A stretch of 64,000 nucleotides of DNA, taken from Tridacna crocea. Its lineage: Eukaryota; Mollusca; Bivalvia; Cardiida; Cardiidae. The notes beneath the pieces were generated by a model, which worked only from the letters and a program-made list of their open reading frames with translations, did not search any database and was not told the DNA's origin. Shown here one piece after another: positions 1 to 64,000 of this stretch (position 1 is the stretch's first letter; every line of letters begins with the position of its first letter). Made by a program: the position numbers and the translations under genes. The stretch spans positions 23,512,427-23,576,426 of the forward strand of contig OX031065.1 of NCBI GenBank assembly GCA_943736015.1, written 5' to 3'.

Positions 1-44
1 GTTTTTGCGCAGCAGTTAAACCTAACATTGACTTTTGACTCGCA

Positions 45-63
45 AGGTCACCAAAATTGACCC
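45..63. promoter_or_regulatory. Inverted AGGTCA / TGACCC pair (representative)
   Basis: AGGTCA at 45-50 and TGACCC at 58-63 form an inverted pair with a 7-base spacer. Nuclear receptors bind AGGTCA half-sites, but a 7-base inverted spacing is not their standard arrangement. It is present at the same phase in every unit. Confidence 0.25.
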
Positions 64-99
64 TGGTAAGAAAACAGGGAAACATTCGGTTTACCTTTC

Positions 100-255
100 T
101 TTGATTTGTGCAACAGGTAGCAGTTGCCTCCGAAAGTGTCCGAGTTGATTTTACAATTTTATGCGCAGCACGTAACCATCACGTATGGGGGACATAGTCA
201 TCGTAACCAAATCAATGGCCCTAGTGAGAGAAAACGAAAAAGAAAAATCCCTATG
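100..255 (+). repeat. Diverged subrepeat A0 (unit 1)
   Basis: It begins TTTGATTTGTG and carries CAGTTGCCTCCGAAAG and ATAGTCATCGTAACC. These are diverged counterparts of motifs in the following subrepeats. At about 156 bp it is shorter than its neighbours. The CpG at phase 235 that is mutated in five units lies here. A yet more degraded relative seems to precede it, since the unit end has GCAACAGCAACCCGTTGCTT. Confidence 0.6.
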
Positions 256-439
256 ATTGACTTGAATGACAGACCTGTCGTCTGCTACAAAATGTTCCAT
301 AAGTCCATGTTTCATGTTTTCGCGGATGCGTAAATGGAACCTATGAGACGGTAGTCAACGTAAATGGTTTGTTGCCATGGTATAAAGACAACGGAGGGGA
401 AAAAAAAAAAAAAAAATGTCGGAAATTTTGTTCCCTACA
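256..439 (+). repeat. Diverged subrepeat A1 with variable A tract (unit 1)
   Basis: It shares TTGACTT, GTCGTCTGC, AAATGTTCC, TTCGCGGAT, GACGGTAGTC and GGTATAAAG, in order, with A2. The A tract (400-416) is an expansion of the GAGAAAAAA seen at the same place in A2. It ranges from 14 to 18 among units and causes most unit-length differences. Confidence 0.8.
381..387 (+). promoter_or_regulatory. TATAAAG in subrepeat A1 (representative)
   Basis: GGTATAAAGA is a good TATA-box match on the plus strand, about 13 bases before the A tract. It recurs in each unit at this phase. No initiator or downstream reading frame supports promoter use. Confidence 0.2.
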
Positions 440-615
440 TTTGACTTAAGAAACATGTGTCGTCTGCCACGAAATGTTCCCTGAGTCGATTTTTCATGTT
501 TTTCGCGGATACGTAAGTGGCACCTATGAGAGACGGTAGTCTACGTAAATGGGTATGTCGTCACGGTATAAAGAGATTGGAGAGAAAAAATATATTAGAA
601 ATTTAGTTCTCTTTG
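440..615 (+). repeat. Diverged subrepeat A2 (unit 1)
   Basis: It aligns with A1 over its whole length. GACGGTAGTC and TATAAAG recur about 185 bp after their A1 positions. It holds the phase-461 CpG, the trimer marker. Confidence 0.8.
567..573 (+). promoter_or_regulatory. TATAAAG in subrepeat A2 (representative)
   Basis: This is the paralogous copy of the A1 TATAAAG, 186 bp downstream. It has the same limits: a motif match only. Confidence 0.2.
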
Positions 616-791
616 TTTGACTTATGCAGTTGCTACTGAAAGAGTCTTCAGTCTTTTTTTAGCCACTTGTCACATTATTTCCTGGTGTTTTCGCATGTGC
701 GTAACTGGCACGTATGAAACGGTAGTCAATGTAACTGGGTTTCCTGTTGCGGTTTGAAGAGATTAGAAGAATTACGCTTCAATGCCCTTTG
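616..791 (+). repeat. Diverged subrepeat A3 (unit 1)
   Basis: It aligns with A2 through TTTGACTTATG, TTTTCGCATGTGCGTAA and GGTAGTCAATGTAA. The TATAAAG of A1 and A2 is degraded to TTTGAAG. A 47-base segment at 630-676 recurs at 816-862 with one mismatch, 186 bp away. Confidence 0.8.
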
Positions 792-886
792 TTTGATTCA
801 TGCAATAGGAATCAATTGCTACTGAAAGAGTATTCAGTCTTTTTTTAGCCACTTGTCACATTCATTTCTGGGTTTTTTGCACTGTA
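792..886 (+). repeat. Truncated diverged subrepeat A4 (unit 1)
   Basis: It copies the first half of A3, including the 47-base near-identical segment at 816-862, then fades out near 886. Where A3 has TTTTCGCATGTGCGTA, A4 has TTTTTTGCACTGTA, so its CpGs are gone. Confidence 0.75.
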
Positions 887-931
887 CATTGATCATTTTG
901 GCTTATTCAATGTGCAGAATTTAATGTGGTC

Positions 932-938
932 TGAGTCA
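932..938. promoter_or_regulatory. AP-1 type TGAGTCA (representative)
   Basis: A perfect TGAGTCA palindrome occurs once per unit within the CpG-free segment. It is known as the consensus site for Fos/Jun-type bZIP dimers. Function here is untested. Confidence 0.3.
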
Positions 939-973
939 GAAAATCTAATTAAGGGATAAAGGGGCATCAAGGG

Positions 974-979
974 TTTATT
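974..979 (-). promoter_or_regulatory. Minus-strand AATAAA (representative)
   Basis: TTTATT on the plus strand gives a canonical AATAAA poly(A) hexamer on the minus strand. It lies about 200 bases downstream of the minus-strand CCAAT/TATA-like module. I found no plus-strand AATAAA in the unit. No clear GU-rich downstream element is visible. Confidence 0.3.
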
Positions 980-982
980 TCA

Positions 983-1007
983 AGGGAAGTAACTCTTGCA
1001 GGGGGGG
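983..1007 (+). other. GGGAAGTAACTC motif and variable G tract (representative)
   Basis: GGGAAGTAACTCTTGCA is followed by a G tract (1001-1007) that is 7 in most units, 8 in units 25, 28, 31 and 39, and 9 in unit 40. Motifs of the GGGAAGTAACTC kind recur, to my recollection, in dispersed repeats of mollusc genomes. This might be the end of an old mobile element. Confidence 0.4.
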
Positions 1008-1013
1008 CTTGAA

Positions 1014-1032
1014 AAGACCAAAACAAGGTCTT
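1014..1032. other. Small inverted repeat AAGACC/GGTCTT
   Basis: A perfect 6-bp stem (1014-1019 with 1027-1032) around the loop AAAACAA. It is unchanged in all units I read. Stems this short are common by chance. Confidence 0.3.
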
Positions 1033-1100
1033 CTGCCACCCTGTTCTCTTAAATTTTGGCCCTTTTTCAGTGAAATCTGGCATGTGTGGATGGTGCATGC

Positions 1101-1115
1101 CTGGCAGTTTGCCAA
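1101..1115. promoter_or_regulatory. Perfect NFI palindrome (representative)
   Basis: CTGGCAGTTTGCCAA matches the full Nuclear Factor I consensus YTGGCANNNTGCCAR at every fixed position. It occurs once per unit, about 40 bp downstream (on the minus strand) of the CATAAAAG TATA-like element. Confidence 0.5.
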
Positions 1116-1153
1116 GGACTGCACAGCAGCCTTCAAAGGAGACTTTAAATCCA

Positions 1154-1196
1154 CTTTTATGCCGTTTTTTGTTCACTGTTTTCTATTGATATATTA
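1154..1196 (-). promoter_or_regulatory. Minus-strand TATA-like elements (representative)
   Basis: On the minus strand, TAATATATCA lies at 1196-1187 and CATAAAAG at 1161-1154. They are about 35 and 70 bases downstream of the nearest CCAAT box. Either spacing would suit a CCAAT-TATA promoter. Neither is a perfect TATAAA. Confidence 0.3.
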
Positions 1197-1197
1197 G

Positions 1198-1208
1198 GGC
1201 GCCATTTT
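1198..1208 (-). promoter_or_regulatory. YY1-like AAAATGGCGCC (representative)
   Basis: On the minus strand this fits the YY1-type pattern AANATGGCGNC. It sits between the CCAAT array and the TATA-like elements. Its GGCGCC is the first CpG-containing hexamer after the CpG-free segment. Confidence 0.35.
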
Positions 1209-1225
1209 GAAGTAATTTTCAAGCT

Positions 1226-1332
1226 CTCTGATTGGCTGATTGGGCCCAGCTTTGAATTTCTCGAAGCCTCTGATTGGCTGACTGGGCCCAGCTTTGAATT
1301 TCTCGAAGCCTCTGATTGGCTGACTGGGCCCC
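1226..1332 (-). repeat. 42-bp CCAAT minisatellite, 2.5 copies (representative)
   Basis: Copies start at 1226, 1268 and 1310; the third is truncated at 1332. Each contains CTGATTGGCTG, which is CAGCCAATCAG on the minus strand, a full-strength NF-Y box with its flanks. The first copy has a second CCAAT nine bases away. The 42-bp period is four DNA helical turns, so the boxes face the same side. Seven units have 1.5 copies and 32 have 2.5, giving 110 CAGCCAATCAG boxes in the 39 complete units. Confidence 0.9.
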
Positions 1333-1620
1333 ATGCTGATTTCCTTATTAACCTTTTACCACACAATGACGCCTTTTTACACACCCGAAAGAGAAAGCTT
1401 TTGAAAATAATCTGAGAAAAGGAGACAATGCAGGTTACCAGCATTTTCTCCTTTTCCCACAATGTTTTCTACCCTATCGAAGAAAAAATGGATTATTGCT
1501 TATTCTTACGTCTTATTGTATCTTTATGGCCTATTTTCAAATTCTTCAAACTAGAACAAGATTTTTTTTTTTAACTGGAAAAAGTTTCCGCAACAGCAAC
1601 CCGTTGCTTCTGAATTCTAT
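1333..1620 (+). other. Unit tail: AT-rich linker with T tract (representative)
   Basis: Apart from the hairpin, this stretch is AT-rich with no recognisable gene. It has a T tract at 1562-1572 (11 T; 10 in unit 36; last T replaced by G in units 3 and 17) and a short GGAAA-AAG-TTTCC inverted repeat after it. It ends in the single GAATTC. Confidence 0.6.
1416..1456. other. Hairpin, 16-bp stem with one mismatch (representative)
   Basis: GAAAAGGAGACAATGC (1416-1431) pairs with GCATTTTCTCCTTTTC (1441-1456) around the nine-base loop AGGTTACCA. The only mismatch is C1426 opposite T1446. It is present in every complete unit. In units 3 and 17 the mismatched C is A and the stem is perfect. There is no terminator-like U tract directly after it. 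Confidence 0.8.
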
Positions 1621-3198
1621 GTTTTTGCGCAGCAGTTAAACCTAACATTGACTTTTGACTCGCAAGGTCACCAAAATTGACCCTGGTAAGAAAACAGGGA
1701 AACATTCGGTTTACCTTTCTTTGATTTGTGCAACAGGTAGCAGTTGCCTCCGAAAGTGTCCGAGTTGATTTTACAATTTTATGCGCAGCACGTAACCATC
1801 ACGTATGGGGGACATAGTCATCGTAACCAAATCAATGGCCCTAGTGAGAGAAAACGAAAAAGAAAAATCCCTATGATTGACTTGAATGACAGACCTGTCG
1901 TCTGCTACAAAATGTTCCATAAGTCCATGTTTCATGTTTTCGCGGATGCGTAAATGGAACCTATGAGACGGTAGTCAACGTAAATGGTTTGTTGCCATGG
2001 TATAAAGACAACGGAGGGGAAAAAAAAAAAAAAAAATGTCGGAAATTTTGTTCCCTACATTTGACTTAAGAAACATGTGTCGTCTGCCACGAAATGTTCC
2101 CTGAGTCGATTTTTCATGTTTTTCGCGGATACGTAAGTGGCACCTATGAGAGACGGTAGTCTACGTAAATGGGTATGTCGTCACGGTATAAAGAGATTGG
2201 AGAGAAAAAATATATTAGAAATTTAGTTCTCTTTGTTTGACTTATGCAGTTGCTACTGAAAGAGTCTTCAGTCTTTTTTTAGCCACTTGTCACATTATTT
2301 CCTGGTGTTTTCGCATGTGCGTAACTGGCACGTATGAAACGGTAGTCAATGTAACTGGGTTTCCTGTTGCGGTTTGAAGAGATTAGAAGAATTACGCTTC
2401 AATGCCCTTTGTTTGATTCATGCAATAGGAATCAATTGCTACTGAAAGAGTATTCAGTCTTTTTTTAGCCACTTGTCACATTCATTTCTGGGTTTTTTGC
2501 ACTGTACATTGATCATTTTGGCTTATTCAATGTGCAGAATTTAATGTGGTCTGAGTCAGAAAATCTAATTAAGGGATAAAGGGGCATCAAGGGTTTATTT
2601 CAAGGGAAGTAACTCTTGCAGGGGGGGCTTGAAAAGACCAAAACAAGGTCTTCTGCCACCCTGTTCTCTTAAATTTTGGCCCTTTTTCAGTGAAATCTGG
2701 CATGTGTGGATGGTGCATGCCTGGCAGTTTGCCAAGGACTGCACAGCAGCCTTCAAAGGAGACTTTAAATCCACTTTTATGCCGTTTTTTGTTCACTGTT
2801 TTCTATTGATATATTAGGGCGCCATTTTGAAGTAATTTTCAAGCTCTCTGATTGGCTGATTGGGCCCAGCTTTGAATTTCTCGAAGCCTCTGATTGGCTG
2901 ACTGGGCCCCATGCTGATTTCCTTATTAACCTTTTACCACACAATGACGCCTTTTTACACACCCGAAAGAGAAAGCTTTTGAAAATAATCTGAGAAAAGG
3001 AGACAATGCAGGTTACCAGCATTTTCTCCTTTTCCCACAATGTTTTCTACCCTATCGAAGAAAAAATGGATTATTGCTTATTCTTACGTCTTATTGTATC
3101 TTTATGGCCTATTTTCAAATTCTTCAAACTAGAACAAGATTTTTTTTTTTAACTGGAAAAAGTTTCCGCAACAGCAACCCGTTGCTTCTGAATTCTAT
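1621..3198 (+). repeat. Unit 2, short unit (1578 bp)
   Basis: It carries only 1.5 copies of the 42-bp CCAAT element (2846-2910), so it has two NF-Y boxes instead of three. The hairpin is at 2994-3034. It is the first member of a short-short pair with unit 3. It otherwise matches unit 1. Confidence 0.97.
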
Positions 3199-4775
3199 GT
3201 TTTTGCGCAGCAGTTAAACCTAACATTGACTTTTGACTCGCAAGGTCACCAAAATTGACCCTGGTAAGAAAACAGGGAAACATTCGGTTTACCTTTCTTT
3301 GATTTGTGCAACAGGTAGCAGTTGCCTCCGAAAGTGTCCGAGTTGATTTTACAATTTTATGCGCAGCACGTAACCATCACGTATGGGGGACATAGTCATC
3401 GTAACCAAATCAATGGCCCTAGTGAGAGAAAACGAAAAAGAAAAATCCCTATGATTGACTTGAATGACAGACCTGTCGTCTGCTACAAAATGTTCCATAA
3501 GTCCATGTTTCATGTTTTCGCGGATGCGTAAATGGAACCTATGAGACGGTAGTCAACGTAAATGGTTTGTTGCCATGGTATAAAGACAACGGAGGGGAAA
3601 AAAAAAAAAAAAATGTCGGAAATTTTGTTCCCTACATTTGACTTAAGAAACATGTGTCGTCTGCCACGAAATGTTCCCTGAGTCGATTTTTCATGTTTTT
3701 CGCGGATACGTAAGTGGCACCTATGAGAGACGGTAGTCTACGTAAATGGGTATGTCGTCACGGTATAAAGAGATTGGAGAGAAAAAATATATTAGAAATT
3801 TAGTTCTCTTTGTTTGACTTATGCAGTTGCTACTGAAAGAGTCTTCAGTCTTTTTTTAGCCACTTGTCACATTATTTCCTGGTGTTTTCGCATGTGCGTA
3901 ACTGGCACGTATGAAACGGTAGTCAATGTAACTGGGTTTCCTGTTGCGGTTTGAAGAGATTAGAAGAATTACGCTTCAATGCCCTTTGTTTGATTCATGC
4001 AATAGGAATCAATTGCTACTGAAAGAGTATTCAGTCTTTTTTTAGCCACTTGTCACATTCATTTCTGGGTTTTTTGCACTGTACATTGATCATTTTGGCT
4101 TATTCAATGTGCAGAATTTAATGTGGTCTGAGTCAGAAAATCTAATTAAGGGATAAAGGGGCATCAAGGGTTTATTTCAAGGGAAGTAACTCTTGCAGGG
4201 GGGGCTTGAAAAGACCAAAACAAGGTCTTCTGCCACCCTGTTCTCTTAAATTTTGGCCCTTTTTCAGTGAAATCTGGCATGTGTGGATGGTGCATGCCTG
4301 GCAGTTTGCCAAGGACTGCACAGCAGCCTTCAAAGGAGACTTTAAATCCACTTTTATGCCGTTTTTTGTTCACTGTTTTCTATTGATATATTAGGGCGCC
4401 ATTTTGAAGTAATTTTCAAGCTCTCTGATTGGCTGATTGGGCCCAGCTTTGAATTTCTCGAAGCCTCTGATTGGCTGACTGGGCCCCATGCTGATTTCCT
4501 TATTAACCTTTTACCACACAATGACGCCTTTTTACACACCCGAAAGAGAAAGCTTTTGAAAATAATCTGAGAAAAGGAGAAAATGCAGGTTACCAGCATT
4601 TTCTCCTTTTCCCACAATGTTTTCTACCCTATCGAAGAAAAAATGGATTATTGCTTATTCTTACGTCTTATTGTATCTTTATGGCCTATTTTCAAATTCT
4701 TCAAACTAGAACAAGATTTTTTTTTTGAACTGGAAAAAGTTTCCGCAACAGCAACCCGTTGCTTCTGAATTCTAT
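3199..4775 (+). repeat. Unit 3, short unit with perfect hairpin (1577 bp)
   Basis: The 42-bp element is present in 1.5 copies (4423-4487). Two private variants are shared only with unit 17: A at 4581, which makes the hairpin stem perfect (4571-4611), and G at 4727, which replaces the last T of the T tract. The A tract is 16. Confidence 0.97.
4571..4611. other. Perfect hairpin in unit 3
   Basis: The stem GAAAAGGAGAAAATGC pairs with GCATTTTCTCCTTTTC without mismatch around AGGTTACCA. It differs from the usual hairpin by A at 4581. Confidence 0.85.
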
Positions 4776-6394
4776 GTTTTTGCGCAGCAGTTAAACCTAA
4801 CATTGACTTTTGACTCGCAAGGTCACCAAAATTGACCCTGGTAAGAAAACAGGGAAACATTCGGTTTACCTTTCTTTGATTTGTGCAACAGGTAGCAGTT
4901 GCCTCCGAAAGTGTCCGAGTTGATTTTACAATTTTATGCGCAGCACGTAACCATCACGTATGGGGGACATAGTCATCGTAACCAAATCAATGGCCCTAGT
5001 GAGAGAAAACGAAAAAGAAAAATCCCTATGATTGACTTGAATGACAGACCTGTCGTCTGCTACAAAATGTTCCATAAGTCCATGTTTCATGTTTTCGCGG
5101 ATGCGTAAATGGAACCTATGAGACGGTAGTCAACGTAAATGGTTTGTTGCCATGGTATAAAGACAACGGAGGGGAAAAAAAAAAAAAAAATGTCGGAAAT
5201 TTTGTTCCCTACATTTGACTTAAGAAACATGTGTCGTCTGCCACGAAATGTTCCCTGAGTCGATTTTTCATGTTTTTCGCGGATACGTAAGTGGCACCTA
5301 TGAGAGACGGTAGTCTACGTAAATGGGTATGTCGTCACGGTATAAAGAGATTGGAGAGAAAAAATATATTAGAAATTTAGTTCTCTTTGTTTGACTTATG
5401 CAGTTGCTACTGAAAGAGTCTTCAGTCTTTTTTTAGCCACTTGTCACATTATTTCCTGGTGTTTTCGCATGTGCGTAACTGGCACGTATGAAACGGTAGT
5501 CAATGTAACTGGGTTTCCTGTTGCGGTTTGAAGAGATTAGAAGAATTACGCTTCAATGCCCTTTGTTTGATTCATGCAATAGGAATCAATTGCTACTGAA
5601 AGAGTATTCAGTCTTTTTTTAGCCACTTGTCACATTCATTTCTGGGTTTTTTGCACTGTACATTGATCATTTTGGCTTATTCAATGTGCAGAATTTAATG
5701 TGGTCTGAGTCAGAAAATCTAATTAAGGGATAAAGGGGCATCAAGGGTTTATTTCAAGGGAAGTAACTCTTGCAGGGGGGGCTTGAAAAGACCAAAACAA
5801 GGTCTTCTGCCACCCTGTTCTCTTAAATTTTGGCCCTTTTTCAGTGAAATCTGGCATGTGTGGATGGTGCATGCCTGGCAGTTTGCCAAGGACTGCACAG
5901 CAGCCTTCAAAGGAGACTTTAAATCCACTTTTATGCCGTTTTTTGTTCACTGTTTTCTATTGATATATTAGGGCGCCATTTTGAAGTAATTTTCAAGCTC
6001 TCTGATTGGCTGATTGGGCCCAGCTTTGAATTTCTCGAAGCCTCTGATTGGCTGACTGGGCCCAGCTTTGAATTTCTCGAAGCCTCTGATTGGCTGACTG
6101 GGCCCCATGCTGATTTCCTTATTAACCTTTTACCACACAATGACGCCTTTTTACACACCCGAAAGAGAAAGCTTTTGAAAATAATCTGAGAAAAGGAGAC
6201 AATGCAGGTTACCAGCATTTTCTCCTTTTCCCACAATGTTTTCTACCCTATCGAAGAAAAAATGGATTATTGCTTATTCTTACGTCTTATTGTATCTTTA
6301 TGGCCTATTTTCAAATTCTTCAAACTAGAACAAGATTTTTTTTTTTAACTGGAAAAAGTTTCCGCAACAGCAACCCGTTGCTTCTGAATTCTAT
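4776..6394 (+). repeat. Unit 4, long unit (1619 bp)
   Basis: Consensus sequence with A tract 16. CCAAT minisatellite at 6000-6106 (2.5 copies), hairpin at 6190-6230. Confidence 0.97.
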
Positions 6395-8011
6395 GTTTTT
6401 GCGCAGCAGTTAAACCTAACATTGACTTTTGACTCGCAAGGTCACCAAAATTGACCCTGGTAAGAAAACAGGGAAACATTCGGTTTACCTTTCTTTGATT
6501 TGTGCAACAGGTAGCAGTTGCCTCCGAAAGTGTCCGAGTTGATTTTACAATTTTATGCGCAGCACGTAACCATCACGTATGGGGGACATAGTCATCGTAA
6601 CCAAATCAATGGCCCTAGTGAGAGAAAACGAAAAAGAAAAATCCCTATGATTGACTTGAATGACAGACCTGTCGTCTGCTACAAAATGTTCCATAAGTCC
6701 ATGTTTCATGTTTTCGCGGATGCGTAAATGGAACCTATGAGACGGTAGTCAACGTAAATGGTTTGTTGCCATGGTATAAAGACAACGGAGGGGAAAAAAA
6801 AAAAAAATGTCGGAAATTTTGTTCCCTACATTTGACTTAAGAAACATGTGTCGTCTGCCACGAAATGTTCCCTGAGTCGATTTTTCATGTTTTTCGCGGA
6901 TACGTAAGTGGCACCTATGAGAGACGGTAGTCTACGTAAATGGGTATGTCGTCACGGTATAAAGAGATTGGAGAGAAAAAATATATTAGAAATTTAGTTC
7001 TCTTTGTTTGACTTATGCAGTTGCTACTGAAAGAGTCTTCAGTCTTTTTTTAGCCACTTGTCACATTATTTCCTGGTGTTTTCGCATGTGCGTAACTGGC
7101 ACGTATGAAACGGTAGTCAATGTAACTGGGTTTCCTGTTGCGGTTTGAAGAGATTAGAAGAATTACGCTTCAATGCCCTTTGTTTGATTCATGCAATAGG
7201 AATCAATTGCTACTGAAAGAGTATTCAGTCTTTTTTTAGCCACTTGTCACATTCATTTCTGGGTTTTTTGCACTGTACATTGATCATTTTGGCTTATTCA
7301 ATGTGCAGAATTTAATGTGGTCTGAGTCAGAAAATCTAATTAAGGGATAAAGGGGCATCAAGGGTTTATTTCAAGGGAAGTAACTCTTGCAGGGGGGGCT
7401 TGAAAAGACCAAAACAAGGTCTTCTGCCACCCTGTTCTCTTAAATTTTGGCCCTTTTTCAGTGAAATCTGGCATGTGTGGATGGTGCATGCCTGGCAGTT
7501 TGCCAAGGACTGCACAGCAGCCTTCAAAGGAGACTTTAAATCCACTTTTATGCCGTTTTTTGTTCACTGTTTTCTATTGATATATTAGGGCGCCATTTTG
7601 AAGTAATTTTCAAGCTCTCTGATTGGCTGATTGGGCCCAGCTTTGAATTTCTCGAAGCCTCTGATTGGCTGACTGGGCCCAGCTTTGAATTTCTCGAAGC
7701 CTCTGATTGGCTGACTGGGCCCCATGCTGATTTCCTTATTAACCTTTTACCACACAATGACGCCTTTTTACACACCCGAAAGAGAAAGCTTTTGAAAATA
7801 ATCTGAGAAAAGGAGACAATGCAGGTTACCAGCATTTTCTCCTTTTCCCACAATGTTTTCTACCCTATCGAAGAAAAAATGGATTATTGCTTATTCTTAC
7901 GTCTTATTGTATCTTTATGGCCTATTTTCAAATTCTTCAAACTAGAACAAGATTTTTTTTTTTAACTGGAAAAAGTTTCCGCAACAGCAACCCGTTGCTT
8001 CTGAATTCTAT
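6395..8011 (+). repeat. Unit 5, long unit, shortest A tract (1617 bp)
   Basis: The A tract is only 14, the shortest in the window, which accounts for the 3-bp loss. CCAAT minisatellite at 7617-7723, hairpin at 7807-7847. Confidence 0.97.
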
Positions 8012-9631
8012 GTTTTTGCGCAGCAGTTAAACCTAACATTGACTTTTGACTCGCAAGGTCACCAAAATTGACCCTGGTAAGAAAACAGGGAAACATTCGG
8101 TTTACCTTTCTTTGATTTGTGCAACAGGTAGCAGTTGCCTCCGAAAGTGTCCGAGTTGATTTTACAATTTTATGCGCAGCACGTAACCATCACGTATGGG
8201 GGACATAGTCATCGTAACCAAATCAATGGCCCTAGTGAGAGAAAATGAAAAAGAAAAATCCCTATGATTGACTTGAATGACAGACCTGTCGTCTGCTACA
8301 AAATGTTCCATAAGTCCATGTTTCATGTTTTCGCGGATGCGTAAATGGAACCTATGAGACGGTAGTCAACGTAAATGGTTTGTTGCCATGGTATAAAGAC
8401 AACGGAGGGGAAAAAAAAAAAAAAAAATGTCGGAAATTTTGTTCCCTACATTTGACTTAAGAAACATGTGTCGTCTGCCACGAAATGTTCCCTGAGTCGA
8501 TTTTTCATGTTTTTCGCGGATACGTAAGTGGCACCTATGAGAGACGGTAGTCTACGTAAATGGGTATGTCGTCACGGTATAAAGAGATTGGAGAGAAAAA
8601 ATATATTAGAAATTTAGTTCTCTTTGTTTGACTTATGCAGTTGCTACTGAAAGAGTCTTCAGTCTTTTTTTAGCCACTTGTCACATTATTTCCTGGTGTT
8701 TTCGCATGTGCGTAACTGGCACGTATGAAACGGTAGTCAATGTAACTGGGTTTCCTGTTGCGGTTTGAAGAGATTAGAAGAATTACGCTTCAATGCCCTT
8801 TGTTTGATTCATGCAATAGGAATCAATTGCTACTGAAAGAGTATTCAGTCTTTTTTTAGCCACTTGTCACATTCATTTCTGGGTTTTTTGCACTGTACAT
8901 TGATCATTTTGGCTTATTCAATGTGCAGAATTTAATGTGGTCTGAGTCAGAAAATCTAATTAAGGGATAAAGGGGCATCAAGGGTTTATTTCAAGGGAAG
9001 TAACTCTTGCAGGGGGGGCTTGAAAAGACCAAAACAAGGTCTTCTGCCACCCTGTTCTCTTAAATTTTGGCCCTTTTTCAGTGAAATCTGGCATGTGTGG
9101 ATGGTGCATGCCTGGCAGTTTGCCAAGGACTGCACAGCAGCCTTCAAAGGAGACTTTAAATCCACTTTTATGCCGTTTTTTGTTCACTGTTTTCTATTGA
9201 TATATTAGGGCGCCATTTTGAAGTAATTTTCAAGCTCTCTGATTGGCTGATTGGGCCCAGCTTTGAATTTCTCGAAGCCTCTGATTGGCTGACTGGGCCC
9301 AGCTTTGAATTTCTCGAAGCCTCTGATTGGCTGACTGGGCCCCATGCTGATTTCCTTATTAACCTTTTACCACACAATGACGCCTTTTTACACACCCGAA
9401 AGAGAAAGCTTTTGAAAATAATCTGAGAAAAGGAGACAATGCAGGTTACCAGCATTTTCTCCTTTTCCCACAATGTTTTCTACCCTATCGAAGAAAAAAT
9501 GGATTATTGCTTATTCTTACGTCTTATTGTATCTTTATGGCCTATTTTCAAATTCTTCAAACTAGAACAACATTTTTTTTTTTAACTGGAAAAAGTTTCC
9601 GCAACAGCAACCCGTTGCTTCTGAATTCTAT
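8012..9631 (+). repeat. Unit 6, long unit with phase-235 T
   Basis: C to T at a CpG (8246) marks a variant class shared with units 9, 14, 16 and 20. A private G to C at 9571 sits just before the T tract. CCAAT minisatellite at 9237-9343, hairpin at 9427-9467. Confidence 0.97.
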
Positions 9632-11250
9632 GTTTTTGCGCAGCAGTTAAACCTAACATTGACTTTTGACTCGCAAGGTCACCAAAATTGACCCTGGTAA
9701 GAAAACAGGGAAACATTCGGTTTACCTTTCTTTGATTTGTGCAACAGGTAGCAGTTGCCTCCGAAAGTGTCCGAGTTGATTTTACAATTTTATGCGCAGC
9801 ACGTAACCATCACGTATGGGGGACATAGTCATCGTAACCAAATCAATGGCCCTAGTGAGAGAAAACGAAAAAGAAAAATCCCTATGATTGACTTGAATGA
9901 CAGACCTGTCGTCTGCTACAAAATGTTCCATAAGTCCATGTTTCATGTTTTCGCGGATGCGTAAATGGAACCTATGAGACGGTAGTCAACGTAAATGGTT
10001 TGTTGCCATGGTATAAAGACAACGGAGGGGAAAAAAAAAAAAAAAATGTCGGAAATTTTGTTCCCTACATTTGACTTAAGAAACATGTGTCGTCTGCCAC
10101 GAAATGTTCCCTGAGTCGATTTTTCATGTTTTTCGCGGATACGTAAGTGGCACCTATGAGAGACGGTAGTCTACGTAAATGGGTATGTCGTCACGGTATA
10201 AAGAGATTGGAGAGAAAAAATATATTAGAAATTTAGTTCTCTTTGTTTGACTTATGCAGTTGCTACTGAAAGAGTCTTCAGTCTTTTTTTAGCCACTTGT
10301 CACATTATTTCCTGGTGTTTTCGCATGTGCGTAACTGGCACGTATGAAACGGTAGTCAATGTAACTGGGTTTCCTGTTGCGGTTTGAAGAGATTAGAAGA
10401 ATTACGCTTCAATGCCCTTTGTTTGATTCATGCAATAGGAATCAATTGCTACTGAAAGAGTATTCAGTCTTTTTTTAGCCACTTGTCACATTCATTTCTG
10501 GGTTTTTTGCACTGTACATTGATCATTTTGGCTTATTCAATGTGCAGAATTTAATGTGGTCTGAGTCAGAAAATCTAATTAAGGGATAAAGGGGCATCAA
10601 GGGTTTATTTCAAGGGAAGTAACTCTTGCAGGGGGGGCTTGAAAAGACCAAAACAAGGTCTTCTGCCACCCTGTTCTCTTAAATTTTGGCCCTTTTTCAG
10701 TGAAATCTGGCATGTGTGGATGGTGCATGCCTGGCAGTTTGCCAAGGACTGCACAGCAGCCTTCAAAGGAGACTTTAAATCCACTTTTATGCCGTTTTTT
10801 GTTCACTGTTTTCTATTGATATATTAGGGCGCCATTTTGAAGTAATTTTCAAGCTCTCTGATTGGCTGATTGGGCCCAGCTTTGAATTTCTCGAAGCCTC
10901 TGATTGGCTGACTGGGCCCAGCTTTGAATTTCTCGAAGCCTCTGATTGGCTGACTGGGCCCCATGCTGATTTCCTTATTAACCTTTTACCACACAATGAC
11001 GCCTTTTTACACACCCGAAAGAGAAAGCTTTTGAAAATAATCTGAGAAAAGGAGACAATGCAGGTTACCAGCATTTTCTCCTTTTCCCACAATGTTTTCT
11101 ACCCTATCGAAGAAAAAATGGATTATTGCTTATTCTTACGTCTTATTGTATCTTTATGGCCTATTTTCAAATTCTTCAAACTAGAACAAGATTTTTTTTT
11201 TTAACTGGAAAAAGTTTCCGCAACAGCAACCCGTTGCTTCTGAATTCTAT
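9632..11250 (+). repeat. Unit 7, long unit (1619 bp)
   Basis: Consensus with A tract 16. CCAAT minisatellite at 10856-10962, hairpin at 11046-11086. Confidence 0.97.
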
Positions 11251-12870
11251 GTTTTTGCGCAGCAGTTAAACCTAACATTGACTTTTGACTCGCAAGGTCA
11301 CCAAAATTGACCCTGGTAAGAAAACAGGGAAACATTCGGTTTACCTTTCTTTGATTTGTGCAACAGGTAGCAGTTGCCTCTGAAAGTGTCCGAGTTGATT
11401 TTACAATTTTATGCGCAGCACGTAACCATCACGTATGGGGGACATAGTCATCGTAACCAAATCAATGGCCCTAGTGAGAGAAAACGAAAAAGAAAAATCC
11501 CTATGATTGACTTGAATGACAGACCTGTCGTCTGCTACAAAATGTTCCATAAGTCCATGTTTCATGTTTTCGCGGATGCGTAAATGGAACCTATGAGACG
11601 GTAGTCAACGTAAATGGTTTGTTGCCATGGTATAAAGACAACGGAGGGGAAAAAAAAAAAAAAAAATGTCGGAAATTTTGTTCCCTACATTTGACTTAAG
11701 AAACATGTGTCGTCTGCCACGAAATGTTCCCTGAGTCGATTTTTCATGTTTTTCGCGGATACGTAAGTGGCACCTATGAGAGACGGTAGTCTACGTAAAT
11801 GGGTATGTCGTCACGGTATAAAGAGATTGGAGAGAAAAAATATATTAGAAATTTAGTTCTCTTTGTTTGACTTATGCAGTTGCTACTGAAAGAGTCTTCA
11901 GTCTTTTTTTAGCCACTTGTCACATTATTTCCTGGTGTTTTCGCATGTGCGTAACTGGCACGTATGAAACGGTAGTCAATGTAACTGGGTTTCCTGTTGC
12001 GGTTTGAAGAGATTAGAAGAATTACGCTTCAATGCCCTTTGTTTGATTCATGCAATAGGAATCAATTGCTACTGAAAGAGTATTCAGTCTTTTTTTAGCC
12101 ACTTGTCACATTCATTTCTGGGTTTTTTGCACTGTACATTGATCATTTTGGCTTATTCAATGTGCAGAATTTAATGTGGTCTGAGTCAGAAAATCTAATT
12201 AAGGGATAAAGGGGCATCAAGGGTTTATTTCAAGGGAAGTAACTCTTGCAGGGGGGGCTTGAAAAGACCAAAACAAGGTCTTCTGCCACCCTGTTCTCTT
12301 AAATTTTGGCCCTTTTTCAGTGAAATCTGGCATGTGTGGATGGTGCATGCCTGGCAGTTTGCCAAGGACTGCACAGCAGCCTTCAAAGGAGACTTTAAAT
12401 CCACTTTTATGCCGTTTTTTGTTCACTGTTTTCTATTGATATATTAGGGCGCCATTTTGAAGTAATTTTCAAGCTCTCTGATTGGCTGATTGGGCCCAGC
12501 TTTGAATTTCTCGAAGCCTCTGATTGGCTGACTGGGCCCAGCTTTGAATTTCTCGAAGCCTCTGATTGGCTGACTGGGCCCCATGCTGATTTCCTTATTA
12601 ACCTTTTACCACACAATGACGCCTTTTTACACACCCGAAAGAGAAAGCTTTTGAAAATAATCTGAGAAAAGGAGACAATGCAGGTTACCAGCATTTTCTC
12701 CTTTTCCCACAATGTTTTCTACCCTATCGAAGAAAAAATGGATTATTGCTTATTCTTACGTCTTATTGTATCTTTATGGCCTATTTTCAAATTCTTCAAA
12801 CTAGAACAAGATTTTTTTTTTTAACTGGAAAAAGTTTCCGCAACAGCAACCCGTTGCTTCTGAATTCTAT
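11251..12870 (+). repeat. Unit 8, long unit (1620 bp)
   Basis: Private C to T at 11381 (phase 131, CpG). CCAAT minisatellite at 12476-12582, hairpin at 12666-12706. Confidence 0.97.
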
Positions 12871-14489
12871 GTTTTTGCGCAGCAGTTAAACCTAACATTG
12901 ACTTTTGACTCGCAAGGTCACCAAAATTGACCCTGGTAAGAAAACAGGGAAACATTCGGTTTACCTTTCTTTGATTTGTGCAACAGGTAGCAGTTGCCTC
13001 CGAAAGTGTCCGAGTTGATTTTACAATTTTATGCGCAGCACGTAACCATCACGTATGGGGGACATAGTCATCGTAACCAAATCAATGGCCCTAGTGAGAG
13101 AAAATGAAAAAGAAAAATCCCTATGATTGACTTGAATGACAGACCTGTCGTCTGCTACAAAATGTTCCATAAGTCCATGTTTCATGTTTTCGCGGATGCG
13201 TAAATGGAACCTATGAGACGGTAGTCAACGTAAATGGTTTGTTGCCATGGTATAAAGACAACGGAGGGGAAAAAAAAAAAAAAAATGTCGGAAATTTTGT
13301 TCCCTACATTTGACTTAAGAAACATGTGTCGTCTGCCACGAAATGTTCCCTGAGTCGATTTTTCATGTTTTTCGCGGATACGTAAGTGGCACCTATGAGA
13401 GACGGTAGTCTACGTAAATGGGTATGTCGTCACGGTATAAAGAGATTGGAGAGAAAAAATATATTAGAAATTTAGTTCTCTTTGTTTGACTTATGCAGTT
13501 GCTACTGAAAGAGTCTTCAGTCTTTTTTTAGCCACTTGTCACATTATTTCCTGGTGTTTTCGCATGTGCGTAACTGGCACGTATGAAACGGTAGTCAATG
13601 TAACTGGGTTTCCTGTTGCGGTTTGAAGAGATTAGAAGAATTACGCTTCAATGCCCTTTGTTTGATTCATGCAATAGGAATCAATTGCTACTGAAAGAGT
13701 ATTCAGTCTTTTTTTAGCCACTTGTCACATTCATTTCTGGGTTTTTTGCACTGTACATTGATCATTTTGGCTTATTCAATGTGCAGAATTTAATGTGGTC
13801 TGAGTCAGAAAATCTAATTAAGGGATAAAGGGGCATCAAGGGTTTATTTCAAGGGAAGTAACTCTTGCAGGGGGGGCTTGAAAAGACCAAAACAAGGTCT
13901 TCTGCCACCCTGTTCTCTTAAATTTTGGCCCTTTTTCAGTGAAATCTGGCATGTGTGGATGGTGCATGCCTGGCAGTTTGCCAAGGACTGCACAGCAGCC
14001 TTCAAAGGAGACTTTAAATCCACTTTTATGCCGTTTTTTGTTCACTGTTTTCTATTGATATATTAGGGCGCCATTTTGAAGTAATTTTCAAGCTCTCTGA
14101 TTGGCTGATTGGGCCCAGCTTTGAATTTCTCGAAGCCTCTGATTGGCTGACTGGGCCCAGCTTTGAATTTCTCGAAGCCTCTGATTGGCTGACTGGGCCC
14201 CATGCTGATTTCCTTATTAACCTTTTACCACACAATGACGCCTTTTTACACACCCGAAAGAGAAAGCTTTTGAAAATAATCTGAGAAAAGGAGACAATGC
14301 AGGTTACCAGCATTTTCTCCTTTTCCCACAATGTTTTCTACCCTATCGAAGAAAAAATGGATTATTGCTTATTCTTACGTCTTATTGTATCTTTATGGCC
14401 TATTTTCAAATTCTTCAAACTAGAACAAGATTTTTTTTTTTAACTGGAAAAAGTTTCCGCAACAGCAACCCGTTGCTTCTGAATTCTAT
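12871..14489 (+). repeat. Unit 9, long unit with phase-235 T
   Basis: It carries T at 13105, the CpG variant also seen three units upstream in unit 6. A tract 16. CCAAT minisatellite at 14095-14201, hairpin at 14285-14325. Confidence 0.97.
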
Positions 14490-16108
14490 GTTTTTGCGCA
14501 GCAGTTAAACCTAACATTGACTTTTGACTCGCAAGGTCACCAAAATTGACCCTGGTAAGAAAACAGGGAAACATTCGGTTTACCTTTCTTTGATTTGTGC
14601 AACAGGTAGCAGTTGCCTCCGAAAGTGTCCGAGTTGATTTTACAATTTTATGCGCAGCACGTAACCATCACGTATGGGGGACATAGTCATCGTAACCAAA
14701 TCAATGGCCCTAGTGAGAGAAAACGAAAAAGAAAAATCCCTATGATTGACTTGAATGACAGACCTGTCGTCTGCTACAAAATGTTCCATAAGTCCATGTT
14801 TCATGTTTTCGCGGATGCGTAAATGGAACCTATGAGACGGTAGTCAACGTAAATGGTTTGTTGCCATGGTATAAAGACAACGGAGGGGAAAAAAAAAAAA
14901 AAAATGTCGGAAATTTTGTTCCCTACATTTGACTTAAGAAACATGTGTCGTCTGCCACGAAATGTTCCCTGAGTCGATTTTTCATGTTTTTCGCGGATAC
15001 GTAAGTGGCACCTATGAGAGACGGTAGTCTACGTAAATGGGTATGTCGTCACGGTATAAAGAGATTGGAGAGAAAAAATATATTAGAAATTTAGTTCTCT
15101 TTGTTTGACTTATGCAGTTGCTACTGAAAGAGTCTTCAGTCTTTTTTTAGCCACTTGTCACATTATTTCCTGGTGTTTTCGCATGTGCGTAACTGGCACG
15201 TATGAAACGGTAGTCAATGTAACTGGGTTTCCTGTTGCGGTTTGAAGAGATTAGAAGAATTACGCTTCAATGCCCTTTGTTTGATTCATGCAATAGGAAT
15301 CAATTGCTACTGAAAGAGTATTTAGTCTTTTTTTAGCCACTTGTCACATTCATTTCTGGGTTTTTTGCACTGTACATTGATCATTTTGGCTTATTCAATG
15401 TGCAGAATTTAATGTGGTCTGAGTCAGAAAATCTAATTAAGGGATAAAGGGGCATCAAGGGTTTATTTCAAGGGAAGTAACTCTTGCAGGGGGGGCTTGA
15501 AAAGACCAAAACAAGGTCTTCTGCCACCCTGTTCTCTTAAATTTTGGCCCTTTTTCAGTGAAATCTGGCATGTGTGGATGGTGCATGCCTGGCAGTTTGC
15601 CAAGGACTGCACAGCAGCCTTCAAAGGAGACTTTAAATCCACTTTTATGCCGTTTTTTGTTCACTGTTTTCTATTGATATATTAGGGCGCCATTTTGAAG
15701 TAATTTTCAAGCTCTCTGATTGGCTGATTGGGCCCAGCTTTGAATTTCTCGAAGCCTCTGATTGGCTGACTGGGCCCAGCTTTGAATTTCTCGAAGCCTC
15801 TGATTGGCTGACTGGGCCCCATGCTGATTTCCTTATTAACCTTTTACCACACAATGACGCCTTTTTACACACCCGAAAGAGAAAGCTTTTGAAAATAATC
15901 TGAGAAAAGGAGACAATGCAGGTTACCAGCATTTTCTCCTTTTCCCACAATGTTTTCTACCCTATCGAAGAAAAAATGGATTATTGCTTATTCTTACGTC
16001 TTATTGTATCTTTATGGCCTATTTTCAAATTCTTCAAACTAGAACAAGATTTTTTTTTTTAACTGGAAAAAGTTTCCGCAACAGCAACCCGTTGCTTCTG
16101 AATTCTAT
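14490..16108 (+). repeat. Unit 10, long unit (1619 bp)
   Basis: Private C to T at 15323, inside the last diverged subrepeat. A tract 16. CCAAT minisatellite at 15714-15820, hairpin at 15904-15944. Confidence 0.97.
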
Positions 16109-17686
16109 GTTTTTGCGCAGCAGTTAAACCTAACATTGACTTTTGACTCGCAAGGTCACCAAAATTGACCCTGGTAAGAAAACAGGGAAACATTCGGTTT
16201 ACCTTTCTTTGATTTGTGCAACAGGTAGCAGTTGCCTCCGAAAGTGTCCGAGTTGATTTTACAATTTTATGCGCAGCACGTAACCATCACGTATGGGGGA
16301 CATAGTCATCGTAACCAAATCAATGGCCCTAGTGAGAGAAAACGAAAAAGAAAAATCCCTATGATTGACTTGAATGACAGACCTGTCGTCTGCTACAAAA
16401 TGTTCCATAAGTCCATGTTTCATGTTTTCGCGGATGCGTAAATGGAACCTATGAGACGGTAGTCAACGTAAATGGTTTGTTGCCATGGTATAAAGACAAC
16501 GGAGGGGAAAAAAAAAAAAAAAAATGTCGGAAATTTTGTTCCCTACATTTGACTTAAGAAACATGTGTCGTCTGCCACGAAATGTTCCCTGAGTCGATTT
16601 TTCATGTTTTTCGCGGATACGTAAGTGGCACCTATGAGAGACGGTAGTCTACGTAAATGGGTATGTCGTCACGGTATAAAGAGATTGGAGAGAAAAAATA
16701 TATTAGAAATTTAGTTCTCTTTGTTTGACTTATGCAGTTGCTACTGAAAGAGTCTTCAGTCTTTTTTTAGCCACTTGTCACATTATTTCCTGGTGTTTTC
16801 GCATGTGCGTAACTGGCACGTATGAAACGGTAGTCAATGTAACTGGGTTTCCTGTTGCGGTTTGAAGAGATTAGAAGAATTACGCTTCAATGCCCTTTGT
16901 TTGATTCATGCAATAGGAATCAATTGCTACTGAAAGAGTATTCAGTCTTTTTTTAGCCACTTGTCACATTCATTTCTGGGTTTTTTGCACTGTACATTGA
17001 TCATTTTGGCTTATTCAATGTGCAGAATTTAATGTGGTCTGAGTCAGAAAATCTAATTAAGGGATAAAGGGGCATCAAGGGTTTATTTCAAGGGAAGTAA
17101 CTCTTGCAGGGGGGGCTTGAAAAGACCAAAACAAGGTCTTCTGCCACCCTGTTCTCTTAAATTTTGGCCCTTTTTCAGTGAAATCTGGCATGTGTGGATG
17201 GTGCATGCCTGGCAGTTTGCCAAGGACTGCACAGCAGCCTTCAAAGGAGACTTTAAATCCACTTTTATGCCGTTTTTTGTTCACTGTTTTCTATTGATAT
17301 ATTAGGGCGCCATTTTGAAGTAATTTTCAAGCTCTCTGATTGGCTGATTGGGCCCAGCTTTGAATTTCTCGAAGCCTCTGATTGGCTGACTGGGCCCCAT
17401 GCTGATTTCCTTATTAACCTTTTACCACACAATGACGCCTTTTTACACACCCGAAAGAGAAAGCTTTTGAAAATAATCTGAGAAAAGGAGACAATGCAGG
17501 TTACCAGCATTTTCTCCTTTTCCCACAATGTTTTCTACCCTATCGAAGAAAAAATGGATTATTGCTTATTCTTACGTCTTATTGTATCTTTATGGCCTAT
17601 TTTCAAATTCTTCAAACTAGAACAAGATTTTTTTTTTTAACTGGAAAAAGTTTCCGCAACAGCAACCCGTTGCTTCTGAATTCTAT
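16109..17686 (+). repeat. Unit 11, isolated short unit (1578 bp)
   Basis: It has only 1.5 copies of the 42-bp element (17334-17398). It is the only short unit not adjacent to another short unit. Hairpin at 17482-17522. Confidence 0.97.
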
Positions 17687-19306
17687 GTTTTTGCGCAGCA
17701 GTTAAACCTAACATTGACTTTTGACTCGCAAGGTCACCAAAATTGACCCTGGTAAGAAAACAGGGAAACATTCGGTTTACCTTTCTTTGATTTGTGCAAC
17801 AGGTAGCAGTTGCCTCCGAAAGTGTCCGAGTTGATTTTACAATTTTATGCGCAGCACGTAACCATCACGTATGGGGGACATAGTCATCGTAACCAAATCA
17901 ATGGCCCTAGTGAGAGAAAACGAAAAAGAAAAATCCCTATGATTGACTTGAATGACAGACCTGTCGTCTGCTACAAAATGTTCCATAAGTCCATGTTTCA
18001 TGTTTTCGCGGATGCGTAAATGGAACCTATGAGACGGTAGTCAACGTAAATGGTTTGTTGCCATGGTATAAAGACAACGGAGGGGAAAAAAAAAAAAAAA
18101 AATGTCGGAAATTTTGTTCCCTACATTTGACTTAAGAAACATGTGTCGTCTGCCACGAAATGTTCCCTGAGTCGATTTTTCATGTTTTTCGCGGATACGT
18201 AAGTGGCACCTATGAGAGACGGTAGTCTACGTAAATGGGTATGTCGTCACGGTATAAAGAGATTGGAGAGAAAAAATATATTAGAAATTTAGTTCTCTTT
18301 GTTTGACTTATGCAGTTGCTACTGAAAGAGTCTTCAGTCTTTTTTTAGCCACTTGTCACATTATTTCCTGGTGTTTTCGCATGTGCGTAACTGGCACGTA
18401 TGAAACGGTAGTCAATGTAACTGGGTTTCCTGTTGTGGTTTGAAGAGATTAGAAGAATTACGCTTCAATGCCCTTTGTTTGATTCATGCAATAGGAATCA
18501 ATTGCTACTGAAAGAGTATTCAGTCTTTTTTTAGCCACTTGTCACATTCATTTCTGGGTTTTTTGCACTGTACATTGATCATTTTGGCTTATTCAATGTG
18601 CAGAATTTAATGTGGTCTGAGTCAGAAAATCTAATTAAGGGATAAAGGGGCATCAAGGGTTTATTTCAAGGGAAGTAACTCTTGCAGGGGGGGCTTGAAA
18701 AGACCAAAACAAGGTCTTCTGCCACCCTGTTCTCTTAAATTTTGGCCCTTTTTCAGTGAAATCTGGCATGTGTGGATGGTGCATGCCTGGCAGTTTGCCA
18801 AGGACTGCACAGCAGCCTTCAAAGGAGACTTTAAATCCACTTTTATGCCGTTTTTTGTTCACTGTTTTCTATTGATATATTAGGGCGCCATTTTGAAGTA
18901 ATTTTCAAGCTCTCTGATTGGCTGATTGGGCCCAGCTTTGAATTTCTCGAAGCCTCTGATTGGCTGACTGGGCCCAGCTTTGAATTTCTCGAAGCCTCTG
19001 ATTGGCTGACTGGGCCCCATGCTGATTTCCTTATTAACCTTTTACCACACAATGACGCCTTTTTACACACCCGAAAGAGAAAGCTTTTGAAAATAATCTG
19101 AGAAAAGGAGACAATGCAGGTTACCAGCATTTTCTCCTTTTCCCACAATGTTTTCTACCCTATCGAAGAAAAAATGGATTACTGCTTATTCTTACGTCTT
19201 ATTGTATCTTTATGGCCTATTTTCAAATTCTTCAAACTAGAACAAGATTTTTTTTTTTAACTGGAAAAAGTTTCCGCAACAGCAACCCGTTGCTTCTGAA
19301 TTCTAT
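17687..19306 (+). repeat. Unit 12, long unit (1620 bp)
   Basis: Private C to T at 18436 (phase 750, CpG) and T to C at 19182. CCAAT minisatellite at 18912-19018, hairpin at 19102-19142. Confidence 0.97.
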
Positions 19307-20926
19307 GTTTTTGCGCAGCAGTTAAACCTAACATTGACTTTTGACTCGCAAGGTCACCAAAATTGACCCTGGTAAGAAAACAGGGAAACATTCGGTTTAC
19401 CTTTCTTTGATTTGTGCAACAGGTAGCAGTTGCCTCCAAAAGTGTCCGAGTTGATTTTACAATTTTATGCGCAGCACGTAACCATCACGTATGGGGGACA
19501 TAGTCATCGTAACCAAATCAATGGCCCTAGTGAGAGAAAACGAAAAAGAAAAATCCCTATGATTGACTTGAATGACAGACCTGTCGTCTGCTACAAAATG
19601 TTCCATAAGTCCATGTTTCATGTTTTCGCGGATGCGTAAATGGAACCTATGAGACGGTAGTCAACGTAAATGGTTTGTTGCCATGGTATAAAGACAACGG
19701 AGGGGAAAAAAAAAAAAAAAAATGTCGGAAATTTTGTTCCCTACATTTGACTTAAGAAACATGTGTCGTCTGCCACGAAATGTTCCCTGAGTCGATTTTT
19801 CATGTTTTTCGCGGATACGTAAGTGGCACCTATGAGAGACGGTAGTCTACGTAAATGGGTATGTCGTCACGGTATAAAGAGATTGGAGAGAAAAAATATA
19901 TTAGAAATTTAGTTCTCTTTGTTTGACTTATGCAGTTGCTACTGAAAGAGTCTTCAGTCTTTTTTTAACCACTTGTCACATTATTTCCTGGTGTTTTCGC
20001 ATGTGCGTAACTGGCACGTATGAAACGGTAGTCAATGTAACTGGGTTTCCTGTTGCGGTTTGAAGAGATTAGAAGAATTACGCTTCAATGCCCTTTGTTT
20101 GATTCATGCAATAGGAATCAATTGCTACTGAAAGAGTATTCAGTCTTTTTTTAGCCACTTGTCACATTCATTTCTGGGTTTTTTGCACTGTACATTGATC
20201 ATTTTGGCTTATTCAATGTGCAGAATTTAATGTGGTCTGAGTCAGAAAATCTAATTAAGGGATAAAGGGGCATCAAGGGTTTATTTCAAGGGAAGTAACT
20301 CTTGCAGGGGGGGCTTGAAAAGACCAAAACAAGGTCTTCTGCCACCCTGTTCTCTTAAATTTTGGCCCTTTTTCAGTGAAATCTGGCATGTGTGGATGGT
20401 GCATGCCTGGCAGTTTGCCAAGGACTGCACAGCAGCCTTCAAAGGAGACTTTAAATCCACTTTTATGCCGTTTTTTGTTCACTGTTTTCTATTGATATAT
20501 TAGGGCGCCATTTTGAAGTAATTTTCAAGCTCTCTGATTGGCTGATTGGGCCCAGCTTTGAATTTCTCGAAGCCTCTGATTGGCTGACTGGGCCCAGCTT
20601 TGAATTTCTCGAAGCCTCTGATTGGCTGACTGGGCCCCATGCTGATTTCCTTATTAACCTTTTACCACACAATGACGCCTTTTTACACACCCGAAAGAGA
20701 AAGCTTTTGAAAATAATCTGAGAAAAGGAGACAATGCAGGTTACCAGCATTTTCTCCTTTTCCCACAATGTTTTCTACCCTATCGAAGAAAAAATGGATT
20801 ATTGCTTATTCTTACGTCTTATTGTATCTTTATGGCCTATTTTCAAATTCTTCAAACTAGAACAAGATTTTTTTTTTTAACTGGAAAAAGTTTCCGCAAC
20901 AGCAACCCGTTGCTTCTGAATTCTAT
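19307..20926 (+). repeat. Unit 13, long unit (1620 bp)
   Basis: Private G to A at 19438 (phase 132, the same CpG hit on the other strand in unit 8) and G to A at 19968. CCAAT minisatellite at 20532-20638, hairpin at 20722-20762. Confidence 0.97.
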
Positions 20927-22547
20927 GTTTTTGCGCAGCAGTTAAACCTAACATTGACTTTTGACTCGCAAGGTCACCAAAATTGACCCTGGTAAGAAAA
21001 CAGGGAAACATTCGGTTTACCTTTCTTTGATTTGTGCAACAGGTAGCAGTTGCCTCCGAAAGTGTCCGAGTTGATTTTACAATTTTATGCGCAGCACGTA
21101 ACCATCACGTATGGGGGACATAGTCATCGTAACCAAATCAATGGCCCTAGTGAGAGAAAATGAAAAAGAAAAATCCCTATGATTGACTTGAATGACAGAC
21201 CTGTCGTCTGCTACAAAATGTTCCATAAGTCCATGTTTCATGTTTTCGCGGATGCGTAAATGGAACCTATGAGACGGTAGTCAACGTAAATGGTTTGTTG
21301 CCATGGTATAAAGACAACGGAGGGGAAAAAAAAAAAAAAAAAATGTCGGAAATTTTGTTCCCTACATTTGACTTAAGAAACATGTGTCGTCTGCCACGAA
21401 ATGTTCCCTGAGTCGATTTTTCATGTTTTTCGCGGATACGTAAGTGGCACCTATGAGAGACGGTAGTCTACGTAAATGGGTATGTCGTCACGGTATAAAG
21501 AGATTGGAGAGAAAAAATATATTAGAAATTTAGTTCTCTTTGTTTGACTTATGCAGTTGCTACTGAAAGAGTCTTCAGTCTTTTTTTAGCCACTTGTCAC
21601 ATTATTTCCTGGTGTTTTCGCATGTGCGTAACTGGCACGTATGAAACGGTAGTCAATGTAACTGGGTTTCCTGTTGCGGTTTGAAGAGATTAGAAGAATT
21701 ACGCTTCAATGCCCTTTGTTTGATTCATGCAATAGGAATCAATTGCTACTGAAAGAGTATTCAGTCTTTTTTTAGCCACTTGTCACATTCATTTCTGGGT
21801 TTTTTGCACTGTACATTGATCATTTTGGCTTATTCAATGTGCAGAATTTAATGTGGTCTGAGTCAGAAAATCTAATTAAGGGATAAAGGGGCATCAAGGG
21901 TTTATTTCAAGGGAAGTAACTCTTGCAGGGGGGGCTTGAAAAGACCAAAACAAGGTCTTCTGCCACCCTGTTCTCTTAAATTTTGGCCCTTTTTCAGTGA
22001 AATCTAGCATGTGTGGATGGTGCATGCCTGGCAGTTTGCCAAGGACTGCACAGCAGCCTTCAAAGGAGACTTTAAATCCACTTTTATGCCGTTTTTTGTT
22101 CACTGTTTTCTATTGATATATTAGGGCGCCATTTTGAAGTAATTTTCAAGCTCTCTGATTGGCTGATTGGGCCCAGCTTTGAATTTCTCGAAGCCTCTGA
22201 TTGGCTGACTGGGCCCAGCTTTGAATTTCTCGAAGCCTCTGATTGGCTGACTGGGCCCCATGCTGATTTCCTTATTAACCTTTTACCACACAATGACGCC
22301 TTTTTACACACCCGAAAGAGAAAGCTTTTGAAAATAATCTGAGAAAAGGAGACAATGCAGGTTACCAGCATTTTCTCCTTTTCCCACAATGTTTTCTACC
22401 CTATCGAAGAAAAAATGGATTATTGCTTATTCTTACGTCTTATTGTATCTTTATGGCCTATTTTCAAATTCTTCAAACTAGAACAAGATTTTTTTTTTTA
22501 ACTGGAAAAAGTTTCCGCAACAGCAACCCGTTGCTTCTGAATTCTAT
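20927..22547 (+). repeat. Unit 14, long unit, two-variant haplotype
   Basis: It carries T at 21161 (phase 235) and A at 22006, and only unit 20 shares the second variant. The A tract is 18, the longest seen. CCAAT minisatellite at 22153-22259, hairpin at 22343-22383. Confidence 0.97.
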
Positions 22548-24166
22548 GTTTTTGCGCAGCAGTTAAACCTAACATTGACTTTTGACTCGCAAGGTCACCA
22601 AAATTGACCCTGGTAAGAAAACAGGGAAACATTCGGTTTACCTTTCTTTGATTTGTGCAACAGGTAGCAGTTGCCTCCGAAAGTGTCCGAGTTGATTTTA
22701 CAATTTTATGCGCAGCACGTAACCATCACGTATGGGGGACATAGTCATCGTAACCAAATCAATGGCCCTAGTGAGAGAAAACGAAAAAGAAAAATCCCTA
22801 TGATTGACTTGAATGACAGACCTGTCGTCTGCTACAAAATGTTCCATAAGTCCATGTTTCATGTTTTCGCGGATGCGTAAATGGAACCTATGAGACGGTA
22901 GTCAACGTAAATGGTTTGTTGCCATGGTATAAAGACAACGGAGGGGAAAAAAAAAAAAAAAATGTCGGAAATTTTGTTCCCTACATTTGACTTAAGAAAC
23001 ATGTGTCGTCTGCCACGAAATGTTCCCTGAGTCGATTTTTCATGTTTTTCGCGGATACGTAAGTGGCACCTATGAGAGACGGTAGTCTACGTAAATGGGT
23101 ATGTCGTCACGGTATAAAGAGATTGGAGAGAAAAAATATATTAGAAATTTAGTTCTCTTTGTTTGACTTATGCAGTTGCTACTGAAAGAGTCTTCAGTCT
23201 TTTTTTAGCCACTTGTCACATTATTTCCTGGTGTTTTCGCATGTGCGTAACTGGCACGTATGAAACGGTAGTCAATGTAACTGGGTTTTCTGTTGCGGTT
23301 TGAAGAGATTAGAAGAATTACGCTTCAATGCCCTTTGTTTGATTCATGCAATAGGAATCAATTGCTACTGAAAGAGTATTCAGTCTTTTTTTAGCCACTT
23401 GTCACATTCATTTCTGGGTTTTTTGCACTGTACATTGATCATTTTGGCTTATTCAATGTGCAGAATTTAATGTGGTCTGAGTCAGAAAATCTAATTAAGG
23501 GATAAAGGGGCATCAAGGGTTTATTTCAAGGGAAGTAACTCTTGCAGGGGGGGCTTGAAAAGACCAAAACAAGGTCTTCTGCCACCCTGTTCTCTTAAAT
23601 TTTGGCCCTTTTTCAGTGAAATCTGGCATGTGTGGATGGTGCATGCCTGGCAGTTTGCCAAGGACTGCACAGCAGCCTTCAAAGGAGACTTTAAATCCAC
23701 TTTTATGCCGTTTTTTCTTCACTGTTTTCTATTGATATATTAGGGCGCCATTTTGAAGTAATTTTCAAGCTCTCTGATTGGCTGATTGGGCCCAGCTTTG
23801 AATTTCTCGAAGCCTCTGATTGGCTGACTGGGCCCAGCTTTGAATTTCTCGAAGCCTCTGATTGGCTGACTGGGCCCCATGCTGATTTCCTTATTAACCT
23901 TTTACCACACAATGACGCCTTTTTACACACCCGAAAGAGAAAGCTTTTGAAAATAATCTGAGAAAAGGAGACAATGCAGGTTACCAGCATTTTCTCCTTT
24001 TCCCACAATGTTTTCTACCCTATCGAAGAAAAAATGGATTATTGCTTATTCTTACGTCTTATTGTATCTTTATGGCCTATTTTCAAATTCTTCAAACTAG
24101 AACAAGATTTTTTTTTTTAACTGGAAAAAGTTTCCGCAACAGCAACCCGTTGCTTCTGAATTCTAT
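22548..24166 (+). repeat. Unit 15, long unit (1619 bp)
   Basis: Private C to T at 23289 and G to C at 23717. A tract 16. CCAAT minisatellite at 23772-23878, hairpin at 23962-24002. Confidence 0.97.
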
Positions 24167-25743
24167 GTTTTTGCGCAGCAGTTAAACCTAACATTGACTT
24201 TTGACTCGCAAGGTCACCAAAATTGACCCTGGTAAGAAAACAGGGAAACATTCGGTTTACCTTTCTTTGATTTGTGCAACAGGTAGCAGTTGCCTCCGAA
24301 AGTGTCCGAGTTGATTTTACAATTTTATGCGCAGCACGTAACCATCACGTATGGGGGACATAGTCATCGTAACCAAATCAATGGCCCTAGTGAGAGAAAA
24401 TGAAAAAGAAAAATCCCTATGATTGACTTGAATGACAGACCTGTCGTCTGCTACAAAATGTTCCATAAGTCCATGTTTCATGTTTTCGCGGATGCGTAAA
24501 TGGAACCTATGAGACGGTAGTCAACGTAAATGGTTTGTTGCCATGGTATAAAGACAACGGAGGGGAAAAAAAAAAAAAAAATGTCGGAAATTTTGTTCCC
24601 TACATTTGACTTAAGAAACATGTGTCGTCTGCCACGAAATGTTCCCTGAGTCGATTTTTCATGTTTTTCGCGGATACGTAAGTGGCACCTATGAGAGACG
24701 GTAGTCTACGTAAATGGGTATGTCGTCACGGTATAAAGAGATTGGAGAGAAAAAATATATTAGAAATTTAGTTCTCTTTGTTTGACTTATGCAGTTGCTA
24801 CTGAAAGAGTCTTCAGTCTTTTTTTAGCCACTTGTCACATTATTTCCTGGTGTTTTCGCATGTGCGTAACTGGCACGTATGAAACGGTAGTCAATGTAAC
24901 TGGGTTTCCTGTTGCGGTTTGAAGAGATTAGAAGAATTACGCTTCAATGCCCTTTGTTTGATTCATGCAATAGGAATCAATTGCTACTGAAAGAGTATTC
25001 AGTCTTTTTTTAGCCACTTGTCACATTCATTTCTGGGTTTTTTGCACTGTACATTGATCATTTTGGCTTATTCAATGTGCAGAATTTAATGTGGTCTGAG
25101 TCAGAAAATCTAATTAAGGGATAAAGGGGCATCAAGGGTTTATTTCAAGGGAAGTAACTCTTGCAGGGGGGGCTTGAAAAGACCAAAACAAGGTCTTCTG
25201 CCACCCTGTTCTCTTAAATTTTGGCCCTTTTTCAGTGAAATCTGGCATGTGTGGATGGTGCATGCCTGGCAGTTTGCCAAGGACTGCACAGCAGCCTTCA
25301 AAGGAGACTTTAAATCCACTTTTATGCCGTTTTTTGTTCACTGTTTTCTATTGATATATTAGGGCGCCATTTTGAAGTAATTTTCAAGCTCTCTGATTGG
25401 CTGATTGGGCCCAGCTTTGAATTTCTCGAAGCCTCTGATTGGCTGACTGGGCCCCATGCTGATTTCCTTATTAACCTTTTACCACACAATGACGCCTTTT
25501 TACACACCCGAAAGAGAAAGCTTTTGAAAATAATCTGAGAAAAGGAGACAATGCAGGTTACCAGCATTTTCTCCTTTTCCCACAATGTTTTCTACCCTAT
25601 CGAAGAAAAAATGGATTATTGCTTATTCTTACGTCTTATTGTATCTTTATGGCCTATTTTCAAATTCTTCAAACTAGAACAAGATTTTTTTTTTTAACTG
25701 GAAAAAGTTTCCGCAACAGCAACCCGTTGCTTCTGAATTCTAT
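24167..25743 (+). repeat. Unit 16, short unit with phase-235 T
   Basis: It combines the short 42-bp element (25391-25455) with T at 24401, a pairing seen in no other unit. This suggests exchange between variant classes. A tract 16, hairpin at 25539-25579. Confidence 0.97.
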
Positions 25744-27320
25744 GTTTTTGCGCAGCAGTTAAACCTAACATTGACTTTTGACTCGCAAGGTCACCAAAAT
25801 TGACCCTGGTAAGAAAACAGGGAAACATTCGGTTTACCTTTCTTTGATTTGTGCAACAGGTAGCAGTTGCCTCCGAAAGTGTCCGAGTTGATTTTACAAT
25901 TTTATGCGCAGCACGTAACCATCACGTATGGGGGACATAGTCATCGTAACCAAATCAATGGCCCTAGTGAGAGAAAACGAAAAAGAAAAATCCCTATGAT
26001 TGACTTGAATGACAGACCTGTCGTCTGCTACAAAATGTTCCATAAGTCCATGTTTCATGTTTTCGCGGATGCGTAAATGGAACCTATGAGACGGTAGTCA
26101 ACGTAAATGGTTTGTTGCCATGGTATAAAGACAACGGAGGGGAAAAAAAAAAAAAAAATGTCGGAAATTTTGTTCCCTACATTTGACTTAAGAAACATGT
26201 GTCGTCTGCCACGAAATGTTCCCTGAGTCGATTTTTCATGTTTTTCGCGGATACGTAAGTGGCACCTATGAGAGACGGTAGTCTACGTAAATGGGTATGT
26301 CGTCACGGTATAAAGAGATTGGAGAGAAAAAATATATTAGAAATTTAGTTCTCTTTGTTTGACTTATGCAGTTGCTACTGAAAGAGTCTTCAGTCTTTTT
26401 TTAGCCACTTGTCACATTATTTCCTGGTGTTTTCGCATGTGCGTAACTGGCACGTATGAAACGGTAGTCAATGTAACTGGGTTTCCTGTTGCGGTTTGAA
26501 GAGATTAGAAGAATTACGCTTCAATGCCCTTTGTTTGATTCATGCAATAGGAATCAATTGCTACTGAAAGAGTATTCAGTCTTTTTTTAGCCACTTGTCA
26601 CATTCATTTCTGGGTTTTTTGCACTGTACATTGATCATTTTGGCTTATTCAATGTGCAGAATTTAATGTGGTCTGAGTCAGAAAATCTAATTAAGGGATA
26701 AAGGGGCATCAAGGGTTTATTTCAAGGGAAGTAACTCTTGCAGGGGGGGCTTGAAAAGACCAAAACAAGGTCTTCTGCCACCCTGTTCTCTTAAATTTTG
26801 GCCCTTTTTCAGTGAAATCTGGCATGTGTGGATGGTGCATGCCTGGCAGTTTGCCAAGGACTGCACAGCAGCCTTCAAAGGAGACTTTAAATCCACTTTT
26901 ATGCCGTTTTTTGTTCACTGTTTTCTATTGATATATTAGGGCGCCATTTTGAAGTAATTTTCAAGCTCTCTGATTGGCTGATTGGGCCCAGCTTTGAATT
27001 TCTCGAAGCCTCTGATTGGCTGACTGGGCCCCATGCTGATTTCCTTATTAACCTTTTACCACACAATGACGCCTTTTTACACACCCGAAAGAGAAAGCTT
27101 TTGAAAATAATCTGAGAAAAGGAGAAAATGCAGGTTACCAGCATTTTCTCCTTTTCCCACAATGTTTTCTACCCTATCGAAGAAAAAATGGATTATTGCT
27201 TATTCTTACGTCTTATTGTATCTTTATGGCCTATTTTCAAATTCTTCAAACTAGAACAAGATTTTTTTTTTGAACTGGAAAAAGTTTCCGCAACAGCAAC
27301 CCGTTGCTTCTGAATTCTAT
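25744..27320 (+). repeat. Unit 17, short unit with perfect hairpin
   Basis: It is a near copy of unit 3: the short 42-bp element (26968-27032), the perfect hairpin (27116-27156, A at 27126), G at 27272 ending the T tract, and A tract 16. Only units 3 and 17 have this combination. Confidence 0.97.
27116..27156. other. Perfect hairpin in unit 17
   Basis: Same sequence as the unit 3 hairpin (A at 27126), 22,545 bp away. Confidence 0.85.
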
Positions 27321-28940
27321 GTTTTTGCGCAGCAGTTAAACCTAACATTGACTTTTGACTCGCAAGGTCACCAAAATTGACCCTGGTAAGAAAACAGGGA
27401 AACATTCGGTTTACCTTTCTTTGATTTGTGCAACAGGTAGCAGTTGCCTCCGAAAGTGTCCGAGTTGATTTTACAATTTTATGCGCAGCACGTAACCATC
27501 ACGTATGGGGGACATAGTCATCGTAACCAAATCAATGGCCCTAGTGAGAGAAAACGAAAAAGAAAAATCCCTATGATTGACTTGAATGACAGACCTGTCG
27601 TCTGCTACAAAATGTTCCATAAGTCCATGTTTCATGTTTTCGCGGATGCGTAAATGGAACCTATGAGACGGTAGTCAACGTAAATGGTTTGTTGCCATGG
27701 TATAAAGACAACGGAGGGGAAAAAAAAAAAAAAAAATGTCGGAAATTTTGTTCCCTACATTTGACTTAAGAAACATGTGTCGTCTGCCACGAAATGTTCC
27801 CTGAGTCGATTTTTCATGTTTTTCGCGGATACGTAAGTGGCACCTATGAGAGACGGTAGTCTACGTAAATGGGTATGTCGTCACGGTATAAAGAGATTGG
27901 AGAGAAAAAATATATTAGAAATTTAGTTCTCTTTGTTTGACTTATGCAGTTGCTACTGAAAGAGTCTTCAGTCTTTTTTTAGCCACTTGTCACATTATTT
28001 CCTGGTGTTTTCGCATGTGCGTAACTGGCACGTATGAAACGGTAGTCAATGTAACTGGGTTTCCTGTTGCGGTTTGAAGAGATTAGAAGAATTACGCTTC
28101 AATGCCCTTTGTTTGATTCATGCAATAGGAATCAATTGCTACTGAAAGAGTATTCAGTCTTTTTTTAGCCACTTGTCACATTCATTTCTGGGTTTTTTGC
28201 ACTGTACATTGATCATTTTGGCTTATTCAATGTGCAGAATTTAATGTGGTCTGAGTCAGAAAATCTAATTAAGGGATAAAGGGGCATCAAGGGTTTATTT
28301 CAAGGGAAGTAACTCTTGCAGGGGGGGCTTGAAAAGACCAAAACAAGGTCTTCTGCCACCCTGTTCTCTTAAATTTTGGCCCTTTTTCAGTGAAATCTGG
28401 CATGTGTGGATGGTGCATGCCTGGCAGTTTGCCAAGGACTGCACAGCAGCCTTCAAAGGAGACTTTAAATCCACTTTTATGCCGTTTTTTGTTCACTGTT
28501 TTCTATTGATATATTAGGGCGCCATTTTGAAGTAATTTTCAAGCTCTCTGATTGGCTGATTGGGCCCAGCTTTGAATTTCTCGAAGCCTCTGATTGGCTG
28601 ACTGGGCCCAGCTTTGAATTTCTCGAAGCCTCTGATTGGCTGACTGGGCCCCATGCTGATTTCCTTATTAACCTTTTACCACACAATGACGCCTTTTTAC
28701 ACACCCGAAAGAGAAAGCTTTTGAAAATAATCTGAGAAAAGGAGACAATGCAGGTTACCAGCATTTTCTCCTTTTCCCACAATGTTTTCTACCCTATCGA
28801 AGAAAAAATGGATTATTGCTTATTCTTACGTCTTATTGTATCTTTATGGCCTATTTTCAAATTCTTCAAACTAGAACAAGATTTTTTTTTTTAACTGGAA
28901 AAAGTTTCCGCAACAGCAACCCGTTGCTTCTGAATTCTAT
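27321..28940 (+). repeat. Unit 18, long unit (1620 bp)
   Basis: Consensus sequence. CCAAT minisatellite at 28546-28652, hairpin at 28736-28776. Confidence 0.97.
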
Positions 28941-30560
28941 GTTTTTGCGCAGCAGTTAAACCTAACATTGACTTTTGACTCGCAAGGTCACCAAAATTGA
29001 CCCTGGTAAGAAAACAGGGAAACATTCGGTTTACCTTTCTTTGATTTGTGCAACAGGTAGCAGTTGCCTCCGAAAGTGTCCGAGTTGATTTTACAATTTT
29101 ATGCGCAGCACGTAACCATCACGTATGGGGGACATAGTCATCGTAACCAAATCAATGGCCCTAGTGAGAGAAAACGAAAAAGAAAAATCCCTATGATTGA
29201 CTTGAATGACAGACCTGTCGTCTGCTACAAAATGTTCCATAAGTCCATGTTTCATGTTTTCGCGGATGCGTAAATGGAACCTATGAGACGGTAGTCAACG
29301 TAAATGGTTTGTTGCCATGGTATAAAGACAACGGAGGGGAAAAAAAAAAAAAAAAATGTCGGAAATTTTGTTCCCTACATTTGACTTAAGAAACATGTGT
29401 CGTCTGCCACGAAATGTTCCCTGAGTCGATTTTTCATGTTTTTCGCGGATACGTAAGTGGCACCTATGAGAGACGGTAGTCTACGTAAATGGGTATGTCG
29501 TCACGGTATAAAGAGATTGGAGAGAAAAAATATATTAGAAATTTAGTTCTCTTTGTTTGACTTATGCAGTTGCTACTGAAAGAGTCTTCAGTCTTTTTTT
29601 AGCCACTTGTCACATTATTTCCTGGTGTTTTCGCATGTGCGTAACTGGCACGTATGAAACGGTAGTCAATGTAACTGGGTTTCCTGTTGCGGTTTGAAGA
29701 GATTAGAAGAATTACGCTTCAATGCCCTTTGTTTGATTCATGCAATAGGAATCAATTGCTACTGAAAGAGTATTCAGTCTTTTTTTAGCCACTTGTCACA
29801 TTCATTTCTGGGTTTTTTGCACTGTACATTGATCATTTTGGCTTATTCAATGTGCAGAATTTAATGTGGTCTGAGTCAGAAAATCTAATTAAGGGATAAA
29901 GGGGCATCAAGGGTTTATTTCAAGGGAAGTAACTCTTGCAGGGGGGGCTTGAAAAGACCAAAACAAGGTCTTCTGCCACCCTGTTCTCTTAAATTTTGGC
30001 CCTTTTTCAGTGAAATCTGGCATGTGTGGATGGTGCATGCCTGGCAGTTTGCCAAGGACTGCACAGCAGCCTTCAAAGGAGACTTTAAATCCACTTTTAT
30101 GCCGTTTTTTGTTCACTGTTTTCTATTGATATATTAGGGCGCCATTTTGAAGTAATTTTCAAGCTCTCTGATTGGCTGATTGGGCCCAGCTTTGAATTTC
30201 TCGAAGCCTCTGATTGGCTGACTGGGCCCAGCTTTGAATTTCTCGAAGCCTCTGATTGGCTGACTGGGCCCCATGCTGATTTCCTTATTAACCTTTTACC
30301 ACACAATGACGCCTTTTTACACACCCGAAAGAGAAAGCTTTTGAAAATAATCTGAGAAAAGGAGACAATGCAGGTTACCAGCATTTTCTCCTTTTCCCAC
30401 AATGTTTTCTACCCTATCGAAGAAAAAATGGATTATTGCTTATTCTTACGTCTTATTGTATCTTTATGGCCTATTTTCAAATTCTTCAAACTAGAACAAG
30501 ATTTTTTTTTTTAACTGGAAAAAGTTTCCGCAACAGCAACCCGTTGCTTCTGAATTCTAT
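28941..30560 (+). repeat. Unit 19, long unit (1620 bp)
   Basis: It appears identical to unit 18 by eye. CCAAT minisatellite at 30166-30272, hairpin at 30356-30396. Confidence 0.97.
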
Positions 30561-32173
30561 GTTTTTGCGCAGCAGTTAAACCTAACATTGACTCGCAAGG
30601 TCACCAAAATTGACCCTGGTAAGAAAACAGGGAAACATTCGGTTTACCTTTCTTTGATTTGTGCAACAGGTAGCAGTTGCCTCCGAAAGTGTCCGAGTTG
30701 ATTTTACAATTTTATGCGCAGCACGTAACTATCACGTATGGGGGACATAGTCATCGTAACCAAATCAATGGCCCTAGTGAGAGAAAATGAAAAAGAAAAA
30801 TCCCTATGATTGACTTGAATGACAGACCTGTCGTCTGCTACAAAATGTTCCATAAGTCCATGTTTCATGTTTTCGCGGATGCGTAAATGGAACCTATGAG
30901 ACGGTAGTCAACGTAAATGGTTTGTTGCCATGGTATAAAGACAACGGAGGGGAAAAAAAAAAAAAAAAATGTCGGAAATTTTGTTCCCTACATTTGACTT
31001 AAGAAACATGTGTCGTCTGCCACGAAATGTTCCCTGAGTCGATTTTTCATGTTTTTCGCGGATACGTAAGTGGCACCTATGAGAGACGGTAGTCTACGTA
31101 AATGGGTATGTCGTCACGGTATAAAGAGATTGGAGAGAAAAAATATATTAGAAATTTAGTTCTCTTTGTTTGACTTATGCAGTTGCTACTGAAAGAGTCT
31201 TCAGTCTTTTTTTAGCCACTTGTCACATTATTTCCTGGTGTTTTCGCATGTGCGTAACTGGCACGTATGAAACGGTAGTCAATGTAACTGGGTTTCCTGT
31301 TGCGGTTTGAAGAGATTAGAAGAATTACGCTTCAATGCCCTTTGTTTGATTCATGCAATAGGAATCAATTGCTACTGAAAGAGTATTCAGTCTTTTTTTA
31401 GCCACTTGTCACATTCATTTCTGGGTTTTTTGCACTGTACATTGATCATTTTGGCTTATTCAATGTGCAGAATTTAATGTGGTCTGAGTCAGAAAATCTA
31501 ATTAAGGGATAAAGGGGCATCAAGGGTTTATTTCAAGGGAAGTAACTCTTGCAGGGGGGGCTTGAAAAGACCAAAACAAGGTCTTCTGCCACCCTGTTCT
31601 CTTAAATTTTGGCCCTTTTTCAGTGAAATCTAGCATGTGTGGATGGTGCATGCCTGGCAGTTTGCCAAGGACTGCACAGCAGCCTTCAAAGGAGACTTTA
31701 AATCCACTTTTATGCCGTTTTTTGTTCACTGTTTTCTATTGATATATTAGGGCGCCATTTTGAAGTAATTTTCAAGCTCTCTGATTGGCTGATTGGGCCC
31801 AGCTTTGAATTTCTCGAAGCCTCTGATTGGCTGACTGGGCCCAGCTTTGAATTTCTCGAAGCCTCTGATTGGCTGACTGGGCCCCATGCTGATTTCCTTA
31901 TTAACCTTTTACCACACAATGACGCCTTTTTACACACCCGAAAGAGAAAGCTTTTGAAAATAATCTGAGAAAAGGAGACAATGCAGGTTACCAGCATTTT
32001 CTCCTTTTCCCACAATGTTTTCTACCCTATCGAAGAAAAAATGGATTATTGCTTATTCTTACGTCTTATTGTATCTTTATGGCCTATTTTCAAATTCTTC
32101 AAACTAGAACAAGATTTTTTTTTTTAACTGGAAAAAGTTTCCGCAACAGCAACCCGTTGCTTCTGAATTCTAT
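30561..32173 (+). repeat. Unit 20, long unit with 7-bp deletion (1613 bp)
   Basis: A 7-bp deletion at about 30590 removes one of two overlapping TTGACTT/TTGACTC copies. The unit also has T at 30730, T at 30788 (phase 235) and A at 31632; the last two match unit 14. CCAAT minisatellite at 31779-31885, hairpin at 31969-32009. Confidence 0.97.
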
Positions 32174-33793
32174 GTTTTTGCGCAGCAGTTAAACCTAACA
32201 TTGACTTTTGACTCGCAAGGTCACCAAAATTGACCCTGGTAAGAAAACAGGGAAACATTCGGTTTACCTTTCTTTGATTTGTGCAACAGGTAGCAGTTGC
32301 CTCCGAAAGTGTCCGAGTTGATTTTACAATTTTATGCGCAGCACGTAACCATCACGTATGGGGGACATAGTCATCGTAACCAAATCAATGGCCCTAGTGA
32401 GAGAAAACGAAAAAGAAAAATCCCTATGATTGACTTGAATGACAGACCTGTCGTCTGCTACAAAATGTTCCATAAGTCCATGTTTCATGTTTTCGCGGAT
32501 GCGTAAATGGAACCTATGAGACGGTAGTCAACGTAAATGGTTTGTTGCCATGGTATAAAGACAACGGAGGGGAAAAAAAAAAAAAAAAATGTCTGAAATT
32601 TTGTTCCCTACATTTGACTTAAGAAACATGTGTCGTCTGCCACGAAATGTTCCCTGAGTCGATTTTTCATGTTTTTCGCGGATACGTAAGTGGCACCTAT
32701 GAGAGACGGTAGTCTACGTAAATGGGTATGTCGTCACGGTATAAAGAGATTGGAGAGAAAAAATATATTAGGAATTTAGTTCTCTTTGTTTGACTTATGC
32801 AGTTGCTACTGAAAGAGTCTTCAGTCTTTTTTTAGCCACTTGTCACATTATTTCCTGGTGTTTTCGCATGTGCGTAACTGGCACGTATGAAACGGTAGTC
32901 AATGTAACTGGGTTTCCTGTTGCGGTTTGAAGAGATTAGAAGAATTACGCTTCAATGCCCTTTGTTTGATTCATGCAATAGGAATCAATTGCTACTGAAA
33001 GAGTATTCAGTCTTTTTTTAGCCACTTGTCACATTCATTTCTGGGTTTTTTGCACTGTACATTGATCATTTTGGCTTATTCAATGTGCAGAATTTAATGT
33101 GGTCTGAGTCAGAAAATCTAATTAAGGGATAAAGGGGCATCAAGGGTTTATTTCAAGGGAAGTAACTCTTGCAGGGGGGGCTTGAAAAGACCAAAACAAG
33201 GTCTTCTGCCACCCTGTTCTCTTAAATTTTGGCCCTTTTTCAGTGAAATCTGGCATGTGTGGATGGTGCATGCCTGGCAGTTTGCCAAGGACTGCACAGC
33301 AGCCTTCAAAGGAGACTTTAAATCCACTTTTATGCCGTTTTTTGTTCACTGTTTTCTATTGATATATTAGGGCGCCATTTTGAAGTAATTTTCAAGCTCT
33401 CTGATTGGCTGATTGGGCCCAGCTTTGAATTTCTCGAAGCCTCTGATTGGCTGACTGGGCCCAGCTTTGAATTTCTCGAAGCCTCTGATTGGCTGACTGG
33501 GCCCCATGCTGATTTCCTTATTAACCTTTTACCACACAATGACGCCTTTTTACACACCCGAAAGAGAAAGCTTTTGAAAATAATCTGAGAAAAGGAGACA
33601 ATGCAGGTTACCAGCATTTTCTCCTTTTCCCACAATGTTTTCTACCCTATCGAAGAAAAAATGGATTATTGCTTATTCTTACGTCTTATTGTATCTTTAT
33701 GGCCTATTTTCAAATTCTTCAAACTAGAACAAGATTTTTTTTTTTAACTGGAAAAAGTTTCCGCAACAGCAACCCGTTGCTTCTGAATTCTAT
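32174..33793 (+). repeat. Unit 21, long unit (1620 bp)
   Basis: Private G to T at 32594 and A to G at 32772. CCAAT minisatellite at 33399-33505, hairpin at 33589-33629. Confidence 0.97.
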
Positions 33794-35413
33794 GTTTTTG
33801 CGCAGCAGTTAAACCTAACATTGACTTTTGACTCGCAAGGTCACCAAAATTGACCCTGGTAAGAAAACAGGGAAACATTCGGTTTACCTTTCTTTGATTT
33901 GTGCAACAGGTAGCAGTTGCCTCCGAAAGTGTCCGAGTTGATTTTACAATTTTATGCGCAGCACGTAACCATCACGTATGGGGGACATAGTCATCGTAAC
34001 CAAATCAATGGCCCTAGTGAGAGAAAACGAAAAAGAAAAATCCCTATGATTGACTTGAATGACAGACCTGTCGTCTGCTACAAAATGTTCCATAAGTCCA
34101 TGTTTCATGTTTTCGCGGATGCGTAAATGGAACCTATGAGACGGTAGTCAACGTAAATGGTTTGTTGCCATGGTATAAAGACAACGGAGGGGAAAAAAAA
34201 AAAAAAAAATGTCGGAAATTTTGTTCCCTACATTTGACTTAAGAAACATGTGTCGTCTGCCACGAAATGTTCCCTGAGTCGATTTTTCATGTTTTTCGCG
34301 GATACGTAAGTGGCACCTATGAGAGACGGTAGTCTACGTAAATGGGTATGTCGTCACGGTATAAAGAGATTGGAGAGAAAAAATATATTAGAAATTCAGT
34401 TCTCTTTGTTTGACTTATGCAGTTGCTACTGAAAGAGTCTTCAGTCTTTTTTTAGCCACTTGTCACATTATTTCCTGGTGTTTTCGCATGTGCGTAACTG
34501 GCACGTATGAAACGGTAGTCAATGTAACTGGGTTTCCTGTTGCGGTTTGAAGAGATTAGAAGAATTACGCTTCAATGCCCTTTGTTTGATTCATGCAATA
34601 GGAATCAATTGCTACTGAAAGAGTATTCAGTCTTTTTTTAGCCACTTGTCACATTCATTTCTGGGTTTTTTGCACTGTACATTGATCATTTTGGCTTATT
34701 CAATGTGCAGAATTTAATGTGGTCTGAGTCAGAAAATCTAATTAAGGGATAAAGGGGCATCAAGGGTTTATTTCAAGGGAAGTAACTCTTGCAGGGGGGG
34801 CTTGAAAAGACCAAAACAAGGTCTTCTGCCACCCTGTTCTCTTAAATTTTGGCCCTTTTTCAGTGAAATCTGGCATGTGTGGATGGTGCATGCCTGGCAG
34901 TTTGCCAAGGACTGCACAGCAGCCTTCAAAGGAGACTTTAAATCCACTTTTATGCCGTTTTTTGTTCACTGTTTTCTATTGATATATTAGGGCGCCATTT
35001 TGAAGTAATTTTCAAGCTCTCTGATTGGCTGATTGGGCCCAGCTTTGAATTTCTCGAAGCCTCTGATTGGCTGACTGGGCCCAGCTTTGAATTTCTCGAA
35101 GCCTCTGATTGGCTGACTGGGCCCCATGCTGATTTCCTTATTAACCTTTTACCACACAATGACGCCTTTTTACACACCCGAAAGAGAAAGCTTTTGAAAA
35201 TAATCTGAGAAAAGGAGACAATGCAGGTTACCAGCATTTTCTCCTTTTCCCACAATGTTTTCTACCCTATCGAAGAAAAAATGGATTATTGCTTATTCTT
35301 ACGTCTTATTGTATCTTTATGGCCTATTTTCAAATTCTTCAAACTAGAACAAGATTTTTTTTTTTAACTGGAAAAAGTTTCCGCAACAGCAACCCGTTGC
35401 TTCTGAATTCTAT
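33794..35413 (+). repeat. Unit 22, long unit (1620 bp)
   Basis: Private T to C at 34397. CCAAT minisatellite at 35019-35125, hairpin at 35209-35249. Confidence 0.97.
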
Positions 35414-37033
35414 GTTTTTGCGCAGCAGTTAAACCTAACATTGACTTTTGACTCGCAAGGTCACCAAAATTGACCCTGGTAAGAAAACAGGGAAACATTC
35501 GGTTTACCTTTCTTTGATTTGTGCAACAGGTAGCAGTTGCCTCCGAAAGTGTCCGAGTTGATTTTACAATTTTATGCGCAGCACGTAACCATCACGTATG
35601 GGGGACATAGTCATCGTAACCAAATCAATGGCCCTAGTGAGAGAAAACGAAAAAGAAAAATCCCTATGATTGACTTGAATGACAGACCTGTCGTCTGCTA
35701 CAAAATGTTCCATAAGTCCATGTTTCATGTTTTCGCGGATGCGTAAATGGAACCTATGAGACGGTAGTCAACGTAAATGGTTTGTTGCCATGGTATAAAG
35801 ACAACGGAGGGGAAAAAAAAAAAAAAAAATGTCGGAAATTTTGTTCCCTACATTTGACTTAAGAAACATGTGTCGTCTGCCACGAAATGTTCCCTGAGTC
35901 GATTTTTCATGTTTTTCGCGGATACGTAAGTGGCACCTATGAGAGACGGTAGTCTACGTAAATGGGTATGTCGTCACGGTATAAAGAGATTGGAGAGAAA
36001 AAATATATTAGAAATTTAGTTCTCTTTGTTTGACTTATGCAGTTGCTACTGAAAGAGTCTTCAGTCTTTTTTTAGCCACTTGTCACATTATTTCCTGGTG
36101 TTTTCGCATGTGCGTAACTGGCACGTATGAAACGGTAGTCAATGTAACTGGGTTTCCTGTTGCGGTTTGAAGAGATTAGAAGAATTACGCTTCAATGCCC
36201 TTTGTTTGATTCATGCAATAGGAATCAATTGCTACTGAAAGAGTATTCAGTCTTTTTTTAGCCACTTGTCACATTCATTTCTGGGTTTTTTGCACTGTAC
36301 ATTGATCATTTTGGCTTATTCAATGTGCAGAATTTAATGTGGTCTGAGTCAGAAAATCTAATTAAGGGATAAAGGGGCATCAAGGGTTTATTTCAAGGGA
36401 AGTAACTCTTGCAGGGGGGGCTTGAAAAGACCAAAACAAGGTCTTCTGCCACCCTGTTCTCTTAAATTTTGGCCCTTTTTCAGTGAAATCTGGCATGTGT
36501 GGATGGTGCATGCCTGGCAGTTTGCCAAGGACTGCACAGCAGCCTTCAAAGGAGACTTTAAATCCACTTTTATGCCGTTTTTTGTTCACTGTTTTCTATT
36601 GATATATTAGGGCGCCATTTTGAAGTAATTTTCAAGCTCTCTGATTGGCTGATTGGGCCCAGCTTTGAATTTCTCGAAGCCTCTGATTGGCTGACTGGGC
36701 CCAGCTTTGAATTTCTCGAAGCCTCTGATTGGCTGACTGGGCCCCATGCTGATTTCCTTATTAACCTTTTACCACACAATGACGCCTTTTTACACACCCG
36801 AAAGAGAAAGCTTTTGAAAATAATCTGAGAAAAGGAGACAATGCAGGTTACCAGCATTTTCTCCTTTTCCCACAATGTTTTCTACCCTATCGAAGAAAAA
36901 ATGGATTATTGCTTATTCTTACGTCTTATTGTATCTTTATGGCCTATTTTCAAATTCTTCAAACTAGAACAAGATTTTTTTTTTTAACTGGAAAAAGTTT
37001 CCGCAACAGCAACCCGTTGCTTCTGAATTCTAT
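35414..37033 (+). repeat. Unit 23, long unit (1620 bp)
   Basis: Consensus sequence. CCAAT minisatellite at 36639-36745, hairpin at 36829-36869. Confidence 0.97.
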
Positions 37034-38653
37034 GTTTTTGCGCAGCAGTTAAACCTAACATTGACTTTTGACTCGCAAGGTCACCAAAATTGACCCTGGT
37101 AAGAAAACAGGGAAACATTCGGTTTACCTTTCTTTGATTTGTGCAACAGGTAGCAGTTGCCTCCGAAAGTGTCCGAGTTGATTTTACAATTTTATGCGCA
37201 GCACGTAACCATCACGTATGGGGGACATAGTCATCGTAACCAAATCAATGGCCCTAGTGAGAGAAAACGAAAAAGAAAAATCCCTATGATTGACTTGAAT
37301 GACAGACCTGTCGTCTGCTACAAAATGTTCCATAAGTCCATGTTTCATGTTTTCGCGGATGCGTAAATGGAACCTATGAGACGGTAGTCAACGTAAATGG
37401 TTTGTTGCCATGGTATAAAGACAACGGAGGGGAAAAAAAAAAAAAAAAATGTCGGAAATTTTGTTCCCTACATTTGACTTAAGAAACATGTGTCGTCTGC
37501 CACGAAATGTTCCCTGAGTCGATTTTTCATGTTTTTCGCGGATACGTAAGTGGCACCTATGAGAGACGGTAGTCTACGTAAATGGGTATGTCGTCACGGT
37601 ATAAAGAGATTGGAGAGAAAAAATATATTAGAAATTTAGTTCTCTTTGTTTGACTTATGCAGTTGCTACTGAAAGAGTCTTCAGTCTTTTTTTAGCCACT
37701 TGTCACATTATTTCCTGGTGTTTTCGCATGTGCGTAACTGGCACGTATGAAACGGTAGTCAATGTAACTGGGTTTCCTGTTGCGGTTTGAAGAGATTAGA
37801 AGAATTACGCTTCAATGCCCTTTGTTTGATTCATGCAATAGGAATCAATTGCTACTGAAAGAGTATTCAGTCTTTTTTTAGCCACTTGTCACATTCATTT
37901 CTGGGTTTTTTGCACTGTACATTGATCATTTTGGCTTATTCAATGTGCAGAATTTAATGTGGTCTGAGTCAGAAAATCTAATTAAGGGATAAAGGGGCAT
38001 CAAGGGTTTATTTCAAGGGAAGTAACTCTTGCAGGGGGGGCTTGAAAAGACCAAAACAAGGTCTTCTGCCACCCTGTTCTCTTAAATTTTGGCCCTTTTT
38101 CAGTGAAATCTGGCATGTGTGGATGGTGCATGCCTGGCAGTTTGCCAAGGACTGCACAGCAGCCTTCAAAGGAGACTTTAAATCCACTTTTATGCCGTTT
38201 TTTGTTCACTGTTTTCTATTGATATATTAGGGCGCCATTTTGAAGTAATTTTCAAGCTCTCTGATTGGCTGATTGGGCCCAGCTTTGAATTTCTCGAAGC
38301 CTCTGATTGGCTGACTGGGCCCAGCTTTGAATTTCTCGAAGCCTCTGATTGGCTGACTGGGCCCCATGCTGATTTCCTTATTAACCTTTTACCACACAAT
38401 GACGCCTTTTTACACACCCGAAAGAGAAAGCTTTTGAAAATAATCTGAGAAAAGGAGACAATGCAGGTTACCAGCATTTTCTCCTTTTCCCACAATGTTT
38501 TCTACCCTATCGAAGAAAAAATGGATTATTGCTTATTCTTACGTCTTATTGTATCTTTATGGCCTATTTTCAAATTCTTCAAACTAGAACAAGATTTTTT
38601 TTTTTAACTGGAAAAAGTTTCCGCAACAGCAACCCGTTGCTTCTGAATTCTAT
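37034..38653 (+). repeat. Unit 24, long unit (1620 bp)
   Basis: Consensus sequence, apparently identical to unit 23. CCAAT minisatellite at 38259-38365, hairpin at 38449-38489. Confidence 0.97.
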
Positions 38654-40274
38654 GTTTTTGCGCAGCAGTTAAACCTAACATTGACTTTTGACTCGCAAGG
38701 TCACCAAAATTGACCCTGGTAAGAAAACAGGGAAACATTCGGTTTACCTTTCTTTGATTTGTGCAACAGGTAGCAGTTGCCTCCGAAAGTGTCCGAGTTG
38801 ATTTTACAATTTTATGCGCAGCACGTAACCATCACGTATGGGGGACATAGTCATCGTAACCAAATCAATGGCCCTAGTGAGAGAAAACGAAAAAGAAAAA
38901 TCCCTATGATTGACTTGAATGACAGACCTGTCGTCTGCTACAAAATGTTCCATAAGTCCATGTTTCATGTTTTCGCGGATGCGTAAATGGAACCTATGAG
39001 ACGGTAGTCAACGTAAATGGTTTGTTGCCATGGTATAAAGACAACGGAGGGGAAAAAAAAAAAAAAAAATGTCGGAAATTTTGTTCCCTACATTTGACTT
39101 AAGAAACATGTGTTGTCTGCCACGAAATGTTCCCTGAGTCGATTTTTCATGTTTTTCGCGGATACGTAAGTGGCACCTATGAGAGACGGTAGTCTACGTA
39201 AATGGGTATGTCGTCACGGTATAAAGAGATTGGAGAGAAAAAATATATTAGAAATTTAGTTCTCTTTGTTTGACTTATGCAGTTGCTACTGAAAGAGTCT
39301 TCAGTCTTTTTTTAGCCACTTGTCACATTATTTCCTGGTGTTTTCGCATGTGCGTAACTGGCACGTATGAAACGGTAGTCAATGTAACTGGGTTTCCTGT
39401 TGCGGTTTGAAGAGATTAGAAGAATTACGCTTCAATGCCCTTTGTTTGATTCATGCAATAGGAATCAATTGCTACTGAAAGAGTATTCAGTCTTTTTTTA
39501 GCCACTTGTCACATTCATTTCTGGGTTTTTTGCACTGTACATTGATCATTTTGGCTTATTCAATGTGCAGAATTTAATGTGGTCTGAGTCAGAAAATCTA
39601 ATTAAGGGATAAAGGGGCATCAAGGGTTTATTTCAAGGGAAGTAACTCTTGCAGGGGGGGGCTTGAAAAGACCAAAACAAGGTCTTCTGCCACCCTGTTC
39701 TCTTAAATTTTGGCCCTTTTTCAGTGAAATCTGGCATGTGTGGATGGTGCATGCCTGGCAGTTTGCCAAGGACTGCACAGCAGCCTTCAAAGGAGACTTT
39801 AAATCCACTTTTATGCCGTTTTTTGTTCACTGTTTTCTATTGATATATTAGGGCGCCATTTTGAAGTAATTTTCAAGCTCTCTGATTGGCTGATTGGGCC
39901 CAGCTTTGAATTTCTCGAAGCCTCTGATTGGCTGACTGGGCCCAGCTTTGAATTTCTCGAAGCCTCTGATTGGCTGACTGGGCCCCATGCTGATTTCCTT
40001 ATTAACCTTTTACCACACAATGACGCCTTTTTACACACCCGAAAGAGAAAGCTTTTGAAAATAATCTGAGAAAAGGAGACAATGCAGGTTACCAGCATTT
40101 TCTCCTTTTCCCACAATGTTTTCTACCCTATCGAAGAAAAAATGGATTATTGCTTATTCTTACGTCTTATTGTATCTTTATGGCCTATTTTCAAATTCTT
40201 CAAACTAGAACAAGATTTTTTTTTTTAACTGGAAAAAGTTTCCGCAACAGCAACCCGTTGCTTCTGAATTCTAT
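38654..40274 (+). repeat. Unit 25, type-a unit of the trimer (1621 bp)
   Basis: It is marked by T at 39114 (phase 461, CpG) and a G tract of 8. Units 28 and 31 share both markers. CCAAT minisatellite at 39880-39986, hairpin at 40070-40110. Confidence 0.97.
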
Positions 40275-41894
40275 GTTTTTGCGCAGCAGTTAAACCTAAC
40301 ATTGACTTTTGACTCGCAAGGTCACCAAAATTGACCCTGGTAAGAAAACAGGGAAACATTCGGTTTACCTTTCTTTGATTTGTGCAACAGGTAGCAGTTG
40401 CCTCCGAAAGTGTCCGAGTTGATTTTACAATTTTATGCGCAGCACGTAACCATCACGTATGGGGGACATAGTCATCGTAACCAAATCAATGGCCCTAGTG
40501 AGAGAAAACGAAAAAGAAAAATCCCTATGATTGACTTGAATGACAGACCTGTCGTCTGCTACAAAATGTTCCATAAGTCCATGTTTCATGTTTTCGCGGA
40601 TGCGTAAATGGAACCTATGAGACGGTAGTCAACGTAAATGGTTTGTTGCCATGGTATAAAGACAACGGAGGGAAAAAAAAAAAAAAAAAATGTCGGAAAT
40701 TTTGTTCCCTACATTTGACTTAAGAAACATGTGTCGTCTGCCACGAAATGTTCCCTGAGTCGATTTTTCATGTTTTTCGCGGATACGTAAAAGGCACCTA
40801 TGAGAGACGGTAGTCTACGTAAATGGGTATGTCGTCACGGTATAAAGAGATTGGAGAGAAAAAATATATTAGAAATTTAGTTCTCTTTGTTTGACTTATG
40901 CAGTTGCTACTGAAAGAGTCTTCAGTCTTTTTTTAGCCACTTGTCACATTATTTCCTGGTGTTTTCGCATGTGCGTAACTGGCACGTATGAAACGGTAGT
41001 CAATGTAACTGGGTTTCCTGTTGCGGTTTGAAGAGATTAGAAGAATTACGCTTCAATGCCCTTTGTTTGATTCATGCAATAGGAATCAATTGCTACTGAA
41101 AGAGTATTCAGTCTTTTTTTAGCCACTTGTCACATTCATTTCTGGGTTTTTTGCACTGTACATTGATCATTTTGGCTTATTCAATGTGCAGAATTTAATG
41201 TGGTCTGAGTCAGAAAATCTAATTAAGGGATAAAGGGGCATCAAGGGTTTATTTCAAGGGAAGTAACTCTTGCAGGGGGGGCTTGAAAAGACCAAAACAA
41301 GGTCTTCTGCCACCCTGTTCTCTTAAATTTTGGCCCTTTTTCAGTGAAATCTGGCATGTGTGGATGGTGCATGCCTGGCAGTTTGCCAAGGACTGCACAG
41401 CAGCCTTCAAAGGAGACTTTAAATCCACTTTTATGCCGTTTTTTGTTCACTGTTTTCTATTGATATATTAGGGCGCCATTTTGAAGTAATTTTCAAGCTC
41501 TCTGATTGGCTGATTGGGCCCAGCTTTGAATTTCTCGAAGCCTCTGATTGGCTGACTGGGCCCAGCTTTGAATTTCTCGAAGCCTCTGATTGGCTGACTG
41601 GGCCCCATGCTGATTTCCTTATTAACCTTTTACCACACAATGACGCCTTTTTACACACCCGAAAGAGAAAGCTTTTGAAAATAATCTGAGAAAAGGAGAC
41701 AATGCAGGTTACCAGCATTTTCTCCTTTTCCCACAATGTTTTCTACCCTATCGAAGAAAAAATGGATTATTGCTTATTCTTACGTCTTATTGTATCTTTA
41801 TGGCCTATTTTCAAATTCTTCAAACTAGAACAAGATTTTTTTTTTTAACTGGAAAAAGTTTCCGCAACAGCAACCCGTTGCTTCTGAATTCTAT
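40275..41894 (+). repeat. Unit 26, type-b unit of the trimer (1620 bp)
   Basis: It is marked by G to A at 40673, giving GGG followed by 18 A; units 29 and 32 share this. A private GT to AA doublet lies at 40791-40792. CCAAT minisatellite at 41500-41606, hairpin at 41690-41730. Confidence 0.97.
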
Positions 41895-43514
41895 GTTTTT
41901 GCGCAGCAGTTAAACCTAACATTGACTTTTGACTCGCAAGGTCACCAAAATTGACCCTGGTAAGAAAACAGGGAAACATTCGGTTTACCTTTCTTTGATT
42001 TGTGCAACAGGTAGCAGTTGCCTCCGAAAGTGTCCGAGTTGATTTTACAATTTTATGCGCAGCACGTAACCATCACGTATGGGGGACATAGTCATCGTAA
42101 CCAAATCAATGGCCCTAGTGAGAGAAAACGAAAAAGAAAAATCCCTATGATTGACTTGAATGACAGACCTGTCGTCTGCTACAAAATGTTCCATAAGTCC
42201 ATGTTTCATGTTTTCGCGGATGCGTAAATGGAACCTATGAGACGGTAGTCAACGTAAATGGTTTGTTGCCATGGTATAAAGACAACGGAGGGGAAAAAAA
42301 AAAAAAAAAATGTCGGAAATTTTGTTCCCTACATTTGACTTAAGAAACATGTGTCGTCTGCCACGAAATGTTCCCTGAGTCGATTTTTCATGTTTTTCGC
42401 GGATACGTAAGTGGCACCTATGAGAGACGGTAGTCTACGTAAATGGGTATGTCGTCACGGTATAAAGAGATTGGAGAGAAAAAATATATTAGAAATTTAG
42501 TTCTCTTTGTTTGACTTATGCAGTTGCTACTGAAAGAGTCTTCAGTCTTTTTTTAGCCACTTGTCACATTATTTCCTGGTGTTTTCGCATGTGCGTAACT
42601 GGCACGTATGAAACGGTAGTCAATGTAACTGGGTTTCCTGTTGCGGTTTGAAGAGATTAGAAGAATTACGCTTCAATGCCCTTTGTTTGATTCATGCAAT
42701 AGGAATCAATTGCTACTGAAAGAGTATTCAGTCTTTTTTTAGCCACTTGTCACATTCATTTCTGGGTTTTTTGCACTGTACATTGATCATTTTGGCTTAT
42801 TCAATGTGCAGAATTTAATGTGGTCTGAGTCAGAAAATCTAATTAAGGGATAAAGGGGCATCAAGGGTTTATTTCAAGGGAAGTAACTCTTGCAGGGGGG
42901 GCTTGAAAAGACCAAAACAAGGTCTTCTGCCACCCTGTTCTCTTAAATTTTGGCCCTTTTTCAGTGAAATCTGGCATGTGTGGATGGTGCATGCCTGGCA
43001 GTTTGCCAAGGACTGCACAGCAGCCTTCAAAGGAGACTTTAAATCCACTTTTATGCCGTTTTTTGTTCACTGTTTTCTATTGATATATTAGGGCGCCATT
43101 TTGAAGTAATTTTCAAGCTCTCTGATTGGCTGATTGGGCCCAGCTTTGAATTTCTCGAAGCCTCTGATTGGCTGACTGGGCCCAGCTTTGAATTTCTCGA
43201 AGCCTCTGATTGGCTGACTGGGCCCCATGCTGATTTCCTTATTAACCTTTTACCACACAATGACGCCTTTTTACACACCCGAAAGAGAAAGCTTTTGAAA
43301 ATAATCTGAGAAAAGGAGACAATGCAGGTTACCAGCATTTTCTCCTTTTCCCACAATGTTTTCTACCCTATCGAAGAAAAAATGGATTATTGCTTATTCT
43401 TACGTCTTATTGTATCTTTATGGCCTATTTTCAAATTCTTCAAACTAGAACAAGATTTTTTTTTTTAACTGGAAAAAGTTTCCGCAACAGCAACCCGTTG
43501 CTTCTGAATTCTAT
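41895..43514 (+). repeat. Unit 27, type-c unit of the trimer (1620 bp)
   Basis: Consensus sequence with none of the type-a or type-b markers. CCAAT minisatellite at 43120-43226, hairpin at 43310-43350. Confidence 0.97.
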
Positions 43515-45135
43515 GTTTTTGCGCAGCAGTTAAACCTAACATTGACTTTTGACTCGCAAGGTCACCAAAATTGACCCTGGTAAGAAAACAGGGAAACATT
43601 CGGTTTACCTTTCTTTGATTTGTGCAACAGGTAGCAGTTGCCTCCGAAAGTGTCCGAGTTGATTTTACAATTTTATGCGCAGCACGTAACCATCACGTAT
43701 GGGGGACATAGTCATCGTAACCAAATCAATGGCCCTAGTGAGAGAAAACGAAAAAGAAAAATCCCTATGATTGACTTGAATGACAGACCTGTCGTCTGCT
43801 ACAAAATGTTCCATAAGTCCATGTTTCATGTTTTCGCGGATGCGTAAATGGAACCTATGAGACGGTAGTCAACGTAAATGGTTTGTTGCCATGGTATAAA
43901 GACAACGGAGGGGAAAAAAAAAAAAAAAAATGTCGGAAATTTTGTTCCCTACATTTGACTTAAGAAACATGTGTTGTCTGCCACGAAATGTTCCCTGAGT
44001 CGATTTTTCATGTTTTTCGCGGATACGTAAGTGGCACCTATGAGAGACGGTAGTCTACGTAAATGGGTATGTCGTCACGGTATAAAGAGATTGGAGAGAA
44101 AAAATATATTAGAAATTTAGTTCTCTTTGTTTGACTTATGCAGTTGCTACTGAAAGAGTCTTCAGTCTTTTTTTAGCCACTTGTCACATTATTTCCTGGT
44201 GTTTTCGCATGTGCGTAACTGGCACGTATGAAACGGTAGTCAATGTAACTGGGTTTCCTGTTGCGGTTTGAAGAGATTAGAAGAATTACGCTTCAATGCC
44301 CTTTGTTTGATTCATGCAATAGGAATCAATTGCTACTGAAAGAGTATTCAGTCTTTTTTTAGCCACTTGTCACATTCATTTCTGGGTTTTTTGCACTGTA
44401 CATTGATCATTTTGGCTTATTCAATGTGCAGAATTTAATGTGGTCTGAGTCAGAAAATCTAATTAAGGGATAAAGGGGCATCAAGGGTTTATTTCAAGGG
44501 AAGTAACTCTTGCAGGGGGGGGCTTGAAAAGACCAAAACAAGGTCTTCTGCCACCCTGTTCTCTTAAATTTTGGCCCTTTTTCAGTGAAATCTGGCATGT
44601 GTGGATGGTGCATGCCTGGCAGTTTGCCAAGGACTGCACAGCAGCCTTCAAAGGAGACTTTAAATCCACTTTTATGCCGTTTTTTGTTCACTGTTTTCTA
44701 TTGATATATTAGGGCGCCATTTTGAAGTAATTTTCAAGCTCTCTGATTGGCTGATTGGGCCCAGCTTTGAATTTCTCGAAGCCTCTGATTGGCTGACTGG
44801 GCCCAGCTTTGAATTTCTCGAAGCCTCTGATTGGCTGACTGGGCCCCATGCTGATTTCCTTATTAACCTTTTACCACACAATGACGCCTTTTTACACACC
44901 CGAAAGAGAAAGCTTTTGAAAATAATCTGAGAAAAGGAGACAATGCAGGTTACCAGCATTTTCTCCTTTTCCCACAATGTTTTCTACCCTATCGAAGAAA
45001 AAATGGATTATTGCTTATTCTTACGTCTTATTGTATCTTTATGGCCTATTTTCAAATTCTTCAAACTAGAACAAGATTTTTTTTTTTAACTGGAAAAAGT
45101 TTCCGCAACAGCAACCCGTTGCTTCTGAATTCTAT
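43515..45135 (+). repeat. Unit 28, type-a unit of the trimer (1621 bp)
   Basis: T at 43975 and G tract 8, as in units 25 and 31. CCAAT minisatellite at 44741-44847, hairpin at 44931-44971. Confidence 0.97.
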
Positions 45136-46755
45136 GTTTTTGCGCAGCAGTTAAACCTAACATTGACTTTTGACTCGCAAGGTCACCAAAATTGACCCTG
45201 GTAAGAAAACAGGGAAACATTCGGTTTACCTTTCTTTGATTTGTGCAACAGGTAGCAGTTGCCTCCGAAAGTGTCCGAGTTGATTTTACAATTTTATGCG
45301 CAGCACGTAACCATCACGTATGGGGGACATAGTCATCGTAACCAAATCAATGGCCCTAGTGAGAGAAAACGAAAAAGAAAAATCCCTATGATTGACTTGA
45401 ATGACAGACCTGTCGTCTGCTACAAAATGTTCCATAAGTCCATGTTTCATGTTTTCGCGGATGCGTAAATGGAACCTATGAGACGGTAGTCAACGTAAAT
45501 GGTTTGTTGCCATGGTATAAAGACAACGGAGGGAAAAAAAAAAAAAAAAAATGTCGGAAATTTTGTTCCCTACATTTGACTTAAGAAACATGTGTCGTCT
45601 GCCACGAAATGTTCCCTGAGTCGATTTTTCATGTTTTTCGCGGATACGTAAGTGGCACCTATGAGAGACGGTAGTCTACGTAAATGGGTATGTCGTCACG
45701 GTATAAAGAGATTGGAGAGAAAAAATATATTAGAAATTTAGTTCTCTTTGTTTGACTTATGCAGTTGCTACTGAAAGAGTCTTCAGTCTTTTTTTAGCCA
45801 CTTGTCACATTATTTCCTGGTGTTTTCGCATGTGCGTAACTGGCACGTATGAAACGGTAGTCAATGTAACTGGGTTTCCTGTTGCGGTTTGAAGAGATTA
45901 GAAGAATTACGCTTCAATGCCCTTTGTTTGATTCATGCAATAGGAATCAATTGCTACTGAAAGAGTATTCAGTCTTTTTTTAGCCACTTGTCACATTCAT
46001 TTCTGGGTTTTTTGCACTGTACATTGATCATTTTGGCTTATTCAATGTGCAGAATTTAATGTGGTCTGAGTCAGAAAATCTAATTAAGGGATAAAGGGGC
46101 ATCAAGGGTTTATTTCAAGGGAAGTAACTCTTGCAGGGGGGGCTTGAAAAGACCAAAACAAGGTCTTCTGCCACCCTGTTCTCTTAAATTTTGGCCCTTT
46201 TTCAGTGAAATCTGGCATGTGTGGATGGTGCATGCCTGGCAGTTTGCCAAGGACTGCACAGCAGCCTTCAAAGGAGACTTTAAATCCACTTTTATGCCGT
46301 TTTTTGTTCACTGTTTTCTATTGATATATTAGGGCGCCATTTTGAAGTAATTTTCAAGCTCTCTGATTGGCTGATTGGGCCCAGCTTTGAATTTCTCGAA
46401 GCCTCTGATTGGCTGACTGGGCCCAGCTTTGAATTTCTCGAAGCCTCTGATTGGCTGACTGGGCCCCATGCTGATTTCCTTATTAACCTTTTACCACACA
46501 ATGACGCCTTTTTACACACCCGAAAGAGAAAGCTTTTGAAAATAATCTGAGAAAAGGAGACAATGCAGGTTACCAGCATTTTCTCCTTTTCCCACAATGT
46601 TTTCTACCCTATCGAAGAAAAAATGGATTATTGCTTATTCTTACGTCTTATTGTATCTTTATGGCCTATTTTCAAATTCTTCAAACTAGAACAAGATTTT
46701 TTTTTTTAACTGGAAAAAGTTTCCGCAACAGCAACCCGTTGCTTCTGAATTCTAT
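45136..46755 (+). repeat. Unit 29, type-b unit of the trimer (1620 bp)
   Basis: A at 45534 (GGG then 18 A), as in units 26 and 32. CCAAT minisatellite at 46361-46467, hairpin at 46551-46591. Confidence 0.97.
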
Positions 46756-48375
46756 GTTTTTGCGCAGCAGTTAAACCTAACATTGACTTTTGACTCGCAA
46801 GGTCACCAAAATTGACCCTGGTAAGAAAACAGGGAAACATTCGGTTTACCTTTCTTTGATTTGTGCAACAGGTAGCAGTTGCCTCCGAAAGTGTCCGAGT
46901 TGATTTTACAATTTTATGCGCAGCACGTAACCATCACGTATGGGGGACATAGTCATCGTAACCAAATCAATGGCCCTAGTGAGAGAAAACGAAAAAGAAA
47001 AATCCCTATGATTGACTTGAATGACAGACCTGTCGTCTGCTACAAAATGTTCCATAAGTCCATGTTTCATGTTTTCGCGGATGCGTAAATGGAACCTATG
47101 AGACGGTAGTCAACGTAAATGGTTTGTTGCCATGGTATAAAGACAACGGAGGGGAAAAAAAAAAAAAAAAATGTCGGAAATTTTGTTCCCTACATTTGAC
47201 TTAAGAAACATGTGTCGTCTGCCACGAAATGTTCCCTGAGTCGATTTTTCATGTTTTTCGCGGATACGTAAGTGGCACCTATGAGAGACGGTAGTCTACG
47301 TAAATGGGTATGTCGTCACGGTATAAAGAGATTGGAGAGAAAAAATATATTAGAAATTTAGTTCTCTTTGTTTGACTTATGCAGTTGCTACTGAAAGAGT
47401 CTTCAGTCTTTTTTTAGCCACTTGTCACATTATTTCCTGGTGTTTTCGCATGTGCGTAACTGGCACGTATGAAACGGTAGTCAATGTAACTGGGTTTCCT
47501 GTTGCGGTTTGAAGAGATTAGAAGAATTACGCTTCAATGCCCTTTGTTTGATTCATGCAATAGGAATCAATTGCTACTGAAAGAGTATTCAGTCTTTTTT
47601 TAGCCACTTGTCACATTCATTTCTGGGTTTTTTGCACTGTACATTGATCATTTTGGCTTATTCAATGTGCAGAATTTAATGTGGTCTGAGTCAGAAAATC
47701 TAATTAAGGGATAAAGGGGCATCAAGGGTTTATTTCAAGGGAAGTAACTCTTGCAGGGGGGGCTTGAAAAGACCAAAACAAGGTCTTCTGCCACCCTGTT
47801 CTCTTAAATTTTGGCCCTTTTTCAGTGAAATCTGGCATGTGTGGATGGTGCATGCCTGGCAGTTTGCCAAGGACTGCACAGCAGCCTTCAAAGGAGACTT
47901 TAAATCCACTTTTATGCCGTTTTTTGTTCACTGTTTTCTATTGATATATTAGGGCGCCATTTTGAAGTAATTTTCAAGCTCTCTGATTGGCTGATTGGGC
48001 CCAGCTTTGAATTTCTCGAAGCCTCTGATTGGCTGACTGGGCCCAGCTTTGAATTTCTCGAAGCCTCTGATTGGCTGACTGGGCCCCATGCTGATTTCCT
48101 TATTAACCTTTTACCACACAATGACGCCTTTTTACACACCCGAAAGAGAAAGCTTTTGAAAATAATCTGAGAAAAGGAGACAATGCAGGTTACCAGCATT
48201 TTCTCCTTTTCCCACAATGTTTTCTACCCTATCGAAGAAAAAATGGATTATTGCTTATTCTTACGTCTTATTGTATCTTTATGGCCTATTTTCAAATTCT
48301 TCAAACTAGAACAAGATTTTTTTTTTTAACTGGAAAAAGTTTCCGCAACAGCAACCCGTTGCTTCTGAATTCTAT
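46756..48375 (+). repeat. Unit 30, type-c unit of the trimer (1620 bp)
   Basis: Consensus sequence. CCAAT minisatellite at 47981-48087, hairpin at 48171-48211. Confidence 0.97.
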
Positions 48376-49996
48376 GTTTTTGCGCAGCAGTTAAACCTAA
48401 CATTGACTTTTGACTCGCAAGGTCACCAAAATTGACCCTGGTAAGAAAACAGGGAAACATTCGGTTTACCTTTCTTTGATTTGTGCAACAGGTAGCAGTT
48501 GCCTCCGAAAGTGTCCGAGTTGATTTTACAATTTTATGCGCAGCACGTAACCATCACGTATGGGGGACATAGTCATCGTAACCAAATCAATGGCCCTAGT
48601 GAGAGAAAACGAAAAAGAAAAATCCCTATGATTGACTTGAATGACAGACCTGTCGTCTGCTACAAAATGTTCCATAAGTCCATGTTTCATGTTTTCGCGG
48701 ATGCGTAAATGGAACCTATGAGACGGTAGTCAACGTAAATGGTTTGTTGCCATGGTATAAAGACAACGGAGGGGAAAAAAAAAAAAAAAAATGTCGGAAA
48801 TTTTGTTCCCTACATTTGACTTAAGAAACATGTGTTGTCTGCCACGAAATGTTCCCTGAGTCGATTTTTCATGTTTTTCGCGGATACGTAAGTGGCACCT
48901 ATGAGAGACGGTAGTCTACGTAAATGGGTATGTCGTCACGGTATAAAGAGATTGGAGAGAAAAAATATATTAGAAATTTAGTTCTCTTTGTTTGACTTAT
49001 GCAGTTGCTACTGAAAGAGTCTTCAGTCTTTTTTTAGCCACTTGTCACATTATTTCCTGGTGTTTTCGCATGTGCGTAACTGGCACGTATGAAACGGTAG
49101 TCAATGTAACTGGGTTTCCTGTTGCGGTTTGAAGAGATTAGAAGAATTACGCTTCAATGCCCTTTGTTTGATTCATGCAATAGGAATCAATTGCTACTGA
49201 AAGAGTATTCAGTCTTTTTTTAGCCACTTGTCACATTCATTTCTGGGTTTTTTGCACTGTACATTGATCATTTTGGCTTATTCAATGTGCAGAATTTAAT
49301 GTGGTCTGAGTCAGAAAATCTAATTAAGGGATAAAGGGGCATCAAGGGTTTATTTCAAGGGAAGTAACTCTTGCAGGGGGGGGCTTGAAAAGACCAAAAC
49401 AAGGTCTTCTGCCACCCTGTTCTCTTAAATTTTGGCCCTTTTTCAGTGAAATCTGGCATGTGTGGATGGTGCATGCCTGGCAGTTTGCCAAGGACTGCAC
49501 AGCAGCCTTCAAAGGAGACTTTAAATCCACTTTTATGCCGTTTTTTGTTCACTGTTTTCTATTGATATATTAGGGCGCCATTTTGAAGTAATTTTCAAGC
49601 TCTCTGATTGGCTGATTGGGCCCAGCTTTGAATTTCTCGAAGCCTCTGATTGGCTGACTGGGCCCAGCTTTGAATTTCTCGAAGCCTCTGATTGGCTGAC
49701 TGGGCCCCATGCTGATTTCCTTATTAACCTTTTACCACACAATGACGCCTTTTTACACACCCGAAAGAGAAAGCTTTTGAAAATAATCTGAGAAAAGGAG
49801 ACAATGCAGGTTACCAGCATTTTCTCCTTTTCCCACAATGTTTTCTACCCTATCGAAGAAAAAATGGATTATTGCTTATTCTTACGTCTTATTGTATCTT
49901 TATGGCCTATTTTCAAATTCTTCAAACTAGAACAAGATTTTTTTTTTTAACTGGAAAAAGTTTCCGCAACAGCAACCCGTTGCTTCTGAATTCTAT
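48376..49996 (+). repeat. Unit 31, type-a unit of the trimer (1621 bp)
   Basis: T at 48836 and G tract 8, as in units 25 and 28. CCAAT minisatellite at 49602-49708, hairpin at 49792-49832. Confidence 0.97.
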
Positions 49997-51616
49997 GTTT
50001 TTGCGCAGCAGTTAAACCTAACATTGACTTTTGACTCGCAAGGTCACCAAAATTGACCCTGGTAAGAAAACAGGGAAACATTCGGTTTACCTTTCTTTGA
50101 TTTGTGCAACAGGTAGCAGTTGCCTCCGAAAGTGTCCGAGTTGATTTTACAATTTTATGCGCAGCACGTAACCATCACGTATGGGGGACATAGTCATCGT
50201 AACCAAATCAATGGCCCTAGTGAGAGAAAACGAAAAAGAAAAATCCCTATGATTGACTTGAATGACAGACCTGTCGTCTGCTACAAAATGTTCCATAAGT
50301 CCATGTTTCATGTTTTCGCGGATGCGTAAATGGAACCTATGAGACGGTAGTCAACGTAAATGGTTTGTTGCCATGGTATAAAGACAACGGAGGGAAAAAA
50401 AAAAAAAAAAAATGTCGGAAATTTTGTTCCCTACATTTGACTTAAGAAACATGTGTCGTCTGCCACGAAATGTTCCCTGAGTCGATTTTTCATGTTTTTC
50501 GCGGATACGTAAGTGGCACCTATGAGAGACGGTAGTCTACGTAAATGGGTATGTCGTCACGGTATAAAGAGATTGGAGAGAAAAAATATATTAGAAATTT
50601 AGTTCTCTTTGTTTGACTTATGCAGTTGCTACTGAAAGAGTCTTCAGTCTTTTTTTAGCCACTTGTCACATTATTTCCTGGTGTTTTCGCATGTGCGTAA
50701 CTGGCACGTATGAAACGGTAGTCAATGTAACTGGGTTTCCTGTTGCGGTTTGAAGAGATTAGAAGAATTACGCTTCAATGCCCTTTGTTTGATTCATGCA
50801 ATAGGAATCAATTGCTACTGAAAGAGTATTCAGTCTTTTTTTAGCCACTTGTCACATTCATTTCTGGGTTTTTTGCACTGTACATTGATCATTTTGGCTT
50901 ATTCAATGTGCAGAATTTAATGTGGTCTGAGTCAGAAAATCTAATTAAGGGATAAAGGGGCATCAAGGGTTTATTTCAAGGGAAGTAACTCTTGCAGGGG
51001 GGGCTTGAAAAGACCAAAACAAGGTCTTCTGCCACCCTGTTCTCTTAAATTTTGGCCCTTTTTCAGTGAAATCTGGCATGTGTGGATGGTGCATGCCTGG
51101 CAGTTTGCCAAGGACTGCACAGCAGCCTTCAAAGGAGACTTTAAATCCACTTTTATGCCGTTTTTTGTTCACTGTTTTCTATTGATATATTAGGGCGCCA
51201 TTTTGAAGTAATTTTCAAGCTCTCTGATTGGCTGATTGGGCCCAGCTTTGAATTTCTCGAAGCCTCTGATTGGCTGACTGGGCCCAGCTTTGAATTTCTC
51301 GAAGCCTCTGATTGGCTGACTGGGCCCCATGCTGATTTCCTTATTAACCTTTTACCACACAATGACGCCTTTTTACACACCCGAAAGAGAAAGCTTTTGA
51401 AAATAATCTGAGAAAAGGAGACAATGCAGGTTACCAGCATTTTCTCCTTTTCCCACAATGTTTTCTACCCTATCGAAGAAAAAATGGATTATTGCTTATT
51501 CTTACGTCTTATTGTATCTTTATGGCCTATTTTCAAATTCTTCAAACTAGAACAAGATTTTTTTTTTTAACTGGAAAAAGTTTCCGCAACAGCAACCCGT
51601 TGCTTCTGAATTCTAT
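49997..51616 (+). repeat. Unit 32, type-b unit of the trimer (1620 bp)
   Basis: A at 50395 (GGG then 18 A), as in units 26 and 29. CCAAT minisatellite at 51222-51328, hairpin at 51412-51452. Confidence 0.97.
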
Positions 51617-53236
51617 GTTTTTGCGCAGCAGTTAAACCTAACATTGACTTTTGACTCGCAAGGTCACCAAAATTGACCCTGGTAAGAAAACAGGGAAACA
51701 TTCGGTTTACCTTTCTTTGATTTGTGCAACAGGTAGCAGTTGCCTCCGAAAGTGTCCGAGTTGATTTTACAATTTTATGCGCAGCACGTAACCATCACGT
51801 ATGGGGGACATAGTCATCGTAACCAAATCAATGGCCCTAGTGAGAGAAAACGAAAAAGAAAAATCCCTATGATTGACTTGAATGACAGACCTGTCGTCTG
51901 CTACAAAATGTTCCATAAGTCCATGTTTCATGTTTTCGCGGATGCGTAAATGGAACCTATGAGACGGTAGTCAACGTAAATGGTTTGTTGCCATGGTATA
52001 AAGACAACGGAGGGGAAAAAAAAAAAAAAAAATGTCGGAAATTTTGTTCCCTACATTTGACTTAAGAAACATGTGTCGTCTGCCACGAAATGTTCCCTGA
52101 GTCGATTTTTCATGTTTTTCGCGGATACGTAAGTGGCACCTATGAGAGACGGTAGTCTACGTAAATGGGTATGTCGTCACGGTATAAAGAGATTGGAGAG
52201 AAAAAATATATTAGAAATTTAGTTCTCTTTGTTTGACTTATGCAGTTGCTACTGAAAGAGTCTTCAGTCTTTTTTTAGCCACTTGTCACATTATTTCCTG
52301 GTGTTTTCGCATGTGCGTAACTGGCACGTATGAAACGGTAGTCAATGTAACTGGGTTTCCTGTTGCGGTTTGAAGAGATTAGAAGAATTACGCTTCAATG
52401 CCCTTTGTTTGATTCATGCAATAGGAATCAATTGCTACTGAAAGAGTATTCAGTCTTTTTTTAGCCACTTGTCACATTCATTTCTGGGTTTTTTGCACTG
52501 TACATTGATCATTTTGGCTTATTCAATGTGCAGAATTTAATGTGGTCTGAGTCAGAAAATCTAATTAAGGGATAAAGGGGCATCAAGGGTTTATTTCAAG
52601 GGAAGTAACTCTTGCAGGGGGGGCTTGAAAAGACCAAAACAAGGTCTTCTGCCACCCTGTTCTCTTAAATTTTGGCCCTTTTTCAGTGAAATCTGGCATG
52701 TGTGGATGGTGCATGCCTGGCAGTTTGCCAAGGACTGCACAGCAGCCTTCAAAGGAGACTTTAAATCCACTTTTATGCCGTTTTTTGTTCACTGTTTTCT
52801 ATTGATATATTAGGGCGCCATTTTGAAGTAATTTTCAAGCTCTCTGATTGGCTGATTGGGCCCAGCTTTGAATTTCTCGAAGCCTCTGATTGGCTGACTG
52901 GGCCCAGCTTTGAATTTCTCGAAGCCTCTGATTGGCTGACTGGGCCCCATGCTGATTTCCTTATTAACCTTTTACCACACAATGACGCCTTTTTACACAT
53001 CCGAAAGAGAAAGCTTTTGAAAATAATCTGAGAAAAGGAGACAATGCAGGTTACCAGCATTTTCTCCTTTTCCCACAATGTTTTCTACCCTATCGAAGAA
53101 AAAATGGATTATTGCTTATTCTTACGTCTTATTGTATCTTTATGGCCTATTTTCAAATTCTTCAAACTAGAACAAGATTTTTTTTTTTAACTGGAAAAAG
53201 TTTCCGCAACAGCAACCCGTTGCTTCTGAATTCTAT
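51617..53236 (+). repeat. Unit 33, type-c unit of the trimer (1620 bp)
   Basis: Private C to T at 53000, otherwise consensus. CCAAT minisatellite at 52842-52948, hairpin at 53032-53072. Confidence 0.97.
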
Positions 53237-54814
53237 GTTTTTGCGCAGCAGTTAAACCTAACATTGACTTTTGACTCGCAAGGTCACCAAAATTGACCCT
53301 GGTAAGAAAACAGGGAAACATTCGGTTTACCTTTCTTTGATTTGTGCAACAGGTAGCAGTTGCCTCCGAAAGTGTCCGAGTTGATTTTACAATTTTATGC
53401 GCAGCACATAACCATCACGTATGGGGGACATAGTCATCGTAACCAAATCAATGGCCCTAGTGAGAGAAAACGAAAAAGAAAAATCCCTATGATTGACTTG
53501 AATGACAGACCTGTCGTCTGCTACAAAATGTTCCATAAGTCCATGTTTCATGTTTTCGCGGATGCGTAAATGGAACCTATGAGACGGTAGTCAACGTAAA
53601 TGGTTTGTTGCCATGGTATAAAGACAACGGAGGGGAAAAAAAAAAAAAAAAATGTCGGAAATTTTGTTCCCTACATTTGACTTAAGAAACATGTGTCGTC
53701 TGCCACAAAATGTTCCCTGAGTCGATTTTTCATGTTTTTCGCGGATACGTAAGTGGCACCTATGAGAGACGGTAGTCTACGTAAATGGGTATGTCGTCAC
53801 GGTATAAAGAGATTGGAGAGAAAAAATATATTAGAAATTTAGTTCTCTTTGTTTGACTTATGCAGTTGCTACTGAAAGAGTCTTCAGTCTTTTTTTAGCC
53901 ACTTGTCACATTATTTCCTGGTGTTTTCGCATGTGCGTAACTGGCACGTATGAAACGGTAGTCAATGTAACTGGGTTTCCTGTTGCGGTTTGAAGAGATT
54001 AGAAGAATTACGCTTCAATGCCCTTTGTTTGATTCATGCAATAGGAATCAATTGCTACTGAAAGAGTATTCAGTCTTTTTTTAGCCACTTGTCACATTCA
54101 TTTCTGGGTTTTTTGCACTGTACATTGATCATTTTGGCTTATTCAATGTGCAGAATTTAATGTGGTCTGAGTCAGAAAATCTAATTAAGGGATAAAGGGG
54201 CATCAAGGGTTTATTTCAAGGGAAGTAACTCTTGCAGGGGGGGCTTGAAAAGACCAAAACAAGGTCTTCTGCCACCCTGTTCTCTTAAATTTTGGCCCTT
54301 TTTCAGTGAAATCTGGCATGTGTGGATGGTGCATGCCTGGCAGTTTGCCAAGGACTGCACAGCAGCCTTCAAAGGAGACTTTAAATCCACTTTTATGCCG
54401 TTTTTTGTTCACTGTTTTCTATTGATATATTAGGGCGCCATTTTGAAGTAATTTTCAAGCTCTCTGATTGGCTGATTGGGCCCAGCTTTGAATTTCTCGA
54501 AGCCTCTGATTGGCTGACTGGGCCCCATGCTGATTTCCTTATTAACCTTTTACCACACAATGACGCCTTTTTACACACCCGAAAGAGAAAGCTTTTGAAA
54601 ATAATCTGAGAAAAGGAGACAATGCAGGTTACCAGCATTTTCTCCTTTTCCCACAATGTTTTCTACCCTATCGAAGAAAAAATGGATTATTGCTTATTCT
54701 TACGTCTTATTGTATCTTTATGGCCTATTTTCAAATTCTTCAAACTAGAACAAGATTTTTTTTTTTAACTGGAAAAAGTTTCCGCAACAGCAACCCGTTG
54801 CTTCTGAATTCTAT
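53237..54814 (+). repeat. Unit 34, short unit (1578 bp)
   Basis: Short 42-bp element (54462-54526) with two private G to A changes at CpGs (53408 and 53707). It is the first of a short-short pair. It lacks the type-a trimer markers, so the trimer series ends before it. Hairpin at 54610-54650. Confidence 0.97.
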
Positions 54815-56392
54815 GTTTTTGCGCAGCAGTTAAACCTAACATTGACTTTTGACTCGCAAGGTCACCAAAATTGACCCTGGTAAGAAAACAGGGAAACATT
54901 CGGTTTACCTTTCTTTGATTTGTGCAACAGGTAGCAGTTGCCTCCGAAAGTGTCCGAGTTGATTTTACAATTTTATGCGCAGCACGTAACCATCACGTAT
55001 GGGGGACATAGTCATCGTAACCAAATCAATGGCCCTAGTGAGAGAAAACGAAAAAGAAAAATCCCTATGATTGACTTGAATGACAGACCTGTCGTCTGCT
55101 ACAAAATGTTCCATAAGTCCATGTTTCATGTTTTCGCGGATGCGTAAATGGAACCTATGAGACGGTAGTCAACGTAAATGGTTTGTTGCCATGGTATAAA
55201 GACAACGGAGGGGAAAAAAAAAAAAAAAAATGTCGGAAATTTTGTTCCCTACATTTGACTTAAGAAACATGTGTCGTCTGCCACGAAATGTTCCCTGAGT
55301 CGATTTTTCATGTTTTTCGCGGATACGTAAGTGGCACCTATGAGAGACGGTAGTCTACGTAAATGGGTATGTCGTCACGGTATAAAGAGATTGGAGAGAA
55401 AAAATATATTAGAAATTTAGTTCTCTTTGTTTGACTTATGCAGTTGCTACTGAAAGAGTCTTCAGTCTTTTTTTAGCCACTTGTCACATTATTTCCTGGT
55501 GTTTTCGCATGTGCGTAACTGGCACGTATGAAACGGTAGTCAATGTAACTGGGTTTCCTGTTGCGGTTTGAAGAGATTAGAAGAATTACGCTTCAATGCC
55601 CTTTGTTTGATTCATGCAATAGGAATCAATTGCTACTGAAAGAGTATTCAGTCTTTTTTTAGCCACTTGTCACATTCATTTCTGGGTTTTTTGCACTGTA
55701 CATTGATCATTTTGGCTTATTCAATGTGCAGAATTTAATGTGGTCTGAGTCAGAAAATCTAATTAAGGGATAAAGGGGCATCAAGGGTTTATTTCAAGGG
55801 AAGTAACTCTTGCAGGGGGGGCTTGAAAAGACCAAAACAAGGTCTTCTGCCACCCTGTTCTCTTAAATTTTGGCCCTTTTTCAGTGAAATCTGGCATGTG
55901 TGGATGGTGCATGCCTGGCAGTTTGCCAAGGACTGCACAGCAGCCTTCAAAGGAGACTTTAAATCCACTTTTATGCCGTTTTTTGTTCACTGTTTTCTAT
56001 TGATATATTAGGGCGCCATTTTGAAGTAATTTTCAAGCTCTCTGATTGGCTGATTGGGCCCAGCTTTGAATTTCTCGAAGCCTCTGATTGGCTGACTGGG
56101 CCCCATGCTGATTTCCTTATTAACCTTTTACCACACAATGACGCCTTTTTACACACCCGAAAGAGAAAGCTTTTGAAAATAATCTGAGAAAAGGAGACAA
56201 TGCAGGTTACCAGCATTTTCTCCTTTTCCCACAATGTTTTCTACCCTATCGAAGAAAAAATGGATTATTGCTTATTCTTACGTCTTATTGTATCTTTATG
56301 GCCTATTTTCAAATTCTTCAAACTAGAACAAGATTTTTTTTTTTAACTGGAAAAAGTTTCCGCAACAGCAACCCGTTGCTTCTGAATTCTAT
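54815..56392 (+). repeat. Unit 35, short unit (1578 bp)
   Basis: Short 42-bp element (56040-56104). Second of a short-short pair, but without the perfect-hairpin variant of units 3 and 17. Hairpin at 56188-56228. Confidence 0.97.
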
Positions 56393-58010
56393 GTTTTTGC
56401 GCAGCAGGTAAACCTAACATTGACTTTTGACTCGCAAGGTCACCAAAATTGACCCTGGTAAGAAAACAGGGAAACATTCGGTTTACCTTTCTTTGATTTG
56501 TGCAACAGGTAGCAGTTGCCTCCGAAAGTGTCCGAGTTGATTTTACAATTTTATGCGCAGCACGTAACCATCACGTATGGGGGACATAGTCATCGTAACC
56601 AAATCAATGGCCCTAGTGAGAGAAAACGAAAAAGAAAAATCCCTATGATTGACTTGAATGACAGACCTGTCGTCTGCTACAAAATGTTCCATAAGTCCAT
56701 GTTTCATGTTTTCGCGGATGCGTAAATGGAACCTATGAGACGGTAGTCAACGTAAATGGTTTGTTGCCATGGTATAAAGACAACGGAGGGGGAAAAAAAA
56801 AAAAAAATGTCGGAAATTTTGTTCCCTACATTTGACTTAAGAAACATGTGTCGTCTGCCACGAAATGTTCCCTGAGTCGATTTTTCATGTTTTTCGCGGA
56901 TACGTAAGTGGCACCTATGAGAGACGGTAGTCTACGTAAATGGGTATGTCGTCACGGTATAAAGAGATTGGAGAGAAAAAATATATTAGAAATTTAGTTC
57001 TCTTTGTTTGACTTATGCAGTTGCTACTGAAAGAGTCTTCAGTCTTTTTTTAGCCACTTGTCACATTATTTCCTGGTGTTTTCGCATGTGCGTAACTGGC
57101 ACGTATGAAACGGTAGTCAATGTAACTGGGTTTCCTGTTGCGGTTTGAAGAGATTAGAAGAATTACGCTTCAATGCCCTTTGTTTGATTCATGCAATAGG
57201 AATCAATTGCTACTGAAAGAGTATTCAGTCTTTTTTTAGCCACTTGTCACATTCATTTCTGGGTTTTTTGCACTGTACATTGATCATTTTGGCTTATTCA
57301 ATGTGCAGAATTTAATGTGGTCTGAGTCAGAAAATCTAATTAAGGGATAAAGGGGCATCAAGGGTTTATTTCAAGGGAAGTAACTCTTGCAGGGGGGGCT
57401 TGAAAAGACCAAAACAAGGTCTTCTGCCACCCTGTTCTCTTAAATTTTGGCCCTTTTTCAGTGAAATCTGGCATGTGTGGATGGTGCATGCCTGGCAGTT
57501 TGCCAAGGACTGCACAGCAGCCTTCAAAGGAGACTTTAAATCCACTTTTATGCCGTTTTTTGTTCACTGTTTTCTATTGATATATTAGGGCGCCATTTTG
57601 AAGTAATTTTCAAGCTCTCTGATTGGCTGATTGGGCCCAGCTTTGAATTTCTCGAAGCCTCTGATTGGCTGACTGGGCCCAGCTTTGAATTTCTCGAAGC
57701 CTCTGATTGGCTGACTGGGCCCCATGCTGATTTCCTTATTAACCTTTTACCACACAATGACGCCTTTTTACACACCCGAAAGAGAAAGCTTTTGAAAATA
57801 ATCTGAGAAAAGGAGACAATGCAGGTTACCAGCATTTTCTCCTTTTCCCACAATGTTTTCTACCCTATCGAAGAAAAAATGGATTATTGCTTATTCTTAC
57901 GTCTTATTGTATCTTTATGGCCTATTTTCAAATTCTTCAAACTAGAACAAGATTTTTTTTTTAACTGGAAAAAGTTTCCGCAACAGCAACCCGTTGCTTC
58001 TGAATTCTAT
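56393..58010 (+). repeat. Unit 36, long unit with altered tracts (1618 bp)
   Basis: Private T to G at 56408. The G/A tract reads five G then 15 A. The T tract is 10 instead of 11, which opens an 83-codon plus-strand frame at 57819-58070. CCAAT minisatellite at 57617-57723, hairpin at 57807-57847. Confidence 0.97.
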
Positions 58011-59629
58011 GTTTTTGCGCAGCAGTTAAACCTAACATTGACTTTTGACTCGCAAGGTCACCAAAATTGACCCTGGTAAGAAAACAGGGAAACATTCGGT
58101 TTACCTTTCTTTGATTTGTGCAACAGGTAGCAGTTGCCTCCGAAAGTGTCCGAGTTGATTTTACAATTTTATGCGCAGCACGTAACCATCACGTATGGGG
58201 GACATAGTCATCGTAACCAAATCAATGGCCCTAGTGAGAGAAAACGAAAAAGAAAAATCCCTATGATTGACTTGAATGACAGACCTGTCGTCTGCTACAA
58301 AATGTTCCATAAGTCCATGTTTCATGTTTTCGCGGATGCGTAAATGGAACCTATGAGACGGTAGTCAACGTAAATGGTTTGTTGCCATGGTATAAAGACA
58401 ACGGAGGGGAAAAAAAAAAAAAAAATGTCGGAAATTTTGTTCCCTACATTTGACTTAAGAAACATGTGTCGTCTGCCACGAAATGTTCCCTGAGTCGATT
58501 TTTCATGTTTTTCGCGGATACGTAAGTGGCACCTATGAGAGACGGTAGTCTACGTAAATGGGTATGTCGTCACGGTATAAAGAGATTGGAGAGAAAAAAT
58601 ATATTAGAAATTTAGTTCTCTTTGTTTGACTTATGCAGTTGCTACTGAAAGAGTCTTCAGTCTTTTTTTAGCCACTTGTCACATTATTTCCTGGTGTTTT
58701 CGCATGTGCGTAACTGGCACGTATGAAACGGTAGTCAATGTAACTGGGTTTCCTGTTGCGGTTTGAAGAGATTAGAAGAATTACGCTTCAATGCCCTTTG
58801 TTTGATTCATGCAATAGGAATCAATTGCTACTGAAAGAGTATTCAGTCTTTTTTTAGCCACTTGTCACATTCATTTCTGGGTTTTTTGCACTGTACATTG
58901 ATCATTTTGGCTTATTCAATGTGCAGAATTTAATGTGGTCTGAGTCAGAAAATCTAATTAAGGGATAAAGGGGCATCAAGGGTTTATTTCAAGGGAAGTA
59001 ACTCTTGCAGGGGGGGCTTGAAAAGACCAAAACAAGGTCTTCTGCCACCCTGTTCTCTTAAATTTTGGCCCTTTTTCAGTGAAATCTGGCATGTGTGGAT
59101 GGTGCATGCCTGGCAGTTTGCCAAGGACTGCACAGCAGCCTTCAAAGGAGACTTTAAATCCACTTTTATGCCGTTTTTTGTTCACTGTTTTCTATTGATA
59201 TATTAGGGCGCCATTTTGAAGTAATTTTCAAGCTCTCTGATTGGCTGATTGGGCCCAGCTTTGAATTTCTCGAAGCCTCTGATTGGCTGACTGGGCCCAG
59301 CTTTGAATTTCTCGAAGCCTCTGATTGGCTGACTGGGCCCCATGCTGATTTCCTTATTAACCTTTTACCACACAATGACGCCTTTTTACACACCCGAAAG
59401 AGAAAGCTTTTGAAAATAATCTGAGAAAAGGAGACAATGCAGGTTACCAGCATTTTCTCCTTTTCCCACAATGTTTTCTACCCTATCGAAGAAAAAATGG
59501 ATTATTGCTTATTCTTACGTCTTATTGTATCTTTATGGCCTATTTTCAAATTCTTCAAACTAGAACAAGATTTTTTTTTTTAACTGGAAAAAGTTTCCGC
59601 AACAGCAACCCGTTGCTTCTGAATTCTAT
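58011..59629 (+). repeat. Unit 37, long unit (1619 bp)
   Basis: Consensus with A tract 16. CCAAT minisatellite at 59235-59341, hairpin at 59425-59465. Confidence 0.97.
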
Positions 59630-61249
59630 GTTTTTGCGCAGCAGTTAAACCTAACATTGACTTTTGACTCGCAAGGTCACCAAAATTGACCCTGGTAAGA
59701 AAACAGGGAAACATTCGGTTTACCTTTCTTTGATTTGTGCAACAGGTAGCAGTTGCCTCCGAAAGTGTCCGAGTTGATTTTACAATTTTATGCGCAGCAC
59801 GTAACCATCACGTATGGGGGACATAGTCATCGTAACCAAATCAATGGCCCTAGTGAGAGAAAACGAAAAAGAAAAATCCCTATGATTGACTTGAATGACA
59901 GACCTGTCGTCTGCTACAAAATGTTCCATAAGTCCATGTTTCATGTTTTCGCGGATGCGTAAATGGAACCTATGAGACGGTAGTCAACGTAAATGGTTTG
60001 TTGCCATGGTATAAAGACAACGGAGGGGAAAAAAAAAAAAAAAAATGTCGGAAATTTTGTTCCCTACATTTGACTTAAGAAACATGTGTCGTCTGCCACG
60101 AAATGTTCCCTGAGTCGATTTTTCATGTTTTTCGCGGATACGTAAGTGGCACCTATGAGAGACGGTAGTCTACGTAAATGGGTATGTCGTCACGGTATAA
60201 AGAGATTGGAGAGAAAAAATATATTAGAAATTTAGTTCTCTTTGTTTGACTTATGCAGTTGCTACTGAAAGAGTCTTCAGTCTTTTTTTAGCCACTTGTC
60301 ACATTATTTCCTGGTGTTTTCGCATGTGCGTAACTGGCACGTATGAAACGGTAGTCAATGTAACTGGGTTTCCTGTTGCGGTTTGAAGAGATTAGAAGAA
60401 TTACGCTTCAATGCCCTTTGTTTGATTCATGCAATAGGAATCAATTGCTACTGAAAGAGTATTCAGTCTTTTTTTAGCCACTTGTCACATTCATTTCTGG
60501 GTTTTTTGCACTGTACATTGATCATTTTGGCTTATTCAATGTGCAGAATTTAATGTGGTCTGAGTCAGAAAATCTAATTAAGGGATAAAGGGGCATCAAG
60601 GGTTTATTTCAAGGGAAGTAACTCTTGCAGGGGGGGCTTGAAAAGACCAAAACAAGGTCTTCTGCCACCCTGTTCTCTTAAATTTTGGCCCTTTTTCAGT
60701 GAAATCTGGCATGTGTGGATGGTGCATGCCTGGCAGTTTGCCAAGGACTGCACAGCAGCCTTCAAAGGAGACTTTAAATCCACTTTTATGCCGTTTTTTG
60801 TTCACTGTTTTCTATTGATATATTAGGGCGCCATTTTGAAGTAATTTTCAAGCTCTCTGATTGGCTGATTGGGCCCAGCTTTGAATTTCTCGAAGCCTCT
60901 GATTGGCTGACTGGGCCCAGCTTTGAATTTCTCGAAGCCTCTGATTGGCTGACTGGGCCCCATGCTGATTTCCTTATTAACCTTTTACCACACAATGACG
61001 CCTTTTTACACACCCGAAAGAGAAAGCTTTTGAAAATAATCTGAGAAAAGGAGACAATGCAGGTTACCAGCATTTTCTCCTTTTCCCACAATGTTTTCTA
61101 CCCTATCGAAGAAAAAATGGATTATTGCTTATTCTTACGTCTTATTGTATCTTTATGGCCTATTTTCAAATTCTTCAAACTAGAACAAGATTTTTTTTTT
61201 TAACTGGAAAAAGTTTCCGCAACAGCAACCCGTTGCTTCTGAATTCTAT
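59630..61249 (+). repeat. Unit 38, long unit (1620 bp)
   Basis: Consensus sequence. CCAAT minisatellite at 60855-60961, hairpin at 61045-61085. Confidence 0.97.
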
Positions 61250-62870
61250 GTTTTTGCGCAGCAGTTAAACCTAACATTGACTTTTGACTCGCAAGGTCAC
61301 CAAAATTGACCCTGGTAAGAAAACAGGGAAACATTCGGTTTACCTTTCTTTGATTTGTGCAACAGGTAGCAGTTGCCTCCGAAAGTGTCCGAGTTGATTT
61401 TACAATTTTATGCGCAGCACGTAACCATCACGTATGGGGGACATAGTCATCGTAACCAAATCAATGGCCCTAGTGAGAGAAAACGAAAAAGAAAAATCCC
61501 TATGATTGACTTGAATGACAGACCTGTCGTCTGCTACAAAATGTTCCATAAGTCCATGTTTCATGTTTTCGCGGATGCGTAAATGGAACCTATGAGACGG
61601 TAGTCAACGTAAATGGTTTGTTGCCATGGTATAAAGACAACGGAGGGGAAAAAAAAAAAAAAAAATGTCGGAAATTTTGTTCCCTACATTTGACTTAAGA
61701 AACATGTGTCGTCTGCCACGAAATGTTCCCTGAGTCGATTTTTCATGTTTTTCGCGGATACGTAAGTGGCACCTATGAGAGACGGTAGTCTACGTAAATG
61801 GGTATGTCGTCACGGTATAAAGAGATTGGAGAGAAAAAATATATTAGAAATTTAGTTCTCTTTGTTTGACTTATGCAGTTGCTACTGAAAGAGTCTTCAG
61901 TCTTTTTTTAGCCACTTGTCACATTATTTCCTGGTGTTTTCGCATGTGCGTAACTGGCACGTATGAAACGGTAGTCAATGTAACTGGGTTTCCTGTTGCG
62001 GTTTGAAGAGATTAGAAGAATTACGCTTCAATGCCCTTTGTTTGATTCATGCAATAGGAATCAATTGCTACTGAAAGAGTATTCAGTCTTTTTTTAGCCA
62101 CTTGTCACATTCATTTCTGGGTTTTTTGCACTGTACATTGATCATTTTGGCTTATTCAATGTGCAGAATTTAATGTGGTCTGAGTCAGAAAATCTAATTA
62201 AGGGATAAAGGGGCATCAAGGGTTTATTTCAAGGGAAGTAACTCTTGCAGGGGGGGGCTTGAAAAGACCAAAACAAGGTCTTCTGCCACCCTGTTCTCTT
62301 AAATTTTGGCCCTTTTTCAGTGAAATCTGGCATGTGTGGATGGTGCATGCCTGGCAGTTTGCCAAGGACTGCACAGCAGCCTTCAAAGGAGACTTTAAAT
62401 CCACTTTTATGCCGTTTTTTGTTCACTGTTTTCTATTGATATATTAGGGCGCCATTTTGAAGTAATTTTCAAGCTCTCTGATTGGCTGATTGGGCCCAGC
62501 TTTGAATTTCTCGAAGCCTCTGATTGGCTGACTGGGCCCAGCTTTGAATTTCTCGAAGCCTCTGATTGGCTGACTGGGCCCCATGCTGATTTCCTTATTA
62601 ACCTTTTACCACACAATGACGCCTTTTTACACACCCGAAAGAGAAAGCTTTTGAAAATAATCTGAGAAAAGGAGACAATGCAGGTTACCAGCATTTTCTC
62701 CTTTTCCCACAATGTTTTCTACCCTATCGAAGAAAAAATGGATTATTGCTTATTCTTACGTCTTATTGTATCTTTATGGCCTATTTTCAAATTCTTCAAA
62801 CTAGAACAAGATTTTTTTTTTTAACTGGAAAAAGTTTCCGCAACAGCAACCCGTTGCTTCTGAATTCTAT
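61250..62870 (+). repeat. Unit 39, long unit with G tract 8 (1621 bp)
   Basis: The G tract is 8, as in the type-a trimer units, but the phase-461 T is absent. The tract expansion is therefore probably independent. CCAAT minisatellite at 62476-62582, hairpin at 62666-62706. Confidence 0.97.
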
Positions 62871-64000
62871 GTTTTTGCGCAGCAGTTAAACCTAACATTG
62901 ACTTTTGACTCGCAAGGTCACCAAAATTGACCCTGGTAAGAAAACAGGGAAACATTCGGTTTACCTTTCTTTGATTTGTGCAACAGGTAGCAGTTGCCTC
63001 CGAAAGTGTCCGAGTTGATTTTACAATTTTATGCGCAGCACGTAACCATCACGTATGGGGGACATAGTCATCGTAACCAAATCAATGGCCCTAGTGAGAG
63101 AAAACGAAAAAGAAAAATCCCTATGATTGACTTGAATGACAGACCTGTCGTCTGCTACAAAATGTTCCATAAGTCCATGTTTCATGTTTTCGCGGATGCG
63201 TAAATGGAACCTATGAGACGGTAGTCAACGTAAATGGTTTGTTGCCATGGTATAAAGACAACGGAGGGGAAAAAAAAAAAAAAAATGTCGGAAATTTTGT
63301 TCCCTACATTTGACTTAAGAAACATGTGTCGTCTGCCACGAAATGTTCCCTGAGTCGATTTTTCATGTTTTTCGCGGATACGTAAGTGGCACCTATGAGA
63401 GACGGTAGTCTACGTAAATGGGTATGTCGTCACGGTATAAAGAGATTGGAGAGAAAAAATATATTAGAAATTTAGTTCTCTTTGTTTGACTTATGCAGTT
63501 GCTACTGAAAGAGTCTTCAGTCTTTTTTTAGCCACTTGTCACATTATTTCCTGGTGTTTTCGCATGTGCGTAACTGGCACGTATGAAACGGTAGTCAATG
63601 TAACTGGGTTTCCTGTTGCAGTTTGAAGAGATTAGAAGAATTACGCTTCAATGCCCTTTGTTTGATTCATGCAATAGGAATCAATTGCTACTGAAAGAGT
63701 ATTCAGTCTTTTTTTAGCCACTTGTCACATTCATTTCTGGGTTTTTTGCACTGTACATTGATCATTTTGGCTTATTCAATGTGCAGAATTTAATGTGGTC
63801 TGAGTCAGAAAATCTAATTAAGGGATAAAGGGGCATCAAGGGTTTATTTCAAGGGAAGTAACTCTTGCAGGGGGGGGGCTTGAAAAGACCAAAACAAGGT
63901 CTTCTGCCACCCTGTTCTCTTAAATTTTGGCCCTTTTTCAGTGAAATCTGGCATGTGTGGATGGTGCATGCCTGGCAGTTTGCCAAGGACTGCACAGCAG
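62871..64000 (+). repeat. Unit 40, partial, cut by the window end
   Basis: The first 1130 bases of a unit, ending before the YY1-like site and CCAAT minisatellite. A tract 16. Private G to A at 63620 (phase 751, CpG). The G tract is 9, the longest in the window. Confidence 0.97.

Follow-up and report, generated by a model that had tools for sequence, protein, structure and literature searches.

A promoter-like motif module with two or three tandem CCAAT boxes in a long-unit satellite of Tridacna crocea, possibly a captured passenger

Satellite DNA with promoter-like motifs is of a kind already in print. The RPCS satellite of rodents has a 348-bp monomer that is said to match a retroviral U3, and its unit is described as resembling a retroviral LTR in its CCAAT boxes, its TATA box, its NF-1-related sites and its putative poly(A) signals (PMC3648361). 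The maize arrays CRM1TR and CRM4TR are tandem repeats built from an LTR/UTR piece, which in CRM4TR includes a TATA box, and ESTs and cDNAs derived from these repeats are described in the same source (PMC3648361). The U3 of human LTR12 (ERV9) contains tandem units of ~41 nt in 5-17 copies with NF-Y CCAAT sites (PMC11853044), while mouse gamma-satellite and human SatIII are arrays that recruit the sequence-specific factors YY1 and HSF1, respectively (PMC6309819). Further, direct CCAAT repeats at whole helical turns are reported for NF-Y promoters (PMC4982600, PMC4419714); at those targeted by c-Fos the spacings given are about 31, 41, 52 and 63 bp, and 24 bp is given as the minimum spacing for joint NF-Y occupancy (PMC4982600).

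Here, we analysed a 64-kb stretch of T. crocea DNA (the window), in which each repeat unit carries CCAAT boxes followed by YY1-type, TATA-like, NFI-like and AATAAA motifs on the minus strand. The RPCS-like motif set is present in loose form in its entirety, with the CATAAAAG-type motif and AATAAA at chance frequency; homology to any of the named systems is unproven. The comparison with RPCS is one of motif content, and whereas RPCS is 348 bp long, the cassette studied here belongs to a longer unit of ~1,620 bp. LTR12 likewise has tandem NF-Y units of varying copy number, located upstream of its start site, but its members are LTRs, of which human has about 5,000, that also bear GATA and MZF1 sites and are of proven activity, while the repeats here are present in two or three copies within a satellite and any activity of theirs is putative. 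By analogy, the ~41-nt NF-Y repeats of LTR12 would be the closest functional parallel. CRM1TR and CRM4TR differ in being from a plant and having a known parent element, and the account of them in PMC3648361 mentions no NF-Y repeats in the parts that describe the arrays. For gamma-satellite and SatIII, the factors are others and binding was shown, whereas it is predicted here; the tandem-CCAAT promoters belong to genes, and their main reported spacing is 31 bp against 42 bp in this array.

Anatomy of the array

The window is one tandem array, with 39 full units and a partial 40th that is cut at phase 1130. The full units range from 1,577 to 1,621 bp and fall into classes of 1,617-1,621 bp (n = 31), 1,613 bp (n = 1, with a 7-bp deletion) and 1,577-1,578 bp (n = 7), the last of which lack one 42-bp copy. 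Their mean pairwise identity over ungapped columns is 0.99885 (99.88%). The array is complex long-unit satellite DNA, made of head-to-tail, near-identical, non-coding units. The Pfam search covered 10 of the 11 stop-to-stop frames of at least 55 aa (the 58-aa frame at 1013..1189 on the plus strand was left out), and none of the 10 matched a family at the cut-off, the one sub-threshold match having an E value of 0.16. No Rfam family reached its gathering score on phase 1-3300, where the 10 matches obtained at E up to 10 were all far under the gathering scores; no tRNA was identified by ARAGORN, and the CENP-B core is absent. Matches resembling Pol III boxes, one to the B box at 776 (+) and three to the A box at 1233, 1275 and 1317 (+), the latter all within the CCAAT subrepeats, were taken as chance.

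The plus strand of the unit carries monomers of 155-181 bp in a region that spans 95..881 overall (Table 1). A profile built from the four clear monomers matched these with E values of 6.8e-32 to 1.4e-42, which are in-sample scores. The truncated fifth monomer was matched at 793-879 with an E value of 0.023, and its stretch 813-881 is 88% identical to 627-695. A divergent sixth monomer may perhaps lie across the unit junction at about 1585-1720, where there are short matches only and the profile E values are 1.1-1.4. Between 882 and 1584 the profile gave noise-level matches only (E 1.1 or worse), and by the profile alone the match-free stretch would extend across the unit junction and end near phase 100 in the unit that follows. 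The CpG observed/expected ratio is 0.29 at 882-1584 against 1.04 at 95-881, but CpG poverty starts within the monomers (1.09 at 1-720, 0.36 at 721-881) and is therefore no clean marker of the ~700-bp segment. The segment contains 8 CpGs, and one of them, at 1200, falls within the YY1-type site.

Two further features were observed in this segment. Phase 1395-1475, which includes the near-palindrome, folds as RNA at -30.7 kcal/mol with a z score of -5.05; the loop of the near-palindrome is too small for a usual microRNA precursor, and as DNA the structure could be extruded as a cruciform. The sequence AAGGGAAGTAACTC at 984-997 may resemble a motif of mollusc repeats; searching AAGGGAAGTAACTC and its variants in literature full text gave no paper on such repeats, judged by title.

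Table 1. Features of the satellite unit, in phase coordinates
Feature	Phase	Strand	Remarks
Full unit of the tandem array	1..1620		Phase 1 = GTTTTTGCGCAGCAG
Four clear monomers	100-254, 257-437, 440-614, 617-789	+	Monomer profile
Truncated fifth monomer	793-881	+	Profile, and identity of 813-881 to 627-695
~700-bp segment without monomer match	882..1584		CpG-poor, contains the module; boundaries approximate
Near-palindrome, 67 bp, adjoining the module	1403..1469		33-nt arms, 82% complementary, 1-nt loop
CCAAT box c, CAGCCAATCAG	1312..1322	-	NF-Y-type, distal; exact motif
CCAAT box b, CAGCCAATCAG	1270..1280	-	Missing in 7 of 39 units
CCAAT box a, CAGCCAATCAG	1228..1238	-	Exact motif
Fourth CCAAT	1243-1239	-	Abuts box a, 8 bp from the box a CCAAT
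Candidate start, A of TTACTTC	1213	-	Inr-like YYANWYY, 5 bp before the YY1-type site; motif short and common
YY1-type site, AAAATGGCGCC	1198..1208	-	Sense orientation for minus-strand transcription
TATA-like, TAATATATCA	1187..1196	-	Exact motif
TATA-like, CATAAAAG	1154..1161	-	0.89 matches of the type expected per single-box unit, both strands
NFI-like, TTGGCAAACTGCCAG	1101..1115	-	TGGCA-N3-TGCCA core
AATAAA, possible poly(A) signal	974..979	-	2.7 per unit expected by chance on both strands, 1 found

The motif module and its statistical weight

The motifs stand on the minus strand of unit 1 where the initial annotation had described them, and in the same order. Within the window AAAATGGCGCC, TAATATATCA and CATAAAAG occur 39 times each, all three in every full unit, while the NFI-like site and AATAAA occur 40 times each and CAGCCAATCAG occurs 110 times (3 x 32 + 2 x 7). 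The description of three CCAAT boxes per unit therefore holds for 32 of the 39 full units, and the other seven have two. AATAAA, said to follow about 200 bases on, was found at 979-974, 175 bp beyond CATAAAAG. What had been called a perfect NFI palindrome is perfect in its TGGCA-N3-TGCCA core but is not TTGGC-N5-GCCAA, which has no match in the unit, and TTGGCAAACTGCCAG conforms to the loose consensus only. The CCAAT boxes conform well to the NF-Y consensus, and NF-Y binding is predicted for them.

Boxes a, b and c each belong to a copy of the same 42-bp subrepeat, and thus are not three independent sites. As direct repeats spaced by 42 bp (4.0 helical turns), they come to within 1 bp of the 41-bp spacing in the series of PMC4982600. 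The fourth CCAAT would not be filled together with box a if the minimum given in that source holds, since the two lie 8 bp apart. The middle box b combines the T-to-C change seen in box c with a tail like that of box a, a hybrid of the sort expected from unequal exchange, and it is exactly this 42-bp copy that the seven two-box units miss.

To find how often such motifs arise by chance, we reduced the unit to one box and recorded the fraction of 2,000 dinucleotide shuffles that held at least as many matches. Exact CAGCCAATCAG gave a fraction of 0.0015, and exact AAAATGGCGCC and TAATATATCA gave 0.001 each, any named 10- or 11-mer being rare. The degenerate forms gave 0.10 for NF-Y, 0.0085 for AANATGGCGNC and 0.028 for TTGGC-N5-GCC, while [TC]ATAAA[AT][AG], the CATAAAAG-type motif, and AATAAA were at chance frequency (0.59 and 0.94). 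The ordered NF-Y/YY1/TATA-like set as named did not occur in any of the 2,000 shuffles, and a relaxed set occurred in 6.

Because the motifs had been picked after looking, a look-elsewhere control was needed, in which the best 180-bp window was sought over 42 consensus motifs, those of at least 12 bits being scored. The best-scoring window of the single-box unit was the module itself. With the whole library, which counts CCAAT twice through the CHO pattern and includes an IRF-like match that lies more than 180 bp off in the real three-box unit, its score was reached in 1 of 400 (0.0025) and in 2 of 1,000 shuffles. Leaving out the CHO pattern raised this to 6 of 1,000, and leaving out the IRF-like pattern as well (NF-Y, YY1 and CATAAAWR) raised it to 50 of 1,000; when CATAAAWR, which had been put into the library because of this module, was also dropped, NF-Y and YY1 alone gave 250 of 1,000. 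These results indicate that the module exceeds chance if the motifs are taken as named, that it becomes marginal after correction for how they were chosen, and that calling it hard to explain as neutral filler was too strong.

Origin and possible activity of the module

The order NF-Y, YY1, TATA had been read as promoter-like, yet it is not canonical. In human promoters, sense-strand AANATGGCG is reported mostly at +1 to +25, just after the start, with some excess to +80 (PMC1088961). A TATA box would normally stand about 30 bp before a start and before any sense YY1 site, and both TATA-like motifs here lie downstream of the YY1-type site on the minus strand. By the YY1 rule the start would be at about 1208-1232, upstream of both TATA-like motifs. 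We infer that minus-strand transcription, if it occurs occasionally, would begin there rather than at 1125-1165, which would place the CCAATs of boxes a, b and c at -22, -64 and -106; such rules are mostly human biology and may not be those of the host. As far as the motifs can tell, NF-Y binding to the module is plausible and transcription possible, while a selected function is unproven.

We tentatively favour, with confidence somewhat short of even, a promoter- or LTR-like fragment that was captured and amplified, is able to bind NF-Y and is mostly a passenger; the same guarded degree applies to the reading as a whole, in which the satellite was recently amplified and its monomers are old and divergent. 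The unit would join these ~155-181-bp monomers to an unlike ~700-bp stretch that probably came from outside. The cassette would be a promoter fragment, from a host gene, an LTR or another mobile element, that entered the satellite in a single capture. Unequal exchange would then have spread it through the array and also turned the CCAAT box into a 42-bp subrepeat of two to three copies. NF-Y may bind the boxes when the chromatin is accessible, and the data can be explained without a selected function. In favour of capture we count the confinement of profile matches to sequence outside 882-1584, the contrast in CpG ratio, the hybrid box b, the high identity of the units with variants shared at three-unit spacing, the lack of excess conservation in the module, the lack of a Pfam or Rfam family at cut-off in the frames and phases searched, a single-box reading frame below the shuffle mean, and the printed precedents of RPCS and of tandem repeats derived from LTRs. 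Against it stand the marginal motif set, by which there may be no promoter fragment at all, the onset of CpG poverty within the monomers, the extension of the match-free stretch over the unit junction, and LTR-like ends that are not clearly above chance. The absence of the strict ordered set from 2,000 shuffles also speaks against the passenger view, as it leaves a still-used promoter possible. A source copy of the segment was not found in virus, plasmid, phage, bacterial and archaeal collections: plasmids gave no match at E 0.01, the phage search gave matches in 26 records, of which the 20 listed had E 3-9 and were taken as chance, and exact patterns were found neither in viral contigs (two patterns) nor in genome contigs (one pattern). 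Exact strings from the window had a sole match in literature full text, in a paper on aptamers.

The main rival to a captured fragment, unlikely on balance, is that ordinary satellite sequence happens to match common motifs and that one CCAAT-bearing stretch was duplicated in tandem. The unremarkable degenerate NF-Y, TATA-like and AATAAA motifs fit this, as does the post hoc choice of motifs together with the library control (50 of 1,000 with CATAAAWR, 250 of 1,000 with NF-Y and YY1 alone), whereas the rarity of exact CAGCCAATCAG (0.0015) and of AANATGGCGNC (0.0085) and the failure of 2,000 shuffles to yield the ordered set argue the other way. That same failure would also fit a working promoter in each unit, at which NF-Y would open chromatin and Pol II would transcribe the minus strand into a short repeat RNA, perhaps under stress or in the germ line or embryo. 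Near-identical NF-Y-type sites at a distance within 1 bp of an NF-Y/c-Fos spacing class (PMC4982600), the sense YY1-type site with an Inr-like A 5 bp before it, and the precedents of YY1 at mouse gamma-satellite and HSF1 at human SatIII (PMC6309819) are in line with such a promoter. We regard it as decidedly unlikely, given that the CATAAAAG-type motif and AATAAA are at chance level, the TATA-like motifs follow the YY1 site instead of preceding it, the set is marginal after look-elsewhere correction and the module shows no constraint beyond homogenisation. Highly doubtful is the stronger form, a live NF-Y/YY1 promoter per unit whose 110 CAGCCAATCAG in 64 kb would act as a self-opening battery of NF-Y sites, producing minus-strand RNA and titrating NF-Y in early divisions or the germ line.

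One possible origin inside the captured-fragment reading, whose probability overlaps with it and which is in itself decidedly unlikely, is that the ~700-bp segment represents a solo LTR, or part of one, lying in minus orientation, with a U3 bearing the 42-bp NF-Y repeats, a TATA-like motif and AATAAA. The layout resembles the LTR12 U3 (PMC11853044) and the RPCS satellite (PMC3648361) as these are described, and among 9 candidates with TG...CA ends and duplications, that at minus 1363..913 is flanked by CATTG on both sides. However, 9 candidates are not clearly above the 5.77 obtained in 500 shuffles (P 0.18), nor are the 4 with 5-6-bp duplications compared with 1.52 (P 0.08), there is no coding part, and no related element was found in the virus, plasmid, phage, bacterial and archaeal collections. 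A cell-cycle promoter of the CDE/CHR (DREAM) type, in which GGGCGCC...TTTGAA with several CCAAT boxes would take the place of a YY1 site, seems very improbable. Mitotic promoters are reported to have two or three CCAAT boxes with CDE/CHR sites (PMC4419714), and the plus strand at 1198-1212 reads GGCGCCATTTTGAAG, but the pattern GGCGS-N4-TTTGAA is not among the motif matches, the gap from GGGCGC to TTTGAA is 3 bp, and the CHR would precede the CDE in the minus-strand direction. Finally, it is hardly credible that the 42-bp repeats, equal to 14 codons, are part of a coding frame: a minus frame does run through the boxes, with 95 aa in three-box and 81 aa in two-box units, and the longest ATG frame of the unit is also 95 aa, but a stop-free 42-bp repeat is enough to extend any frame, shuffles average 78.6 aa where the single-box form reaches 67 aa, and the 95-aa frame has no Pfam match at E up to 1.

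Satellites with embedded promoters would offer a testable route to satellite RNA and local open chromatin. If the module is inert, it is a clean example that a motif common to all homogenised units says nothing about selection.

Variation among the units

The initial annotation had stressed that the module is present in every unit. Its motifs are indeed in 39 of 39 full units, with the box number varying as described, but this presence is no evidence of function since identity among the units is 99.88% over their whole length. A substitution (at 1171) sets one of the 39 modules apart, and 7 differ by the missing copy. Over the 24 substitution sites outside the A-run, the 179-bp module has 1 against 2.65 expected (P 0.24), and among the 16 non-CpG sites the module has 1 (P 0.46) and the segment 882-1584 has 7 (P 0.61). 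Thus the module shows no constraint beyond homogenisation, in a variation test that with 24 sites is of little power. Constraint was also considered for 836-1383, where 548 bp have 2 substitutions, and was rejected, the scan P being 0.066 and, without CpG sites, 0.48; by the latter value, CpG poverty can explain the low variation. Among all 26 substitution sites, 8 are on CpG bases (131-750), and 7 of these 8 are C-to-T or G-to-A, which suggests CpG methylation decay in phase 1-750, of which the part 1-720 is CpG-rich.

With either two or three boxes per unit, the array itself provides a natural dose series for NF-Y binding. Of the seven two-box units, six form neighbouring pairs, U02-U03 (1621-4775 in the window), U16-U17 (24167-27320) and U34-U35 (53237-56392), and U03 and U17 have two more variants in common, 1426A and 1572G, which makes it probable that a block from one part of the array was copied to another far away. 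In U25-U32 (38654-51616), variants recur with a period of three units, 461T together with an extra G near 1000 in U25, U28 and U31, and 399A in U26, U29 and U32, which points to duplication of a three-unit block. The extra G near 1000 also occurs alone, without 461T, in U39.
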